Shown here: positions 1-64,000 of the stretch, piece after piece
Layout: each line of letters begins with the position of its first letter
Numbering within the stretch: the first letter of the stretch is position 1
Assembly: GCF_018861905.1 (NCBI RefSeq)
Contig: NZ_JAHLDU010000011.1
Location: forward strand, 62,001 to 126,000
Length of the DNA stretch: 64,000 nucleotides
From: Clostridium sp. DSM 17811
Lineage (GTDB): Bacteria; Bacillota; Clostridia; Clostridiales; Clostridiaceae
Reading direction: 5' to 3'
Translations under genes and position numbers: made by a program
Notes under the pieces: generated by a model
The model's database searches: none
What the model saw: only the letters and a program-made list of their open reading frames with translations
Told to the model about the DNA's origin: nothing

Positions 1-1065
1 TTTGAAACAACTAAAACTTTACGTAAGTTACTAAATGAGGCTGAAATTCGTATACTTAATTTACCACTAGAAACAGGGCTAGTTGCAGAAATAACAGGAG
101 ATAGGGAAGGACCAATTATTGCCATTCGAGGAGATATTGATGCATTGCCTATTAACGAAGAAACAGATTTAGAATATAAATCACAAGTTAGTGGTAAAAT
201 GCATGCTTGTGGTCATGATTTTCATGCAAGTGTTATTTTAGGTGCAGCTTATTTATTAAAGCAGCAAGAATCAACACTAGAAGGAACAGTAAGGATAATA
301 TTTCAGCCAGCTGAGGAGTTAGGACACGGCGCGGAAGACGTATTAGCATGTGGAGCATTATCTAATGTGGCTGCTATTTTTGGACTGCATAGCGCACCAG
401 AGTTAGAAGTAGGAAGCTTTGGAGCGAATGTGGGAGCTATGACTGCAGCTGTTGATCGTTTTGAAATTGAAATTGATGGTATTGGTACTCATGCGTCATC
501 TCCAGAAAAGGGAATTGATCCAATTATTGTTGCAGCTCATATAATTACAGCGCTTCAGACAATTGTTAGTCGAAGCGTTAGCACCTTTGATCAAGTACTT
601 ATTAGTGTTACTCATATTGAAAGTGGTAATACATGGAATGTAATCCCAAATAAGGCTTATATTGAGGGGACAGTGAGAACTGTTAATGCTAAGATGCGTG
701 AGTTTGTTCCAAGCAAAATGAGACAAATAATTAAAGGTATGGCTGACTCATTTGGAGCAACTGCTGAGCTTAAATGGTATAGTGGACCACCAGCAACAAA
801 TAACGCGAAAGATTGGACAGAGGTTGCATTAGAAGTTGCGCAGATGCAAGGGTATGTTGTTAAAAAATTGCCGGATACACTAATTGGTGAAGATTTTGCT
901 TTTTATCAGGAGAAAATACCCGGTGCATTTGTAAATATTGGTACAGGTGTGTCATATTCACTTCATCATCCTAAATTTAAGGTAGATGATGCTGCACTTT
1001 TGCCAGCTGCCAATTATTTTTCGGAACTTGCTAAGCGCGCTTTGGTAATACTTAAAGAAAAATAA
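1..1065 (+). CDS. M20-family amidohydrolase (N-acyl amino acid / hippurate hydrolase type), 5' end missing
   Basis: The reading frame is open from base 1, so the gene begins upstream of the window; about 354 residues are present. The family is made of cytoplasmic di-metal hydrolases that release an amino acid from an N-acyl derivative. Visible metal-ligand and fold motifs are RGDIDALP, HACGHDFHAS, QPAEELGHGA, GLHSAPELEVG, GEDFAFYQ and, near the end, LHHPKFKVDD. HACGHD and the GEDFA region are the usual metal-binding segments of the M20D (AmhX/HipO/YtnL-like) branch. The substrate cannot be read from sequence. Its convergent neighbours are a cystine-type transporter and a trans-sulfuration enzyme, and in some Firmicutes a homologue deacylates N-acetylcysteine, so a sulfur amino acid substrate is possible but is inference. 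Confidence 0.88.
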   Translation, partial: FETTKTLRKLLNEAEIRILNLPLETGLVAEITGDREGPIIAIRGDIDALPINEETDLEYKSQVSGKMHACGHDFHASVILGAAYLLKQQESTLEGTVRIIFQPAEELGHGAEDVLACGALSNVAAIFGLHSAPELEVGSFGANVGAMTAAVDRFEIEIDGIGTHASSPEKGIDPIIVAAHIITALQTIVSRSVSTFDQVLISVTHIESGNTWNVIPNKAYIEGTVRTVNAKMREFVPSKMRQIIKGMADSFGATAELKWYSGPPATNNAKDWTEVALEVAQMQGYVVKKLPDTLIGEDFAFYQEKIPGAFVNIGTGVSYSLHHPKFKVDDAALLPAANYFSELAKRALVILKEK

Positions 1066-1080
1066 ATATATGAACTAAAA

Positions 1081-1111
1081 AACACATTCCTAGGAAATAT
1101 AGGAATGTGTT
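1081..1111. terminator. Bidirectional intrinsic terminator
   Basis: A 12-bp perfect stem (1081-1092 with 1100-1111, loop 1093-1099) is flanked by A-rich sequence on the left and a T tract on the right. It lies between the convergent amidohydrolase and PLP lyase genes and can stop transcription from both sides. Confidence 0.85.
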
Positions 1112-1125
1112 TTTTGTTTATATAA

Positions 1126-2274
1126 TTATAATTCTAATGCTGTTTTTAAATCTTTTACTATATCAGAAACATTCTCAACACCTACTGATAATCTTACTAA
1201 ATGATCGGTTATTCCAATTTCTTGTCTAATTTCATATGGAACTGCTGCATGTGTCATAGTGGCAGGATGGCAAATTAATGATTCTACTCCTCCTAAACTT
1301 TCTCCAAAAGTTATTAACTGAAGACTTTCTAAGAATTTTTTATAATCATAATCTTTTTTTAGAACAAAGGAAATGATACCGCCATATCCAGTTGCTTGCT
1401 TTTCTTGTATTTTATGTCCTGGGTGATCCTCAAAACCTGGATAATATACTTTTTCTACTTCTTTTCTATCTCTTAAGAATTCAGATACAATTTTTGCGTT
1501 TGAGTTGTGTCTGTCCATCCTTAAAGCTAAAGTTTTAATACCTCTTATTAATAAGAAGGAATCAAAGGGAGATAGAACACCACCTGTTGAATTTTGTATG
1601 AATCCAATTCTTTCTGCAAGGTCTTTATTATTTACGACAACAAGTCCTGCAATTAAATCACTGTGACCACTTAGATATTTTGTAGCACTATGAATAACTA
1701 TATCAGCACCGAGGGTAAGTGGCATTTGTAGATATGGAGTCATAAATGTATTATCTACAATTAAGAGTAAGTTATTTTTTTTAGCAATTTTTGCAACTGC
1801 AGCAATATCTGTAATACCCATTAATGGATTTGTTGGTGTTTCTATAAAAATAGCTTTTACACTATCATCAATTTTATTTTCTAATAACGTTATATCAGAT
1901 GAATCAAATGCAGTATAATGTATACCAAAATTATTAAAATATTTGTCTATAACTCTAAAGGTTCCACCATATATATTATTTGATATTAGAATTCTATCTC
2001 CTGTTTTAAATAACGATAATGTAGCAGTTGTAGCTGCCATACCTGAAGCAAATGCGAAACCTGCATAACCTACTTCAAGATCTGTAATGAGTTTTTCAAG
2101 AGCTTCGCGTGTAGGGTTTCCTGATCTTGAATACTCATAAGCATTATCAGCATCAAATTTACCTTTTTTGAACGTAGATGTTTGATAAATGGGAACATTT
2201 ACTGCTCCGGTATGAGCATCACCATCGACTCCGCCATGTATTAATAATGATTCGAATTTCATATTTTTTTTCAT
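1126..2274 (-). CDS. Cys/Met-metabolism PLP enzyme, cystathionine beta/gamma-lyase type
   Basis: A 382-residue fold-type I PLP enzyme of the trans-sulfuration family, full length. Lys199 in SATKYLSGHSD is the expected Schiff-base lysine and Asp174 in VDNTF pairs with the pyridine nitrogen; YSRSGNPTR near residues 48-56 is the usual phosphate-binding segment from the neighbouring subunit. GGAGG lies about 6 bases upstream of the ATG, supporting this start. It is the last gene of a leftward unit behind a cystine-type ABC transporter, so a role in splitting cystine, cystathionine or homocysteine (MccB/MetC-like) is likely. Lyase and gamma-synthase cannot be told apart from motifs alone. Unlike two other family members in this window it has no S-box of its own. 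Confidence 0.85.
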   Translation of the reverse strand: MKKNMKFESLLIHGGVDGDAHTGAVNVPIYQTSTFKKGKFDADNAYEYSRSGNPTREALEKLITDLEVGYAGFAFASGMAATTATLSLFKTGDRILISNNIYGGTFRVIDKYFNNFGIHYTAFDSSDITLLENKIDDSVKAIFIETPTNPLMGITDIAAVAKIAKKNNLLLIVDNTFMTPYLQMPLTLGADIVIHSATKYLSGHSDLIAGLVVVNNKDLAERIGFIQNSTGGVLSPFDSFLLIRGIKTLALRMDRHNSNAKIVSEFLRDRKEVEKVYYPGFEDHPGHKIQEKQATGYGGIISFVLKKDYDYKKFLESLQLITFGESLGGVESLICHPATMTHAAVPYEIRQEIGITDHLVRLSVGVENVSDIVKDLKTALEL

Positions 2275-2310
2275 ATCTTTCCTCCTCGAATAATTTTTTA
2301 TATATAATAA

Positions 2311-3054
2311 CTAATTAAAATCTAAACTTAAAAATTGTTTTATTCGTGCGTTATTTGTGTTACTTAATAATTCCTCTGGAGTTCCCTTATCAAGGATAAT
2401 TCCGTTATCCATAAATATTATATTGTCACCTACATCTCTTGCAAAGTTCATATTATGAGTAACGACTACCATAGTCATACCTTCAAGAGACAATTCCTTC
2501 ATAACTTTAAGCACCTCGGCTGCAAGCTCAGGATCTAGTGCAGAAGTTGGTTCGTCAAATAACAACACTGATGGCTCGATGGCCATAGCGCGGGCTATGG
2601 CAACTCTTTGCTGTTGTCCTCCAGAAAGTTCATGAGGGTAACTGTTAGCTTTATCTAAAAGTCCAACTTTCTCTAATAGATTAAGTGCTTTATCATGAGC
2701 GGTCTTCTTAGATTGCTTAAGGACTGTAGTAAGTCCCTCCATAATATTTGCAACTACAGTCATATGAGGAAACAAATGAAATCCTTGAAATACCATTCCT
2801 GTATTTCGTCTTAGTGTTAGCATTTCTTTATCAGTTGGTTCTTTATTTCCACCAAAAACCAATTCAATATCTCCAATGCTTATGGTTCCAATGTTCGGTA
2901 TTTCCAATAAATTTATACATCTAAGAAGTGTGGTTTTACCTGAACCTGAAGGGCCTATTACAATTGTTGTTTCACCCTTTTTTATTTTTAAATCTATACC
3001 TTTTAATATTTCATTATCTCCGAAACTTTTGTGTAAATCTTTTATATTAATCAT
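2311..3054 (-). CDS. tcyC: Polar amino acid (probable cystine) ABC transporter ATP-binding protein
   Basis: A 247-residue ATPase of the GlnQ/HisP/TcyC class. It has Walker A GPSGSGKTT near residues 34-42, the signature LSGGQQQR, Walker B VLLFDEPTSALDPE and the switch His in VVTHNM. The start ATG follows GGAGG. It sits between the permease and the PLP lyase genes with short gaps, consistent with one leftward operon. Cystine specificity is inferred from the binding protein encoded two genes upstream and from the adjacent sulfur enzyme; the ATPase itself is not diagnostic. Confidence 0.85.
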   Translation of the reverse strand: MINIKDLHKSFGDNEILKGIDLKIKKGETTIVIGPSGSGKTTLLRCINLLEIPNIGTISIGDIELVFGGNKEPTDKEMLTLRRNTGMVFQGFHLFPHMTVVANIMEGLTTVLKQSKKTAHDKALNLLEKVGLLDKANSYPHELSGGQQQRVAIARAMAIEPSVLLFDEPTSALDPELAAEVLKVMKELSLEGMTMVVVTHNMNFARDVGDNIIFMDNGIILDKGTPEELLSNTNNARIKQFLSLDFN

Positions 3055-3067
3055 GAAATACCTCCAA

Positions 3068-3751
3068 TTACCTAGCTACATATCTTTCAAGTTTTTTCTC
3101 TATTCTTTGCTGAATTATAGTTAATATTGTACAAAACATCAGATAAATAAAAGCTACTTCACAATACAACACAAGCGGCTCATATGTTGTTGCTGTTATT
3201 TGTTGTGCAACTTGGAACATTTCAGTCAAAGTAATAGCCGCTGCAAGTGATGTATCTTTAATAAGACTTATAAAGGAGTTTGACAGTGGCGGTACAGATA
3301 CTCTAGCTGCCTGTGGCAAAATTATACGAAGGAGTGATTGAGTATGAGTCATACCAATTGAACTTGCGGCCTCCCATTGACCCTTAGGTATAGATAAAAT
3401 AGCCGCTCTAATCACTTCTGAATTATAAGCACCAACGTTTAATGTAAAACCTATAATTGCTGCAGGGAGTGCTCCGATTGTTATACCTGCTGTTGGCAAT
3501 CCGAAGAATAATATAAATAACTGTACAAGAAGTGGCGTACCTCTTATTATCCAAACATAAAAACTTGATATTAGGTTTAGTAATTTATATTTTGATATAC
3601 GAGCAAGAGCCGTTACCATAGCTAAAATTGAACCAAGCAAGAAGGAAATCACAGCTACTGGAATTGTAAACTTCACACCTGCTATTAATAAAGGAAAGAA
3701 AGAATCTTTAACTATGCCGAGTATTCTTAGTGTATCTACGTCTAAATTCAT
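3068..3751 (-). CDS. tcyB: Polar amino acid (probable cystine) ABC transporter permease
   Basis: A 227-residue integral membrane protein of the HisM/HisQ class with about five hydrophobic segments. It shows the family motif RGTPLLVQ (near 70-77) and the cytoplasmic EAA loop (EAASSIGMTHTQSLLRIILPQA region, about 133-154) that docks on the ATPase. A GGGTGA ribosome-binding site precedes the ATG. The gene ends 13 bases before the ATPase start, so the two are probably co-translated. It forms the membrane channel of the cystine-type importer encoded here. Confidence 0.86.
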   Translation of the reverse strand: MNLDVDTLRILGIVKDSFFPLLIAGVKFTIPVAVISFLLGSILAMVTALARISKYKLLNLISSFYVWIIRGTPLLVQLFILFFGLPTAGITIGALPAAIIGFTLNVGAYNSEVIRAAILSIPKGQWEAASSIGMTHTQSLLRIILPQAARVSVPPLSNSFISLIKDTSLAAAITLTEMFQVAQQITATTYEPLVLYCEVAFIYLMFCTILTIIQQRIEKKLERYVAR

Positions 3752-3763
3752 TTTATCACCCTT

Positions 3764-4561
3764 TTATTTTGATACATCGCTGCCAAAATATTTATTTGAA
3801 ATTTTTGAGTAAGTGCCATCTGATTTCATGTCAGATAATGCTTTATTAACTGCGGTTACTAATTCTTTATTTCCTTTATTGAACATAAATCCACTTGGTT
3901 GTGCGTTTCCTTTTTGATCAACAATCTTTATAGCAAGGTTTGGTTTTTGTTTTTTTAGATCAAGGTAAGATAAACTGTCATTAACTGTGGCATCTACTCT
4001 TTTAGAAACTAAAAGGTCAATTGATTGGTTAAAGCCATCAACTGCTTGGAGCACCGCACCATTAGCTTTTGCAATTTTGCCTAAGTCACTAGTTAATGAT
4101 TGAGCAGATTTCTTACCTTTTAAATCAGCAAATTTTTTGATAGTATTATCAGAACTATTTACTATTAGAACAGCTTTCGAAACTATATACGAGGTTGAAA
4201 AATCGTATTTTAGTTTTCTATCTGAATTGATTCCAACTTCATTCGCTATCATGTCAAATCTCTTTGCACCCAGCCCAGCAAGCATACCGTCCCACTTTGT
4301 TTCTACAAATTCGGGTTTAACTCCAAGACGTTTAGATACTTCAGTTGCAATATCAACATCAAATCCAGTTAATTTTCCTGATTTGTCATGGAAAGTATAA
4401 GGTGCATAAGTACCCTCAGTACCGATTTGTATTTTACCTTCACTCTTTATTGTTTCTAACAAATTTTTTGATGTTGTAGTTTTACTGGTACTGGTACCAC
4501 ATCCTACAAGACCTACTGATGCTACTAATAAAGTGGTAATTAATATAGATAATTTTTTCAT
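3764..4561 (-). CDS. tcyA: Cystine-type ABC transporter substrate-binding lipoprotein
   Basis: Solute-binding protein of the SBP_bac_3 family, 265 residues from the preferred start. An upstream in-frame ATG at 4621 would add 20 residues, but only the ATG at 4559-4561 is preceded by a GGGGGG ribosome-binding site and gives a proper lipoprotein signal (MKKLSILITTLLVASVGLVGC). The lipid-modified Cys follows LVG. The mature part contains IGTEGTYAPYTF, the GFDVDIATEV segment and KWDGMLAGLGAKRFD, which resemble cystine-binding proteins such as TcyA/FliY more than glutamine or histidine binders. It leads a leftward unit with permease, ATPase and a trans-sulfuration enzyme and has a strong promoter with an operator-like dyad. 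Confidence 0.8.
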   Translation of the reverse strand: MKKLSILITTLLVASVGLVGCGTSTSKTTTSKNLLETIKSEGKIQIGTEGTYAPYTFHDKSGKLTGFDVDIATEVSKRLGVKPEFVETKWDGMLAGLGAKRFDMIANEVGINSDRKLKYDFSTSYIVSKAVLIVNSSDNTIKKFADLKGKKSAQSLTSDLGKIAKANGAVLQAVDGFNQSIDLLVSKRVDATVNDSLSYLDLKKQKPNLAIKIVDQKGNAQPSGFMFNKGNKELVTAVNKALSDMKSDGTYSKISNKYFGSDVSK

Positions 4562-4580
4562 TTGTTTCCCCCCTTGAAGT

Positions 4581-4604
4581 AATCCTACTGTTTTAGTAAG
4601 GTAT
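4581..4604 (-). promoter_or_regulatory. Operator-like dyad in the tcyA leader, Rrf2-type
   Basis: Read on the minus strand, this is ATACC, then TTACT-aaaac-AGTA, then GGATT: an imperfect palindrome with arms CCT(T)ACT and AGTAGG. It starts 7 bases downstream of the -10 box. Its layout resembles sites bound by Rrf2-family regulators (IscR type 1 and CymR), and the AATCCTA half (plus strand) recurs at other sulfur-gene promoters in this window. The binding protein is inferred, not shown. Confidence 0.5.
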
Positions 4605-4611
4605 TGTATTA

Positions 4612-4641
4612 ATAATACCATAATTAATCCGTTGTTGTCAA
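4612..4641 (-). promoter_or_regulatory. Promoter of the tcyABC unit
   Basis: On the minus strand TTGACA (4636-4641) and TATTAT (4612-4617) are separated by 18 bases, a good sigma-A type promoter about 50 bases upstream of the tcyA start. Confidence 0.65.
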
Positions 4642-4680
4642 TATACGTTCGAAATTAAAAAGTGGCTTAAAAAACAACTA

Positions 4681-4713
4681 AAATAAAGGGTGGCTAATGG
4701 CCATCCTTTATTT
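4681..4713 (-). terminator. Terminator downstream of gdhA
   Basis: A 14-bp stem with one G-T pair (4681-4694 with 4700-4713) lies after the gdhA stop, followed on the minus strand by a T-rich run. It insulates gdhA from the tcy promoter. Confidence 0.75.
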
Positions 4714-4760
4714 TAGTTCATTCGGTGAAACTATTTTTTCAAAAAAACTAATAGCAAATA

Positions 4761-6110
<1,350 letters not shown>

Positions 6111-6204
6111 TCAAATATAATAAATAAATAAATATAAGTTGAATTTTAAAATTAATAGTTATCAATATATACAATTTTATAAAAATTGCATTTATCTATT
6201 ATAT

Positions 6205-6233
6205 ATTCTACCATTTATAGAACGATTTTTCAA
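6205..6233 (-). promoter_or_regulatory. Promoter of gdhA
   Basis: On the minus strand TTGAAA (6228-6233) and TAGAAT (6205-6210) are 17 bases apart, about 107 bases upstream of the GTG start. Confidence 0.6.
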
Positions 6234-6660
6234 CTTTTTAAAAGCCAGTTTTGATAACAATGATCAGTGGTAAGAACTTGTGGTGATATGCTACACCATA
6301 ACAAATTAGTCGAGAGTGATTTTTATTAAATAAATTTTGCAAATAAACTGAAACCTATTAATCTAACATAACTAACAATGTTGTTATATTTTATTTGAAA
6401 ACTTGGGTTTTATATGTTAAATAAACCATAAATCCATATTGAAGTTTATGTACAAGTGGAATATATGAGTATTACAAAAGGGATTATATATAAAATGAAT
6501 TAAATTTAATGATAACATGCAATAATTTAGTTTTTAAAATTAAATTAAATATATAAATGTTAATGATTACATTCGAATTTATATGTTGCTTTTGCGTTAA
6601 TGCACCTAGAATTGGCAGGTTATTCGTTAAAGAAATAGAATTAACAGAATATTAAAATAC
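6234..6660. other. Long AT-rich divergent spacer between gdhA and amt
   Basis: About 430 bases without a coding frame. I see only short dyads (TGGTG at 6281-6285 with CACCA at 6293-6297, and AACAATGTTGTT near 6374-6385), too weak to name. It may hold regulatory sites for either gene. Confidence 0.5.
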
Positions 6661-6689
6661 TTGACTTATGTTTCAAAAGTTAGTAAAAT
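6661..6689 (+). promoter_or_regulatory. Promoter of the first amt-PII cassette
   Basis: TTGACT (6661-6666) and TAAAAT (6684-6689) are exactly 17 bases apart. The third cassette has the same two hexamers and spacing at 11304-11332. Confidence 0.7.
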
Positions 6690-6706
6690 GATTTCTAATG
6701 GTAAGC

Positions 6707-6738
6707 AAAAATTCATTGTGACTACAATACGAATTTTT
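6707..6738 (+). promoter_or_regulatory. Conserved leader hairpin upstream of the first amt
   Basis: The outer arm AAAAATTC (6707-6714) pairs with GAATTTTT (6731-6738), and the inner arm ATTGT (6715-6719) pairs with ACAAT (6724-6728) around loop GACT, with a two-base bulge. It lies between the -10 box and the ribosome-binding site. The third amt leader has the same hairpin with a T-A to C-G change on both sides of the inner stem, which argues that the RNA fold matters. It could be an attenuator or a protein-binding element. Confidence 0.55.
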
Positions 6739-6778
6739 AAAAGCTAGGAATAATAATATTTAATTAGGGGGAATTTTT

Positions 6779-8014
6779 ATGAACGCAATAAATACGACAG
6801 ATACGTCATTTATGATTTTTGCAACGGTATTAGTAATGTTAATGACACCTGGACTTGCTTTATTTTATGGTGGAATGGTGAGAAGAAAAAATGTACTTAG
6901 TACTACAGTACACAGTTATACAGCAATGGTAATTGTATCGCTTCAATGGGTTTTAATTGGTTATACTTTATGTTTTGGAAAAGATTTTGCTGGTTTTGTT
7001 GGTAATTTTCAGTTTCTTGGATTGCATGGTGTAGGCTTTCTTCCAAATGCAGACTATGCAACTACGATACCACAATCAGTATTTATGTTATTTCAGTTAA
7101 TGTTTGCAATAATTACACCTGCTTTAATTTCAGGAGCAATTGCTGAGAGAATGAAATTTCTTGCATTTGCAGTGTTCATTTTAGTATGGACAACATTAGT
7201 TTATGATCCAATTGCACATTGGGTATGGGGTGCAGGTGGATGGCTTAGAAATTTGGGAGCACTAGATTTTGCAGGTGGAAATGTAGTTCATATAAGTTCA
7301 GGTATATCTGCACTTGTTGTAGCACTTGTAATAGGAAAGAGAAAAAAATTAAAATCAATTACTCCACACAATCTTCCGATGACACTTCTTGGAGCAGGGA
7401 TTTTGTGGTTTGGATGGTTTGGATTTAATGCAGGAAGTGCACTCGCTGTAAATGGTGTAGCACTTAATGCATTTATTACAACTAATACATCTGCTGCGGC
7501 ATCTGCACTAGCTTGGTGTACATGTGAGTTAATTATTAGAAAGAAAGTTACATCGCTTGGGCTTGCAAGTGGTATAGTTGTAGGATTAGTTGCTATAACA
7601 CCTGGTGCAGGTTTTGTAAGTCCGATGTCTTCCATATTGATAGGTGGAATAGGCGGCATAATATGTTACTTTAGCGTAACTGTAGTTAAACAAAAATTTG
7701 GATATGATGATGCATTAGATGCTTTTGGTTGTCATGGGATTGGAGGGATTTGGGGAGGCATAGCTACTGGCATTTTTGCTTCAAAGGCTATAAATTCTGC
7801 TGGTGCAAATGGTTTAATTCATGGCAATATTAAATTGCTAGGAATTCAACTAATAGCAATTGTAGCAACAATTGCATACTCAGCAATAATGACCTTTATT
7901 ATATTGAAGGTACTTGGTAAATTTATGAGCTTAAGAGTAACAGCAGATGAAGAAAGCGATGGATTAGATATTTCTCAACATGGTGAGGAAGCTTATGGTG
8001 GTATAGATATTTAA
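6779..8014 (+). CDS. amt: Ammonium transporter (Amt/Mep/Rh), copy 1
   Basis: A 411-residue polytopic membrane protein with 11 expected transmembrane helices and no signal extension. It contains GLALFYGGMVRRKN, YDPIAHWVWG with the conserved Asp143, the first pore histidine at H171 (DFAGGNVVHIS) and the second in DAFGCHGIGGIWGG. It conducts ammonium into the cell under nitrogen limitation. GGGGG lies just upstream of the ATG. A PII gene follows after 19 bases, the classic amtB-glnK pairing in which PII plugs the channel from the cytoplasmic side. About three quarters of residues appear shared with copy 3. Confidence 0.94.
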   Translation: MNAINTTDTSFMIFATVLVMLMTPGLALFYGGMVRRKNVLSTTVHSYTAMVIVSLQWVLIGYTLCFGKDFAGFVGNFQFLGLHGVGFLPNADYATTIPQSVFMLFQLMFAIITPALISGAIAERMKFLAFAVFILVWTTLVYDPIAHWVWGAGGWLRNLGALDFAGGNVVHISSGISALVVALVIGKRKKLKSITPHNLPMTLLGAGILWFGWFGFNAGSALAVNGVALNAFITTNTSAAASALAWCTCELIIRKKVTSLGLASGIVVGLVAITPGAGFVSPMSSILIGGIGGIICYFSVTVVKQKFGYDDALDAFGCHGIGGIWGGIATGIFASKAINSAGANGLIHGNIKLLGIQLIAIVATIAYSAIMTFIILKVLGKFMSLRVTADEESDGLDISQHGEEAYGGIDI

Positions 8015-8033
8015 TAAAAAAGGGGGTACTATT

Positions 8034-8396
8034 ATGGAAGAAAAATTTTCAAAAATAGATATTATTACATCTTCAAGTAAATTTGAAGAATTAAAAGAAG
8101 CTCTAAATGCGATTGGTGTAAGTGGTATGACTGTATCTAACGTTTTAGGATGTGGAATTCAAAAGGGCCACAAAGAATTTTATCGAGGACTCGCTTTAGA
8201 TATTAATCTTTTACCGAAATTGAAGGTAGAAATAATAGTGTGCGATATTCCAGTAGAATTGGTTGTGGAAACAGCACAAAAGGTACTACACACGGGGAAA
8301 ATGGGGGATGGAAAAATATTTGTTTATGATGTGAAAAACATTATAAGAATAAGTAATGGTGCTGAAGGGCGAGATGCTCTACGATATAACAAATGA
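8034..8396 (+). CDS. glnK: PII nitrogen regulatory protein, copy 1
   Basis: A 120-residue trimeric PII signalling protein. The T-loop region reads GCGIQKGHKEFYRGLALD and the B-loop TGKMGDGKIFVYDV. Aligned by eye with enteric GlnB/GlnK, the uridylylated Tyr51 (RGAEY) is replaced by Leu (RGLAL), while Tyr46 is kept, so control by uridylylation at that site is not possible. Arg101 is kept but Arg103 is Ser. It most likely senses ATP/ADP and 2-oxoglutarate directly and regulates the adjacent Amt. The same features occur in the other two copies here. Confidence 0.92.
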   Translation: MEEKFSKIDIITSSSKFEELKEALNAIGVSGMTVSNVLGCGIQKGHKEFYRGLALDINLLPKLKVEIIVCDIPVELVVETAQKVLHTGKMGDGKIFVYDVKNIIRISNGAEGRDALRYNK

Positions 8397-8432
8397 TAAT
8401 ATTAAAAAGTAATATATCGATTTAATTATATA

Positions 8433-8488
8433 AAAAACAAAAGTGCTTTCTACGATTTAATTAAATCGTAGAAAGCACTTTTGTTTTT
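8433..8488 (+). terminator. Intrinsic terminator built from a 56-bp perfect palindrome
   Basis: Bases 8433-8460 are the exact reverse complement of 8461-8488, beginning with an A run and ending with TTTTT. It follows the first PII gene after 36 bases and should form a very stable hairpin. Confidence 0.85.
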
Positions 8489-8681
8489 AAGCAAAGGCAT
8501 ATTGTTGTCATAATGGATACTTGTTGTTATAGGTAATAAAAATTTCAAAAAAATATTTGATGAATTTATACTAGCTTAAAATCATTTTGAATATACTTAT
8601 TTGAAAAAAGCCTATATTTAATACGTTTAATTCAAACTAATACAGAATAAAATAAAAAAATGATTAATATTAAAAGATATA

Positions 8682-8710
8682 TTGCAATTAACTGAAAATG
8701 GTGATATTAT
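8682..8710 (+). promoter_or_regulatory. Promoter of the second amt cassette
   Basis: TTGCAA (8682-8687) and TATTAT (8705-8710) are 17 bases apart. It is unlike the shared TTGACT promoter of cassettes 1 and 3, and no related leader hairpin is seen before the next gene. The rest of 8489-8831 is AT-rich with nothing I can name. Confidence 0.5.
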
Positions 8711-8831
8711 AAATATTATATTATTTGCTATATAAATGGTAATAATAATCATAACTTACTAAAGAAGTAAAAACAAAGAGGAGGTTATATAAAACTAATT
8801 AATAATAACAAGAATCTAGGGGAGGAATTGT

Positions 8832-9092
8832 ATGAAAAAAAAATATTCTATTATTACATTAATGGTTTTAAATACTTTAATATTACTTTCAGGAGTCCTG
8901 TTTATTGCATACAGTATTTATTTTAAGATAACTTTCAAAATTATTAATACTAATATCCCAGGTGCAATTGTTGGACTAACAGTTTTATATTTTTCATCAC
9001 GCTATTATAAAATGATTTTAAAACTAAAGACTGAAATTAATGAGAAGGGAACCACTTTTTCTTGGTCAAATTTTAAACGAATAAAAAAATGA
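8832..9092 (+). CDS. Small two-helix membrane protein, unknown function
   Basis: An 86-residue protein whose first 65 residues hold two hydrophobic stretches (about 8-30 and 40-57), followed by a basic, lysine-rich tail (RYYKMILKLKTEIN and NFKRIKK). A good GGGGAGG site precedes the ATG. It lies 31 bases before the second ammonium transporter and shares its promoter, so it is probably co-expressed. I do not recognise a family. A role as a small Amt-associated subunit is only suggested by position. Confidence 0.6.
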   Translation: MKKKYSIITLMVLNTLILLSGVLFIAYSIYFKITFKIINTNIPGAIVGLTVLYFSSRYYKMILKLKTEINEKGTTFSWSNFKRIKK

Positions 9093-9123
9093 TAAACAAG
9101 AATGAAGATAGGGGGGATATTAA

Positions 9124-10707
9124 ATGAAAAAGATGACGAAAATTTCTATAATCACTTTGTTAACGGTATTATTTATAAGCATTTTTTCAGTTGTTGTATT
9201 TGCAGAAGGGGCAAGCGGAGATCCAACAGGTGTAAAAGCGGCTACGGTTAATCAGATAACAGCACAGATTGCTGGTAAACCAACATCTAGTGAAATAACA
9301 ACACAAATTGCAAAAAATACATTGGGTGTTAATTATGTATGGGTTCTAATGACGGGAATGTTAATATTCTTCTTCCAGTGTGGATTTGCAATGGTAGAAA
9401 CAGGTTTCTGTAGATCTAAAAATGCCTTGCATACAATGGCAATGAATTTTATGGTATTTATAGTTGGTGCAATAGGATATTTCTTAGTTGGATTTGCAAT
9501 TCAATTTGGAGGGGTCGGAGGTTGGGCCTCACTTGGATCTGGAGTAGCAACACTAAATCATGAAGTATCTATAGCCGGGTGGGGTATATTTGGTACAAAA
9601 GGATTGGCACTTGCAAGTGGAGGAACTTATGATGTAGGGGTGTATGCATTATTCTTCTTCCAAATGGTATTTATGGATACAACTTGTACAATACCAACTG
9701 GGTCAATGGCGGAAAGAGTTAAATATTCAGTAGTTGTAATAAATTCTTTCTTCGTATCAATGATATTTTATCCTCTATTTGGTAATTGGATGTGGGGTGG
9801 CGGTTGGCTTTCTCAAATGGGTGTAAAGCTAGGACTTGGACATGGTGCAGTGGATTTTGCTGGATCGGCAGTAGTACATTCAATGGGAGGTATGATGGCA
9901 CTTGCAGGTGCAATTGTTATAGGACCTAGAATTGGTAAATTTAGAAAAGATGGAACAGCAGTCGCATTTCCTGGACATGATATACCAATGGCAATAGTCG
10001 GAACTATAATCTTGTTTTTCTGTTGGTTTGCATTTAATGCGGGGAGTACAACTAATGCTACTGATTTAAGACTAGCAATAGTTGCAACTAACACAATGAT
10101 TGCAGGAGCTGTAGGTGGATTTACAGCAATGATGTATATGTGGTTAAGATATGGGAAACCTGATCCGTCAATGATGTGTAATGGAGCTTTAGCAGGACTT
10201 GTTGCAATAACAGCTCCCTGTGCATTTGTAAATGGAATATCATCTTTTATAATTGGGATTATTTCTGGAATACTTGTATGTATATCAGTAAGAGTATTTG
10301 AAGATAAATTCAAAATTGATGATCCTGTTGGTGCAATATCTGTTCATTGTGTTAATGGGGTATTTGGAGTAATCGCTGTAGGGTTGTTTGCAGATGGGAC
10401 CTACGGCGATGGTTTAAATGGAATTAAAGGTGGAGTTATTGGCTTATTTTACGGTGGTGGATTCAAACAATTAGAGGCTCAACTTATATGTGTTGCAGTA
10501 TTGATTGTTTGGGGATTTGGATTATCTTATTTGTTTTATAAGGTGCTTGATAAAACAATGGGGCTTAGAGTATCTGCACAGGTAGAAATAGATGGTTTAG
10601 ATGTTCCAGAGATGGGAATGCTTGCGTACCCAGATTTCGCATTAAATCCTGATAATATTGAAATATCAAGTTCTATAAAGGAAAGAATGATTCATACTAA
10701 AAAATAG
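9124..10707 (+). CDS. amt: Ammonium transporter with N-terminal signal peptide, copy 2
   Basis: A 527-residue Amt, longer than copies 1 and 3. It starts with a signal peptide (charged MKKMTK, then a hydrophobic stretch, and FAEGAS as the likely cleavage site) and an extracytoplasmic segment of about 45 residues before the first core helix. Core motifs are FQCGFAMVETGFCRSKN, FMDTTCTIPTGSMAERV, the pore histidine in DFAGSAVVHSMGG and the second in GAISVHCVNGVFGV. The tail after about 485 is also longer. It belongs to a different Amt subtype from its neighbours, so it was not made by local duplication of them. A PII gene follows. Confidence 0.92.
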   Translation: MKKMTKISIITLLTVLFISIFSVVVFAEGASGDPTGVKAATVNQITAQIAGKPTSSEITTQIAKNTLGVNYVWVLMTGMLIFFFQCGFAMVETGFCRSKNALHTMAMNFMVFIVGAIGYFLVGFAIQFGGVGGWASLGSGVATLNHEVSIAGWGIFGTKGLALASGGTYDVGVYALFFFQMVFMDTTCTIPTGSMAERVKYSVVVINSFFVSMIFYPLFGNWMWGGGWLSQMGVKLGLGHGAVDFAGSAVVHSMGGMMALAGAIVIGPRIGKFRKDGTAVAFPGHDIPMAIVGTIILFFCWFAFNAGSTTNATDLRLAIVATNTMIAGAVGGFTAMMYMWLRYGKPDPSMMCNGALAGLVAITAPCAFVNGISSFIIGIISGILVCISVRVFEDKFKIDDPVGAISVHCVNGVFGVIAVGLFADGTYGDGLNGIKGGVIGLFYGGGFKQLEAQLICVAVLIVWGFGLSYLFYKVLDKTMGLRVSAQVEIDGLDVPEMGMLAYPDFALNPDNIEISSSIKERMIHTKK

Positions 10708-10766
10708 ATGGAAATGTTTATAAGTGTATTTATAATAGCTTTATAAAATAAAAGGGGGTTATGATA

Positions 10767-11129
10767 GTGGAAGAAAAATTTTCAAAGATAGATATTATTA
10801 CATCTTCAAGCAAATTTGAGGAATTGAAGGAAGCCTTAAACGCAATTGGCATCAGCGGCATGACTGTGTCAAATGTTTTAGGATGTGGAATTCAAAAGGG
10901 TCACAAAGAATTTTATCGAGGACTCGCTTTAGATATTAATCTTTTACCTAAATTAAAGGTAGAAATAATAGTGTGTGATATTCCAGTGGACTTGGTTGTG
11001 GAAACAGCAAAAAAAGTACTACACACAGGTAAAATGGGTGATGGAAAGATATTTGTTTATGATGTGAAAAACATTATAAGAATCAGCAATGGGTCTGAAG
11101 GACGAGATGCTCTTCGGTATAACAAATAA
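10767..11129 (+). CDS. glnK: PII nitrogen regulatory protein, copy 2
   Basis: A 120-residue PII protein nearly identical to copy 1, with T-loop GCGIQKGHKEFYRGLALD and no Tyr51. An ATG at 10761 lies only two bases from the GGGGG ribosome-binding site, whereas GTG at 10767 has an eight-base spacing and gives an N-terminus (VEEKFSKIDII) matching the MEEKFSKIDII of the other copies, so GTG is preferred. It follows the signal-peptide-bearing Amt and presumably controls it. Confidence 0.9.
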   Translation: MEEKFSKIDIITSSSKFEELKEALNAIGISGMTVSNVLGCGIQKGHKEFYRGLALDINLLPKLKVEIIVCDIPVDLVVETAKKVLHTGKMGDGKIFVYDVKNIIRISNGSEGRDALRYNK

Positions 11130-11147
11130 TTGCACTTAGAATTAAAG

Positions 11148-11188
11148 AAAAGCAGACCAACTTAATTGCATTAAGTTGGTCTGCTTTT
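11148..11188 (+). terminator. Intrinsic terminator
   Basis: A 19-bp perfect stem (11148-11166 with 11170-11188, loop TGC) ends in a T run after the second PII gene. A diverged version of the same stem follows the third PII gene. Confidence 0.88.
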
Positions 11189-11303
11189 TAGTTGTTATAC
11201 TTTTTTGATAATAAGGCTCTACATAAAATAATAGCTATGAAGAATATATTAAAAAAATAAATAGTATCACTAAATTGTAATTTGATTAATAAAACAAAAA
11301 AGC

Positions 11304-11332
11304 TTGACTTTTGTCACAAAATTAAGTAAAAT
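11304..11332 (+). promoter_or_regulatory. Promoter of the third amt-PII cassette
   Basis: TTGACT (11304-11309), a 17-base spacer, and TAAAAT (11327-11332) match the first cassette in both hexamers and spacing. Confidence 0.7.
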
Positions 11333-11349
11333 GACGCTTATTGGCAAGC

Positions 11350-11384
11350 AAAAATTCATTGCAACTGCAATGAAATTTTTTTTT
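11350..11384 (+). promoter_or_regulatory. Conserved leader hairpin upstream of the third amt
   Basis: AAAAATTC pairs with GAAATTTTT (one bulged A), and ATTGC (11358-11362) pairs with GCAAT (11367-11371) around loop AACT. The hairpin runs straight into a T tract ending at 11384, so it has the shape of an intrinsic terminator between the promoter and the gene. It corresponds to 6707-6738. Confidence 0.55.
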
Positions 11385-11420
11385 GCATTTAGGAATAATA
11401 TTTAATTAGGAGGAATTTCT

Positions 11421-12656
11421 ATGAAGGCAATAAATGCTGCAGATATGTCATTTGTAATTTTTTCAACTTTATTAGTAATGTTAATGACTCCAGGACTCGC
11501 TTTATTTTATGGGGGAATGGTAAGAAGAAAAAATGTACTTAGTATTACAGTACACAGTTATGCGGCAATGGCTATTATATCAATTCAATGGATTTTAATA
11601 GGGTATACGTTATGTTTCGGAAAAGATTTTGCTGGACTTATTGGTAATTTTCAATTTATTGGATTGCAAGGAGTGGGATTTCTTCCAAATAATAATTATG
11701 CGACTACCATTCCACAATCAGTATTTATGTTATTTCAGCTTATGTTTGCAATAATTACTCCCGCTATAATTTCAGGAGCAATTGCTGAGAGAATGAAATT
11801 TTTCGCTTTTACAGTATTCATTTTACTATGGTCAATAATAGTTTACGATCCAATTGCACACTGGGTATGGGGTGCTGGTGGATGGCTTAAAAATCTAGGA
11901 GTATTAGATTTTGCAGGGGGATATGTTGTTGAAATAAGTTCGGGTATTTCAGCACTCGTTGCAGCACTCGTAATAGGAAAGAGAAAAAAGTTAAAAACAA
12001 TTACTCCTCATAATATTCCTATGACAATGTTAGGCGCTGGAATTTTGTGGTTTGGATGGTTTGGATTTAATGCTGGGAGCGCACTAGCAATAAATGGTGT
12101 AGCATTAAATGCATTTATTACAACTAATACATCTGCTGCTGCAGGTATTATATCTTGGAGTATATGTGAGGTAGTAGCTAGAAAAAAGGTTACGTCACTG
12201 GGTATTGCAAGTGGTATGGTTGCAGGACTTGTTGCAATAACACCAGGTGCTGGTTTTGTAAGTCCTATGGCATCGTTATTAATAGGAGGAGTTGGAGGCA
12301 TGTTATGTTTCTTTAGCGTAACGGTATTTAAACAAAGATTCGGTTATGATGATTCCTTAGATGCTTTTGGGTGTCATGGAATTGGAGGCATTTGGGGAGG
12401 ACTAGCTACTGGTATTTTTGCTTCAAAAGCTATAAATTCTGCTGGCGCAAATGGATTAATATATGGTAATATTAAATTAGTAGGAATTCAACTGATTGCA
12501 ATTGTAGCAATTATTGCATACTCAGCAATAATGACATTTATAATATTAAAAGTTATAAGTATATTTATGAGTTTAAGAGTAACAAGTGAAGAAGAAATGG
12601 AAGGACTAGATGTTTCACTACATGGTGAAGAGGCTTATGGTGGAATAGATATTTAA
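11421..12656 (+). CDS. amt: Ammonium transporter, copy 3, with Glu at the first pore-histidine position
   Basis: A 411-residue Amt collinear with copy 1, sharing GLALFYGGMVRRKN, YDPIAHWVWG and DAFGCHGIGG. The first histidine of the twin-His pore motif is Glu171 here (DFAGGYVVEIS; codon GAA at 11931-11933), where copy 1 has CAT. The second pore histidine is kept. In fungal Mep1/Mep3 transporters the same position is Glu and changes transport properties. The frame is intact, so this is a divergent functional copy rather than a decayed one. A PII gene follows. Confidence 0.93.
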   Translation: MKAINAADMSFVIFSTLLVMLMTPGLALFYGGMVRRKNVLSITVHSYAAMAIISIQWILIGYTLCFGKDFAGLIGNFQFIGLQGVGFLPNNNYATTIPQSVFMLFQLMFAIITPAIISGAIAERMKFFAFTVFILLWSIIVYDPIAHWVWGAGGWLKNLGVLDFAGGYVVEISSGISALVAALVIGKRKKLKTITPHNIPMTMLGAGILWFGWFGFNAGSALAINGVALNAFITTNTSAAAGIISWSICEVVARKKVTSLGIASGMVAGLVAITPGAGFVSPMASLLIGGVGGMLCFFSVTVFKQRFGYDDSLDAFGCHGIGGIWGGLATGIFASKAINSAGANGLIYGNIKLVGIQLIAIVAIIAYSAIMTFIILKVISIFMSLRVTSEEEMEGLDVSLHGEEAYGGIDI

Positions 12657-12688
12657 TGAAATAAGTTAAAATAAAAGGGGGTACGGGT

Positions 12689-13051
12689 ATGGAAGAAAAA
12701 TTTTCAAAGATAGATATTATTACATCATCGAGTAAATTTGATGAGTTGAAGGACGCTTTAAATGAAATTGGTGTTAGTGGAATGACTGTATCTAACGTTT
12801 TAGGATGTGGCATGCAAAAGGGCCATAAAGAATTTTATCGTGGTCTTGCCTTAGATATTAATCTTCTACCTAAAATAAAAGTAGAAGTAATAGTTTGTGA
12901 TATTCCTGTAGAATTAGTTGTAGAAACAGCAAAGAAGGTACTTCATACAGGGAAAATGGGTGATGGAAAAATATTTGTTTATGATGTTAAAAATATTATA
13001 AGAATCAGCAATGGTGCTGAAGGTCGAGATGCCCTACGGTATAATAAATAA
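12689..13051 (+). CDS. glnK: PII nitrogen regulatory protein, copy 3
   Basis: A 120-residue PII protein, the partner of the third Amt. The T-loop is GCGMQKGHKEFYRGLALD with Leu at the Tyr51 position, and the B-loop TGKMGDGKIFVYDV is intact. GGGGG lies seven bases before the ATG. Differences from copies 1 and 2 are few and conservative (for example Asp for Glu early on and Met for Ile in the T-loop), so the three PII genes have stayed much more alike than their Amt partners. Confidence 0.92.
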   Translation: MEEKFSKIDIITSSSKFDELKDALNEIGVSGMTVSNVLGCGMQKGHKEFYRGLALDINLLPKIKVEVIVCDIPVELVVETAKKVLHTGKMGDGKIFVYDVKNIIRISNGAEGRDALRYNK

Positions 13052-13063
13052 TTTAATATTAAT

Positions 13064-13092
13064 AGATCAGCTTAATTACATTAAGTTGGTCT
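13064..13092 (+). terminator. Intrinsic terminator
   Basis: A 13-bp stem with G-T pairs (13064-13076 with 13080-13092), followed by a T run. It is related in sequence to the terminator at 11148-11188. Confidence 0.8.
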
Positions 13093-13186
13093 TTTTTTAT
13101 AAAAAAAAGACTTTTTTGCTGTTTATTGATATAATTTTATTAAAACTGAGTTGAAATTTTAAAAAGTATAAAGGGGTCTTTTAATT

Positions 13187-14089
13187 ATGAAATTTGTTAC
13201 GTATATTAACAAAAGTAAGGAAAGCGTAGGAATTATTATTGGACAAAAGGTTATATATATCAATGAAATATACAATGCATTAGGTAAAGCTAGTGTTAGT
13301 TCTATGACTGAACTAATAGAAAGTTTTGAAGAAAACACAGTGGAAAAAATTAAAAATGCTATTAGTAGTAATAATTTTAATTATGTATCATTAAATTCAA
13401 TTCAATTACTTGCTCCAATACCAAACCCCAAAAGAAATATATTTTGCCTTGGCAAAAATTATGTAGATCATGTAAAAGAAATTAAAAAAACTAAAATATC
13501 AGGTACTGGTATTCCAGAATACCCTATATATTTTACTAAAGTAGCATCACCTGCAATTGGAAGTGGTGATTTTATTAAATTTTCTTCAAAAGTTACAGCT
13601 CAGGTAGATTATGAAGTAGAGCTCGCGGTAGTAATTGGAAAAGAAGGAACTGATATTAAACCAGAGAATGTAGAAGAACACATTTTTGGCTACACTATAG
13701 TTAATGATGTTTCAGCTAGAGATTTGCAAGGAAAGCACATTCAATGGTTTAAAGGGAAAAGTTTAGACACATTTTGCCCTATGGGACCATGTCTAGTCCA
13801 TAAAAGCGAAATTAAATTTCCTACAGAGCTAAATATAATATGTAGCGTTAATGGAGAATTAAGGCAAAATTCCAATACAAGAAATTTAATTTTTGATATA
13901 CCATATATCATTAGTGATTTGTCAAAAGGGCTTACTTTAAAACCAGGTGATATAATTAGTACAGGCACTCCAAGTGGTGTTGGTCTAGGATTTGATCCAC
14001 CTAAGGTTTTGAAAAATGAAGATATCGTAGAATGTTATATTGAGAATATAGGCAAATTAGTTAATAAAGTAATCGTTGTTAATGAATAG
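13187..14089 (+). CDS. Fumarylacetoacetate hydrolase (FAH) family protein
   Basis: A 300-residue protein with an N-terminal cap of about 75 residues and a C-terminal FAH catalytic domain. PKRNIFCLGKNYVDH opens the domain, VDYEVELAVVIG supplies the two acidic metal ligands, and NDVSARDLQ the third (Asp). The end shows LKPGDIISTGTPSGVGLG, typical of the family. Members hydrolyse or decarboxylate beta-keto acids such as acylpyruvates and oxaloacetate using Mg or Mn. It has its own ribosome-binding site and terminator and appears to be a single-gene unit, so the neighbours do not define the substrate. Confidence 0.88.
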   Translation: MKFVTYINKSKESVGIIIGQKVIYINEIYNALGKASVSSMTELIESFEENTVEKIKNAISSNNFNYVSLNSIQLLAPIPNPKRNIFCLGKNYVDHVKEIKKTKISGTGIPEYPIYFTKVASPAIGSGDFIKFSSKVTAQVDYEVELAVVIGKEGTDIKPENVEEHIFGYTIVNDVSARDLQGKHIQWFKGKSLDTFCPMGPCLVHKSEIKFPTELNIICSVNGELRQNSNTRNLIFDIPYIISDLSKGLTLKPGDIISTGTPSGVGLGFDPPKVLKNEDIVECYIENIGKLVNKVIVVNE

Positions 14090-14110
14090 ATACAGAAATT
14101 TAGAATAAAT

Positions 14111-14145
14111 TAAAGGCATACTTTTTTTGAGAAGGTATGCCTTTA
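14111..14145. terminator. Bidirectional terminator between FAH and ssuA-like genes
   Basis: TAAAGGCATACTT pairs with AAGGTATGCCTTTA (one G-T pair). T-rich sequence on both sides serves the two convergent genes. Confidence 0.75.
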
Positions 14146-14170
14146 ATTTAATATGTGTGTATTAGCTGTA

Positions 14171-15214
14171 TTATTTTATTTGAGCTAGACCCTTTTCTTT
14201 TAAAACTTTATTTAAAACAGTAATATTAAATAAATCCTTAGTATCGGGTTCGGATTTTAAGAAACCTTCTTTAACTGATGATTTAACAAAATCAAGTACT
14301 GAGTCTTTTTCAGGATCATTTGTAATTGTTAATCGCTTAAAAGCAGCATCTAAAACATCATTAGATATTGATTTTTTAGTTAATTCAGTGATTTGTTTAT
14401 TTACTATTTCCTTAGCTTTATCTGGATTTTTATTAATATATTCAGTTGTCTCTACGTGATTTTTTATAAAAGCTTCAACAATTTGTGGATGATCCTTTAA
14501 AAATTCAGTTCTAACAACTACTACAGCAGTAGTATATTTTCCTTCTCTAAATACATCTTTATAATCTAAAATAATATTTGCACTTGCCTCTTTAATTAGC
14601 CTTGATCCCCAAGGTTCAGGTACTAAAGCTGCATCTATATCTCCCTTTTGTAGTAAGGCTAAAATATCTGCGTTCTCTGCCTGCCTTACTTCTACGGTTC
14701 CACCTTTTGTTTTATCTTTAAGTCCATTGTCAGATAATATTTTCCTAAGAGTTAAATCTTGAGTGTTTCCAAACTGAGGAACTGCGATTTTCTTGCCACT
14801 TAAATCTTTTAAATTCTTAATAATTATGCCTTTTCTAGAGACAAATATTGCTCCTGCATCAGTTGCGCCTGCAATAATTTGAACATCACCTTTAGATTTT
14901 ACAAAAGCATTTATAGCTGGTCCGGGTCCTATATATCCAATATCTATAGCTCCTGCAAAAAGTGCCTCTACTTCTGCGGGTCCTGCATTAAATAGTTTCC
15001 AATCTATTTTGTTCGCTGCTCCTATAGCCTTTTGAAAAGTACCTTGATCGCGGCCTACAAGCGCTTGTGCATGGGTTATGTTTGGAAAATATCCAACTCT
15101 AACATTAACAGCCTCACCTTTTGTTTCTTTTGATGAGCAGCCTGAAAATGTCCCAATAATTGAGATACCTAGTAATAATGCGATTGAAAATTTGAAAACT
15201 TTTGAATTTTTCAT
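14171..15214 (-). CDS. ssuA: Solitary SsuA/TauA/NrtA-family substrate-binding lipoprotein
   Basis: A 347-residue binding protein of the NMT1/SsuA fold, with a lipoprotein signal peptide (lipid Cys in GTFSGCSS). VGYFPNITHAQALVGRDQG, FNAGPAEVEALFAGAIDIGYIGPGP and ALVPEPWGSRL are typical of sulfonate, taurine or nitrate binders. It is the same length as, and highly similar to, the binding protein at 45908-46951, but no permease or ATPase is nearby. It probably delivers its ligand to the ssuBC transporter encoded at 47-48.5 kb. Family members in clostridial sulfate loci may carry sulfate rather than sulfonates. Promoter and operator sequence upstream point to sulfur control. Confidence 0.85.
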   Translation of the reverse strand: MKNSKVFKFSIALLLGISIIGTFSGCSSKETKGEAVNVRVGYFPNITHAQALVGRDQGTFQKAIGAANKIDWKLFNAGPAEVEALFAGAIDIGYIGPGPAINAFVKSKGDVQIIAGATDAGAIFVSRKGIIIKNLKDLSGKKIAVPQFGNTQDLTLRKILSDNGLKDKTKGGTVEVRQAENADILALLQKGDIDAALVPEPWGSRLIKEASANIILDYKDVFREGKYTTAVVVVRTEFLKDHPQIVEAFIKNHVETTEYINKNPDKAKEIVNKQITELTKKSISNDVLDAAFKRLTITNDPEKDSVLDFVKSSVKEGFLKSEPDTKDLFNITVLNKVLKEKGLAQIK

Positions 15215-15242
15215 TTTGTCCCCCTTATATTAATTATTTCAC

Positions 15243-15262
15243 AATCCTAGTATTGCGGTATG
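15243..15262 (-). promoter_or_regulatory. Operator-like site upstream of the solitary ssuA
   Basis: AATCCTAGTATTGCGGTATG (plus strand) shares the AATCCTA half and the TATG end with the site at 20088-20107. It lies between the -10 box and the gene. Confidence 0.45.
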
Positions 15263-15287
15263 TTTAATATGATATGTAATAGTTAAT

Positions 15288-15316
15288 ATATTAGTTCCTA
15301 AATAAAAATATGTCAA
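15288..15316 (-). promoter_or_regulatory. Promoter of the solitary ssuA
   Basis: On the minus strand TTGACA (15311-15316) and TAATAT (15288-15293) are 17 bases apart, about 75 bases upstream of the start codon. Confidence 0.65.
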
Positions 15317-15471
15317 TAGTTTATTTTTTTATAAATATGTTGCAATTCCGGTTGAAACATAGTAATATACTAGGAATAGTAGGTATTGAATAGTTTGAAA
15401 GTTCAAAAAATATAACAGTAAGAGGAAGGCGGTGAAAACTATTTGAGAATAGGGGGTTAGAGGATTCTTGA

Positions 15472-15756
15472 ATGGCGAGGGCTATGAGTATGTTAATTGT
15501 AGGTGGGGATAATATTGAAGTAATAAATTGCAATCTTTGTAAATATGGATATTGTGTATCTAAACACATAAGTGGTCGTAAGAACAAACATAAATGTATC
15601 GAAATTCCTAAAGACATTGATTTAATTTTAGTTTTAACCGATTTTGTTAGCCATGGAGTAAGTAATCATATAAAAAAAGAGTCGAAAAGGCTTGGTATAA
15701 AGACTATATATTCAAAACGCTCATGGTCCTGTGTTGAAAGTTCATTAGTGGTATAA
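15472..15756 (+). CDS. DUF2325 family protein
   Basis: A 94-residue cytoplasmic protein. MLIVGGDN at the start, a central KHKCIEIPKDIDLILVLTDFVSH, and SNHIKKESKRLGIKTIYSKRSW match the small DUF2325 domain, whose biochemical role is unknown. AGAGG lies eight bases before the ATG at 15472; later in-frame ATGs at 15484 and 15490 are possible starts. Five cysteines (CNLCKYGYC early on, one mid-protein and one near the end) could suggest metal or redox chemistry. It lies between a sulfur-controlled lipoprotein and a hydrolase with no clear operon link. Confidence 0.7.
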   Translation: MARAMSMLIVGGDNIEVINCNLCKYGYCVSKHISGRKNKHKCIEIPKDIDLILVLTDFVSHGVSNHIKKESKRLGIKTIYSKRSWSCVESSLVV

Positions 15757-15805
15757 ATAGAGTTTAAATACATAAAAATATAACAATAAAAGGGGGCATA
15801 CTTGA

Positions 15806-16576
15806 ATGCAGAAGGTAGTTGAAATTGATAGTGAGAATTTAAGGCTTAGGGGCATGCTTCATATTCCTGAAAATATAAATAATAAGGTACCGATAGTTAT
15901 AATATTTCACGGGTTTTGTGGTGATAAAATGGGTCCACACTTCATATTTGTAAAGTTATCTAGATTACTTGAAAAGGCTGGAATAGCGTGTATAAGGTTT
16001 GACTTCGCAGGAAGTGGTGAAAGTGATGGAGATTTTATAGATATGACTATGGATACCGAGTTAAAAGATGCAAATAACATTTTAAATTATGTAAGAACAT
16101 TAGATTTTGTAGATAATGACAGAATTGGAATTGTAGGGTTAAGCATGGGAGGTGCGATTGCTAGCATGCTTGCAGGAGAAAGGAAAAGTGATATAGAAAC
16201 ATTGTGCTTATGGGCACCTGCAGGAAATATGGGTGAAATAATTTTAGAGAAACATTATATTGGGGCGGGTTTTGAGGAATTTATGCAAAATGGCTATTTT
16301 GATGTTGAAGGATTACTTGTAGGGACGAAATTTGTGGATAATGTTAAAAATATAAAAATATATGAAAAAGCAGCTGAATATGATAAAAAATCTCTTATAA
16401 TCCATGGAGACAAAGACGATGTAGTTTCATTAAGTGCATCGCAAAAGTATATCGATTTTTGGGGAGATTCCTCTTTATTTAAAGTGATTAACGGAGCAAA
16501 TCATACCTTTGACAAACGTGAGTGGGAAGAACAGGTAATTGATAGTACAATAGAATTTATAGAAAAACAACTTTAA
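15806..16576 (+). CDS. Alpha/beta hydrolase, cinnamoyl/feruloyl esterase-like
   Basis: A 256-residue soluble hydrolase. IIFHGFCGDK forms the oxyanion region, the nucleophile is Ser in GLSMGGAIA (about residue 115), the acid Asp is in IIHGDKDDVV and the catalytic His in GANHTF. The pattern resembles Est1E/cinnamoyl esterase-like serine hydrolases. No signal peptide is seen, so it acts in the cytoplasm. It follows the DUF2325 gene by 49 bases with its own GGGGG site and may be co-transcribed. Physiological substrate unknown. Confidence 0.85.
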   Translation: MQKVVEIDSENLRLRGMLHIPENINNKVPIVIIFHGFCGDKMGPHFIFVKLSRLLEKAGIACIRFDFAGSGESDGDFIDMTMDTELKDANNILNYVRTLDFVDNDRIGIVGLSMGGAIASMLAGERKSDIETLCLWAPAGNMGEIILEKHYIGAGFEEFMQNGYFDVEGLLVGTKFVDNVKNIKIYEKAAEYDKKSLIIHGDKDDVVSLSASQKYIDFWGDSSLFKVINGANHTFDKREWEEQVIDSTIEFIEKQL

Positions 16577-16612
16577 TTAATCATATTATTTACAAAAAAA
16601 TCAATAATATTC

Positions 16613-16641
16613 TTGACATTATATTAAAATAGTATTATTAT
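16613..16641 (+). promoter_or_regulatory. Promoter of the S-box/metY unit
   Basis: TTGACA (16613-16618) and TATTAT (16636-16641) are 17 bases apart. The promoter lies about 120 bases upstream of the SAM riboswitch aptamer. Confidence 0.6.
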
Positions 16642-16660
16642 AATAACAACATACAAATAA

Positions 16661-16680
16661 ACATATATGAATACTTGGTA
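16661..16680 (+). promoter_or_regulatory. Operator-like site downstream of the metY promoter
   Basis: ACATATATGAATACTTGGTA shares ATATGAATACT with the sites at 20088 and 27768, again about 20 bases after the -10 box. Confidence 0.4.
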
Positions 16681-16763
16681 TTAATAACATGCAACACTTA
16701 ATAGTAAGTATAAAAAATTTATAATCATAGCGAATAATGTTAAAAGTACAACTAAATAAAAAC

Positions 16764-16922
16764 TTCTTATCAAGAGTGGTGGAGGGACTGGCCCTATGAA
16801 ACCCGGCAACCTAATTTAAATTAAAGGTGCTAATTCCAGTAGGTTTAAACCTTGAAGATGGGAAGCTAATAGACAGGTAAATTATCCTTCTATAGCTAGC
16901 CTATAGGGGGATTTTGTTTTAT
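16764..16922 (+). ncRNA. SAM-I (S-box) riboswitch with terminator
   Basis: P1 is CTTCTTATC (16764-16772) pairing with GATGGGAAG (16857-16865). Between them are the conserved S-box blocks AGAGTGG, GGAGGGACTGGCCC and ATGAAACCCGGCAACC, and the GGTGCTAATTCC region. An intrinsic terminator follows (16884-16895 with 16901-16912, then T-rich to 16922). SAM binding should stabilise the aptamer and let the terminator form, lowering metY expression when methionine/SAM is plentiful. Confidence 0.95.
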
Positions 16923-16981
16923 TTAAAAGTTTTAAATCATAGCGGTATTTTTATCATACAAAATATTAAAATCAAAAATAA

Positions 16982-18289
<1,308 letters not shown>

Positions 18290-18318
18290 TATAAAGTATT
18301 ATTTAAAACTAAATATGA

Positions 18319-18501
18319 CTTATCGAGAGAGGTAGAGGGACTGGCCCGATGATACCCGACAACCAGCATTTTTTAATGCAATGGTGTAAATTCCATCAGA
18401 TTGTAAAATCTGAAAGATAAGGATGTTAGCAAATTTTATTGGACATTATATTGTTTACTAAAGTTAATTATGCTGCTCTCCTTATGTGAGAGCAGCTTTT
18501 T
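18319..18501 (+). ncRNA. Second SAM-I (S-box) riboswitch with terminator
   Basis: CTTATC (18319-18324) pairs with GATAAG (18416-18421). Conserved blocks GAGAGAGG, AGAGGGACTGGCCC, CCCGACAACC and ATGGTGTAAATTCC are present. A terminator stem GCTGCTCTC/GAGAGCAGC (18472-18480 with 18488-18496) and a T run follow. ATAAGGA in the 3' side of P1 (18417-18423) is complementary to TCCTTAT at 18479-18485 in the terminator, which provides the antiterminator expected when SAM is absent. Confidence 0.95.
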
Positions 18502-18627
18502 ATTACCCAAAATAGTGAAGCCTAAATTTTATTAGATTGTAAATATGTTTTAATCAAAGGAAATAAAGATGAGTATAAGAAATGTGGTACGAGATTTTTC
18601 AAACATAATTTCCAAGGAGGAATTGTA

Positions 18628-19806
18628 ATGACTAATAAAAGATATTCAAAATTCATAACAAATTGTGTTCATGCTGGCAATGGTATTGACAAAGAAACAG
18701 GAGCGATTAGAAGACCATTAACTATGGCAAACAGCTACAGGCTGCCAGATGATGCATCTAAGCTTAATTGGAGTGGCACGGATGAATTAATCTATACTAG
18801 AACTACATCTGCAAATCAAATATATTTACAGGAAAAATTAGCTACTCTTGAAGGCGGAGAAGATTGTGTGGTTTTAGCTACGGGGGTAGCAGCCCTTGCA
18901 GGAGTATTCTTTACTTTCCTTAAATCAGATTCACATATAATATGTACAAATGTTTCCTATGTAGCTGTCTACAGGCTACTAAATCAATATTTTCCAGAGA
19001 AATATGGTACAGAAGTAAGTCTTGTAGATACAACAAATCTAGAGGAAATTAAAGCAGCTATAAGACCCAATACAAAGCTTATACATATAGAAACACCTGG
19101 AAATCCTACTACCAGAGTAAGTGATATAGAGGAAATAGCGAAAATAGCAAAAGCGGCTGGAGTACTTTTAAGTGTTGATAGCACTTTTGGAACACCTTAT
19201 TTGCAGCAGCCATTGGCACTCGGAGCGGATTTAGTTATTCATAGCCTTACAAAATATATTAATGGACATGGAGATGCTATGGGTGGTGCGGTAATAGGAA
19301 AAAAAGAATTAATAGATAAAATAAAACGTGAGGCTATGGTAAACATAGGAGGTGCAATAAGTCCATTCAATGCATGGCTAATAATGAGGGGAGCTGTGAC
19401 ACTATCTCTAAGGATGAGGCAACATAGTGAAAGTGCCTTGAAGATAGCTAAATTTCTTGAAGCACATCCATCAATAAGTTTTGTGGCTTATCCGGGACTA
19501 AAAAGTCATCCACAACATGAAATAGCAAAGAAACAGATGAGTGCATTCTCAGGAGTAATGTCCTTTGGACTTAAGGCAGATGTTACAACCCATAATAAGT
19601 TTGTAAATTCTTTAGAACTCATAATTTCTGCGGTTTCTATAGGTCATGATGAAAGTCTTATAGTTTATACTGGACCAACGGATGAAAGAAATCATTTCTA
19701 TCCAAAGGAATTTCAAAATGGACATCTAAGATTTAGTGTCGGGCTAGAAGATCCAGATGACATAATAGCTGATATAGAACAAGCACTTAAAAAAAGTGAA
19801 TTATAG
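18628..19806 (+). CDS. Trans-sulfuration PLP enzyme (cystathionine gamma-synthase / methionine gamma-lyase-like)
   Basis: A 392-residue fold-type I PLP enzyme, full length. K209 in HSLTKYINGHGDA is the PLP lysine and Asp184 lies in VDSTFGTPY. It lacks the MetY insertion, so it is of the CGS/CGL/MGL size class. The usual substrate-side YSRSGNPTR motif is changed to YTRTTSANQ, unlike typical gamma-synthases, so the reaction is uncertain. AAGGAGG precedes the ATG. Control by its own SAM riboswitch points to methionine formation or recycling rather than methionine breakdown. Confidence 0.85.
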   Translation: MTNKRYSKFITNCVHAGNGIDKETGAIRRPLTMANSYRLPDDASKLNWSGTDELIYTRTTSANQIYLQEKLATLEGGEDCVVLATGVAALAGVFFTFLKSDSHIICTNVSYVAVYRLLNQYFPEKYGTEVSLVDTTNLEEIKAAIRPNTKLIHIETPGNPTTRVSDIEEIAKIAKAAGVLLSVDSTFGTPYLQQPLALGADLVIHSLTKYINGHGDAMGGAVIGKKELIDKIKREAMVNIGGAISPFNAWLIMRGAVTLSLRMRQHSESALKIAKFLEAHPSISFVAYPGLKSHPQHEIAKKQMSAFSGVMSFGLKADVTTHNKFVNSLELIISAVSIGHDESLIVYTGPTDERNHFYPKEFQNGHLRFSVGLEDPDDIIADIEQALKKSEL

Positions 19807-19849
19807 TATGCAAGTTAATTGTTTATATAGATAAGTAATAATGTACAAC

Positions 19850-19882
19850 AAAGAAAGGCCATAAGAATAATGGCCTTTCTTT
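19850..19882 (+). terminator. Intrinsic terminator
   Basis: A 13-bp stem AAAGAAAGGCCAT (19850-19862) pairs with ATGGCCTTTCTTT (19870-19882) and continues into a T-rich run, 43 bases after the PLP enzyme. Confidence 0.88.
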
Positions 19883-20047
19883 TATTATACCCGAATTGTG
19901 GAACAATCCTGGAACTTTAAGTCGTCTAAAACTTCTTATATAATAATAAAGATTTAATAGTAAGTTTTTAAGCATATACCACAAAATTACATTAAAGAAT
20001 ACAAATATAGGATTAAAGTTAAATGTTTAAATACTTGAAAAAATGAC

Positions 20048-20107
20048 TTGACAAAAATTTAATATAGCATATAATAAAATTATAACTAATCCTATATGAA
20101 TACTATG
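20048..20107 (+). promoter_or_regulatory. Promoter and operator-like site of the corrinoid cluster
   Basis: TTGACA (20048-20053), a 16-base spacer, and TATAAT (20070-20075) are followed 13 bases later by AATCCTATATGAATACTATG (20088-20107). The same three elements with the same spacing stand at 27728-27788 before the ubiG-cysK unit. Confidence 0.65.
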
Positions 20108-20357
20108 AGATGCGATGAAGAAGGAAAGTATTATATTGAACGGGTACAGAGAGGAAGCGCTGCTGAGAAGTTTCCACCTGAATATATATGAAGTGCCCTT
20201 TGGAGTATGGACCTGAAATTAAAGTAGGGGACTACGGGTTCGCCCGTTAAAGCGATAAAGCATTTTGTGCTTGGATTTAATTCATATTTATAATCAATTA
20301 GAGTGGGACAGCGAAGTTTAAAAGCGACGCCTCTATAATAGGGGGCATTGCTTTTTT
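20108..20357 (+). ncRNA. T-box leader (tRNA-sensing riboswitch), probable Cys class
   Basis: Stem I has the 5' AGTA (20127-20130) and 3' GAA (20190-20192) of the loop-E motif, the distal GCTGCTGAGAAG block, and TTTGGAG after the specifier. A UUCG-capped stem (20234-20247) may be stem III. The T-box motif is AGAGTGGGACAGCG (20300-20313). The terminator pairs 20321-20334 with 20340-20354 and ends in a T run. The codon after GAA reads GTG in the canonical register and TGC (Cys) one base later. The base pairing with the tRNA discriminator is G, which can pair with U73 of tRNA-Cys but not A73 of tRNA-Val, and the cluster is sulfur-linked, so Cys is favoured. Confidence 0.85.
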
Positions 20358-20424
20358 GACTTTAAAAATATAATCATTGGGAAATGTAGTAGGAAAATGC
20401 CAATAATAAAATGGGGGTTAAAAA

Positions 20425-21075
20425 ATGTCAATCAACAAAGAGGAACTGTATAAGAAATTAGCTGATACTGTAGTAAATATGGAGGAAGAGGAGACAGTAG
20501 AAATTTGTGAACAGGTCATTTCTGAAAACTTGGATGCTTATGAGGCTATAGTAAATGGATTGTCAGAAGGTATGGATCAAGCAGGAAAACTTTTTGATGA
20601 AGAGGAGTATTTTGTTCCAGAACTTTTGTTATGCTCTGATGCTATGTACGCAGGTTTAGATGTACTTAAGCCACATCTAAAAGCTAAAGATAATAAGGAC
20701 AAACAAAAGGTAATTATAGGTGTTGTTGAAGGTGACACTCATGACATTGGTAAAAATCTTGTAAAAATTATGCTTGAAACTGCTGGTTTTGATATTATTG
20801 ATCTAGGAAGAGATGTTCCACCATCTGTTTTTGTAGAAAAGGCAAAAGAAGAAAAAGCCAAAATAATAGTAATCTCTACGCTTATGACTACTACAATGGA
20901 AGGTATGAGTGAAGTAATTGAGATTCTTAATAAAGAAAATATAAGAGAAAATTTTAAGGTTATGATAGGTGGAGGACCAATATCTCAAGTATATGCAGAT
21001 AAAATTGGAGCAGATGGATATTCAGTAAATGCGGCAGAAGCTGTAAAACTTGCTAAAAGGTTAGTGCAAGCATAG
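20425..21075 (+). CDS. Corrinoid (B12-binding) methyl-carrier protein, MtaC/MtbC type
   Basis: A 216-residue cytoplasmic protein with an N-terminal helical cap domain (about 1-90) and a C-terminal B12-binding Rossmann domain (about 92-214). DTHDIGKN holds the lower cobalt ligand His106, and later STLMTTTMEGM and MIGGGPIS line the cofactor. Such proteins carry a methyl group on cobalt between two methyltransferases. It is the first gene after the T-box leader and is followed closely by a UroD-type methyltransferase. It is the only corrinoid protein in the window, so it must serve all three methyltransferases here if they act in one pathway. Confidence 0.93.
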   Translation: MSINKEELYKKLADTVVNMEEEETVEICEQVISENLDAYEAIVNGLSEGMDQAGKLFDEEEYFVPELLLCSDAMYAGLDVLKPHLKAKDNKDKQKVIIGVVEGDTHDIGKNLVKIMLETAGFDIIDLGRDVPPSVFVEKAKEEKAKIIVISTLMTTTMEGMSEVIEILNKENIRENFKVMIGGGPISQVYADKIGADGYSVNAAEAVKLAKRLVQA

Positions 21076-21129
21076 AACTCATTTTAACTTAAAGTTGTCT
21101 TAATTTTAAAAGAATAGGGGGAAAATAAT

Positions 21130-22197
21130 ATGTCACTTATACAAAGAAAAGATGAACTAACTTCACTTGAACGGGTATCTTTAACGCTTGCACGTAAGGA
21201 TGTAGACAGAATTGCGGCTGTTCCACTAGTTTGTGGTGCTTCATATAGAGTATTAGGTACAAGATATGATAAATGGTCTAATGATGCAGAAGTAGCAACT
21301 AAAAGTTTGCTTGCAGCTCAGGAATTAATAGGACAGGATGCATTTCTATTGCTTGTAGATCTTTCTGTTGAAGCTGCTGATTTTGGACAAGAATTACTTT
21401 TTCCAAAGTATAGTACAGCATACCCTGATTTTAATAATCAATTAATTAATGCAACTGATGAATATAACAAGGTTAAAAAAATAAATCCTCGCGAGACAAA
21501 ACGTATGAAACAAGTTATTGATATTATAAAAGGTCTGTCTAAGGCAAAAGGGAATGAAGTAGCAATTCTTGGTTTCATATATGGTCCTCTTGGCGTATTA
21601 TCTCAGATGAGAGGACATAAAAATTTATTTACGGATCTTATTCGTCATCCGCAAGAGGTACTAGCTGCAGTTGATATTATAACTGATGTACTTGTAGAAT
21701 ATGCTAAAGCACAAGTAGATGCAGGGGCTCACTCTGTGTGCATTGATCCATTATATTCTTCGTCAACAGTACTTAGCAAGAAAACATGGGAGAAGTTTGA
21801 AGGCCCGTATCTTAAACGTATTGCTGATGCGATAAGGGAGGCAGGTGCAGCAGTATCAATACACAATTGTGGTGATGGAGTGTATTTTGAAGAGGTAATA
21901 AAATGGTCTAATCCTATAGCAATATCTGTAGCACATCCTGCACATGGCTCTAAAACATGGGAGGAACATGCAAAAACATGGGGAAAGAAAGTCATTACTA
22001 TTGGATACTCAGATCCAGCAACTACTGGACTTAACATGTCTACTGATGAGGTATTAGAAGATTGTAAAAGCCAAATTGACTTATTTAGGAAAAATGATGC
22101 GGGGTTCATTCTTTCAACTGGTTGTGAATTTCCTCCTAATGGTAATTTACTTAGTGCAGCTGCGATGGTTGAGGCATCAAGAAGATATGGAAGATAA
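21130..22197 (+). CDS. UroD-family cobalamin/corrinoid methyltransferase, copy 1
   Basis: A 355-residue TIM-barrel protein of the uroporphyrinogen decarboxylase superfamily, methyltransferase branch (MtaA/MtbA/MtgB-like). True decarboxylases lack the zinc site seen here: His245 and Cys247 in IHNCGD and Cys332 in STGCEFPPN, which activate a thiol acceptor or substrate. It lies 54 bases after the corrinoid protein with a GGGGG site and overlaps the next gene by 11 bases. It could demethylate a sulfur compound or pass the methyl group to a thiol; the substrate is unknown. Confidence 0.88.
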   Translation: MSLIQRKDELTSLERVSLTLARKDVDRIAAVPLVCGASYRVLGTRYDKWSNDAEVATKSLLAAQELIGQDAFLLLVDLSVEAADFGQELLFPKYSTAYPDFNNQLINATDEYNKVKKINPRETKRMKQVIDIIKGLSKAKGNEVAILGFIYGPLGVLSQMRGHKNLFTDLIRHPQEVLAAVDIITDVLVEYAKAQVDAGAHSVCIDPLYSSSTVLSKKTWEKFEGPYLKRIADAIREAGAAVSIHNCGDGVYFEEVIKWSNPIAISVAHPAHGSKTWEEHAKTWGKKVITIGYSDPATTGLNMSTDEVLEDCKSQIDLFRKNDAGFILSTGCEFPPNGNLLSAAAMVEASRRYGR

Positions 22198-23146
22198 GAT
22201 AAAAATTGATATTTTTTCTGGCTTTTTTGGTGCAGGAAAGACAACATTAATAAAAAAATTAATAGATGAAGATTTATATAATAAAAAAGTTGTCATTATT
22301 GAAAATGAGTTTGGCGAAATAGGTATAGACGGGATTTTTTTAAAAAAATATAATATTGAGGTTAAGGAAATAAATGAGGGATGTATTTGCTGTTCAACTT
22401 TTAATGATTTTAATAACACAATTCAAGATATTATTGATTCAAATAAAATAAAAAGAATTATTATTGAACCATCAGGTGTGGGAAAGTTATCAGAAATACT
22501 TGATATTGTAAAAAAATTTGAAATCAAGAATAATGTAATTATAAATATGGTTACTACTGTTGTTGATGTCACAATGTATGAAGATTTTATTGACTTCTTC
22601 AGCGAATTTTACAAGGATCAAATTATCTATGCGAATACTATAGTGCTAAGTCGAACACAAAGTGTTAATTATGAGGAATTACAAAATGTAATTTCGAAAA
22701 TAAAGAAGTTGAATAAAAAAGCAAATATTATAACAACGCCTTGGGATGTTTTAAGTGGGAATAATATTATTATGGCTTCAGAAAAGAATGGTAGACAAGA
22801 ATTATTTAACGAAGTAAATATAATTAAAATTCCAAAAGCGAAAGCAAAATTTCGAATTGCAAGAAAAATATTGGCAGAAGATATCTTTAGCAGTTGGGGA
22901 ATTGAAACACCTAAAGTTTACAACATTGAAGAACTAAAGCGTATATTTAATAATTTGAAAGATGAAAAATTGTATGGAAAAATAGTGAGAGCGAAAGGAA
23001 TACTACAGGTAGATGAGAATAAGTGGATCCAGTTTGATTATTTACCAAAACAATTTGAGGTAAGGGAGGTTAGGCCAGATTATACGGGGCGAATTTGTGT
23101 AATAGGAATTAACTTAAAGATTGAAAGCTTAATAAATATTTTTTAA
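22187..23146 (+). CDS. CobW/COG0523-family GTPase (metallochaperone-like)
   Basis: A 319-residue G3E-family GTPase from the ATG at 22187; the frame is open further upstream within the previous gene, but that part is out-of-frame sequence of the methyltransferase. GFFGAGKTT is Walker A, GCICC is the CxCC metal-binding motif, EPSGVGK holds the switch region, and LSRTQ replaces the usual NKxD-type motif. A CobW C-terminal domain follows (about 230-319). These proteins deliver zinc, cobalt or other metals. Here it may load zinc into the UroD-type methyltransferases or help with the corrinoid; this is inferred from position. Confidence 0.85.
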   Translation: MEDKIKIDIFSGFFGAGKTTLIKKLIDEDLYNKKVVIIENEFGEIGIDGIFLKKYNIEVKEINEGCICCSTFNDFNNTIQDIIDSNKIKRIIIEPSGVGKLSEILDIVKKFEIKNNVIINMVTTVVDVTMYEDFIDFFSEFYKDQIIYANTIVLSRTQSVNYEELQNVISKIKKLNKKANIITTPWDVLSGNNIIMASEKNGRQELFNEVNIIKIPKAKAKFRIARKILAEDIFSSWGIETPKVYNIEELKRIFNNLKDEKLYGKIVRAKGILQVDENKWIQFDYLPKQFEVREVRPDYTGRICVIGINLKIESLINIF

Positions 23147-23177
23147 TCTAGTTATGTGATTTGTAAGGAGATATAGA

Positions 23178-23837
23178 ATGAAGATAAAAGTAATAGCTTG
23201 TGAGGTTATGAAAGAAGAGATGTTATCAATAAAGCCATTAGCTGATGAGGACTTTGAGTTTGTATCGATGGATTACCATCTTTATCCTCAAAAACTAGGC
23301 ACTGAGCTCCAAAATATTATTGATAGATCTGTGGATTATGACAGAATTATTTTAGCTTTTGGTTTGTGTGGTGGAGCTGCAAATGGGTTAAAATCAAGCA
23401 ACTGTAAGCTTACAATACCCAAAGTACATGATTGTATTTCTGTATTTCTTAGTTCAGGTGAAGGATGTGTATGTGATTTTAAAAAAGAGGTAGGAACCTT
23501 TTACCTAAGTTGTGGTTGGATGATCACAGAAAAATCAATACTTTCCGATCATAAGCGAATTCTTGAAAAATTTGGATCTAAAAAAGCTTTTAGAGTTTTA
23601 AACAGGATGTATGACGGCTATAAAAAGGTGCTATTTATTCGTACAGGATATCCGTCGGAGGACGAAGTAATAAATCAATCAAAAGAAATAGCTTCATTAA
23701 TTAGTTGTGAACATGAAATAATTCAAGGGAAAACCTCTTTTATTGAAAAGATTATAAGAGGACCATGGGATGATACAAATTTTATAAACAAAGATCCACT
23801 AGGAATTCTTACAGAAGAAGACTTTGGGATACATTAA
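23178..23837 (+). CDS. DUF1638 family protein
   Basis: A 219-residue soluble protein. ACEVMKEEM at the start, LAFGLCGGAANGL, the HDCISVFLSS segment and FYLSCGWM match DUF1638, a family often found with corrinoid proteins and methylamine-type methyltransferases. Cysteines in CEV, GLCGG, HDC and SCGW could bind a metal or cofactor. It sits between the CobW GTPase and the second methyltransferase with a GGAG site 7 bases before the ATG. Biochemical function is not established as far as I know. Confidence 0.85.
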   Translation: MKIKVIACEVMKEEMLSIKPLADEDFEFVSMDYHLYPQKLGTELQNIIDRSVDYDRIILAFGLCGGAANGLKSSNCKLTIPKVHDCISVFLSSGEGCVCDFKKEVGTFYLSCGWMITEKSILSDHKRILEKFGSKKAFRVLNRMYDGYKKVLFIRTGYPSEDEVINQSKEIASLISCEHEIIQGKTSFIEKIIRGPWDDTNFINKDPLGILTEEDFGIH

Positions 23838-23877
23838 AATTTATTATCAATATAAAATGCAAAAGGAGAGTTGCTTT

Positions 23878-24900
23878 ATGAATGATCTAACTCCAAAAGA
23901 GAGAATACAACGCACATTTAAAAAGCAAACAGTAGACAGACCACCTATAATTTGTCCGGGCGGGATGATGAATTCTGCCATTGTAGAGGTAATGAATAAA
24001 ACAGGTCATAAACTTCCACAAGGTCATCATAACAGTAAGATAATGGCTGAGATCGCAAATGATGTACATCAGAATACAGGCTTTGAAAATTTTGGGATAC
24101 CATTTTGCATGACCGTTGAAGCGGAGGTTCTAGGAAGTGAAATAAATTATGGGAATCTTTTTTGTGAACCTAAAATACAAAAAGAAGTATTTGCTACAGC
24201 ATCTGATGTAGTATTTAAAGAATTAGGGGCAATGGAGAAAAATAAAAGAGTTAATTCAATAATTGATGCTACTTATACATTGTCTAAAAAATACCCTGAT
24301 GTTCCTGTAATCGGAAGTCTAACAGGTCCTATTAGTACAGCGGCTTCTTTGGTAGATCCTATTTCTTTCTTAAAAGAATTAAGAAAAAATCCAAGTATCG
24401 CCCATAGTGTTATTGATTATGTAAGTAATCATATTATAGAACTCGCAACATTAATGATAGAAAATGGAGCAAATGTAATTTCTATTGCGGATCCTACTGC
24501 AACGGGGGAGATATTAGGGCCAAAGATGTTTGACGAATATGCAGTTAGATATTTAAATAAAATTATTAATGCGGTGCATGCTATGAATACACCCGTAATT
24601 GTTCATATATGTGGAAAAATGAGTGCAGTAAAAAAATATATACCTAAAATTAAATCTGATGCCATAAGTACTGATTCGTCTATCAATTTAAAAATACTTA
24701 AAGACGAATATCAAGGACTTACTACAATGGGAAATGTAAGCACATATCTTTTAGAATTTGGAGATGAAGAAAAAATTGCAAATCAAACAGCAAGACTTGT
24801 AAATGATGGAATTAACATTATATCACCAGCTTGTGGACTTAGCACATCTACACCATTAAAAAATATAGAATCAATGACAAAAATAGTGAAGGGGTCTTAG
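23878..24900 (+). CDS. UroD-family corrinoid methyltransferase, copy 2
   Basis: A 340-residue TIM-barrel methyltransferase. The frame is open from 23824, but AGGAGA directly precedes the ATG at 23878, and MNDLTPKERIQRTFKKQTVDRPP is the typical family N-terminus. The zinc site is His243 and Cys245 in VHICGK plus Cys319 in SPACGLS. It is closer to MtaA/MtbA in its opening motif than copy 1 is. It sits between the DUF1638 gene and the reactivator gene, with only three bases before the latter. Substrate unknown. Confidence 0.87.
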   Translation: MNDLTPKERIQRTFKKQTVDRPPIICPGGMMNSAIVEVMNKTGHKLPQGHHNSKIMAEIANDVHQNTGFENFGIPFCMTVEAEVLGSEINYGNLFCEPKIQKEVFATASDVVFKELGAMEKNKRVNSIIDATYTLSKKYPDVPVIGSLTGPISTAASLVDPISFLKELRKNPSIAHSVIDYVSNHIIELATLMIENGANVISIADPTATGEILGPKMFDEYAVRYLNKIINAVHAMNTPVIVHICGKMSAVKKYIPKIKSDAISTDSSINLKILKDEYQGLTTMGNVSTYLLEFGDEEKIANQTARLVNDGINIISPACGLSTSTPLKNIESMTKIVKGS

Positions 24901-24903
24901 TTC

Positions 24904-26574
24904 ATGGTAAAAGTAAATTTTATTACAAATAATAAGTCAGTTACTGTGGAAAAAGGAACTACAATACTTACAGCAGCAAGAAAGGTAGGAATCGTTATAG
25001 AATCACCATGTAATGCAGTTGGGGTATGTGGTAAATGCAAGGTAAAAGTTGAACTAAGCAACTTAGTGGATATAATTCAAGATGGAAACCATCAGTTGTC
25101 AGAGAAAGAGAAAGCTCAAGGTTTTATATTAGCTTGCGGAGCTAGGGTAATGGCAGATATAAATGTAGAAATAATATCTAAAAATTCAAATAAGACGCTA
25201 CAAATATTAAATCATGGTGAAAGCTTCGATATACAATTAGACAGTTTTATTAGAAAAGAATATAAAGATAATGGAAAGACGAATGTGTATGCAGGAGATG
25301 AAATAATAGGCGAAGAGGAGGGTGATACTACAGCATTAATTTACGGCGTAGTTGTGGATATCGGAACTACAACTTTAGTAGCAACATTAGTTAATATTAG
25401 TACAGGTGAAGAGATTAATTCAGTTTCAGCATTAAATCCACAAAGTATTTATGCTCAAGATGTTTTATCTAGAATAAAATTTGCGTCGGATGAAAAAGGA
25501 CTTAATATAATGTATTCTTCAATAATCAAAGAAATAAGCGGATTAATTGAAAAAAACACTAAAGAAACAGGGATAGATAATAAGTATATATATGAAGTGA
25601 TTTTTAGTGGTAATACATGTATGATTCATCTTGCAGCTAATGTTAATCCTTATTCTTTAGGCAAATACCCATATACTCCAGTAATAAGAGGCGGAAGTTA
25701 TTTAATTTCTAAGGAGCATAAATTAAATATTTCAAGTAATGGATTAATATATTTACCTCCTATAATTTCATCCTATGTAGGTCCAGATATAACATCTGGT
25801 ATATTAGCAACAAGGCTTCAAGAGAGAAAAGGTACCACATTGTTTGTTGATATAGGGACAAATGGTGAAATGGTGATAGCAAGGGATGGTAAATTATCAT
25901 CAACATCTACTGCGGCAGGGCCAGCTTTTGAAGGCATGAATATAACTTATGGTATGAGAGCGCAAAGAGGTGCTATAGAATATTTCAATATAGAAGAAGA
26001 TGGGTCAATAGAAATCAAGACCATTGAAGATGGAGATCCAATTGGTATTTGTGGTAGTGGTCTTTTAGATATTGTGGGGGAGTTAGTTGCAAACAAAGTT
26101 ATTGGTAAAAGTGGTAGATTTGTTTCCATAGAAAATTCTAATTTACCAGAGATTTTAAGTGAGAGATTAGTAAAATTAGATGGTAAAAATGCTTTTAAAA
26201 TAGCAGAGGGAATATTTCTTACTCAAAAGGATATAAGACAAGTTCAGTTAGCAAAAGGTGCAGTAAGATCGGGAATTGAATTTCTTATGTTAAGCAAAAA
26301 TGTAGAGGCAACCGAAGTTGATAAAATACAAATAGCTGGCTCATTTGGCTATCATCTAAGATCAAAAAGTCTTACAAACATTGGACTATTGCCAAAAGAG
26401 TTTGAAGGTAAGATAGATTTTGTTGGAAATACATCTAAATCTGGCGGTCATGCGTTTTTATTAAATAAAGAATATAGAACTGAAATGGAGAAAGTTGTAA
26501 AGGACATTGAAGTTGTTGAATTATCAAATGGTGAGAATTTTGATAAGATTTTTGTTAAAAGTTTATCTTTCTAA
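24904..26574 (+). CDS. Reductive activator of corrinoid proteins (RACo/RamA-like, DUF4445)
   Basis: A 556-residue protein with an N-terminal [2Fe-2S] ferredoxin domain (Cys36, Cys42, Cys45 and Cys78) and a C-terminal ASKHA-type ATPase domain: DIGTTTLVATLV, NPQSIYAQDV, GNTCMIHL, FVDIGTNGEM, AAGPAFEG and GICGSGLLDI. RACo uses ATP to reduce inactive Co(II) corrinoid back to Co(I). Its presence shows the corrinoid protein here takes part in methyl transfer that sometimes misfires by oxidation. It is three bases downstream of methyltransferase copy 2. Confidence 0.93.
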   Translation: MVKVNFITNNKSVTVEKGTTILTAARKVGIVIESPCNAVGVCGKCKVKVELSNLVDIIQDGNHQLSEKEKAQGFILACGARVMADINVEIISKNSNKTLQILNHGESFDIQLDSFIRKEYKDNGKTNVYAGDEIIGEEEGDTTALIYGVVVDIGTTTLVATLVNISTGEEINSVSALNPQSIYAQDVLSRIKFASDEKGLNIMYSSIIKEISGLIEKNTKETGIDNKYIYEVIFSGNTCMIHLAANVNPYSLGKYPYTPVIRGGSYLISKEHKLNISSNGLIYLPPIISSYVGPDITSGILATRLQERKGTTLFVDIGTNGEMVIARDGKLSSTSTAAGPAFEGMNITYGMRAQRGAIEYFNIEEDGSIEIKTIEDGDPIGICGSGLLDIVGELVANKVIGKSGRFVSIENSNLPEILSERLVKLDGKNAFKIAEGIFLTQKDIRQVQLAKGAVRSGIEFLMLSKNVEATEVDKIQIAGSFGYHLRSKSLTNIGLLPKEFEGKIDFVGNTSKSGGHAFLLNKEYRTEMEKVVKDIEVVELSNGENFDKIFVKSLSF

Positions 26575-26596
26575 AAAAGTAAGGAGAAAATAAAAT

Positions 26597-27673
26597 ATGA
26601 ATGAAATTTTGTTAAAAGATGAAATGACACCAAAGGAAAGAATTGAAGCCATGATTAGTGGTAGACCATTTGACAGAGTCCCATGTAATATTTTTATAGG
26701 TGATCATGCAGCAACTATAATAGGTGTCAAAGTGTCAGATCTAAACTTTTCATCTGACAAGTTTATAGAGGGACAGATAGCCGCAAATGAAAAATATGGT
26801 ATAGAGTCTACAGGTGTTTCACCTGGACTTGCAGGTATTGCTGAGGCATTAGGAAGCAAGCTTATTTTCCCAGATCATGGGGCCCCTTATGTTAGTGAAT
26901 ATGCTATAAAAGATGTTTTAGATTTAGAAAAGCTAAGTGTACCTGATCCAGTAAAAGCAGGTAGATTTCCATTCGTTTTAGAAACTACGAAAAGACTTGT
27001 AGATAAATTTGCAAAGGAAATACCGGTTTCAGTAGAAGTACCTGGGCCATTTACAACAGCAGGAAATCTTATGAGTATAGAAAAATTATTGCGTGATACA
27101 AGAAAAAATCCGGATTATATTCATAGAGTTCTTCGTCTTGTAACTGATACAACAATAGCATTTATAAAGGAAGCCGCAAAATTTGATGTAGATATAGGAA
27201 TAGCTGAACCGTCTGCATCAGGTACTTTAATAAGTAAAGATTTGTTTCAAAAGTTTACTCTTCCATACTTAACAGAAATAGTTGATCTTATTAAAATGTT
27301 AGGTAAAGGATCACCTTATCTTCATATTTGTGGGAATACTAAAAAAATTTGGACTTTAATGGCAGATACAGGTGTGGGATCTTTAAGCCTTGATGATGTT
27401 ATAGATTTGGAAGAAGCAAAAAAAACAGTAGGAGATAGGGTAACACTAATTGGTAATGTAAAACCTACAGCAACTATGTATTTAGGAGGACCAATTGATG
27501 TGGAAAAAGATGTTAAGGAGTGCCTTAAAAAGGCATATGATAATCCTAAAGGATATGTACTTGCTTTGGGATGTGGATTCCCAATTGATACGCCTCCTGA
27601 AAACATTTATGCACTACGGAAAGCGGCAATAAAATATGGTAAGTATCCATATGAACCATCACTATTTAGCTAG
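26597..27673 (+). CDS. UroD-family corrinoid methyltransferase, copy 3
   Basis: A 358-residue TIM-barrel methyltransferase with His243 and Cys245 in LHICGN and Cys326 in ALGCGFP. MTPKERIEAMISGRPFDRVPCN is the family start. VEVPGPFTTAG and EPSASGTLIS line the barrel. It closes the corrinoid cluster; no clear terminator follows before the next promoter at 27728. With copies 1 and 2 it makes three potential zinc methyltransferases for one corrinoid protein, so at least one may accept an alternative substrate or donate to a different thiol. Confidence 0.88.
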   Translation: MNEILLKDEMTPKERIEAMISGRPFDRVPCNIFIGDHAATIIGVKVSDLNFSSDKFIEGQIAANEKYGIESTGVSPGLAGIAEALGSKLIFPDHGAPYVSEYAIKDVLDLEKLSVPDPVKAGRFPFVLETTKRLVDKFAKEIPVSVEVPGPFTTAGNLMSIEKLLRDTRKNPDYIHRVLRLVTDTTIAFIKEAAKFDVDIGIAEPSASGTLISKDLFQKFTLPYLTEIVDLIKMLGKGSPYLHICGNTKKIWTLMADTGVGSLSLDDVIDLEEAKKTVGDRVTLIGNVKPTATMYLGGPIDVEKDVKECLKKAYDNPKGYVLALGCGFPIDTPPENIYALRKAAIKYGKYPYEPSLFS

Positions 27674-27727
27674 AATAATTATTGATTATCCCGTAATAAA
27701 CCAAAATATAAATATTTAAAAGAAGAG

Positions 27728-27788
27728 TTGACAAAGACAAAACATGGCATATAATAGAAATAAAACTAATCCGATATGAATACTATTG
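27728..27788 (+). promoter_or_regulatory. Promoter and operator-like site of the ubiG-cysK unit
   Basis: TTGACA (27728-27733), a 16-base spacer, TATAAT (27750-27755), then AATCCGATATGAATACTATT from 27768. Each element sits at the same relative position as in 20048-20107. No T-box is present here. Confidence 0.65.
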
Positions 27789-27823
27789 AATTTAACTTAA
27801 AATAGATATATGGGGGTAATATT

Positions 27824-28474
27824 ATGGGATCAGTAGATTATTTCAACGAAATAGCACAAAGTTGGAATGTAATAAGAAGTGAGTATTTTGATGAGAGATT
27901 AAAGTACAAGGTTTTATCTAAAGTAAATATTAAAGACAAGGTTGTGGCTGATCTTGGATGTGGAACTGGATTTTTATCATTAGCACTGGCATTAGATGCA
28001 AGTATTGTATTTTCTATAGATCAATCTGTAAATATGTTAGTAGAAACAAGAAAATTAATGGAGACTAAAAAATTTGATAATGTGTATCCAATAAAATCAT
28101 CCATAGACAACTTGGCTTTGTTTGATGAATCTGTAGATGTGGTTTTTATTAATATGGCACTTCATCATGTTAAGGATGCTAAAAAAGCAATAGAGGAAAT
28201 GTTTAGAATAATAAAAAAAGATGGAACTTTAATAATATCAGATGTACAAGAGCATAGTGGCGAATGGGCAAAGACTGAGATGTTTGACGAATGGCTTGGG
28301 TTTTCAAATAATCAGATGGAAGAGTGGTTAACGTCTGCTGGTTTTAATCTTGTTAATATTGAGAATACAGATTTATTATGTAAAGGCTATTCTAGCAAAG
28401 GAGAATTTACACAGACTGGCATTTTTATTGCAGTAGCAAATAAGGGAGGACTAAATAGTGAAGTATATAAATAG
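27824..28474 (+). CDS. Class I SAM-dependent methyltransferase (UbiG/YrrT-like)
   Basis: A 216-residue methyltransferase with motif I VVADLGCGTGF (about 43-53), an acidic SIDQS for the ribose, and NMALHHVKDAKKAIEEM. In clostridial ubiG-mccBA operons and in the B. subtilis yrrT-mtnN-mccAB operon a similar enzyme precedes the methionine-to-cysteine genes, and its methyl acceptor is still unclear. Here it overlaps the cysK/mccA gene by 17 bases. The unit lacks mccB and luxS or mtnN, so the rest of the reverse trans-sulfuration pathway must be encoded elsewhere. Confidence 0.85.
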   Translation: MGSVDYFNEIAQSWNVIRSEYFDERLKYKVLSKVNIKDKVVADLGCGTGFLSLALALDASIVFSIDQSVNMLVETRKLMETKKFDNVYPIKSSIDNLALFDESVDVVFINMALHHVKDAKKAIEEMFRIIKKDGTLIISDVQEHSGEWAKTEMFDEWLGFSNNQMEEWLTSAGFNLVNIENTDLLCKGYSSKGEFTQTGIFIAVANKGGLNSEVYK

Positions 28475-29369
28475 TGTACTCGAGAATATAGGAAATACAC
28501 CACTCATAAAATTAAATAATTTAGGATTAAAAGAAGGGGTGAATATTTTCGCAAAACTTGAGGGTGAGAACCCAGGTGGTAGCGTAAAAGATAGAGTTGG
28601 AGTTTACATGATTAAGGATGCAGAAGACAGGGGCATCCTTAAAGTGGGATATACAATTGTTGAAGCTACCGCAGGAAATACTGGAATAGGTGTGGCACTT
28701 GCAGCAATAAACAAAGGATATAATATAATATTTGTTGTTCCAGAGAAGTTTTCAGTAGAAAAGTTAACTTTGATGAGAGCATTAGGTGCAACTATTGTTA
28801 ATACACCAAGGGAAGATGGCATGTTAGGTGCCATTAATAAAGCGAAAGAACTATTGGATGAAATCCCTAATTCTATTTCATTACAACAGTTTGAAAATGA
28901 TGCTAATCCAAAAGCACATTATGAGACTACAGGACCAGAAATATATAATGCATTAGAAGGTCAAATTGATTATTTTCTTGCAGGAGCAGGAAGTGGTGGA
29001 ACATTTAGTGGTGTTATGAAATATCTAAAGGAAAAGAATGAAAATATAAAGGGTATATTAGTAGATCCGGATGGATCAACCATAGGTGGTGGAGAGGAAC
29101 ATTGTTATGATATAGAAGGGATAGGAAATAATTTTGTTCCAACCACTATGGATTTAAACCTAGTTAAAAGTGTTATTAAAATTACTGATGATGAGGCTAA
29201 AGATAAGGTAAAGCTAATTGCTGTTCGTGAAGGATTATTTGTAGGAAGTTCTTCTGGAGCTGCAATAGCGGCTGCAATAAAACTTGCAGAAACTATTGAT
29301 AAGGGAAACATTGTTATAATATTGCCTGACAGAGGGGATAGATATTTTAGCAAAAACATTTATGATTAA
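28458..29369 (+). CDS. Cysteine synthase family (CysK or MccA, O-acetylserine-dependent)
   Basis: A 303-residue fold-type II PLP enzyme. K44 in GGSVKDRVG is the PLP lysine, TAGNTGIGVA binds the substrate carboxylate, GAGSGGTFSG binds the phosphate and GSSSGAA lies near the C-terminus. The start is GTG with GGGAGG eight bases upstream, inside the end of the methyltransferase gene. Either it makes cysteine from O-acetylserine and sulfide, or, as MccA does, it makes cystathionine from O-acetylserine and homocysteine. The ubiG-like partner favours MccA; the sequence alone does not decide. Confidence 0.9.
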   Translation: MKYINSVLENIGNTPLIKLNNLGLKEGVNIFAKLEGENPGGSVKDRVGVYMIKDAEDRGILKVGYTIVEATAGNTGIGVALAAINKGYNIIFVVPEKFSVEKLTLMRALGATIVNTPREDGMLGAINKAKELLDEIPNSISLQQFENDANPKAHYETTGPEIYNALEGQIDYFLAGAGSGGTFSGVMKYLKEKNENIKGILVDPDGSTIGGGEEHCYDIEGIGNNFVPTTMDLNLVKSVIKITDDEAKDKVKLIAVREGLFVGSSSGAAIAAAIKLAETIDKGNIVIILPDRGDRYFSKNIYD

Positions 29370-29420
29370 TACTTGTTATTATTTATAATTTAGTAGTCAA
29401 AAGGTAGAAAATAATATTTA

Positions 29421-29464
29421 AAATTATGCAGCAAAGCTAACACCTTTGCTGCATAATTTTTTTT
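29421..29464 (+). terminator. Intrinsic terminator
   Basis: A 16-bp stem (29421-29436 with 29444-29459, loop CTAACAC) and a T run after the cysK/mccA gene. Confidence 0.9.
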
Positions 29465-29519
29465 GGCGAAATATCATTAGGGCAGTATAAATAAAATTAT
29501 TTTGGCTAGAAGAATATAA

Positions 29520-29553
29520 GTTAGTTTACATATCAATGATTATGTAAACTAAC
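29520..29553 (+). repeat. 13-bp perfect inverted repeat in the intergenic region
   Basis: GTTAGTTTACATA (29520-29532) pairs with TATGTAAACTAAC (29541-29553) around an eight-base loop. No T run follows, so it is more likely an operator or RNA element than a terminator. The rest of 29465-29677 is plain AT-rich sequence. Confidence 0.5.
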
Positions 29554-29677
29554 TCTAAAATGTAAACCTATTTTAAATTAATGAATAATACTAACAAAAT
29601 CAAGAAATAGCAAAATATATATTATATTCAAAAATAAATAAAGTATAGATAATATATATGCTTAAAACATAAAAACA

Positions 29678-29731
29678 TTGACATGTTTTTACTAATGTAA
29701 TATTATTAATTAAACATACAGGTTTGGTATG
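29678..29731 (+). promoter_or_regulatory. Promoter and palindromic operator-like site of the thiocarboxylate cluster
   Basis: TTGACA (29678-29683), a 17-base spacer, TATTAT (29701-29706), then CATACAGGTTTGGTATG (29715-29731), with perfect 5-bp arms CATAC/GTATG. The position after the -10 box matches the other sulfur promoters in the window. Confidence 0.6.
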
Positions 29732-29848
29732 AGAGATAAAGTGCGAATATTGCAAATTATGAGTGTTTGTTTTGAAATGAATTTAACAAAAAATACTGCT
29801 ATTACAAGAGAAATTAAAATAAATCATGAAAATATTGGAGGAATAAAT

Positions 29849-30064
29849 ATGAATATCAAAGTAAATGGCGAAGAAAAAAATATTAAAGATGATGTTACGG
29901 TGACTGAAATGTTAAAAATCGAAGATGTGGAAATGCCAGATATGGTTTCAGTTCAATTGAATGGTGAATTTGTGGATAGAGATCAATTTGTGAAAACTGT
30001 ATTAAAAGAAAATGACGAAATAGAAGTTTTATATTTTATGGGAGGTGGAAGTCTTGGACTTTAG
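29849..30064 (+). CDS. hcyS: ThiS/MoaD-like sulfur carrier protein with C-terminal tail (HcyS-like)
   Basis: A 71-residue ubiquitin-fold sulfur carrier from the ATG at 29849 (GGAGG seven bases upstream; the frame is open further upstream but that part is leader). It has the VNGEEKNI start, VSVQLNGEFV mid-protein and a C-terminal FMGGG-SLGL. ThiS and MoaD end in Gly-Gly; here four residues (SLGL) follow the glycines, so it cannot be adenylated until trimmed. The JAMM protease two genes downstream is the obvious candidate. The Wolinella HcyS system, where an Ala is removed before thiocarboxylation, is the closest precedent I know. Confidence 0.85.
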   Translation: MNIKVNGEEKNIKDDVTVTEMLKIEDVEMPDMVSVQLNGEFVDRDQFVKTVLKENDEIEVLYFMGGGSLGL

Positions 30065-30884
30065 TGAGGAGCAGATAGAAAGATATTCAAGACATATATT
30101 ATTGTCTGAGGTTGGAGTTGAGGGACAAGAAAAATTACTAAATTCAAAAGTTCTTATTATTGGAACAGGAGGTCTTGGGGCACCAGCTGCTATGTATTTG
30201 GCAGCTGCAGGAATAGGTACAATAGGACTTGTAGATGGCGATGTTGTTGATTTATCAAATCTTCAGAGGCAAATTATACACCAAACTAAGAATGTGGGGC
30301 AACTTAAAGTTGAATCTGGAAAAGAAACAATAAATGAACTTAACCCAGATGTAAATGTCATTACTTACAATGAATTTGCTACATCAGAAAATATTTTAAA
30401 TATTATAAAAGATCAGGATTATGATTTTATAATAGATGGAACAGATAATTTTGCTGCAAAATTTTTAATAAATGATGCCTGTGTACTTGCTAAAAAACCA
30501 TTTTCTCATGCTGGAATAATAAGGTTTAAGGGACAACTCACAACTTATATTCCAGGTAACAATACGCCTTGTTATAGATGTATTTTCCAAACACCACCAC
30601 CAGAAGGAATGGTGCCAACATGTAGAGAAGCTGGCGTACTTGGAGTAATGGGTGGAGTTGTGGGAACACTCCAAGCAACAGAAGCTATTAAATATATACT
30701 AGGACTTGGACAAACTCTCGCAGGTTATTTACTAACTTATGATGGACTAAAGATGGAATTTAAGAAAATAAAAATAAATCATAATAAAAGATGTGGAGTT
30801 TGTGGGGATCATCCTACTATAACAGCTTTAATAGACTATGCAAATCCATCTTGTGATTTAAAAACAGGAAAGTTGAATGGGTGA
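30054..30884 (+). CDS. hcyF: ThiF/MoeB-family adenylating enzyme (HcyF-like E1)
   Basis: An E1-like enzyme that adenylates the carrier C-terminus ready for sulfur transfer. ERYSRHILLSEVG opens the protein, GTGGLG binds ATP, NLQRQIIH supplies the arginine, and Cys191 in PTCREAG aligns with the E1 cysteine. CYRC (174-177) and CGVC (248-251) form a zinc site. TTG at 30054 is preferred because GGGAGG lies eight bases upstream; GTG at 30045 is possible but lacks a spaced ribosome-binding site. The gene overlaps the end of hcyS, and its ribosome-binding site falls within the carrier's glycine codons. No rhodanese domain is present. Confidence 0.9.
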   Translation: MDFSEEQIERYSRHILLSEVGVEGQEKLLNSKVLIIGTGGLGAPAAMYLAAAGIGTIGLVDGDVVDLSNLQRQIIHQTKNVGQLKVESGKETINELNPDVNVITYNEFATSENILNIIKDQDYDFIIDGTDNFAAKFLINDACVLAKKPFSHAGIIRFKGQLTTYIPGNNTPCYRCIFQTPPPEGMVPTCREAGVLGVMGGVVGTLQATEAIKYILGLGQTLAGYLLTYDGLKMEFKKIKINHNKRCGVCGDHPTITALIDYANPSCDLKTGKLNG

Positions 30885-30889
30885 TTAAT

Positions 30890-31297
30890 ATGATATATAT
30901 TGATAAACTTACGATAGATAAAATAATAAATCAGGCAAAAGAGGAGTTCCCTAATGAATGTTGTGGCTTTTTATCAGGAACTAAAAGCGAAGGTATAATT
31001 AATGTGAAAAAGTCATATCCACTTACAAATTTAGATAAAAGTAGTGAGCATTTTTCAATGGATCCTAAGGAACAATTTAATACAATAAAAATTATTAGAG
31101 GTCATGATATGTTATTCATTGGAAACTATCATTCCCATCCATATACTCCCTCAAGGCCTTCAGAAGAAGATATAAGACTGGCGTATGATCCAAAGATAAT
31201 ATATGGCATTTTATCACTTGAAAAAGAAGAGCCAGTATTTAACTTGTTTAAGATAAATAAAGATGGCGTTCTTAAACTTGAGTACAAAACTATTTAA
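30890..31297 (+). CDS. hcyD: JAMM/MPN+ metalloprotease (HcyD/Mec-like)
   Basis: A 135-residue zinc isopeptidase of the JAMM family from the ATG at 30890; GTG at 30881, overlapping the previous stop, is an alternative start. All catalytic elements are present: Glu23 in NECCGF and the HSHPYTPSRPSEED motif with His81, His83, Ser91 and Asp94. Bacterial homologues trim sulfur-carrier precursors or release cysteine from a carrier. Given the GGGSLGL tail on the carrier in this operon, removal of that tail is the likely job. Confidence 0.9.
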   Translation: MIYIDKLTIDKIINQAKEEFPNECCGFLSGTKSEGIINVKKSYPLTNLDKSSEHFSMDPKEQFNTIKIIRGHDMLFIGNYHSHPYTPSRPSEEDIRLAYDPKIIYGILSLEKEEPVFNLFKINKDGVLKLEYKTI

Positions 31298-31358
31298 TAT
31301 ATTAATTTAGATTTTAATATACAAATGCTTTTATTAATACAAAGGGAAGTGATTTAGG

Positions 31359-33659
31359 ATGATTAATATTACAGAAGAAAGTTATAAGGTGATAGAAGAT
31401 TTTAAAGAAAAAGCCGATTTATATATGAATGGCAAACTTGATCCTACTAGATTTAAGGCATTTAGAGTTTCTATGGGAGTTTACGAACAAAGAGCTTCAG
31501 ATACTTATATGGTAAGGACTAGGATTCCTGGTGGAGTAATTACACTAGAGCAATTTAAGCAGATAAGTGATATCTCAAAAAAATATGCAAAAGGTTTATT
31601 GCGTTTTACTTCTAGGCAGGATATTCAGTTTCAAAGTGTTGAATTAGCAGATGTATATAGTATTATGAAGGAGCTTATAGAAGTAGGTATAATTACTAAG
31701 GGAACTGGCGGTAATACAGTAAGAAATGTTGAGTGTTCCCCTCTTTCTGGAGTGTCTAGAAATGATGTATTTGACGTAACTAGTTATATGAGTGAAGTTA
31801 CTAATTATTTGCTTAAAGACCCTACCACTATGAATCTTCCAAGAAAATATAAAATAGGTTTTTCAAATACTCTCGGCGACACTGGAAACGCTACAATATC
31901 TGATTTGGGATTTATAGCAAGGGTAGTTGATGGAGCTAAAGGGTTTGAGGTTTATGGTGGTGGAGGTTTTGGAGGAAATCCAAAAGTATCACTAAAACTT
32001 GAGGATTTTATTAATGTAAAAGATGTTTTGTATTATGTTCAAGCTATGAAGGAACTTTTTGAAAAAGAAGGGGACAGAAGCAATAAACATAAAGCAAGAA
32101 TAAGGTATATTGTTGAAAGATTAGGTGAAGAAAAATTTAAACTAAGGTTTAATGAAGAACTTAAAAGAATAAAGAAAGATAGAGATGTTGATTTAATAAT
32201 AGATGATGTCATAGATGAAAAATATGATCAAATTGCTGAAGGTTCTGAAATTGATAAGGCATATGAAAGTGTTTTATTCCCTCAAAAACAAGTTGGATAT
32301 ACTTCTGTTTATGTACATCCGCAAGGAGGAAATTTAGAAGCGGTAAACCTTCAAGAAATATTAGATTTTGTTAATAAATTGGATTATAAAATATCTATAA
32401 GGCTTTCAAACACTCAGAGCTTTTTTGTGAGAGATTTAAAAGATAACGATGCTAAAACATTATTAAAAATAATAGCACCATTTTCATCAAATTTTAACAT
32501 ATATAATTCAGTAACTTGCGTTGGAGCATCAACTTGTCAATTAGGACTGTGTTTATCACAAAATCTGTTGCAAGCTATAAAGGAAGAATTTAGTGAAAAT
32601 ACTGATGAAATTAAAGCATCACTTCCTAGAATCTTTATATCGGGATGTCCTAATTCCTGTGGGCGTCACCAAATAGGCAAAATAGGCTTAAGTGGGAGAG
32701 CAAAAAGAACAGAAGATGGTCTAATGCCTACGTATACTGTATCATTTGGTGGTAATGTTGGGCATGGCCAAGCTAAAATCGGAGAATCATACGGTGATAT
32801 TCCTGCAAAGAAGGTACCAAAGTATCTTGCAGAGATTGCTAAGCTTAAAAAAACATCCGGTTATGAGTCTTTTGAAGAGTTTTTAAATAATACCCAGAAG
32901 GATGTAAGAGAGTTAACTAATAAATATGGAGCATTGGAAACATTTAAAGAAAATCCTGACCTTTATTATGACTTTGGAGCAAGTGAAAAATTTTCTATTG
33001 AAGGACGTGGACCTGGTGAGTGTAGTACAGGGGTATTTGATGTTATAAAACTTGACTTATCAAATGCAGAAAGTTCTCTTTTAAAGTATAAATCAAGTAA
33101 AAAATCGCAAGATTTGTACGAGGCTGCGGTGTCATCTGCGAGAACTCTTTTAGTATTAAAGGGCATAGATACAGCAAAGGATAGAGAGATATTCAAACAA
33201 TTTAATATAAATTTTGTTGAAACTGGTTTCGTTAGCAAATCTGTTGTAGAGCTTTTCGATACGCTTCTTGATTATAAACTTGGCGATATAGTTGATATAA
33301 CAAGTAAAGCAGTTGAGGTTGAATATCTTTATAACAAGGTAAAAGAAATGTATGGATCTTTAAATGGACAATTAGAAATAACACTTCCAAAGGAAGTATC
33401 AATTAACGTGTCAGAGGAATCACAAATAAGTAAAGATTATGAAGTTATTGATTTTAGAGGAGTTACATGTCCAATGAATTTTGTAAAAGTTAAAATTCAA
33501 CTATCTAAAATAAAGTCTGGTGAAAAAAGAGGATTTTATTTAGATGATGGTGATCCTATAAAAAATGTTCCATTAAGTGTTTCAAAAGAAGGTAACAAGA
33601 TAATATTAATAGATAATAATTATGAAGGCTATAATTTACTTGTAGTTGAGAAAAAATAA
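31359..33659 (+). CDS. Sulfite/nitrite reductase fused to a helical region and a C-terminal TusA domain
   Basis: A 766-residue protein. Residues about 20-110 form the ferredoxin-like half domain, and 370-440 carry the siroheme-[4Fe-4S] ligands: Cys387 and Cys393 in CVGASTC, and Cys429 and Cys433 in GCPNSCG. Residues about 565-650 are helical and HEPN-like (my reading, moderate confidence). Residues about 695-766 are a TusA/SirA domain with RGVTCPM, its sulfur-carrying Cys at about 704. It should reduce sulfite to sulfide, and the attached TusA domain suggests direct hand-over of sulfur to the carrier. It lies between the JAMM protease and the MetY-like genes. Confidence 0.88.
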   Translation: MINITEESYKVIEDFKEKADLYMNGKLDPTRFKAFRVSMGVYEQRASDTYMVRTRIPGGVITLEQFKQISDISKKYAKGLLRFTSRQDIQFQSVELADVYSIMKELIEVGIITKGTGGNTVRNVECSPLSGVSRNDVFDVTSYMSEVTNYLLKDPTTMNLPRKYKIGFSNTLGDTGNATISDLGFIARVVDGAKGFEVYGGGGFGGNPKVSLKLEDFINVKDVLYYVQAMKELFEKEGDRSNKHKARIRYIVERLGEEKFKLRFNEELKRIKKDRDVDLIIDDVIDEKYDQIAEGSEIDKAYESVLFPQKQVGYTSVYVHPQGGNLEAVNLQEILDFVNKLDYKISIRLSNTQSFFVRDLKDNDAKTLLKIIAPFSSNFNIYNSVTCVGASTCQLGLCLSQNLLQAIKEEFSENTDEIKASLPRIFISGCPNSCGRHQIGKIGLSGRAKRTEDGLMPTYTVSFGGNVGHGQAKIGESYGDIPAKKVPKYLAEIAKLKKTSGYESFEEFLNNTQKDVRELTNKYGALETFKENPDLYYDFGASEKFSIEGRGPGECSTGVFDVIKLDLSNAESSLLKYKSSKKSQDLYEAAVSSARTLLVLKGIDTAKDREIFKQFNINFVETGFVSKSVVELFDTLLDYKLGDIVDITSKAVEVEYLYNKVKEMYGSLNGQLEITLPKEVSINVSEESQISKDYEVIDFRGVTCPMNFVKVKIQLSKIKSGEKRGFYLDDGDPIKNVPLSVSKEGNKIILIDNNYEGYNLLVVEKK

Positions 33660-33675
33660 CTTCAGAGGTGTAAAT

Positions 33676-34908
33676 ATGAAATTCAACACTAAATTAATAC
33701 ATGGAAATCTAAAAACTGATGAAACAGGAGCAACTAATACACCACTACATTTATCAAATGCATTTGCTCATAATACGGCGGAGAAGTTAGAGGGTATAAT
33801 GAAGGGTACGAGTATGGGATATGCTTACACTAGAATTTCAAACCCTACTGTTACTTCGTTTGAAAGAAGAATTGCAAGTATCGAGGGAGGCCTCGCAGCT
33901 ACTGCTGCTGCCTCTGGTATGAGTGCTATATATCTTGCAATAATGAATATTGTTGAGTGTGGAGACGAAATAATAGCATCTAGTGGCCTTTTTGGGGGAA
34001 CTTATGCACTTCTTAAAAATCTAAAAAGTTATGGTATAAATGTTAAGTTTTTAGAAAATTTAGATGAAGAGAGTTTAGAAGCTGTTATAAATGAAAATAC
34101 AAAAATTGTATTTGGAGAAACATTAGGTAATCCAAAGCTAGATGTATTGGATATAGAGGAAGTAGCTAAGGTTTGTAATAAACATAATCTTATTTTTATT
34201 GTAGATTCTACTATAACAACTCCATTCCTTATAAGACCAATTGAATATGGAGCAGATATTGTTATCCATTCAACTTCTAAATATATAAATGGAACCTCAA
34301 ATTCTATTGGTGGAATCATAGTAGATGGAGGAAGTAGTAAATATAAAGATATCAAGTATAAAAATTTTAATGAGTATAGTAAAAAGTTTGGGAAAATGGC
34401 ATACACATCAAAGCTTAGAAATACGGTAGGAAAAGATATTGGAGCGTCTCTTGCACCTTTTAATGCTTTTTTAAATCTAACTGGAATTGAAACATTGTCA
34501 CTTAGAATGAGAGAGCATTGTTCAAATACTCTAGCAGTGGCAAAATTTTTAAGTAACAATAGTAAAGTAACATCAGTAAATTATCCGAGTCTTTCGACTT
34601 CTAAATACTATAATATAGCTCAAAAGTATTATAAAAATGGAGCTAGTGGGGTTTTAACTTTCAGACTTGGAAGCAAGGAGAATGCTTTTAAATTTATTAA
34701 TAATTTAAAAATGATTCTTAATATTACCAATATTGGTGATACTAAAACTTTAATTATTCATCCTGCCTCAACAATATGTTCTAGTAATACAGAAAATGAA
34801 AAAGAACAGATGGGAGTTTTTGATGATTTGTTAAGGCTTTCTGTTGGCATAGAAGATATTGAAGATATACTATTTGATATTGAGAGCGCTATGAACTCCA
34901 TTAACTAA
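33676..34908 (+). CDS. MetY-like PLP sulfhydrylase of the thiocarboxylate cluster
   Basis: A 410-residue fold-type I PLP enzyme with the MetY-type insertion after the PLP lysine. K202 in HSTSKYINGTSNS is the PLP lysine and Asp178 lies in IVDSTITTP. The start is the ATG at 33676 behind AGAGGTG; the frame opens further upstream but overlaps the previous gene. In the Wolinella system a MetY uses the protein thiocarboxylate as sulfur donor to make homocysteine. The metY at 17006 is S-box controlled while this one is not, which suggests a separate condition of use. Confidence 0.88.
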   Translation: MKFNTKLIHGNLKTDETGATNTPLHLSNAFAHNTAEKLEGIMKGTSMGYAYTRISNPTVTSFERRIASIEGGLAATAAASGMSAIYLAIMNIVECGDEIIASSGLFGGTYALLKNLKSYGINVKFLENLDEESLEAVINENTKIVFGETLGNPKLDVLDIEEVAKVCNKHNLIFIVDSTITTPFLIRPIEYGADIVIHSTSKYINGTSNSIGGIIVDGGSSKYKDIKYKNFNEYSKKFGKMAYTSKLRNTVGKDIGASLAPFNAFLNLTGIETLSLRMREHCSNTLAVAKFLSNNSKVTSVNYPSLSTSKYYNIAQKYYKNGASGVLTFRLGSKENAFKFINNLKMILNITNIGDTKTLIIHPASTICSSNTENEKEQMGVFDDLLRLSVGIEDIEDILFDIESAMNSIN

Positions 34909-34917
34909 TAGTTATAA

Positions 34918-34957
34918 AGAGCAGCTTACATGATGTTATATCACGTAAAGCTACTCT
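34918..34957 (+). terminator. Intrinsic terminator
   Basis: An imperfect stem of about 17 bp (34918-34934 with 34940-34957) followed by a T run, ten bases after the last gene of the thiocarboxylate cluster. Confidence 0.75.
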
Positions 34958-35077
34958 TTTTAAGTTTTCTTATTTATTTTTCAAAAAACAAAGGATTTTA
35001 CAATATTTAGTCGAATTTAATATATCAGTGATAATATATTTTGTTTATAAAAAATTATGAATAGGAAGTGATTTTTT

Positions 35078-37111
35078 GTGGAGGATAATAAAAATGAACA
35101 TATTAAAATAATGGATATTGATCCATACCTTAAACCATATGAAAGCGATATTAACCTTAGAATGAAGTCTTATTCATCTTCTAAGAAAAAATTACTAGGT
35201 TATAATCAAGATTTTAAATCTTTTGCAAATGGTGAATTATATTATGGCTTTCATTTAATGAAAGATGGTTGGATTTATAGAGAATGGGCTCCTAATGCTG
35301 ATGCTCTTTATTTGATTGGTGACTTTAATTATTGGGATCCACATACACATCCAATGCAAAAAACAGAAAATGGAAATTGGGAAATTTTCTTACCAGGAGT
35401 ACAAGCTCTTAAACATATGTCACGTGTTAAGGTAAGAGTAGTAGCAAAAAGAAAATCAAGAGATAGAATTCCACTTTATATTAAGAGAACAGTTCAGGAT
35501 CATGATACTCATGATTTTGCAGGTCAAATTTGGCAGCCAGAGCATGCATTTATCTGGCAGGATAGTGGCTTTCATATTGAAAGTACAAAACCATTATTTA
35601 TATATGAAACTCATGTAGGTATGGCACAGGAAAAAGATGGCATTGGTACTTTTAATGAGTTTACAGAAAATATACTTCCAAGAATAAAAGCTGATGGTTA
35701 TAATACTTTGCAACTTATGGCAATTATGCAACATCCATATTATGCATCCTTTGGCTATCAAGTATCTAATTTTTATGCTGTTTCCTCTTGGTTTGGTACC
35801 CCGGAGGATTTAAAAAAATTAATTAATACTGCTCACCTAATGGGTATTGCGGTATTGCTTGATTTAGTACATTCTCATTCAATTAAGAATATAGCTGAGG
35901 GTATTAATGAATTTGATGGAACTGATTATCAGTTTTTCCATACTGGCATTAAAGGAAATCATCCAGCTTGGGGTACAAAACTATTTAATTACGGAAAACC
36001 AGAGGTTATTCATTTTCTTTTATCAAATATTAAGTTTTGGCTCGAAGAATACCATTTTGATGGTTATCGATTTGACGGTGTGTCATCCATGTTATATCAT
36101 CACCAAGGACTAGGAGTAGCATTTACAGATTACAGTAAATACTTTAGTATGGAGACGGATATAGAGGCAATTACATACCTTCAATTTGCAAATGATTTAA
36201 TTAGGGAAGTAAATCCTACAGCTGTTACAATAGCTGAAGATATGAGTGGAATGCCAGGAATGTGTATACCTGTAAGCTTTGGTGGTCTGGGTTTTGATTA
36301 TCGCTTATCTATGGGGGTACCTGATCTTTGGGTGAAAATATTAAAAGAGTTACCTGATGAAAAATGGAGTATGAATCAATTATGGTATGAATTAACTAGT
36401 AGAAGGCCTATGGAGAAAAACATAGGTTATTCTGAATCACATGATCAGGCACTTGTAGGGGATAAGACTATAATGTTTAGGCTAGGTGGCAAGGAAATGT
36501 ATTCTCATATGCTCAAAGATGATGATAACTTAATAATAAATCGAGCAATAGAACTTGATAAACTTATTAAATTTATCACTATAACTTTAGGTGGAGAGGG
36601 ATATTTAAATTTTATGGGGAATGAATTTGGTCATCCAGAATGGATTGATTTTCCAAGAGAAGGTAACAATTGGAGTTATAAATATGCCAGAAGACAATGG
36701 AGTCTTATGGAAAACAAGGATCTTAAATATGACTATTTATCAAATTTTGATAGAGAAATGATAAATTTTATAAAATATAATAATGTTTTAAGTGCTAGTG
36801 ATGAGCAAAATCTTTGGACTGATGAAAAATTTAAACTGCTTGCATTCAGAAAGGGTGGACTGGTGTTTCTATTTAATTTTAATTCGGACACTTCTTTCCC
36901 TAAATATGAACTACCAACCTCTGAAAATGGTGATTACAAGGTTGTTTTTAATAGTGATGAAGTTATGTTTGGTGGACAAAGTAGAATTGATACGAAGTAT
37001 ATTTATCACACCAAAGTGTTAAGTCATAAGGATAATAAGACTGGGGTTATAATAAACACACCAAGTAGAACTGTTCTAGTTTTAAAGAAAATAGACAATA
37101 ATACAGATTAA
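35078..37111 (+). CDS. glgB: 1,4-alpha-glucan branching enzyme
   Basis: A 677-residue GH13 glycogen branching enzyme. The N-terminal CBM48 region (about 50-150) has GWIYREWAPNADALYLIGDFN. The catalytic barrel has DLVHSHS, the nucleophile Asp in YRFDGVSSM, the acid Glu in IAEDMSGMPG and the transition-state His-Asp in ESHDQ. The motif layout (GYQVSNFYAVSSWFGTPEDLK) is of the eukaryote-like GH13_8 subfamily rather than the E. coli-like type. The start is GTG behind AGGAAG. No other glycogen genes are near, so it is a single-gene unit between sulfur and nitrogen genes. Confidence 0.93.
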   Translation: MEDNKNEHIKIMDIDPYLKPYESDINLRMKSYSSSKKKLLGYNQDFKSFANGELYYGFHLMKDGWIYREWAPNADALYLIGDFNYWDPHTHPMQKTENGNWEIFLPGVQALKHMSRVKVRVVAKRKSRDRIPLYIKRTVQDHDTHDFAGQIWQPEHAFIWQDSGFHIESTKPLFIYETHVGMAQEKDGIGTFNEFTENILPRIKADGYNTLQLMAIMQHPYYASFGYQVSNFYAVSSWFGTPEDLKKLINTAHLMGIAVLLDLVHSHSIKNIAEGINEFDGTDYQFFHTGIKGNHPAWGTKLFNYGKPEVIHFLLSNIKFWLEEYHFDGYRFDGVSSMLYHHQGLGVAFTDYSKYFSMETDIEAITYLQFANDLIREVNPTAVTIAEDMSGMPGMCIPVSFGGLGFDYRLSMGVPDLWVKILKELPDEKWSMNQLWYELTSRRPMEKNIGYSESHDQALVGDKTIMFRLGGKEMYSHMLKDDDNLIINRAIELDKLIKFITITLGGEGYLNFMGNEFGHPEWIDFPREGNNWSYKYARRQWSLMENKDLKYDYLSNFDREMINFIKYNNVLSASDEQNLWTDEKFKLLAFRKGGLVFLFNFNSDTSFPKYELPTSENGDYKVVFNSDEVMFGGQSRIDTKYIYHTKVLSHKDNKTGVIINTPSRTVLVLKKIDNNTD

Positions 37112-37132
37112 ATATTAAAATAGATTGTAAAA

Positions 37133-37190
37133 GGGGACGGCAGTCTAAAAAATCTCGTTAATCACGAGAATATTTTTAGACAACCGTCCC
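37133..37190. repeat. REP-like hairpin with GGGGACGG/CCGTCCC arms
   Basis: The left arm begins GGGGACGG (37133) and the right arm ends CCGTCCC (37190); inner parts GTCTAAAAA and TTTTTAGAC and CTCGT/ACGAG also pair around TAATC. GGGACGG-bearing hairpins of this kind recur in clostridial genomes as REP-type repeats. It lies between convergent glgB and gltD and may double as a terminator. Confidence 0.55.
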
Positions 37191-37206
37191 TAAGTTTTAC
37201 TATATT

Positions 37207-38640
37207 TTATCCTCTTAACGAAGTTTCTCCCATTAAGTATTCATCAATATTTTTAGTAACTAAACGCCCCTCATAAATTGCCCAAACAACTAGTGATTGA
37301 CCTTTTTTCATGTCACCAGCAGCAAAAACACCTTTGGTCTTAGTCATATAATTGTCATCTACAATTACATTGCCACGGATATCAAAGTCTAAACCTAGAT
37401 CGGTAAGCAATCCTTCATGTTGTGGATGTAGAAAGCCCATAGCCAAAATAACTAGGTCAACTTTTAACTCAAATTCTGAGCCTGGTATTTCAACCATTTG
37501 CATGCCTTTTTCAGTATGTGTCCATTCCACTTTAGTGGCATGGAGAGTATTAACAAAGCCATCCTCACCAGTGAATTTTCTTGTAGTAACATTCCAATCA
37601 CGGTTACAACCTTCTTCATGTGAAGTTGTAGTTTTCAATGTTCTAGGATATGTTGGCCATGGCATTGAAGCATCACGGTTGGCCGGAGGTTTTGGCATAA
37701 TCTCATACTGATATACGCTCTTAGCGCCTTGCCTAATAGCTGTTCCAATGCAATCAGAACCTGTATCACCGCCGCCTAGAACTAATACTACTTTGTCTTT
37801 AGCATTTATTTCTGTAGTTTCTATTTCTTTGCCTGAAACTCTTCTATTTTGTTGTTTTAGATAATCCATAGCAAAGTGTACACCCTTAAGCTCGCGTCCT
37901 TCAACTTTCAAATCACGAGGGATTGTACTTCCACCGGTTAAAGCTACAGCATCAAACTGCGCTAAAAGATTTTTTGCACTATAATCTACGCCGACATTTA
38001 CGTTAGTTTTAAAATTAACGCCTTCTTCTTTCATAAAGTTCACACGTCTTTCAACTATACTTTTATCTAATTTAAAGTCTGGTATACCATATCGCAAAAG
38101 TCCGCCTATTTCGTCGTCCCTCTCGAATACAGTTACATCATGTCCTACAGAATTAAGTTCAGCAGCAGCTGCAAGACCTGATGGACCTGAACCAATTACA
38201 GCAACCTTTTTACCCGTTCTTACTCTAGGTTCTTGTGGGTTTGTCCATCCTTCTTCAAATGCTTTTTCTATGATATTTAATTCTATTTCCTTTATTGCGA
38301 TGGGATCTCTATTAACACCTAATGTACATGAACCTTCACAAGGGGCGGGGCAAATTCTGCCAGTGAATTCTGGAAAGTTATTTGTAAGAGTTAATCTGTC
38401 ATATGCTTTCTCCCATTTCTCTTTATATACCATGTCATTCCAATCTGGAATTAAATTTCCAAGTGGGCAGCCCCAGTTACAAAAAGGGACGCCACACTCC
38501 ATGCACCTTGCACCTTGCTGACGTAACTTATCAACTGGAAATTTTATGAATAATTCTTTAGAGTCCTTAACTCTATCTTTAACAGGGCGTTTTTTTGCAG
38601 TTTCTCTTTTAAATTCTCTGAAACCTTGCAATTTTCCCAA
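37207..38640 (-). CDS. gltD: Glutamate synthase small subunit
   Basis: A 477-residue NAD(P)H-dependent flavoprotein that feeds electrons to GltB. The N-terminal cysteines CMECGVPFCNWGCPLG and CPAPCEGSC bind two [4Fe-4S] clusters; IGSGPSGLAAA binds FAD and VLGGGDTGSDC binds the pyridine nucleotide. The frame opens at a TTG at 38655, but GGAGGTG then lies inside the coding part. A TTG at 38640, six bases after that site, gives MGKLQGFREFKRE, the usual family N-terminus, so it is preferred. It is downstream of gltB in the same unit. Confidence 0.93.
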   Translation of the reverse strand: MGKLQGFREFKRETAKKRPVKDRVKDSKELFIKFPVDKLRQQGARCMECGVPFCNWGCPLGNLIPDWNDMVYKEKWEKAYDRLTLTNNFPEFTGRICPAPCEGSCTLGVNRDPIAIKEIELNIIEKAFEEGWTNPQEPRVRTGKKVAVIGSGPSGLAAAAELNSVGHDVTVFERDDEIGGLLRYGIPDFKLDKSIVERRVNFMKEEGVNFKTNVNVGVDYSAKNLLAQFDAVALTGGSTIPRDLKVEGRELKGVHFAMDYLKQQNRRVSGKEIETTEINAKDKVVLVLGGGDTGSDCIGTAIRQGAKSVYQYEIMPKPPANRDASMPWPTYPRTLKTTTSHEEGCNRDWNVTTRKFTGEDGFVNTLHATKVEWTHTEKGMQMVEIPGSEFELKVDLVILAMGFLHPQHEGLLTDLGLDFDIRGNVIVDDNYMTKTKGVFAAGDMKKGQSLVVWAIYEGRLVTKNIDEYLMGETSLRG

Positions 38641-38670
38641 ATTTAACACCTCCAAAATTGAAAAGTATAA

Positions 38671-38697
38671 ACTGTTCTCAAAATTTGAGAGAACAGT
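38671..38697 (-). other. Hairpin between gltB and gltD
   Basis: ACTGTTCTC (38671-38679) pairs with GAGAACAGT (38689-38697). On the minus strand a short T-rich stretch follows. It could partly terminate or protect the gltB transcript and so set the ratio of the two subunits. Confidence 0.45.
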
Positions 38698-38729
38698 CTT
38701 ATATCTTCTTATTGTATTTTCTCTCTAAT

Positions 38730-41700
38730 CTATTTTCCTTCTAGTATTGCTTTGTAAGCGGTTGGTATTACTCTTTTGAATTTTGATTTATATTCATTCC
38801 AATTATTTAAAATTTTATTAGCTTTGTTACTGTTAGTAGCCTCAAAATGTTCTTTTATTATTGAATAAAGCTGATCTAAATCTAATTTTGAGGTTATTGA
38901 TTCTACTTCAATCATTTCCATATTACATTTTGATTTAAAAGTTTCATTCTCATCTATAACGTATGCTATACCACCGCTCATTCCGGCTCCAAAGTTTCTA
39001 CCAGTTCTTCCTATAATAACTACAACTCCGCCAGTCATATATTCACAACCGTGATCTCCAATTCCTTCAGCTACAGCCTGGGCTCCTGAATTTCTTACTG
39101 CAAAACGTTCACCTACGAGTCCGTTTATAAACAATTTACCAGAAGTTGCTCCATAAAGAATTGTATTACCAGCAATAAAGTTTTCATCTTGGACAAATGT
39201 ACAATTTTGTGGTGTTTTTACAATAATCTTAGCACCGGATAATCCCTTGCCAACATAATCATTTGCATCTCCTACTAATCTTAATGTTAATCCATTAGCA
39301 CCAAATGCTCCAAAACTTTGACCTGCAGCTCCTACAAAATTTAATGTTATTGTATCGTCTGGAAGACCAGTAGCACCATATTTCATAGCGATTCTCCCGC
39401 TTAACATTGCACCAACAGAACGATTAACATTTTCAATTTCTAAGTTAAATGTACTTTTCATTCCATTTTCTAAAGATTCTTTTGCCATTTCAATAAGTTT
39501 ATAATCTAAAGAATTGTCTAAACCATGATTCTGAGCAATTACACAGTAACGTTTAATTCTCTTTGGCATATCTGGTTTATATAAAATATTTGATAAATCT
39601 AGATTTTTTGCTTTCCAATGAGTGATTGCTTTTTTAGGACTAATCTTATCTACTCTACCTACCATTTCATTCATAGTTCTAAACCCAAGTTTTGCCATAT
39701 GCTCCCTTATTTCCATTGCAATAAAGGTAAAGAAGTTTACAACATATTCAGGTTTGCCTTTGAAATTCTTACGAAGTTCTGGATCTTGAGTAGCTATACC
39801 CATATCGCAAGTATTTAAATGACAATTTCTTAGCATAGTACAACCTAGAACTACAAGAGCTGTAGTTGCAAATCCAAATTCTTCAGCTCCAAGAAGTGCA
39901 GCGATAACAACATCGCGGCCTGTTTTAAGCTGACCATCAGTTTGAACTGTTACTCTGCTTCTTAAATTGTTTAGCAGAAGTACCTGCTGAGTCTCAGCAA
40001 GTCCAAGCTCCCAAGGAAGTCCTGCATGCTTAATAGATGATAGTGGGGAAGCTCCTGTTCCACCATCATGACCACTTATTACTATAGCATCAGAATGTGC
40101 TTTAACAACTCCAGCAGCTATTGTTCCAACTCCTAATTCTGAAACTAATTTCGTACTTATTCGTGCATGAGGATTTACACTCTTTAAATCATAAATAAGC
40201 TGAGCTAAATCTTCAATTGAGTATATATCATGATGAGGTGGTGGTGATATTAAATCAATTCCAGGCGTTGAATGCCTAAGTCTTGCTATATTAACATCTA
40301 CTTTTTTACCTGGTAGTTGCCCACCTTCTCCAGGTTTAGCACCTTGAGCTATCTTAATTTGTAATTCATCTGCATTAACAAGGTATTCAGTTGTAACTCC
40401 AAATCTAGCAGAAGCTATTTGTTTAATTGCACTTCGTCTTAAATCTCCATTCTGATCAACCTTGAATCTTTCAGGGTCTTCTCCACCTTCACCAGTATTA
40501 CTTTTTCCACCAAGTCTATTCATAGCTATAGCCATAGTTTCATGAGCTTCTTTACTGATAGATCCAAATGACATTGCACCTGAGCAGAAACGCTTAACTA
40601 TTTCACTTATTGGTTCAACTTGCTCTATTGGAATTTCATTTCCATAATTAAGTTCGAATAATCCTCTAATGGTACATAAATGTTTGTCCTGATCATTTAT
40701 GATTTTTGAGTATTCTTTATATAAGTTGTAATCGTTAGTCCTTGCAGCTACTTGAAGTTTATATATTGTATCAGGATTAAACAGGTGATATTCTCCATCT
40801 TTTCTCCAAGAATATAATCCACCAACATCGAGTTCTGCTATAGGTTTTCTTAACTTATTAAATGCATTTTTATGTCTAATTAATACTTCCTTTGCCACAG
40901 TTTCTATACCAATTCCACCAATTCTAGAAGGTGTTCCTCCAAAATATTTTTGTAGAAAGTCAGAATTTAAGCCAACAGCATCAAAAATTTGTGCCCCGTG
41001 ATAACTTTGAATAGTTGATATTCCCATCTTTGATAATATTTTTAGAAGACCTTGTGATACTGCATGTATATAGTTTTCATGAGCTTTTTCTATAGAAATA
41101 TTTTCTATATCACCCTCATTTATAATATTATCAATTGATTTAAATGCAAGGTATGGATTAACACCAGTTGCACCATAACCAATTAATAAGGCCATATGCA
41201 TTGTCTCTCTTGCTTCTCCTGTTTCAACTATTATAGAAACAAAAGTTCTGGTTTTTTCGCGTATTAAATGCTGTTGAACAGCAGATAACGCAAGCAAACT
41301 TGGGATTGCAGCATCATATGAGTCTACTAATCTGTCACTAAGAACGATAATATTATATCCTTCTTTAATTCTTGTAGATGCTCTTTCACAAATTTTATCA
41401 AGTGCCATTTTGAAACCTTCAACCCCAGTGTCTGCCTTAAAAGTTATAGGGATTGTTGTAGTTTTAAAAGCATTATCTTTTAAATTCTTAATTTTAGCCA
41501 TTTCTAAATTTGTTAAAAGGGGTCTGCTTATTTCAATAAATGGATTATCATTAGAATCCTGATTTAAAACATTATATTGAGAGCCCACATAGTTCATTAA
41601 AGACATTACCATTTTTTCTCTAATTGAATCAATTGGAGGATTGGTAACTTGGGCAAAAAGTTGCTTAAAATAAGCAAATAAAAGCTGTGGTTTGTTAGAT

Positions 41701-43250
41701 AAAACAGCAAGGGGAGTATCATTTCCCATAGAACCAATGGGCTCTTTACCGTTTTTCGCCATAGGAGATAAGATAAGTTTTAAATCCTCTAGAGTATAAC
41801 CAAAGGCTTGCTGTTTTTCCTTTAAAATATCTTTATCTATTATAACTTCATCAACTACACCATCAAAATCTTCTAGATATAGTTTGTTTTTTAAAACCAT
41901 TTCGCCATAAGGCTTATTTGTACAAACTGTTTTCTTAACTTCGTCGTCTGTAATTATTCGTCCTTCGTTTGTATCAATTAGGAACATTTTTCCTGGTTGA
42001 AGTTTGCCCTTTTTTTTGATATCTTCTGGTTTAAATTTAAGAACTCCAGCTTCAGACGCAAGAACAGCAAAACCATCCTTTGTTATTACGTATCTTGCAG
42101 GTCTAAGTCCATTTCTATCCAGGGTCGCACCTATTCTAATTCCATCCGTAAATGCAACGACAGCTGGGCCATCCCAAGGTTCAATAAGCGATCCATGATA
42201 TTCATAAAATGATCTCTTATAATCTTCCATATCATCATTTGTAGTCCAAACTTCAGGAATCAACATCATCAAACTATGAGTTAGAGATCTTCCATCCATT
42301 TTTAATAGTTCCAACATATTATCTAAGGAAGCTGAGTCGCTACCATTAGGACTAATGATTGGGAATAACTTCTTAAGATTTTCTCCGTACACATTAGATT
42401 TTATTATTCCTTCCCTAGCATTCATCCAGTTTCTATTTCCACGAATAGTATTTATTTCACCATTATGAGCCAAATATCTAAAAGGTTGCGCTAAATCCCA
42501 AGTTGGAAAGGTGTTTGTACTATATCTTTGATGAACAAGGCAAAGAGCACTTTTAAAGTTTATGTCTTGCAAATCAATGTAAAAGCCTTTTATTTGTTCA
42601 GCAAGTAAAAGTCCCTTGTAAACAATTGTTCTGCTAGAAAGACTACAGATATAGAAATATTCTGTGCTTCTATTAACCAATTTGATTACTTCGCTTTCAG
42701 CTCTTTTTCTTATAACATAAAGTCTTCTTTCAAATTCTTCTTGTAGTTCATCTTCGGAAAGTGATTCATCCTTAAAGGTTGACCCTATAAATATCTGTCT
42801 TATAATAGGTTCGGTTCCTTTTGCTGTGTCACCAATGTTTCTACTATCTATAGGAACAGATCTCCAGCCGATTATTTTTTGTCCTTCTTCTTCTGCAATT
42901 CTCTCGAATATGCCTTCACATTGAAATCTCAATGCCGGTTCTTTTGGTAAAAAAATCATTCCTACAGCGTATTTTCCGACTCTAGGTAATTCGAGTCCTA
43001 AATTGTCACAGCTAATTCTAAAAAATTCATCAGGAATTTGAACAAGTATTCCTGCACCATCGCCAGTTTTAGGGTCTGCCCCTACTGCACCTCTATGGGT
43101 TAAATTCACGAGAACCTTTAGCCCTTTTTTTATAATATCGTTGGTTTTTTCACCTCTGACATTCACTACAAAGCCAACGCCACAATTATCTTTTTCATTA
43201 GCAGGATCATATAATCCCTGCTTTTCAGGATAACCAATGCTAGTATTCAC
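38730..43250 (-). CDS. gltB: Glutamate synthase large subunit
   Basis: A 1506-residue glutamate synthase. The class II glutaminase domain begins at Cys23 (KDNCGVGF) after a 22-residue propeptide. The central and FMN domains follow; GGEDPERF and ISGHDGGTGASPLSSIKHAG are in the synthase barrel, and the [3Fe-4S] cysteines are in CTMLRNCHLNTCDMG. The C-terminal beta-helix has GAGMSGGIAYV. It makes two glutamates from glutamine and 2-oxoglutarate with GltD. GTG start with GGGGG eight bases upstream. With gdhA at 4.8-6.1 kb the organism has both routes to glutamate. Confidence 0.97.
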   Translation of the reverse strand: MNTSIGYPEKQGLYDPANEKDNCGVGFVVNVRGEKTNDIIKKGLKVLVNLTHRGAVGADPKTGDGAGILVQIPDEFFRISCDNLGLELPRVGKYAVGMIFLPKEPALRFQCEGIFERIAEEEGQKIIGWRSVPIDSRNIGDTAKGTEPIIRQIFIGSTFKDESLSEDELQEEFERRLYVIRKRAESEVIKLVNRSTEYFYICSLSSRTIVYKGLLLAEQIKGFYIDLQDINFKSALCLVHQRYSTNTFPTWDLAQPFRYLAHNGEINTIRGNRNWMNAREGIIKSNVYGENLKKLFPIISPNGSDSASLDNMLELLKMDGRSLTHSLMMLIPEVWTTNDDMEDYKRSFYEYHGSLIEPWDGPAVVAFTDGIRIGATLDRNGLRPARYVITKDGFAVLASEAGVLKFKPEDIKKKGKLQPGKMFLIDTNEGRIITDDEVKKTVCTNKPYGEMVLKNKLYLEDFDGVVDEVIIDKDILKEKQQAFGYTLEDLKLILSPMAKNGKEPIGSMGNDTPLAVLSNKPQLLFAYFKQLFAQVTNPPIDSIREKMVMSLMNYVGSQYNVLNQDSNDNPFIEISRPLLTNLEMAKIKNLKDNAFKTTTIPITFKADTGVEGFKMALDKICERASTRIKEGYNIIVLSDRLVDSYDAAIPSLLALSAVQQHLIREKTRTFVSIIVETGEARETMHMALLIGYGATGVNPYLAFKSIDNIINEGDIENISIEKAHENYIHAVSQGLLKILSKMGISTIQSYHGAQIFDAVGLNSDFLQKYFGGTPSRIGGIGIETVAKEVLIRHKNAFNKLRKPIAELDVGGLYSWRKDGEYHLFNPDTIYKLQVAARTNDYNLYKEYSKIINDQDKHLCTIRGLFELNYGNEIPIEQVEPISEIVKRFCSGAMSFGSISKEAHETMAIAMNRLGGKSNTGEGGEDPERFKVDQNGDLRRSAIKQIASARFGVTTEYLVNADELQIKIAQGAKPGEGGQLPGKKVDVNIARLRHSTPGIDLISPPPHHDIYSIEDLAQLIYDLKSVNPHARISTKLVSELGVGTIAAGVVKAHSDAIVISGHDGGTGASPLSSIKHAGLPWELGLAETQQVLLLNNLRSRVTVQTDGQLKTGRDVVIAALLGAEEFGFATTALVVLGCTMLRNCHLNTCDMGIATQDPELRKNFKGKPEYVVNFFTFIAMEIREHMAKLGFRTMNEMVGRVDKISPKKAITHWKAKNLDLSNILYKPDMPKRIKRYCVIAQNHGLDNSLDYKLIEMAKESLENGMKSTFNLEIENVNRSVGAMLSGRIAMKYGATGLPDDTITLNFVGAAGQSFGAFGANGLTLRLVGDANDYVGKGLSGAKIIVKTPQNCTFVQDENFIAGNTILYGATSGKLFINGLVGERFAVRNSGAQAVAEGIGDHGCEYMTGGVVVIIGRTGRNFGAGMSGGIAYVIDENETFKSKCNMEMIEVESITSKLDLDQLYSIIKEHFEATNSNKANKILNNWNEYKSKFKRVIPTAYKAILEGK

Positions 43251-43289
43251 AATATTACCCCCTTCTAATTTTATAAAGTAATTATATAA

Positions 43290-43317
43290 ATTGTACCACG
43301 ATTTTATAATTTTGCAA
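43290..43317 (-). promoter_or_regulatory. Promoter of gltBD
   Basis: On the minus strand TTGCAA (43312-43317) and TACAAT (43290-43295) are 16 bases apart, about 40 bases before the gltB start. Confidence 0.6.
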
Positions 43318-43407
43318 GTTCGATTTTAAAACGAGTCAAAAATAACAATTTACAGACTATTTACAAGGAATTTACAGCAGAGATTAATGTTATCATTTAA
43401 CAACAAA

Positions 43408-43446
43408 GGCAACAGTCATTGAAAATAATTTTCAATGACTGTTGCC
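43408..43446 (-). terminator. Terminator of the SGNH hydrolase gene
   Basis: An 18-bp perfect stem (43408-43425 with 43429-43446, loop TAA) lies 16 bases beyond the stop codon, followed on the minus strand by TTTGTTGTT. Confidence 0.8.
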
Positions 43447-43461
43447 AAGTAAATTTGTTTT

Positions 43462-44178
43462 TTAACTTTCTAATAAAAAATTATAATTTTCTTTTAGAAA
43501 GTTTAATATAACAGTTGCTATTAATGACTGACCGTCGATGTTTGGATGTATCCCATCTTTACATAAAAACCGAGTGTAATCATTATGTTTTAAAAACTCT
43601 GAACGAATATCAATAAGTACAGTATCAGTTTCATTAGCTACCTGAGTAATCATTTTACTATAAGAATTATGCCAAGTAAAAAGTCTATCCTTTGTTCCGA
43701 GCCAATGTAAAATGTTTTTCTCTGAAGTACAATCTTCTTTTGAAATCCAGTTAAAATATTTTAAAGGATCAAGTGGAGGCAAAGTAAGAAGTACCGGCAT
43801 TATGTGATTATTTTTTAATGTATCGATCATTGAAAGTAATGTTTCACGAAAAGTATATATATCAGTGTTTGGTTTGTATTCCATTTCAGGATTTTTGGCG
43901 ATTTCATCCCATTTATAATCGCAATCATTACCACCAAATTCTACTAAAACTATATCAGGTGATTTTTTAATCACATCATTATACATTTTAAGTGCACCAC
44001 GAATAATTGTATTACCAAATTTACCTGCATTGTACACAGGTCCTTTTATTTTATTATCTATAATACTTGTAAAATTTTCTTTTAAAGTTGCATATTTAGA
44101 TTTTTTATCATCATAAATAATCCCTTTTGTAATAGAATCTCCATATGCTACTATAATGTAACTATCTTTAACTTCCAT
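43462..44178 (-). CDS. SGNH/GDSL-family hydrolase
   Basis: A 238-residue soluble esterase-like protein. Block I is AYGDSITKG with the nucleophile Ser, block III VEFGGNDCDY supplies Gly and Asn of the oxyanion hole, and block V DGIHPN supplies the Asp and His. There is no signal peptide, so it is probably cytoplasmic, unlike many secreted family members. A GGAGG site precedes the ATG. It is a single-gene unit with its own terminator. Possible substrates include acyl or acetyl esters of sugars or lipids. Confidence 0.88.
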   Translation of the reverse strand: MEVKDSYIIVAYGDSITKGIIYDDKKSKYATLKENFTSIIDNKIKGPVYNAGKFGNTIIRGALKMYNDVIKKSPDIVLVEFGGNDCDYKWDEIAKNPEMEYKPNTDIYTFRETLLSMIDTLKNNHIMPVLLTLPPLDPLKYFNWISKEDCTSEKNILHWLGTKDRLFTWHNSYSKMITQVANETDTVLIDIRSEFLKHNDYTRFLCKDGIHPNIDGQSLIATVILNFLKENYNFLLES

Positions 44179-44488
44179 AATACACCTCCATAAAACTAAA
44201 TTATATAAATCAAATTACTTATTCTATGTTAATATTATACCATAGGAATACAAACATTTCAATACATAGTTATTAAAACTACGTAAAACATTAAAATTTT
44301 TATTAAGTTACTTATTTAATATATTATTCCCATTATTATTTGGTATATTCTATACTAAACAATAAACTTATATAAGTGATTTAATTCTTTCCTTATAATT
44401 TTTTTATTTGATAATATTTATTAGCAATATTTTCAATAGACGAAAAAAGTATGGGAAAATATATAGGATAATAATAGCAATAATTGTG
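44179..44488. other. Divergent AT-rich spacer
   Basis: About 310 bases between the SGNH gene and the sulfate operon promoter. No coding frame, repeat or clear regulatory site is visible to me apart from the promoter that follows. Confidence 0.5.
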
Positions 44489-44545
44489 TTGACAATTCAT
44501 TAAACTAATGATAACATACACCTAACCTATAGGATAAGTATGGTT
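44489..44545 (+). promoter_or_regulatory. Promoter and operator-like site of the sulfate assimilation operon
   Basis: TTGACA (44489-44494), a 17-base spacer and a weak TAACAT (44512-44517) are followed by CCTATAGGATAAGTATGG (44526-44543), which resembles CCTATATGAATACTATG in the corrinoid promoter. Confidence 0.5.
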
Positions 44546-44641
44546 AAGCGCTGTGAATAATTTAAAAATATAATTAATTAAATACTTCTGACAAAATAGT
44601 TAAAAGTTAAAACAATTATTATTATGTAGAAGGGAAACGTT

Positions 44642-45841
44642 GTGAAAGAAAACATTAATATATTGAAGAACTTAAGTAATGAAGAAAAAAAGATATTCAA
44701 CTCACTTCAGAATGAGGGACCTATTACCAAAAGTGAAATATCCAGATTAACAGAAATTAAATTAACTACATTAAATAATACAATGGAAATATTAGAAAAA
44801 AAAAGAATTATAGTAAGGGAAGCTATAGGTCAATCTACAGGTGGAAGAAGACCAGTTCTATATGATGTGAATTTATTAGAATTTTATATTATAGGAATAG
44901 ATATATCTAGAGTTTATACTCAGGTAATCATTGCTAACTTAAAAATGGAAATATTGTATAAAGAAATGTTTAATATGGATATTTTTTGTTCTCCGCAGGA
45001 AACTGTGAGAAGAATATATGAAATTATTAATAAAGCAAATCAAAATTTAAGATTAGATAGTAGGAACTTGGTAGGAGTAGGTCTTGGAACAGTAGGCCCA
45101 TTAGATATAAAAAATGGGATAATGATAAGTCCTGTTAATTTTAGTGCACTAGGTTGGTCGAATGTCCCTATAAAAGAAATGCTTGAGAAAAAATTAAATT
45201 GTCCTATTATTATTGAAAATGGAGTAAATGCAGCTGTTATTGGAGAATATTTTTATGGTATTGGAAAAGGAGTTGAAAATATTGCTTATTTAAATTGTGG
45301 AATAGGCATAAGAACAGGTACAGTTTTATCTAGTAAGCTAATGAGGACGATAAGCGATGATGAAGATGCTTTAGGACATATGATAGTCGATGTTCATGGA
45401 GAAAAGTGTAAATGCGGAAATTTTGGATGCATAGAGAGTTATTCATCTATAAATGCAATAATAAAAAAGTTTTCCTTAGAAGTTAAAAAGGGAAGAAAGA
45501 CTATAATAAATAAGCAATTAAAAAATATAGGTTATAAAGATATTTGTATTGCAGCAGAAAGAAATGATAATTTATCTAAAGAAATACTAATAGGTGCTGC
45601 TTTAATTTTAGGAACTGGGTTAGTTAATTATATTAATCTACTAAATCCAGGATTGGTTATATTAAGTGGTCCTTTAATAATTAATTCAAAGCTATTTTAT
45701 AATGAGTGTATTAAAACTGTATTCAAAAAATTGCATCCAGATAGAATGAAAAAGATTATTTTTAGTAGAGGTGGATTTTTTAAAGAAAATGCAATTTCGA
45801 TTGGTGCCGTAGCTTTAGTAATTAAAGATATTTATAATTAA
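44642..45841 (+). CDS. ROK-family transcriptional regulator
   Basis: A 399-residue protein with an N-terminal winged helix (about 12-70; ITKSEISRLTEIKLTTLNNTMEIL is the recognition region, here given by position 25-48) and a C-terminal ROK fold. The zinc motif KCKCGNFGCIE is complete. The phospho-acceptor/sugar site reads IENGVNAAVIGE, with Gly in place of the usual Asp, so kinase activity is unlikely. GTG start behind AAGGGAAA. It is the first gene of the unit leading into the sulfate/sulfonate genes, 66 bases before ssuA, which is unusual because ROK repressors normally respond to sugars. Confidence 0.87.
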   Translation: MKENINILKNLSNEEKKIFNSLQNEGPITKSEISRLTEIKLTTLNNTMEILEKKRIIVREAIGQSTGGRRPVLYDVNLLEFYIIGIDISRVYTQVIIANLKMEILYKEMFNMDIFCSPQETVRRIYEIINKANQNLRLDSRNLVGVGLGTVGPLDIKNGIMISPVNFSALGWSNVPIKEMLEKKLNCPIIIENGVNAAVIGEYFYGIGKGVENIAYLNCGIGIRTGTVLSSKLMRTISDDEDALGHMIVDVHGEKCKCGNFGCIESYSSINAIIKKFSLEVKKGRKTIINKQLKNIGYKDICIAAERNDNLSKEILIGAALILGTGLVNYINLLNPGLVILSGPLIINSKLFYNECIKTVFKKLHPDRMKKIIFSRGGFFKENAISIGAVALVIKDIYN

Positions 45842-45907
45842 CATCCTTAAATGTATATAGGTAGTATTGAATATTTCAATAAAACTAATTTTAGTAGGAG
45901 GCCTACG

Positions 45908-46951
45908 TTGAAAAATTCAAAGGGATTTAAAGTTTCAGGAGTAATAGTGGCAGGATTTTTAATTATCGCTGGATTATCAGGATGTTCATCAAAAAAAGTG
46001 GTAAATGAGAATGTTGATGTTAGAGTTGGATATTTTCCAAATATAACCCATTCTCAAGCTCTTGTAGGACGAGAGCAAGGTAGCTTTCAAAAGGCTATAG
46101 GAACGAAAAACAAAGTAATGTGGAAATTATTTAATGCAGGACCTGCAGAAGTAGAAGCATTATTTGCAAAAGCTATTGATATTGCATATATTGGGCCTGG
46201 TCCTGCTATCAATGGATATTCAAAATCAAAAGGGGATATTCAAATCGTCGCAGGTGCAACGGATGCTGGTGCAATATTTGTATCTAAAAAGGGAATGGTT
46301 ATTAAGAATTTGAAAGATTTAAGTGGTAAAAAAATTGGAGTTCCACAGTTCGGAAATACGCAAGATTTAACACTTAGGAACATATTGTCTGAAAATGGAC
46401 TTAAGGATAAAACAAAGGGTGGAACGGTTGAAGTAAGGCAAGCATCAAATGCTGACATTTTATCATTGCTAAAAAAAGGGGACATAGATGCTGCATTAGT
46501 ACCTGAACCTTGGGGATCAAGACTCATTAAAGAGGCAGGAGCAAATGTTATTTTAGATTATAAAGAATTATTTAGACAAGGTAACTATACTACAGCTGTA
46601 GTAGTTGTAAGAACTGAATTTTTAAAGCAGCATCCATTAATTGTTGAAAACTTTATAAAAGCACATGTAGATGTTACTACTTATATTAATAAGAATCCGG
46701 GTATAGCTAAGGTAATAGTTAATAAACAAATTACTGAGTTGACAAAAAAAGGAATAGAAAAGGATGTTTTAGATGCTGCCTTTAAAAGATTAACAATTAC
46801 AAATAATCCACAAAAGGATTCCGTTTTAGATTTTGTTAAATTTTCACTTCAAGAAGGGTTTTTAAGATTAAATCCAGACACAAAGAATTTGTTTAACCTT
46901 ACAATTTTAAATAAGGTTTTAAAAGAAAAAGGTCAAGTTCAAATCAAATAA
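45908..46951 (+). CDS. ssuA: ABC transporter substrate-binding lipoprotein (SsuA/TauA/NrtA family), sulfate operon copy
   Basis: A 347-residue lipoprotein, equal in length and highly similar to the solitary copy at 14171-15214. The start is TTG at 45908, six bases after TAGGAGG, giving MKNSKGFKVSG and a lipid Cys in AGLSGCSS; an upstream in-frame ATG at 45851 would spoil the signal peptide. VGYFPNITHSQALVGREQG and the GPAEVEALFAKAIDIAYIGP region are family hallmarks. Sitting before cysC-aprAB-cysDN, it may bind sulfate or an organosulfonate. The ATPase and permease genes follow at once. Confidence 0.87.
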   Translation: MKNSKGFKVSGVIVAGFLIIAGLSGCSSKKVVNENVDVRVGYFPNITHSQALVGREQGSFQKAIGTKNKVMWKLFNAGPAEVEALFAKAIDIAYIGPGPAINGYSKSKGDIQIVAGATDAGAIFVSKKGMVIKNLKDLSGKKIGVPQFGNTQDLTLRNILSENGLKDKTKGGTVEVRQASNADILSLLKKGDIDAALVPEPWGSRLIKEAGANVILDYKELFRQGNYTTAVVVVRTEFLKQHPLIVENFIKAHVDVTTYINKNPGIAKVIVNKQITELTKKGIEKDVLDAAFKRLTITNNPQKDSVLDFVKFSLQEGFLRLNPDTKNLFNLTILNKVLKEKGQVQIK

Positions 46952-46965
46952 AAGAGGTGATAAGT

Positions 46966-47805
46966 TTGAGTCTTATAGTTAAGGATGTTAGTAAGGAGTT
47001 TATTTCAAAGCATAAGAAAACAAGTACACTTGAAAATTTTAATTTAGAAATTACAAAGGGCGATTTTGTATGCATATTAGGGCCATCTGGTTGTGGAAAA
47101 TCAACTTTACTAAATATTTTAGCAGGACTTGAAAAGGCAACCAAAGGTGTTGTTCTACTTAATGGTAATGAAATAACAGGTCCGGGGCCTGATAGAACAG
47201 TAATGTTTCAAGAAGCAGCATTGTTTCCATGGCTTAAGGTAATAGATAATGTAGAGTTTGGAATGAAGATGGCTGGAATGCCAAAGGAAGATAGATATAA
47301 GAAGGCTATCCATTATTTAAAAATGGTGCATCTATCAAAATTTCAAGATTCTTATGTTTATGAGTTATCAGGTGGAATGAAGCAAAGGGTAGCTCTCGCC
47401 CGTGCACTATCTCTTGATTCTGAAATACTGTTAATGGATGAACCTTTTGCAGCCCTTGACAGTCAGACTAAAATGATGCTGCAACAAGAGTTACAGCGGA
47501 TTTGGGTAAATACAAGAAAAACAATTATTTTTATTACCCATAATGCAGAAGAAGCAGTTTATCTGGCTAATAGAGTTGTTGTGATGGCAGCTAATCCTGG
47601 GAGAATAAAGCAAGAATTTAAGATAGAACTTGCAAGGCCAAGAGAAATGGAAAGTTGTGATATAGCTTATTATACATCTAAGATAATGAAAGCATTAAAA
47701 GAGGAGGTGGAGAAGGTTGCAAAAGCAGAATACGATGGTGATTGGAATATTGAAGAAAATACTGTTCTATATACTCCTGATAGTGATATGGGAGGGGATT
47801 TATAA
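46966..47805 (+). CDS. ssuB: ABC transporter ATP-binding protein (SsuB/TauB/NrtD family)
   Basis: A 279-residue ATPase with Walker A GPSGCGKST, signature LSGGMKQR, Walker B LLMDEPFAALD and switch His in ITHNAEEA. VMFQEAALFPWL is typical of the nitrate/sulfonate/taurine group. TTG at 46966 is preferred since AGAGGTGA lies five bases before it; GTG at 46957 would overlap the ribosome-binding site. The last about 30 codons overlap the permease gene by 89 bases, which implies tight coupling. Confidence 0.88.
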   Translation: MSLIVKDVSKEFISKHKKTSTLENFNLEITKGDFVCILGPSGCGKSTLLNILAGLEKATKGVVLLNGNEITGPGPDRTVMFQEAALFPWLKVIDNVEFGMKMAGMPKEDRYKKAIHYLKMVHLSKFQDSYVYELSGGMKQRVALARALSLDSEILLMDEPFAALDSQTKMMLQQELQRIWVNTRKTIIFITHNAEEAVYLANRVVVMAANPGRIKQEFKIELARPREMESCDIAYYTSKIMKALKEEVEKVAKAEYDGDWNIEENTVLYTPDSDMGGDL

Positions 47806-48511
47806 ACTAGGTGTTGATGTTTTAAAAATTTGGAAACCTTATATTTTCCCATCACCTTTTGACGTTTTTGGTACTTTGATTTCACTTATAAAAGATAACA
47901 CAATAGGAATAGCTATTGTTGCAAGTTTAAAGAGAATTGTAGTTGGCTATTTTATATCAGTAATAATAGGGGTTACTCTAGGACTAACAATTGCTAAATT
48001 TAAATATTTAGATGAAAATTTAGGGCCATTAATTTTAGGACTTCAAACTTTACCTAGTATTTGTTGGTTGCCTTTTGCTATTCTTTGGTTTGGACTTAGT
48101 GAGATTTCAATTATTTTCGTAATTGCAATTGGTTCAACATTTGCGGTGGCAATATCAGTTAAATATGCAATACAAAATGTAAATCCATTATATATAAGAG
48201 CTGCAAAAACAATGGGTGCAAGGGGTAGTAAAGTTTATACCCATGTAATTCTGCCAGCGGCGCTGCCAGATATAGTTAGTGGACTTAAGCAGGGCTGGTC
48301 ATTTGCATGGAGGGCTTTGATGGCAGGAGAAATGTTATCTTCAACAAAAGGGCTTGGCCAAGTGCTTATGGTAGGCCGTGACTTAGCCGACATTAGCCAA
48401 GTTGTAGCTGTAATGATAGTAATAATAATTCTTGGGTTAGTGGTGGATAAACTTGTTTTTTCAAGACTTGAAAAAAATATGAGACATAAATGGGGCCTTG
48501 ATAGGGCTTAG
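47717..48511 (+). CDS. ssuC: ABC transporter permease (SsuC/TauC family)
   Basis: A 264-residue membrane protein with about six hydrophobic helices. The EAA loop is RAAKTMGARGSKVYTHVILP and the C-terminal half has the GWSFAWRALMAGEML motif typical of sulfonate and taurine permeases. The start is TTG at 47717, nine bases after GAGGAGG, inside the ATPase gene; ATG at 47735 is an alternative. With SsuA and SsuB it forms a complete importer. Confidence 0.88.
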   Translation: MQKQNTMVIGILKKILFYILLIVIWEGIYKLGVDVLKIWKPYIFPSPFDVFGTLISLIKDNTIGIAIVASLKRIVVGYFISVIIGVTLGLTIAKFKYLDENLGPLILGLQTLPSICWLPFAILWFGLSEISIIFVIAIGSTFAVAISVKYAIQNVNPLYIRAAKTMGARGSKVYTHVILPAALPDIVSGLKQGWSFAWRALMAGEMLSSTKGLGQVLMVGRDLADISQVVAVMIVIIILGLVVDKLVFSRLEKNMRHKWGLDRA

Positions 48512-48539
48512 TTTTTAAAATTAATGGAGGTGAATATAA

Positions 48540-49136
48540 ATGAGCATAGAAAACCTTACTTGGCACGATACATTTGTAACTCGGCAGTTGCGTGAAAATC
48601 TATTATCACAAAAATCTAAGTTATTATGGTTTACTGGCCTTTCGGGTTCTGGAAAGTCAACGGTAGCAAATGCTTTAGATTTAAGATTAAATGAAATGGG
48701 CAAAGCAACTTATCTATTAGATGGAGATAATATTCGCCTAGGTATAAACTCAGATCTTGGGTTCTCAAAGCAAGATAGAAATGAAAATATACGCCGAATT
48801 AGCGAAATAGGGAAATTGTTTGTAGATTCAGGATTAATAACCATTGCTTGCTTCATATCTCCATTAAAAGCAAATCGTGAGATGGCACGTTCTACACTTG
48901 GCGATGATTTTATTGAAATATTTGTTGATTGCCCCCTCTCGGAATGTGAAAGGAGAGATCCTAAGAATTTATATAAGAAGGCAAGACTTGGCGAAATCAA
49001 AGAATTTACAGGTATATCTTCCCCATATGAAAAACCTGAAAATCCTGAAATTGTTGTAAACACAAAAGAGAAAACAGTAGATCAATGTGTAGATCAAATA
49101 TTAGACTACTTAAAGTTAGTATCTAAAATTTACTAG
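48540..49136 (+). CDS. cysC: Adenylylsulfate (APS) kinase
   Basis: A 198-residue P-loop kinase that phosphorylates APS to PAPS. Walker A is GLSGSGKST (33-41), DGDNIRLGINSDLGFS carries the APS-binding residues, and CFISPLKANREMAR and FVDCPLSECERRDPKNLYKKAR follow as in the family. GGAGGTG precedes the ATG. It is encoded next to an APS (not PAPS) reductase, so the PAPS made may be for a side use such as sulfation, or APS may be partitioned. Confidence 0.93.
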   Translation: MSIENLTWHDTFVTRQLRENLLSQKSKLLWFTGLSGSGKSTVANALDLRLNEMGKATYLLDGDNIRLGINSDLGFSKQDRNENIRRISEIGKLFVDSGLITIACFISPLKANREMARSTLGDDFIEIFVDCPLSECERRDPKNLYKKARLGEIKEFTGISSPYEKPENPEIVVNTKEKTVDQCVDQILDYLKLVSKIY

Positions 49137-49183
49137 TGTATTTATAGTTATTTATTTTAAAATGTCTTGGCTAGGAGGATATA

Positions 49184-50863
49184 ATGAGGCTTGAAACAAA
49201 AATACTAGAAACAGATGTGCTAATAGTTGGTGGAGGCACCGCTGGATGTTATGCAGCATTAACCTTAAGTAAAAAGGAAGATATTAATATTATTGTAGCA
49301 GATAAGGCCAATATAAAAAGAAGTGGATGTTTAGCGGCAGGTGTTAATGCAATCAATGCATATATTAATGAGGGATATACCCCAGAAGACTTTGTAGATT
49401 ATGTTAAAAAAGAAGCAGAAGGAATAGTAAGAGAAGACTTAGTTTATTCTATAGCTAAGAATTTAAATAAGGTTACAAAAAATATGGAGAGTATAGGTCT
49501 TACTATTTTAAAGGACTTGGATGGTAAATATGTAACTCGTGGAAAAAGAAGTATTAAAATTAACGGTGAAAACATAAAACCCCTTCTTGCAAATGAGATT
49601 AATTTAAAGACAAATATAAATGTTTTAAACAAGGTAAATATAATTGATTATATTATTAAAGATAATATAGTCATTGGTGCTTATGGTTTTCATATAGAAG
49701 AAAATACTTTCTACGTAATATATTCGAAAGCTGTAATTTGTACTACCGGCGGAGCCTCTGGCCTTTATAAACCTAATAATCCTGGCTTTTCTAAACATAA
49801 AATGTGGTATTCACCCTTTAATACTGGGGCAGGTTATGCTATGGGAATAAGAGCTGGAGCTGAAATGACCTCTTTTGAAATGAGATTTATTGCTCTAAGG
49901 TGCAAGGATACTATAGCGCCAACAGGTACAGTGGCTCAAGGTATTGGTGCAAGGCAAGTTAATGCTAGTGGAGATGAATATGTAAAAAAATATGGCAAAC
50001 CATTGACGACTATAAGATTGTTTGCAACTGTAGAGGAAAATGGTAAAGGCTTAGGCCCTTGTTATTTAAAAACAAAAGGCATTTCGGTTGGAACACAGGA
50101 AGAACTTTACAAGGCATATCTTAATATGGCACCAGCTCAGACTTTAAAGTGGATTGAAGATGGAGTTGGACCTAGCAAGGAGAATCTTGAGATAGAAGGT
50201 ACAGAACCTTATATAGTAGGTGGACATGCGGCTAGTGGATATTGGGTTGATACTAAAAGATCTACAACTATTTCTGGCTTATATGCAGCTGGTGATGTCG
50301 CTGGGGGAAGTCCTAAAAAATACGTTACTGGTTGTTTTGTAGAAGGTGAAATTGCAGCAGATGCTGCAACTGAGTTTATAAAAAACAAGAAAAACAAGCT
50401 AATTGATGATAAAGAAATTTCTGCTAAAGTAAAATTATTAGAAACTTTTCTTGAAAAGAATGATAGCTTATTTTCTATAAATGGTATTGAAGAGGCTATG
50501 CAAAAGGTAATGGATGAATATGCAGGTGGTATATCTAAAAATTATGTTTTTAATTCTTCTAAGTTACAAATTGCTAGTAAAAAAATAGAAGAACTTTTAG
50601 TTCTTTCAAATGATTTAAGGGCTAAAGATATGAGAGAATTATTGCAAATATACGAAGTTATTGATAGGCTATATGTCTGCAAAGTTTTAATAGTTCATCT
50701 TCTAGCAAGGAAAGAAACCCGCTGGAAATGTTATGGTGAAAATGCAGACTTCAAGGAAAAAGACGAAAACTTGCTTAAGTATGTAAATACTATATATAAG
50801 GAAGGCACGGTTCAAGTTGTCTTTAGAAACCTAGTAAAGCGAGATGAAGTTTATGAGCATTAA
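49184..50863 (+). CDS. aprA: Adenylylsulfate reductase alpha subunit-like flavoprotein
   Basis: A 559-residue FAD protein of the fumarate reductase/APS reductase family. VGGGTAGCYAA (about 14-24) binds FAD, CTTGGASGLY and AGYAMGIRAGAEMTSFEMRF line the active site, and AAGDVAGGSPKKYVTGCFVEGEIAA is the APS-reductase style FAD end. With the ferredoxin-like subunit next door it should reduce APS to sulfite and AMP. Clostridia use such an enzyme for assimilation in place of thioredoxin-dependent CysH. GGAGG lies before the ATG. The subunit is shorter than dissimilatory AprA, which is about 650 residues. Confidence 0.88.
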   Translation: MRLETKILETDVLIVGGGTAGCYAALTLSKKEDINIIVADKANIKRSGCLAAGVNAINAYINEGYTPEDFVDYVKKEAEGIVREDLVYSIAKNLNKVTKNMESIGLTILKDLDGKYVTRGKRSIKINGENIKPLLANEINLKTNINVLNKVNIIDYIIKDNIVIGAYGFHIEENTFYVIYSKAVICTTGGASGLYKPNNPGFSKHKMWYSPFNTGAGYAMGIRAGAEMTSFEMRFIALRCKDTIAPTGTVAQGIGARQVNASGDEYVKKYGKPLTTIRLFATVEENGKGLGPCYLKTKGISVGTQEELYKAYLNMAPAQTLKWIEDGVGPSKENLEIEGTEPYIVGGHAASGYWVDTKRSTTISGLYAAGDVAGGSPKKYVTGCFVEGEIAADAATEFIKNKKNKLIDDKEISAKVKLLETFLEKNDSLFSINGIEEAMQKVMDEYAGGISKNYVFNSSKLQIASKKIEELLVLSNDLRAKDMRELLQIYEVIDRLYVCKVLIVHLLARKETRWKCYGENADFKEKDENLLKYVNTIYKEGTVQVVFRNLVKRDEVYEH

Positions 50864-51167
50864 AATAAATTTACAAAAATGTGTGGGTTGTGGTAAATGC
50901 CTTAAGATGTGTCCGGGAAATCTCATTTTTAAAAATGATAAATCGAAAGCTTTTATAAAATACCCTGAGGAGTGTTGGGGGTGTACTGCCTGTCTTAAAG
51001 AATGTCCAGTCCAGGCTATAAACTACTATCTTGGAGTTGATATTGGTGGCAAAGGAACTTTTTTAAATACTAAAAAAGAAAAAAATCTTCTTCATTGGCA
51101 CATATTTAAGCCAAATAAGGACGAGATAATTATTACAACAAATGAAACAGAGGCTAATAAATATTAG
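50844..51167 (+). CDS. aprB: Adenylylsulfate reductase beta-like 2x[4Fe-4S] ferredoxin
   Basis: A 107-residue iron-sulfur protein with two clusters: CVGCGKCLKMCPG and CWGCTACLKECPV. The tail (about 60-107) is short and polar. It overlaps the end of aprA and supplies electrons to its FAD. ATG at 50844 and ATG at 50853 are both possible; neither has a strong ribosome-binding site, which fits translation coupled to aprA. Confidence 0.9.
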   Translation: MKFMSIKINLQKCVGCGKCLKMCPGNLIFKNDKSKAFIKYPEECWGCTACLKECPVQAINYYLGVDIGGKGTFLNTKKEKNLLHWHIFKPNKDEIIITTNETEANKY

Positions 51168-51179
51168 GGAGGTTAAATT

Positions 51180-51980
51180 ATGGATCATTTAGATGAATTA
51201 GAAGCAGAAAGTATTTTCATATTAAGAGAATCTTATAAAAAACTAGGCAAACTTGGAATGTTATGGTCAATTGGTAAGGATTCAACAGTATTATTGTGGT
51301 TATCAAAGAAGGCGTTTTTCGGACATTCTCCTTTTCCGTTTATTCATGTAGACACAAAACATAAAATCCCTGCGATGATCGAATATAGAGATAAAATTGC
51401 TAAAGAGTTTAATATTGACCTTATAGTGCATACAAATCAGGAAGCAATCGACGCAGGTATGGGACCAGATAAAGGAAGACTAGTTTGTTGCAAAGCACTA
51501 AAAACAGATGGACTTCAACAAGTGGTTACAAAATATGAATTTGATGGATTAATTCTTGGAATTAGAAGTGATGAGGAAGGTTCCCGCTCAAAGGAACGAG
51601 TATTTAGTGAAAGAAATAAAGATTCAGAGTGGGATTACACTAATCAAGCACCAGAACTTTGGGATCAATTTAAAACTGATTTTCCAAAAGGAAATCATAT
51701 AAGGGTTCATCCAATACTTCATTGGAATGAAATAGATATATGGACTTATATACAAAGAGAAAATATACCACTTATAGATTTATATTTTGCAAAGAACGGC
51801 GAGAGATACAGAAGCCTTGGATGTGCTGAGTGTACAGGTAAGATAAAGTCCAATGCGGTGACGATTGATCAAATAATTGAAGAATTAAAACATACGACTA
51901 CTGGAGAAAGAGCAGGTAGAGCTCAAGATCAAGAAGATTCATATGCTATGCAAAAACTTCGTAAAGATGGTTACATGTAA
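51180..51980 (+). CDS. cysD: Sulfate adenylyltransferase subunit 2
   Basis: A 266-residue ATP-pyrophosphatase-fold protein that makes APS from ATP and sulfate together with CysN. The P-loop-like SIGKDST (about 26-32) binds ATP; RSDEEGSRSKERVFSER and RVHPILHWNEIDIWTYI are conserved CysD blocks, and YRSLGCAECTGKI lies near the end. AGGGAGG precedes the ATG. It is 12 bases from aprB and 18 bases from cysN. Confidence 0.95.
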   Translation: MDHLDELEAESIFILRESYKKLGKLGMLWSIGKDSTVLLWLSKKAFFGHSPFPFIHVDTKHKIPAMIEYRDKIAKEFNIDLIVHTNQEAIDAGMGPDKGRLVCCKALKTDGLQQVVTKYEFDGLILGIRSDEEGSRSKERVFSERNKDSEWDYTNQAPELWDQFKTDFPKGNHIRVHPILHWNEIDIWTYIQRENIPLIDLYFAKNGERYRSLGCAECTGKIKSNAVTIDQIIEELKHTTTGERAGRAQDQEDSYAMQKLRKDGYM

Positions 51981-51998
51981 GGGAGGGGTTTATTACTA

Positions 51999-53708
51999 AT
52001 GGAAAATACAAGAGAACAATTAAGAATAGTTGCAGTAGGACATGTAGATCACGGTAAGTCTACAGTAATTGGAAGATTATTGTATGATACAAAATCATTA
52101 CCAGAAGGTGCAATTGAAAAAGTTAAAAGAATTGCTAAAGAAACAGGTAAACCTTTTGAATATGCGTATCTATTGGATGCTTTTGAAGAAGAACAAAAAC
52201 AGGGAATTACAATAGATACAACATCACTTCAATTTCATACAGATAAACGGGATTACGTAATTATAGATGCACCAGGGCATATAGAATTTCTTAAAAATAT
52301 GATTACAGGTGCAGCTAGTGCTGAAGCTGCGCTACTTATAATAGACGCTAAAGAGGGAATACAAGAACAATCTAAAAGACATGGTTATATATTATCACTA
52401 CTTGGTATAAAGCAGGTGTGCGTTGTAGTTAATAAAATGGATCTTATAGATTATAGCCAGGAAAAATTTAATGTCATAAAAAATGAAATGAACGCTTTTC
52501 TAAAAAAATTAAATGTACATCCAATGAGTTATATTCCTATTTCAGCATTTTACGGTGAAAATTTAACTTCAAAATCAGAAAAATTATCTTGGTACAAAGG
52601 AGAAACTGTTCTTGAAGCATTAGATTTATTTACTCAGGAAGAAGGATTAGACGCAAAACCACTAAGATTCCCAATTCAAGATGTATATAAATTTGATAAT
52701 AGAAGAATAATTGCAGGTAGAATAGAAGCAGGTACGCTTAAGGTTGGTGATGAAATTCTTATTTCTCCTTCAAATAGGACTACAAAAGTTAAAAGTATAG
52801 AAGCCTTTGTAGAAAAAGATAGGGTAAGTACAGTAAGCGCAGGAATGTCAGTTGGAATTACTTTTGAAGATGAGTTTTTCAATAAAAGGGGAGAAATAAT
52901 TTCACACATTGATAATGCTCCTGTGATTGCTGATCTTTTTACTACTAATATATTTTGGATGGGAAAAAATAGTTTAGTAAAAGGCAGAAAATATAAGATA
53001 AAACTTGTAACTCAAGAAGTAGAATGTGAAATTGTAGCTTTTAATAAAGTCATAGATGCAAGTACTATAGGAACTTATGAAAATGCAACTGAGGCAAAAA
53101 CTAATGATGTAGCTGAAGTTACTATAAGGACAAAAGAAAAAATATGTTTTGACAAATTTGCAGATAACCAAAATACAGGTAGATTTGTAATAGTAGATGG
53201 TTATGATGTAAGTGGTGGTGGAATTATTTCAGGGGTAGCAGAGTCTACGAGTGTCATAGAAACTACCTTTAGTAAAGATAAACTTAAACTTACTATTAAT
53301 TGTTTTGATGAATATTATTTTGATATTAAAGCACTAGCAATAAAAAAGGAATTGATAAAGGCTACCCAATATAAAATTGGAGATAATGTACCTTTTCTTG
53401 GATCAAGTTATGAATACACAAAAGATTTTGATGTAATTGCATTAAATGCCGGTCTTGCCAGTAAAATAAGAAATGGTAAGTTAATAGATGTTATACCAGT
53501 AGAAAATTACTCATATGAATCTATAGTTATTATAAATGAAAAAGGATTTGGTATTAAACTAACATCACAAAAGGACTTAGTATCATATAAGAATGAATAT
53601 AATAAAGTTATGAATGAGAAGTTTGCAAACAAATGGTTAGAGTTTACTAAATATAGAACAATAAGATTTAGTGATAGTGTAGATGAAACATTAGAATATT
53701 CAATTTAA
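51999..53708 (+). CDS. cysN: Sulfate adenylyltransferase subunit 1 (GTPase)
   Basis: A 569-residue translation-factor-like GTPase whose GTP hydrolysis drives APS formation. G1 is GHVDHGKST (residues about 14-22), G3 DAPGH and G4 NKMD are intact, and beta-barrel domains follow from about 220. The extra C-terminal region (about 440-569) is longer than in enterobacterial CysN and is not an APS kinase, which is encoded separately by cysC. It ends the operon; a terminator follows. Confidence 0.95.
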
Positions 53709-53742
53709 AGTAAATATGAGATTTAACTGAATGAAAAATTGA

Positions 53743-53788
53743 AAGAGCCAATTGTGATGATTAGTAGTCACCTTGATTGGTTCTTTTG
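53743..53788 (+). terminator. Probable terminator of the sulfate operon
   Basis: AGAGCCAAT at 53744 pairs with ATTGGTTCT near 53776-53784 with an internal loop and TGTGA/TCAC extension, followed by TTTTGTT. The stem is imperfect. Confidence 0.6.
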
Positions 53789-53865
53789 TTATGGAGAAAA
53801 TAATTTCATTAGAGCAATTAATGGGATTAGCTTCTATATTTTAAAGTTTTATGATCTAATTGATT

Positions 53866-54008
53866 TTGCAAAATTAAGATGCTTTTGATACAATAAATAG
53901 AGTTATCTATTTTTAATATAAGAATTATATAATTAATTTAATTTATAAGCAATAAAGTAATAAGACATAAAGCTACTAAACAAACACACGCAGTTTAGTA
54001 GCTTTTTT
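53866..54008 (+). promoter_or_regulatory. Promoter plus terminator between cysN and the ATPase gene; possible small RNA or attenuator
   Basis: TTGCAA (53866-53871), a 17-base spacer and TACAAT (53889-53894) form a good promoter. About 70 bases later a 13-bp stem AAAGCTACTAAAC/GTTTAGTAGCTTT (53969-53981 with 53993-54005) runs into a T tract. No coding frame lies between them, so the product would be a roughly 100-base RNA or the attenuated leader of the next gene, which starts 42 bases later. Confidence 0.5.
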
Positions 54009-54049
54009 AAATTATAAAAAATGGTTTATGTAAAATAAAGGAGAGTTAT

Positions 54050-55750
54050 ATGAAAAGTTCGCAAGTTTTGAAAATGGAAATAGATAAAATGGATGGGAAA
54101 AGCTATAGATTATATAAAAATTTAGAGGGAGAATATGATTTTGAAAGTTTTGTGCTTTGTATAGATCATGTTCAAGGAGATCCTTTTGCATCACCATCAA
54201 GAATTAGAGTAATAGTGGATCAGAATATTTCTAAATTTCCAAAAGAAATTTTTGATAATAAAATTAAGAATATTGCAGTAGCCGATTTTTTAACAAGAGA
54301 ATTTCATTATAATATAAATAAATATTCACAGAAGGTTTTTGGGTCTGGAAAAAGTGGATTAATAGCAATAAGTAAATGTCCACAGGAAATATTAGATAGA
54401 ACTTCAATAATTATAGATGAAAATAAAATAGAAGCTAGATTTTATGTTGGATTTCCAGCAAGAGGGAGAAGTGTACTAGCAAGAGAACTTGAAAAAATTT
54501 TATATGATGTTATACCAAATATTGTTGAAAAAACTTTAATATATAAAAACATAGATAGTGAAAAATTAACAAGTAGAGTAACCCTTGTAGAAGATCAAGA
54601 ACATATAAGAAGGTCGCTCACAAGTAGAGGGCTAGTTGCATTTGTGGCTAATGGATCAATATTACCTAGAGAGAGTGGAGTCTCTACAAAAGCACTAAAA
54701 GGGGGTATAGCATTTGCATCACCAAAGGACCTAGAAGTAGAATTTAATACAAAGAGCCATGGTAAAATTCGTGGCATGGGAATTAAGGACGGTATAACAC
54801 TTATAGTAGGTGGAGGATATCATGGTAAATCTACATTATTAAAGGCTTTAGAGCTTGGAGTTTATAATCATATTGAAGGTGATGGTAGAGAACTTGTTAT
54901 AACAGATGAATCAGCCTTAAAGGTGAGAGCAGAAGACAGCAGATGTATAACTAAAACGAATATATCTCTATTTATTAGTAAACTACCTAACGGTAAAGAT
55001 ACAATAGAATTTTCGACAGAAAACGCAAGTGGAAGTACATCACAAGCGGCGAATATCATAGAGGGAATAGAAAGTGGAGCAAAGGTACTATTAATAGATG
55101 AGGATACCTCAGCCACCAATTTTATGATGAGAGATGACTTAATGCAAAAATTAGTTTCCAAGGAAAAGGAACCAATCACACCATTTATAGAAATAGTGAG
55201 ACCTTTGCATAAGCAAAATGGTATTTCAACGATAATGGTAGTAGGAAGTTCAGTAGAGTTTTTTGATGTAGCAGACAGCGTAATTCAATTGGACAACTAT
55301 GAAGCAAAGGATGTTACAAAAGAGGCTAAAAAGTTAAGTCGTGGTAATATAATGCAAAGAATTATTGATAGAGATCTAAAAACAAATGTTATTTTTAATA
55401 GAGTAGTCAAAGCTGGAACTATAACACAAGGGGATAAAGGTATTAAGATGAAAACAATAGGGCTAAGTGTTTTAAGTATAAATCGCGAGGATATAGATTT
55501 AAGGGCTGTGGAACAAATAGTTGACAGTGAACAAGTAAATGCTATTGGAAGTATTATGAAATGGTCAGAAGTAAGTCTTATGAATAAGGGTTTGAATTTT
55601 GGTGACATGGTCGATAATATAATTTGCCAAATAGATAGAGATGGGTTAATATCCATGGATAGATTAAAAGGTGGAAGCGGTAGTTTAGCAATGCCTAGAA
55701 AGCAAGAAATAATGGCGACCTATAATAGATATAGAAAGCTCAAAATATAA
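54050..55750 (+). CDS. Predicted ATPase of the ABC class (PF09818/COG3044 type)
   Basis: A 566-residue protein. The N-terminal half has DHVQGDPFASPSRIRV and FPARGRSVLA, hallmarks of this family. The ABC-like nucleotide site comes later: GGGYHGKST as Walker A (about 258-266), SGSTSQAANI as a signature-like region and VLLIDEDTSATNFM as Walker B. It has no membrane segments and no permease partner. The function is unknown; a distant trypanosome relative (MRB1590) binds RNA. It has a GGAG site and is followed by a PLP aldolase. Confidence 0.87.
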   Translation: MKSSQVLKMEIDKMDGKSYRLYKNLEGEYDFESFVLCIDHVQGDPFASPSRIRVIVDQNISKFPKEIFDNKIKNIAVADFLTREFHYNINKYSQKVFGSGKSGLIAISKCPQEILDRTSIIIDENKIEARFYVGFPARGRSVLARELEKILYDVIPNIVEKTLIYKNIDSEKLTSRVTLVEDQEHIRRSLTSRGLVAFVANGSILPRESGVSTKALKGGIAFASPKDLEVEFNTKSHGKIRGMGIKDGITLIVGGGYHGKSTLLKALELGVYNHIEGDGRELVITDESALKVRAEDSRCITKTNISLFISKLPNGKDTIEFSTENASGSTSQAANIIEGIESGAKVLLIDEDTSATNFMMRDDLMQKLVSKEKEPITPFIEIVRPLHKQNGISTIMVVGSSVEFFDVADSVIQLDNYEAKDVTKEAKKLSRGNIMQRIIDRDLKTNVIFNRVVKAGTITQGDKGIKMKTIGLSVLSINREDIDLRAVEQIVDSEQVNAIGSIMKWSEVSLMNKGLNFGDMVDNIICQIDRDGLISMDRLKGGSGSLAMPRKQEIMATYNRYRKLKI

Positions 55751-55809
55751 AAAGTTACAACAAAAACATAAAGTTAAAATAAACCAATGATGTAGAGAGG
55801 GGAAAATAA

Positions 55810-56838
55810 ATGTATAGTTTTAAAAATGATTATAGTGAAGGCGCTCATCCAAATATACTGAAAGTATTAATGGAATCAAATATGGAGCAAACAGATGGAT
55901 ATGGAGAAGATAAATACTCAATAGGTGCTATTAAATTATTAAAGGATAAAATAAAGTGTAATGATGTTGATATCCATATGCTTTGTGGTGGAACTCAAAC
56001 AAACCTTACGGCCATTTCAGCTTTTTTAAGACCGCATGAGGCTGTCATATCAGCAAATACAGGACATGTATTAGTTCATGAAACTGGAGCAATAGAGGCA
56101 ACTGGTCATAAAGTTATTTCTATAAAAGTAGAGGATGGAAAACTTAAACCTACTCATATACAAATGGTTATAGATGAACATACGGATGAGCACATGGTAA
56201 AGCCTAAGATGGTTTACATATCAAATCCAACAGAAATAGGTACTATATATAAGAAAAAAGAATTAGAAGAGTTATATGGATATTGCACAAAAAGTAATAT
56301 AATTTTGTATATTGATGGAGCAAGGCTTGGATCCGCTTTATGTTCAAAAGAAAATGATATAGAAATTTCAGACTTGCCAAAACTAGCTGATGTTTTTTAT
56401 ATAGGTGGAACTAAAAACGGTGCATTACTGGGTGAGGCCATTGTTATTTGCAAAGAGGGCCTTAAAGAGGATTTTAGATATCATATTAAGCAAAAGGGTG
56501 GATTACTTGCAAAAGGCAGGTTAATAGGTATACAGTTTTTGGAGCTATTTAAAAATGATCTTTATTTTAATTTAGCGAGACATGCTAATTTTATGGCGGA
56601 AAAATTAAAATTAGGAATTAAAGAGTGTGGATATAAATTTTTAATAAATTCATCAACAAATCAAATATTCCCAATATTGCCTAATAAAACAATTGAGAAA
56701 CTTCAAGAAAATTATTTGTTTTTTGTATGGCAAAAAATTGATGAGGATAATTCTGCAGTGCGTTTAGTAACATCTTGGGCAACTAAAGACGAGTCTGTTA
56801 AGTCATTTATAGATGATTTAAAACTAATTAGCAAATAA
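55810..56838 (+). CDS. Low-specificity L-threonine aldolase-like PLP enzyme
   Basis: A 342-residue fold-type I PLP enzyme. FKNDYSEGAHPNIL is the typical start, Lys202 in YIGGTKNGALLG is the PLP lysine, and YIDGARLGSAL holds the cofactor Asp and the Arg. Such enzymes split threonine or allo-threonine to glycine and acetaldehyde, or act on related beta-hydroxy amino acids. GGGG lies seven bases before the ATG. It follows the unknown ATPase by 59 bases and may share its transcript. Confidence 0.88.
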   Translation: MYSFKNDYSEGAHPNILKVLMESNMEQTDGYGEDKYSIGAIKLLKDKIKCNDVDIHMLCGGTQTNLTAISAFLRPHEAVISANTGHVLVHETGAIEATGHKVISIKVEDGKLKPTHIQMVIDEHTDEHMVKPKMVYISNPTEIGTIYKKKELEELYGYCTKSNIILYIDGARLGSALCSKENDIEISDLPKLADVFYIGGTKNGALLGEAIVICKEGLKEDFRYHIKQKGGLLAKGRLIGIQFLELFKNDLYFNLARHANFMAEKLKLGIKECGYKFLINSSTNQIFPILPNKTIEKLQENYLFFVWQKIDEDNSAVRLVTSWATKDESVKSFIDDLKLISK

Positions 56839-57008
56839 GAAAATAGATGATAAATTCAGTTTTACTAGCATAGATTATTGTAGAATACTATTAGTTTATT
56901 GCAATATCGAACTTATTTTATTGCATTTTAGGTGAAAATCATGTATTCTAGTTAATAATGATTAATGAATAATTAAATGGACAAAAGGCTATATAGGGGG
57001 TAATGAAA

Positions 57009-60000
57009 GTGAGAAAGTTTAAAAGAGTACTAGTAGCAAATAGAGGTGAAATTGCAATAAGAATTTTTAGAGCTTGTAATGAGCTTGGAATTCGTACGGT
57101 TGCAATTTACTCTAATGAGGATAAATATTCTCTATTCAAAACTAAGGCAGATGAGGCATATCTAATTGGAAAAAACAGAAGTCCTGTTGAGGCATATTTA
57201 AACATCGAGGAAATAATAAGTATTGCGCTTAAAAAAGGTGTAGATGCTATTCATCCAGGGTATGGTTTTTTATCAGAGAATCCTGAATTTGCAATAAAAT
57301 GTGCTAAAGCAGGTATTGAATTTATTGGACCAACTGCGGAGATGATGGATAGTCTTGGAGATAAAATCAAATCTAAGATTGTGGCAAATGCGGTAGGAGT
57401 GCCCACTATACCTGGAGATAAAAAAGAAGTTGATACAGTTTATGAGGCAAAGGAACTTGCAGAAAAATGTGGATATCCTGTTATGCTAAAAGCAGTCGCC
57501 GGTGGTGGTGGACGAGGCATGAGAATTGTACGCGATGCGAGTGAATTAGAAGCCTCTTATATTAGTGCTAAAAGTGAAGCAAAAAAAGCTTTTGGTGTAG
57601 ACCACCTTTATGTAGAAAAATATCTTGAAAAATCTAAACATATAGAAGTTCAGGTTCTTGGAGACAAGTTCGGAAATATTGTTCATTTACATGAGCGTGA
57701 TTGTTCCATCCAAAGAAGGCATCAAAAGGTTGTAGAATATACTCCTGCATTTTCAATATCACAGGAAAAAAGAGATGAAATTTGTAATGATGCATTAAAA
57801 ATTGCTAAATCAGTAAATTATAGAAGTGCCGGTACATTGGAGTTCTTAGTAGACACTAAGGGAAATCATTATTTTATAGAAATGAACCCTAGAATTCAAG
57901 TTGAGCATACCGTTACAGAAATGGTAACAGGTATTGATATAGTTCAAAGTCAGATACTTATAGCAGAAGATTATGCTTTAAATTCACCTGAAATAGGGAT
58001 TAAATCACAAGAGGATGTACAAGTTAATGGATTTTCTATTCAGTGTCGTATAACTACAGAGGATCCTTCTAATAATTTTGCGCCAGACACAGGTAAAATA
58101 GAAGAATACAGAACTGGTTCTGGTTTTGGAATAAGACTAGATGGAGGTAATGGATTCGCTGGAGCTATAATTAGTCCTTATTATGATAGTTTACTCGTAA
58201 AAAACATATCATGGTCTAGAACTTTTAAAGATGCCATAAAGAAGTCTATTAGAGCTGTAGAGGAAACTAGAATTACAGGAGTAAAGACTAATATAGGTTT
58301 TTTAATTAATGTATTAAATCATCCTACTTTCCTTAAAGGCGAATGTAATACAAATTTTATTGAAGAAAATCCTGAACTTATATCTATTACACCTCAGGCA
58401 GATGAAGAAAGTAGAGTACTTAAATTTATTGGTGAAAAAATGGTTAATGAGAACAATGGTATTAAAAAACTTTATGATGTACCAGTAGTTCCAAAAATAA
58501 TAATGCCAAATGAACTTAGTGGAACAAAACAAATATTAGATCTTCATGGGACAGAAGGACTTTTAAAATGGATTAAAGGACAAAATAAATTGTTATTGAC
58601 TGATACAACAATGAGAGATGCTCAACAATCATTAATGGCAACTAGAGTGAGAACAAAGGACATGTTAAAGATAGCAACCGCTACCTCTGTTTATGGAACT
58701 GATTTGTTTTCTCTTGAAATGTGGGGAGGAGCTACTTTTGATGTTGCATATAGATATTTGAATGAATCTCCCTGGGAGAGATTAACACAACTTAGAAAGA
58801 AAATTCCTAATGTACTTTTTCAGATGCTTATACGTGGAGCGAATGCAGTAGGTTATAAGAATTATCCTGATAATATAGTTCGCGAATTTATTAAAGAATC
58901 AGCGAGCAGTGGTGTTGATGTATTTAGAATATTTGATTCACTAAATTGGCTTAAAGGAATGGAAACTTCAATAGATGAGGTTCTTAAAAGTGATAAGGTT
59001 GCAGAAGCTTGTATTTGTTATACAGGTGATATATTAAATGATAAAAAAAATAAATATAATTTGGATTATTATATAAAACTTGCAAAGGAAATTGAAAAAA
59101 CAGGAGCTCATATATTAGGTATAAAAGATATGTCAGCACTTCTTAAACCTCATGCTGCATTTAAGCTAATTAATGCCTTAAAGCAAGAGGTAGGAATGCC
59201 TATTCATCTTCATACTCATGATACTACAGGAAATGGTGTTGCTACAGTTTTAATGGCAGCTCAAGCAGGTGTTGATATTGTAGATACAGCATTTAACAGT
59301 ATGTCAGGTCTTACTAGTCAGCCAGCTCTAAACTCAGTTGTTGCAGCACTTAAAAATACTGACAGAGATACTGGAATAGACCTTAAAGGGATTCAGGGGA
59401 TTTCAGATTATTGGGATGCTGTAAGACCAGTTTATGACCAATTTAAATCAGATTTGAATTCTGGTTCAGCTGAAATTTATAGATATGAAATCCCAGGAGG
59501 TCAATACTCTAACCTTAAACCACAAGTAGAGAGTTTCGGTTTAGGGCATAAATTTAATGAAATTAAAGAAACATATAAAGTTGTAAATGATATGGTAGGG
59601 GATATTGTAAAGGTAACTCCATCTTCTAAGATGGTTGGAGATTTTGCAATATTTATGGTCCAAAATGACCTTACACCAGAAAATATATATGAAAAAGCAA
59701 TTAAAATGTCCTTCCCAGATTCTGTTGTATCATACTTTAAAGGAATGATGGGTCAACCAATGGGAGGATTTCCAGAGAAACTTCAGAAATTAGTTTTAAA
59801 GGGTGAAGATCCAATTACAGGTAGACCAGGTGAATTATTGCCAGATGAAGATTTTGATATGGTGGAGAAACACTTAATAGAAAAATTTAATATAACTCCA
59901 ACTAAAAAAGATATATTAAGTTATTCATTATATCCAGATGTATTTGATAACTATATTAAATATATTCAGGAGTATGGAGATTTAAGCAGAATTGGAAGCG

Positions 60001-60437
60001 ATATTTTCTTCCACGGACTAAATGAGGGTGAAACTTGTGAGGCTGAAATTGCGGATGGAAAAACCCATATGATAAAATTGCTTCATATTAGTAAATTAGA
60101 TTTAGAAGGTAATAAAGTTCTTGTGTTTGAGGTTGATGGAAATAGACGTGAAATAAAAATCAAAGACAAAAACAACAAGGCTGTGCTAAATTACCAAGTG
60201 TCACAAATGGCAGATCCGTCAAATCCTTTAGAGGTTGGATCTCCAATACCAGGAACAGTTATATCTATACTTGTAGCAGAGGGAGATAAAGTAACTGAAA
60301 ATCAACAATTAATGGTAGTTGAGGCTATGAAAATGGAGACTAGGGTAATTGCCTCAAAGGCAGGTGTAGTTGAGTTAATTAATGTTAAAGAAGGACAACA
60401 GGTAAAGGCTGGGGAACTTTTAATAAATTTAAAATAG
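57009..60437 (+). CDS. pyc: Pyruvate carboxylase
   Basis: A 1142-residue single-chain enzyme that carboxylates pyruvate to oxaloacetate. Domains in order: biotin carboxylase (about 1-450; VANRGEIAIR and KAVAGGGGRGMR), carboxyltransferase (about 525-800; LTDTTMRDAQQSLMATR), and biotin carrier at the end with VEAMKMET, whose Lys is biotinylated. GTG at 57009 is preferred because GGGGG lies eight bases upstream; the ATG at 57003 is only two bases from it. It is a single-gene unit that refills the TCA intermediates used by GDH and GOGAT. Confidence 0.97.
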   Translation: MRKFKRVLVANRGEIAIRIFRACNELGIRTVAIYSNEDKYSLFKTKADEAYLIGKNRSPVEAYLNIEEIISIALKKGVDAIHPGYGFLSENPEFAIKCAKAGIEFIGPTAEMMDSLGDKIKSKIVANAVGVPTIPGDKKEVDTVYEAKELAEKCGYPVMLKAVAGGGGRGMRIVRDASELEASYISAKSEAKKAFGVDHLYVEKYLEKSKHIEVQVLGDKFGNIVHLHERDCSIQRRHQKVVEYTPAFSISQEKRDEICNDALKIAKSVNYRSAGTLEFLVDTKGNHYFIEMNPRIQVEHTVTEMVTGIDIVQSQILIAEDYALNSPEIGIKSQEDVQVNGFSIQCRITTEDPSNNFAPDTGKIEEYRTGSGFGIRLDGGNGFAGAIISPYYDSLLVKNISWSRTFKDAIKKSIRAVEETRITGVKTNIGFLINVLNHPTFLKGECNTNFIEENPELISITPQADEESRVLKFIGEKMVNENNGIKKLYDVPVVPKIIMPNELSGTKQILDLHGTEGLLKWIKGQNKLLLTDTTMRDAQQSLMATRVRTKDMLKIATATSVYGTDLFSLEMWGGATFDVAYRYLNESPWERLTQLRKKIPNVLFQMLIRGANAVGYKNYPDNIVREFIKESASSGVDVFRIFDSLNWLKGMETSIDEVLKSDKVAEACICYTGDILNDKKNKYNLDYYIKLAKEIEKTGAHILGIKDMSALLKPHAAFKLINALKQEVGMPIHLHTHDTTGNGVATVLMAAQAGVDIVDTAFNSMSGLTSQPALNSVVAALKNTDRDTGIDLKGIQGISDYWDAVRPVYDQFKSDLNSGSAEIYRYEIPGGQYSNLKPQVESFGLGHKFNEIKETYKVVNDMVGDIVKVTPSSKMVGDFAIFMVQNDLTPENIYEKAIKMSFPDSVVSYFKGMMGQPMGGFPEKLQKLVLKGEDPITGRPGELLPDEDFDMVEKHLIEKFNITPTKKDILSYSLYPDVFDNYIKYIQEYGDLSRIGSDIFFHGLNEGETCEAEIADGKTHMIKLLHISKLDLEGNKVLVFEVDGNRREIKIKDKNNKAVLNYQVSQMADPSNPLEVGSPIPGTVISILVAEGDKVTENQQLMVVEAMKMETRVIASKAGVVELINVKEGQQVKAGELLINLK

Positions 60438-60454
60438 AATAAAAGGGATATAGG

Positions 60455-60494
60455 AAAAGATAGTAAAACTTTGAAATAAGGTTTACTATCTTTT
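60455..60494 (+). terminator. Terminator of pyc
   Basis: AAAAGATAGTAAAAC pairs with GTTTACTATCTTTT (one bulged A), with a T-rich run after it. Confidence 0.85.
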
Positions 60495-60638
60495 TTATTT
60501 TTTTACGATTAGATGTCTAAGTAAAATAACTAACTAAATAATATGTAATTATACGCTGAAGTATTAAGAATATAATTGTAAAATAAAATACTATTGTGTA
60601 AACGACTAATATATGCTAATATATAATTATAAAAGAAA

Positions 60639-60654
60639 AGAAAAGGTTTTCCTA
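60639..60654 (+). promoter_or_regulatory. LacI-type operator candidate 1
   Basis: AGAAAAGGTTTTCCTA contains the palindrome GAAAA-GG-TTTTC, which has the shape of a LacI-family site. An identical 16-base copy lies exactly 96 bases downstream. Confidence 0.55.
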
Positions 60655-60698
60655 AAAAGAATTATTTGATTTTACATAATTATTTTTAGCTAAACAAG

Positions 60699-60716
60699 CG
60701 TACTTGTAAAAGTACG
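60699..60716. repeat. Short hairpin between the two operator candidates
   Basis: CGTACTT (60699-60705) pairs with AAGTACG (60710-60716) around GTAA. Its role is unknown. The remaining parts of 60495-60906 are AT-rich with no frame. Confidence 0.4.
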
Positions 60717-60734
60717 TATTAAATTTAGAAGTAT

Positions 60735-60750
60735 AGAAAAGGTTTTCCTA
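60735..60750 (+). promoter_or_regulatory. LacI-type operator candidate 2
   Basis: The same AGAAAAGGTTTTCCTA as at 60639. Two identical sites before a transporter gene suit DNA looping by a LacI-family dimer or tetramer such as the product of the gene at 62498. Confidence 0.55.
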
Positions 60751-60906
60751 TAAAAAGTTTGGCGGTAATATTGTGGACATGTTACTTGGAAAATGGATAT
60801 TTTAGTAGATGATATACCCGATGGACTATTTCTACAAAAGTAAAAGAAAATATAAATAAAACAAAGATAGCGTTAACACTATCCAATATACAAGGAGGAA
60901 ATAAAA

Positions 60907-62328
60907 ATGAAACAAGTGAACCAAATGAAACAAAGATTTGCATTTGCAGCAGGTGCATTCGGCCATGACATTTTTTACCAAGCATTGTCAACATATTTCA
61001 TGATTTTCGTTACAAAAGCTATGTTTGCAGGAGCTCCAAAGGAAACACAGATGAAAATGATAGGGTTAGTTACCTCATTAGTTGTAGGTATCAGACTAGT
61101 TGAAATTATCTTTGACCCAATTATTGGTAGCGTTATAGACAACACTAAAACTAAATGGGGGAAATTCCGTCCATGGCTTTGTATTGGTGGAACAATCAGT
61201 GCAATTTGTTTAGCAATGCTATTTACTAACTTCTTTGGACTCGCAACAAGTAACCAAACTTTATTTACAATTCTATTTATTATTGTTTTCATCATATTAG
61301 ACTGTGCTTTTTCATTTAAAGATATTGCATTTTGGTCAATAATCCCTGCACTTAGTGATGATTCGGCAGAACGTGGAAAATTAGCAACATTTGGACGTTT
61401 CGCTTCATCATTAGGGGCAAATGGAACAACACTAGTAGTAATCCCTATAGTTTCATTCTTTACATTAGTAGTTACTGGTCACTCTGGCCAAGGAGCTAGC
61501 GGATGGTTCGCTTTTGGCTTAATAGCTGCAATAATCTATGGTGTTACAAGTTGGATTGTAGCTCTTGGTACAAAAGAACAAGAAAGTGTTTTACGTAAGC
61601 AACACGGGAAAACTTCACTTAAAGATGTATTTACTGCACTTACTAAAAACGACCAATTAATGTGGTTGGCACTAGCATATCTTTTGTTTGCTATTGGGTA
61701 TGTAGCTACAACAGCCGTATTAATGCTTTACTTCCAATATGTAATTGGGAATATATCAGCTTTTTCAATTGTAGGTATTGTAGCTGCAATTTGTGGTATT
61801 ATATCTGTTCCACTTTACCCAATTATCACTAAATATATTTCAAGAAAATATGTTTACATAGTTGGTATTTTATCAATGTTAATTGGATATTTGATACTTT
61901 CCGTAGTCTCAACAAGTTCAATGGCAGTTATTATTATAGGGCTAGTATTCTTCTATTTTCCGTACCAATTAATTTTTCTAGCAGTGCTTATGACAATAAG
62001 TGACTCAGTTGAATACGGACAATGGAAAAATGGAGTTCGTAATGAAGCAGTAACTTTATCTCTTCGTCCATTATTAGATAAACTCGCAGGAGCTTTATCT
62101 AATGGTATCGTAGGTTTCATATCAGTAACGTGTGGTATGATTGGAGATGCACAAGCAAGTGATATAAGCTCTAATGCTATTGTGACATTTAAAATGTGGG
62201 CTTTCTATTTACCAGCAGCATTAATGATTATTTCCGGTGTTATCTTTTTATTCAAAATTAAATTAACAGAAAAGAGACATGCTGAAATAGTAAAAGAATT
62301 AGAAGCATCATTAGCAAAAGTAAACTAA
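60907..62328 (+). CDS. GPH-family (glycoside-pentoside-hexuronide) sugar:cation symporter
   Basis: A 473-residue MFS protein with 12 expected helices. FDPIIGSVIDNTKTKWGKFRPW is the hallmark GPH loop between helices 2 and 3 (residues about 74-95), and FKDIAFWSIIPALSDD and VEYGQWKNGVRNEA are also family blocks. GGAGG precedes the ATG. It is followed by a LacI-family regulator and preceded by two LacI-type sites, but no glycosidase or sugar kinase is adjacent, so the sugar is unknown. Confidence 0.88.
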   Translation: MKQVNQMKQRFAFAAGAFGHDIFYQALSTYFMIFVTKAMFAGAPKETQMKMIGLVTSLVVGIRLVEIIFDPIIGSVIDNTKTKWGKFRPWLCIGGTISAICLAMLFTNFFGLATSNQTLFTILFIIVFIILDCAFSFKDIAFWSIIPALSDDSAERGKLATFGRFASSLGANGTTLVVIPIVSFFTLVVTGHSGQGASGWFAFGLIAAIIYGVTSWIVALGTKEQESVLRKQHGKTSLKDVFTALTKNDQLMWLALAYLLFAIGYVATTAVLMLYFQYVIGNISAFSIVGIVAAICGIISVPLYPIITKYISRKYVYIVGILSMLIGYLILSVVSTSSMAVIIIGLVFFYFPYQLIFLAVLMTISDSVEYGQWKNGVRNEAVTLSLRPLLDKLAGALSNGIVGFISVTCGMIGDAQASDISSNAIVTFKMWAFYLPAALMIISGVIFLFKIKLTEKRHAEIVKELEASLAKVN

Positions 62329-62362
62329 TTTAATTCAATAATTAAAGTATTATTAATACTAA

Positions 62363-62395
62363 AAAGCTGCCTCAAGACAAAATTGAGGTAGCTTT
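62363..62395 (+). terminator. Terminator of the GPH transporter gene
   Basis: AAAGCTGCCTCAA (62363-62375) pairs with TTGAGGTAGCTTT (62383-62395), with one G-T pair. Confidence 0.8.
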
Positions 62396-62497
62396 ATCTT
62401 TACAAATTTTAATTTAAATAGTAATATTTCCATATATGAGTAATTAGTTAACTTAATATAATATATGTAAATTTTCTTGCTTTATAGGGGGGCAAAA

Positions 62498-63514
62498 ATG
62501 AAAGCTAGTATAAGAGATGTCGCAAGGGAAGCTAATGTTTCTATGAGTACTGTATCAAGAGTTATAAATAAAAATTATCCTGTTAAAGAAGATACTAAAA
62601 TTAGAGTTGAAAAAGCTGTAGAAAAATTGAACTTTAGTCCTAACACATTGGCAAGATCCTTAATTTGTCAAAACACAAAAACAATAGGAATTCTAGTTCC
62701 AAGCATAGACAATTTATTCTTTCCAACTGTAATTAAAGCTATCGAATATGAACTTAGAATAAACGGTTATTCAATTTACCTTTGTGATACAGCTGATAAC
62801 GCTTCAGAAGAAATAAAATATATAAGATCACTTATGGGAAGACAAGTAGATGGCATTATAGTAATTGATCCCAAAACAGAAAATATGAGGAGTGGGTTTT
62901 ATGAAATTGTAGGAAAAGATATACCACTTGTATCAATCAATGGATATAATAAGGACATAGATTGTAATTTTGTACTCAATGATGAAGCAAATGGTGCAAG
63001 GCAAGCAATGGAATATCTTTTAAAACTTGGACATGAAAATATAATATTTGTACGAGGAAAAGAGAGTTACTCATATGACATAAAAGAAAACGTTTATATT
63101 AAATTCATGGAAGAAAACAAATTAACTGTTAGAAAGAAAATTATAGATGTTGGTGAAGGCAATAGTTACGATACTGTTAACGGGACAATGAATATAATGA
63201 GAAAAGAACTAGAAAACTTAAAGGCACCTATTGCTGTATTTTCCTGTAATGATTTAATGGCACTCGGAGTTTTAAACGCTTGTAAAAAAATGAATCTCGA
63301 TGTACCTAAGGAAGTTTCAATAATTGGATTTGATAACATTTGTATTTCGAGTATGGTTGAACCCAAAATTACAACAGTAGATCAAAATATGTATTTACTT
63401 GGGGAAAATGCTGCAAAAATGCTTTTGGACTTAATAGATAATAACAATCAAAAGGTTAACAGAATTAAACTAAGCACAAAACTAATCATTAGAGATAGTT
63501 GCAGTAATATTTAG
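62498..63514 (+). CDS. LacI-family transcriptional regulator
   Basis: A 338-residue repressor. The N-terminal helix-turn-helix (ASIRDVAREANVSMSTVSRV, about 3-22) and the hinge helix SPNTLARSL are standard; a periplasmic-binding-like sensor domain follows. The ATG at 62498, five bases after GGGGGG, is preferred to an earlier in-frame ATG at 62477. It lies behind the GPH transporter and probably controls it through the twin sites at 60639 and 60735. The ligand is likely a sugar. Confidence 0.92.
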   Translation: MKASIRDVAREANVSMSTVSRVINKNYPVKEDTKIRVEKAVEKLNFSPNTLARSLICQNTKTIGILVPSIDNLFFPTVIKAIEYELRINGYSIYLCDTADNASEEIKYIRSLMGRQVDGIIVIDPKTENMRSGFYEIVGKDIPLVSINGYNKDIDCNFVLNDEANGARQAMEYLLKLGHENIIFVRGKESYSYDIKENVYIKFMEENKLTVRKKIIDVGEGNSYDTVNGTMNIMRKELENLKAPIAVFSCNDLMALGVLNACKKMNLDVPKEVSIIGFDNICISSMVEPKITTVDQNMYLLGENAAKMLLDLIDNNNQKVNRIKLSTKLIIRDSCSNI

Positions 63515-63559
63515 ATCTAAATATTAAGTAATCATAAGGATCTAGGTATAATTAATATA

Positions 63560-63591
63560 AAAAGGCATCTACAAAAAAGTAGGTGCCTTTT
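63560..63591. terminator. Bidirectional terminator
   Basis: AAAAGGCATCTAC (63560-63572) pairs with GTAGGTGCCTTTT (63579-63591), between the convergent LacI and Ppx-like genes. Confidence 0.82.
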
Positions 63592-63609
63592 ATAAGCATG
63601 TAGTGTATA

Positions 63610-64000
63610 TCATTTTATTATTAATTTCTTATTATATATCTTTTCAAATGATGAACAGCATTGTAGTGCCGCACTTATTTCGAGCAATGGGTCTGCTTTT
63701 GCATCAACGGTTATTGTTACAGTATCTAATCCAATGCTGCAACTAATAAATTGTATATTTCCATTTAAGCAACTATCCAGACTTTCACTAATGCGTAGTA
63801 GTATGGTTAACTTATCTATTATATCTAAATCTTGTTTAGTTATTAAATTCTGGTACAATTTTAAGTCAATTTTAAATTCATTTTTTCTGTGAAGAGCAGC
63901 TATGTATGAAGCCATTAGTTGCTCTTTATGAGTAAGTCCATTAATTTTAGAGTTTGCAATCATATAGGAAGAATGTTTATGATGATCAAAATAACTTATA
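63610..64000 (-). CDS. Ppx/GppA phosphatase C-terminal HD-like domain, 5' end missing
   Basis: The frame is open to the right edge of the window, so this is the C-terminal part of a longer gene; the ATG at 63963 is internal. Reading from the edge, the peptide runs FDHHKHSSYMIANS and then LTHKEQLMASYIAALHRK and LLRISESLDSC. HHKHSSYMI and the following helical pattern match the C-terminal HD-type domain of exopolyphosphatase/pppGpp phosphatase (Ppx/GppA). The catalytic ASKHA domain would be beyond the window. Activity cannot be judged from this part. Confidence 0.8.
   Translation of the reverse strand, partial: ISYFDHHKHSSYMIANSKINGLTHKEQLMASYIAALHRKNEFKIDLKLYQNLITKQDLDIIDKLTILLRISESLDSCLNGNIQFISCSIGLDTVTITVDAKADPLLEISAALQCCSSFEKIYNKKLIIK

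Follow-up and report, generated by a model that had tools for sequence, protein, structure and literature searches.

What does a cell need from a corrinoid methyltransferase cluster of the mlp kind? The purpose of these clusters in bacteria is debated, and selenium salvage, methionine salvage and sulfur scavenging are the candidates. The cluster analysed here lies in a 64,000-nt stretch of Clostridium sp. DSM 17811 (hereafter the window) and has a tRNA-Cys sensor in its message. Such a sensor indicates what the cell needs from this version of the cluster, which argues against the view that all mlp clusters are selenium devices. A first-pass annotation had suggested that the cluster demethylates a methylated sulfur compound and releases usable sulfur when cysteine is short.

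Gene content and family of the cluster

The unit (20425-27673, + strand) consists of seven genes read the same way; neighbours are 3-54 bp apart, except for one pair that overlaps by 11 bp. All seven were matched by Pfam, in agreement with the first-pass description of one carrier, three UroD enzymes, RACo, CobW and DUF1638 in a single unit.

20425..21075, +: corrinoid carrier protein, 216 aa (PF02310, B12-binding, 9.2e-27, and PF02607)
21130..22197, +: UroD-A methyltransferase, 355 aa, of a rare separate lineage (Pfam URO-D 1e-53)
22187..23146, +: CobW-family GTPase, 319 aa, ATG at 22187 and 11-bp overlap with UroD-A (PF02492 1.1e-37)
23178..23837, +: DUF1638 protein, 219 aa (PF07796 1.1e-39)
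23878..24900, +: UroD-B methyltransferase, 340 aa, Mlp3-like (Pfam URO-D; MtaA 4ay7 1.6e-43)
24904..26574, +: RACo-type ATP-dependent corrinoid reductive activase, 556 aa (PF14574, RACo_C_ter, 2.9e-70; PF17651; Fer2)
26597..27673, +: UroD-C methyltransferase, 358 aa, Mlp2-like (Pfam URO-D; MtaA 4ay7 1.7e-34)

The three URO-D E-values were 1e-53, 3.2e-78 and 5.3e-80, and the carrier protein scored 207.7 bits against TIGR02370, slightly under its cut-off of 215.3. Pfam and BLAST searches with the CobW GTPase used a shorter form starting at 22199. Most families listed by the profile scans are cross-hits of large superfamilies, and the PLP enzymes mentioned below were named by their scores against curated cut-offs.

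Alignments of the three UroD enzymes with each other and with the solved MtaA (4ay7) showed His-x-Cys and the distal Cys to be kept in all three, so the complete zinc sites noticed in the first pass were borne out; this His-Cys-Cys ligand set is the mark of UroD enzymes acting on sulfur or selenium (PMC10418091). Identity to MtaA in phmmer alignments was about 28.8% for UroD-B and about 31.0% for UroD-C. UroD-A reached only 37.6 bits against MtaA, and a role cannot be inferred for it because of this divergence; among 391 genomes sampled from the class, two have its lineage, one of them the present genome.

In the UroD tree, for which the program warns of long branches and in which the reference rows of C. 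ljungdahlii were recognised by gene order, UroD-A formed a clade of its own (support 100/100) on a long branch. UroD-B fell in a 23-row clade (100/100) together with Acetivibrio and others; Acetivibrio is presumably kin to H. thermocellum, the non-selenium example in the literature. The UroD-B clade shares one side of a 100/99 branch with an 8-row group (80/83) holding the Mlp3- and Mlp1-type rows of C. ljungdahlii; on the other side stand UroD-C, together with the Mlp2-type row of C. ljungdahlii, and UroD-A. The candidate assignment of UroD-A as Mlp1 was rejected, the Mlp1-type row lying elsewhere and UroD-A in its own long-branched clade, whose exact place is unsure. In the DUF1638 protein, Cys8, Cys64, His84 and Cys86 are invariant among 15 sequences, and a search by sequence found no solved relative; it is probably a helper of corrinoid (re)activation (PMC5764234).

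By gene content, the cluster is a "type I mlp gene cluster" in the published definition (Kountz and Balskus 2023, PMC10418091). It shares with that family the Mlp2- and Mlp3-like UroD enzymes (assigned here by tree placement and not by the published SSN), the corrinoid protein, Ram/RACo, one direction with spacing within 2 kb, the His-Cys-Cys zinc sites, sulfur-gene neighbours and the lack of a folate methyltransferase within 20 kb. Concerning the last point, PF00809 matched only FolP-like and MetH-like proteins in the genome, on contigs C2 and C6 while the window is on C11, and no stand-alone folate methyltransferase was found. The genome also resembles those of the published non-selenium clusters in being without selenium traits: a profile search gave no match to selA, and the best score for selD was 35.8 bits against a cut-off of 125. 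For clusters in such genomes, methyl-sulfur metabolism or methionine salvage has been proposed (PMC10418091), and the figure legend for them (Fig. 7b) names MetY, CysK, CysI, CysC, AprAB, CysND, LuxS and MccA.

Unlike the published clusters, the present one has a cysteine T-box and an extra UroD-A with CobW and DUF1638, and no Mlp1 was recognised. MarHDK-like genes, said to be invariably present with non-selenium clusters (PMC10418091), were not found as group IV-A members in the PF00148 search of the genome; its four nitrogenase-type hits are adjacent on C6 and were read as nifDKEN. Two related genomes, G001 and G007, have 14 and 16 PF00148 hits, the nearest being 19-20 kb from the cluster; in both, selA is likewise absent and selD far under the cut-off.

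Cysteine T-box and operator-like site

The region in front of the cluster contains the following elements, and the operator-like site recurs behind it.

20048..20075, +: sigma-A-like promoter (TTGACA 20048-20053, TATAAT 20070-20075), read from the sequence; predicted start region
20085..20106, +: operator-like site ACTAATCCTATATGAATACTAT, a repeat
20106..20337, +: T-box leader, specifier TGC (Cys), T-box UGGG (Rfam RF00230, 99.9 bits, E 7.9e-21)
20320..20355, +: leader terminator helix, then a T run (-17.2 kcal/mol, z -4.64)
27765..27786, +: second exact operator core, before ubiG-mccA, a repeat

The T-box match spans positions 1-219 of the RF00230 model; the antiterminator stretch folded by itself was no better than shuffles (z -0.64). 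TGC occupies the same alignment columns in all five leaders compared, and is kept in the leader of the matching cluster of C. ljungdahlii (GAA-A-TGC-A, with UGGA), where specifier and UGGA both fit tRNA-Cys. The tRNA-Cys of the present genome has U73, with which UGGG requires a G-U pair; UGGA of C. ljungdahlii would make a normal pair if its own tRNA-Cys also has U73. The genome has 30 T-box matches. A script picked out UGGN in 25 of them and inspection by eye in four others; of these 29, only two have UGGG, the mlp-like cluster and the cysK-cysE leader, both with GAAGTGCCCTTT. The combination of TGC and UGGG is found elsewhere in the genome only before cysK-cysE (names of T-box loci such as thrS, valS and cysK-cysE were assigned by eye from translations). 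A valine T-box, with GTG one base earlier, was rejected because the valS leader of the same genome has its codon at the offset of TGC, the sole tRNA-Val gene seen has A73, and the cysK-cysE leader carries the same specifier. At the sequence level, therefore, the specificity for cysteine that the first-pass annotation had considered the best reading is confirmed.

Cysteine T-boxes with the TGC specifier have been described in C. perfringens and C. acetobutylicum, with cysK-cysE and ubiG-mccBA(-luxS) as targets (PMC2940859). The specifier and both kinds of target recur in the present comparison, whereas no corrinoid methyltransferase cluster is among the targets in the available part of that paper. 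We found no earlier report of a link between a cysteine T-box and such a cluster in the open-access literature, with the possible exception of version 3 of PMC10418091, in which "T-box leader" occurs once; version 4 mentions neither T-box, riboswitch, DUF1638 nor CobW. The cysteine T-box on the cluster and the further UroD lineage with CobW and DUF1638 are apparently new.

The site ACTAATCCTATATGAATACTAT is probably a repressor site. In a whole-genome pattern scan, the exact core occurred only here and at 27765; four other sites came within three mismatches of it (2, 3, 3 and 3 mismatches), and a reversed control pattern gave two sites. As for the regulator, a Rrf2/CymR-type protein would be a guess; Rrf2 genes occur in the genome, and in G001 such a gene is close to the cluster. 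The MetY gene, too, has a similar site in front of it (16656), whose score of 20.4 is that of a member of the training set. The first-pass annotation had the operator shared with cystine, sulfate and thiocarboxylate genes. This sharing was not confirmed, because the scores of the sulfate gene (9.4) and the thiocarboxylate (ThiS) gene (12.3) are not beyond the controls (30 of 708 upstream regions, 4.2%, above 8; best 16.8) and the amino-acid ABC operon at 2311-4621 has no upstream site among the best 25 operator sites of the window. Cluster starts as a whole scored higher than the controls (14 of 75 above 8, against the 30 of 708), but these 14 are not independent because several belong to close Acetobacterium kin.

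Sulfur genes around the cluster and in related genomes

Genes of cysteine and methionine metabolism stand on both sides of the cluster.

16764..16864, +: SAM riboswitch before the MetY gene (RF00162, 90.7 bits)
17006..18289, +: MetY, O-acetylhomoserine sulfhydrylase (TIGR01326, 668.8 bits, cut-off 495.1)
18317..18423, +: SAM riboswitch before the gamma-family PLP gene (RF00162, 83.5 bits)
18628..19806, +: gamma-family Cys/Met PLP enzyme, nearest methionine gamma-lyase, below cut-off
27824..28474, +: SAM-dependent methyltransferase, UbiG of the ubiG-mccBA type (PF13847 6e-22; named by context)
28458..29369, +: MccA/CysK-type PLP enzyme, cystathionine beta-synthase or cysteine synthase (PF00291 8.9e-72)

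The ubiG-mccA operon lies directly 3' of the cluster under the same operator, and UbiG- and MccA-type proteins belong to methionine-to-cysteine conversion; the MccA/CysK-type enzyme scored 342.0 bits against TIGR01136 (cut-off 344.15). The gene at 18628 fails the methionine gamma-lyase equivalog TIGR01328 (356.3 bits versus 549.7), and a counterpart 75% identical to it is divergent from the cluster in C. ljungdahlii. In two related genomes, G015 and G012, a methionine gamma-lyase gene is found directly behind RACo (580.3 bits in G015 against the same cut-off; the G012 protein is 91% identical to it). This arrangement, apparently new, indicates methanethiol. The first-pass annotation was silent on the UbiG-MccA operon, on the methionine gamma-lyase and reverse-transsulfuration genes of the relatives and on the published cluster family.

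We also checked the DNA fetched around 80 related clusters. By raw count, 35 of the 80 have a CysK-like gene, and 40 have at least one gene of the CysK, MetY or gamma-family PLP kinds. Six of eight Acetobacterium loci carry, behind the cluster, genes for MetY, another UroD and MccB- and MccA-type proteins; MetA is found at five of the six as well. C. algoriphilum has the UbiG gene and then MccB-, LuxS- and MccA-type genes, with a cysteine T-box in front. A simple motif search, which may miss T-boxes of odd form, placed a T-box directly before the cluster at 2 of the 80 loci and before the next operon at a third, that of C. algoriphilum; three more hits sit away from the cluster, and all clusters showing a T-box belonged to Clostridium. 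Full Rfam scans covered 16 of the 80 loci and eight stretches of whole genomes, and detected no T-box in the seven Acetobacterium loci scanned.

The selA gene is present in C. ljungdahlii, G011, G015, G012 and A. tundrae, and absent from A. wieringae and A. straminisolvens; the UroD-B relatives of the selA-bearing genomes, where placed, are in the same clade. C. ljungdahlii and G011 each have a cluster of the window's kind and a second one.

Proposed function and competing readings

On balance, we favor the reading that this type I mlp-like operon of corrinoid methyltransferases is controlled by cysteine and serves sulfur metabolism: it would demethylate a methyl-sulfur compound for cysteine. 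The cysteine T-box, the His-Cys-Cys sites, the cysteine and methionine genes that flank the cluster here and in relatives, and a genome with neither selA, selD above cut-off nor a stand-alone folate methyltransferase argue for this core of the first-pass proposal; the idea itself is already in PMC10418091. By analogy with known cysteine T-boxes, uncharged tRNA-Cys would bind the leader at cysteine shortage, no terminator would form and the operon would be transcribed. RACo, with the help of DUF1638, may then reduce the corrinoid protein to Co(I), and one or more UroD enzymes would hold the methylated sulfur compound on zinc and pass the methyl group to Co(I). The donor enzyme would most likely be UroD-C, which is Mlp2-like, and the substrate most likely methanethiol or a small thioether; another UroD, perhaps UroD-B, may hand the methyl group to a thiol such as homocysteine, and UroD-A can be taken as a further donor or acceptor. 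The freed sulfide or thiol could reach cysteine via MetY and MccA/MccB or CysK, whose genes are present.

Several observations speak against this reading: T-boxes were seen only with Clostridium clusters, UGGG needs a G-U pair, the antiterminator stretch did not fold better than shuffles, MarHDK-like genes were not found, and ClMlp2, the only tested relative, was 4.3-fold slower when given sulfide in place of selenide (PMC10418091). As for the substrate, methanethiol, dimethyl sulfide, methionine and methylthioadenosine (MTA) cannot be told apart by which genes lie nearby. Among the substrates named in the first pass, methanethiol or a sulfide-yielding thioether is favored. More tentatively, we propose a thiol demethylase induced by cysteine starvation: methanethiol, whether taken up from outside or made by methionine gamma-lyase, would give sulfide for cysteine and its methyl group would go to homocysteine, one B12 carrier exchanging methyls between the methionine and cysteine pools, with UroD-A, CobW and DUF1638 as an undescribed module that widens the substrate range or loads metal.

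The main rival substrate is methionine itself, demethylated to homocysteine that enters MccA/MccB at cysteine shortage, bypassing SAM, SAH and LuxS. The UbiG-MccA operon under the same operator and the MccB-, LuxS- and MccA-type genes of C. algoriphilum, or the MccB- and MccA-type genes of the six Acetobacterium loci, fit this. Homocysteine should, however, be reachable by the SAM route already, methionine gamma-lyase behind RACo in two relatives makes methanethiol, and MetY with MetA in Acetobacterium suggests free sulfide as the intermediate, so that we regard this reading as rather unlikely. Methionine salvage from MTA or its breakdown products, as Kountz and Balskus proposed for non-selenium clusters, appears improbable: the clade of UroD-B with Acetivibrio and the lack of selA and of selD above cut-off are in its favor, whereas the operon senses cysteine and not methionine or SAM, no enzyme of MTA or methylthioribose is among the Pfam hits in the neighbouring genes scanned, and the only four nitrogenase-type hits were read as nif.

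We give little credence to the reverse direction, in which the carrier would methylate sulfide to methanethiol, from which MetY or the gamma-family PLP enzyme would make methionine directly. The genes of both enzymes adjoin the cluster behind SAM riboswitches, and ClMlp2 was assayed in the methylating direction (PMC10418091); but control by cysteine shortage fits the release of sulfur and not its use for methionine, and no dedicated folate methyl donor enzyme was found in the genome. Methyl-selenide salvage, as for the Sdm system of M. voltae and most type I clusters, is very improbable here despite the homology to that family and the pairing of two clusters with selA in C. ljungdahlii and G011: selA is missing and selD far below cut-off in the present genome, G001 and G007, and the operon carries the cysteine T-box. 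Hardly credible, too, is growth on methyl compounds, in which the methyl group would supply energy and carbon by way of tetrahydrofolate; such systems are typically built from a corrinoid protein, a methyltransferase and RACo, but the only pterin-binding proteins are the FolP-like and MetH-like ones, neither on the contig of the window, and the sensor again is for cysteine.

Known systems offer partial parallels to the favored methyl-sulfur demethylation. MtsAB of Methanosarcina, a methylthiol:coenzyme M methyltransferase, likewise performs corrinoid-dependent S-demethylation by a UroD enzyme; it differs in serving methane formation, with coenzyme M as the acceptor. In the available part of PMC11097638, the Sdm system of Methanococcus voltae and M. 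maripaludis likewise wins a chalcogen from methyl compounds under starvation with a corrinoid protein and methyltransferases, but it concerns selenium, an archaeon and a coenzyme M methyltransferase. If the proposal is true, anaerobes could win cysteine sulfur from methanethiol or dimethyl sulfide via B12 chemistry.

The question can be tested in the acetogen C. ljungdahlii, which has the window's cluster as a seven-gene copy behind a cysteine T-box of its own (L083/L188) and, about 60 kb away as a separate locus, a second cluster with Mlp1-3 (L187), taken from its gene order as the published one. Relative to L187, UroD-B is 47% identical to the Mlp3-type protein and UroD-C 36% to the Mlp2-type protein.

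The seven-gene cluster and its leader

The genome of the strain comprises 5.19 Mb in 98 contigs, and the window corresponds to G000:C11:62001-126000. The corrinoid methyltransferase cluster, with three UroD-type methyltransferases (UroD-A, -B and -C), is compact, its genes lying 3-54 bp apart apart from a single 11-bp overlap. Its sigma-A-like promoter reads TTGACA and TATAAT with a 16-bp spacer, and the leader, when folded, ends in a terminator helix and a T run.

Features of the cluster and its upstream region (window positions)
20085-20106, upstream of the cluster: operator-like site (from the sequence)
20106-20337, upstream of the cluster: T-box (Rfam search)
20425-27673, + strand: seven genes in the order corrinoid protein, UroD-A, CobW GTPase, DUF1638, UroD-B, RACo, UroD-C

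The specifier region of the T-box reads GAA-G-TGC-C, and TGC is unchanged across five aligned leaders. The copy of the cluster in C. ljungdahlii has a diverged leader, yet it keeps GAA-A-TGC-A, with UGGA. We searched the own genome for T-boxes and obtained 30 matches; a script identified the UGGN element in 25 (18 UGGU, 3 UGGA, 2 UGGC and 2 UGGG), and inspection by eye added four, all UGGU, leaving one without a reading. The two UGGG leaders are those of the cluster and of cysK-cysE, and GAAGTGCCCTTT is common to both. In this genome the tRNA-Cys genes carry U-CCA at the 3' end, whereas the one tRNA-Val gene seen carries A-CCA, and therefore UGGG can meet tRNA-Cys through a G-U pair and cannot meet that tRNA-Val. 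The cluster leader is thus, judged by its sequence, a cysteine sensor. A Val specifier (GTG), starting one base earlier in the window leader, was considered and rejected, because the valS leader reads the later frame (GAA-G-GTT). Our reading of the assigned leaders of the own genome placed the specifier in the later frame in 11 and in the earlier one in four (leuS, alaS, trpS and trpE). In C. perfringens, Cys T-boxes are known on the cysK-cysE and ubiG operons, according to the portion of PMC2940859 consulted.

Kinship with mlp clusters and distribution of UroD-A

Type I mlp gene clusters have been defined in C. ljungdahlii and more than 100 genera, and Kountz and Balskus proposed that most of them recycle methyl-selenide, and that those without selenium traits serve methyl-sulfur or methionine salvage (PMC10418091, version 4). 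The cluster of the window has the gene content by which a type I mlp gene cluster is defined. The methyl-sulfur purpose suggested in the first-pass annotation is partly supported and partly anticipated: it has been published as a proposal for such clusters (PMC10418091).

In a tree of 74 UroDs, the clade to which UroD-B belongs has 23 members, Acetivibrio and Geobacteraceae among them, and support of 100/100. A 100/99 branch separates this clade, together with an eight-row group holding the Mlp3- and Mlp1-type rows of C. ljungdahlii, from the group with UroD-C, the Mlp2-type row of C. ljungdahlii and UroD-A. UroD-A, supported at 100/100 as a clade, has a long branch; its place is unsure, in line with the warning of the program on long-branch positions. 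From kinship with Mlp2 and Mlp3 we infer which UroDs accept and which donate methyl groups. A five-gene locus of C. ljungdahlii (L187; Mlp1-Mlp2-corrinoid-Mlp3-Ram) is read, from its gene order, as the published cluster, and about 60 kb from it lies the seven-gene set of the window, 56-88% identical and preceded by a separate Cys T-box (L083/L188); this species accordingly carries two corrinoid UroD clusters, one of them with a Cys T-box.

UroD-A is rare. Among the 80 clusters fetched with UroD-B, which are the best 80 of 444 confirmed and include some loci cut by contig ends, 16 have UroD-A at at least 55% identity, 14 of these also with DUF1638 and 12 with CobW. At E < 1e-110, a sample of 391 genomes from the class yielded two with UroD-A, counting the own genome. 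Among 60 relatives including the own genome, three have UroD-A at 97-100%, and three more encode a protein at 41-43%, within clusters of different make-up. In the part of PMC5764234 consulted, methionine rescues DUF1638 mutants of Phaeobacter, and in alpha-proteobacteria the family tracks a RamA-like activase; these observations make a helper role of DUF1638 in corrinoid reactivation likely. The literature text examined mentions neither the Cys T-box nor the module of UroD-A, CobW and DUF1638, nor the link to gamma-lyase described below; since "T-box leader" occurs once in version 3 of PMC10418091, we do not claim priority for the T-box.

Sulfur genes and the direction of methyl transfer

Two genes under an exact second operator core come directly 3' of the cluster; one encodes a methyltransferase of the UbiG type, the other an enzyme of the MccA/CysK type. 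C. algoriphilum DSM 16153 (G007), which shares its genus with the window strain, has genes of the UbiG, MccB, LuxS and MccA types at this position, preceded by a Cys T-box of 125.4 bits; the operator is also present at its corrinoid cluster, where no T-box reached the Rfam threshold. On the 5' side, one SAM riboswitch precedes MetY and another a gamma-family PLP gene. More distant are genes for ThiS, ThiF, a JAB protease, a sulfite-reductase protein that ends in a TusA domain, and a PLP enzyme (29786-34908), which may together carry sulfur from a protein thiocarboxylate to homocysteine or cysteine, and also a sulfate cluster of APS kinase, PAPS-reductase-type and GTPase subunit genes. Strong operator sites occur in three places only. 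The first-pass annotation, whose observation of cluster and T-box otherwise holds, had extended the operator to the sulfate, thiocarboxylate and cystine genes, and this breadth finds no support in the site scores.

Cysteine shortage would open the T-box, and release of sulfur is the favored direction because cysteine-short cells gain by freeing, not methylating, sulfur. The freed sulfur could leave through MetY with MetA, followed by MccA and MccB, or through CysK. Six of 8 Acetobacterium loci have MetY, a further UroD and genes of the MccB and MccA types after the cluster, five of them with MetA too, and by raw count a CysK-like gene lies near 35 of the best 80 of 444 clusters. The strongest competing explanation is that methionine itself is directly demethylated, giving homocysteine. 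For release of sulfur from a methylated compound, the best substrate hint is a methionine gamma-lyase gene immediately behind RACo in two relatives (L192:12426-13628; L193:832-2034); this enzyme releases methanethiol, a candidate substrate.

The gamma-family PLP gene (18317-19806 including the SAM riboswitch) is also found beside corrinoid clusters of C. ljungdahlii (divergent; L083, 4879 onward) and C. polyendosporum (L110, 663 onward). Two NMT1/SsuA-like binding-protein genes (14160-15213 and 45909-46962), inverted and 80% alike, flank the sulfur genes.

Selenium, pterin and nitrogen genes

In the own genome, selA gave no match and selD a likeness of only 35.8 bits. Meanwhile selA is present in C. 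ljungdahlii, A. tundrae and three related genomes (G011, G012 and G015), all with clusters of the UroD-B clade, which argues against a clean no-selenium rule. The pterin proteins of the own genome are FolP-like and MetH-like only. The MetH-like protein (G000:C6:64630-65295) belongs to a reading frame of 799 aa, shorter than E. coli MetH, and for this reason may lack the reactivation domain; the RACo of the cluster might also serve it.

Nitrogenase-type proteins number only four in the own genome, in one cluster. Two relatives, G001 and C. algoriphilum, have extra nitrogenase-like genes (regions G001:C1:1450898-1471456 and G007:C22:8618-23992), which come no closer to the corrinoid cluster than 19-20 kb. 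In the window, 6779-13051 holds three ammonium transporter/PII gene pairs in a row; stretches of 300 nt are 86-88% alike among the PII genes and between two of the transporters.
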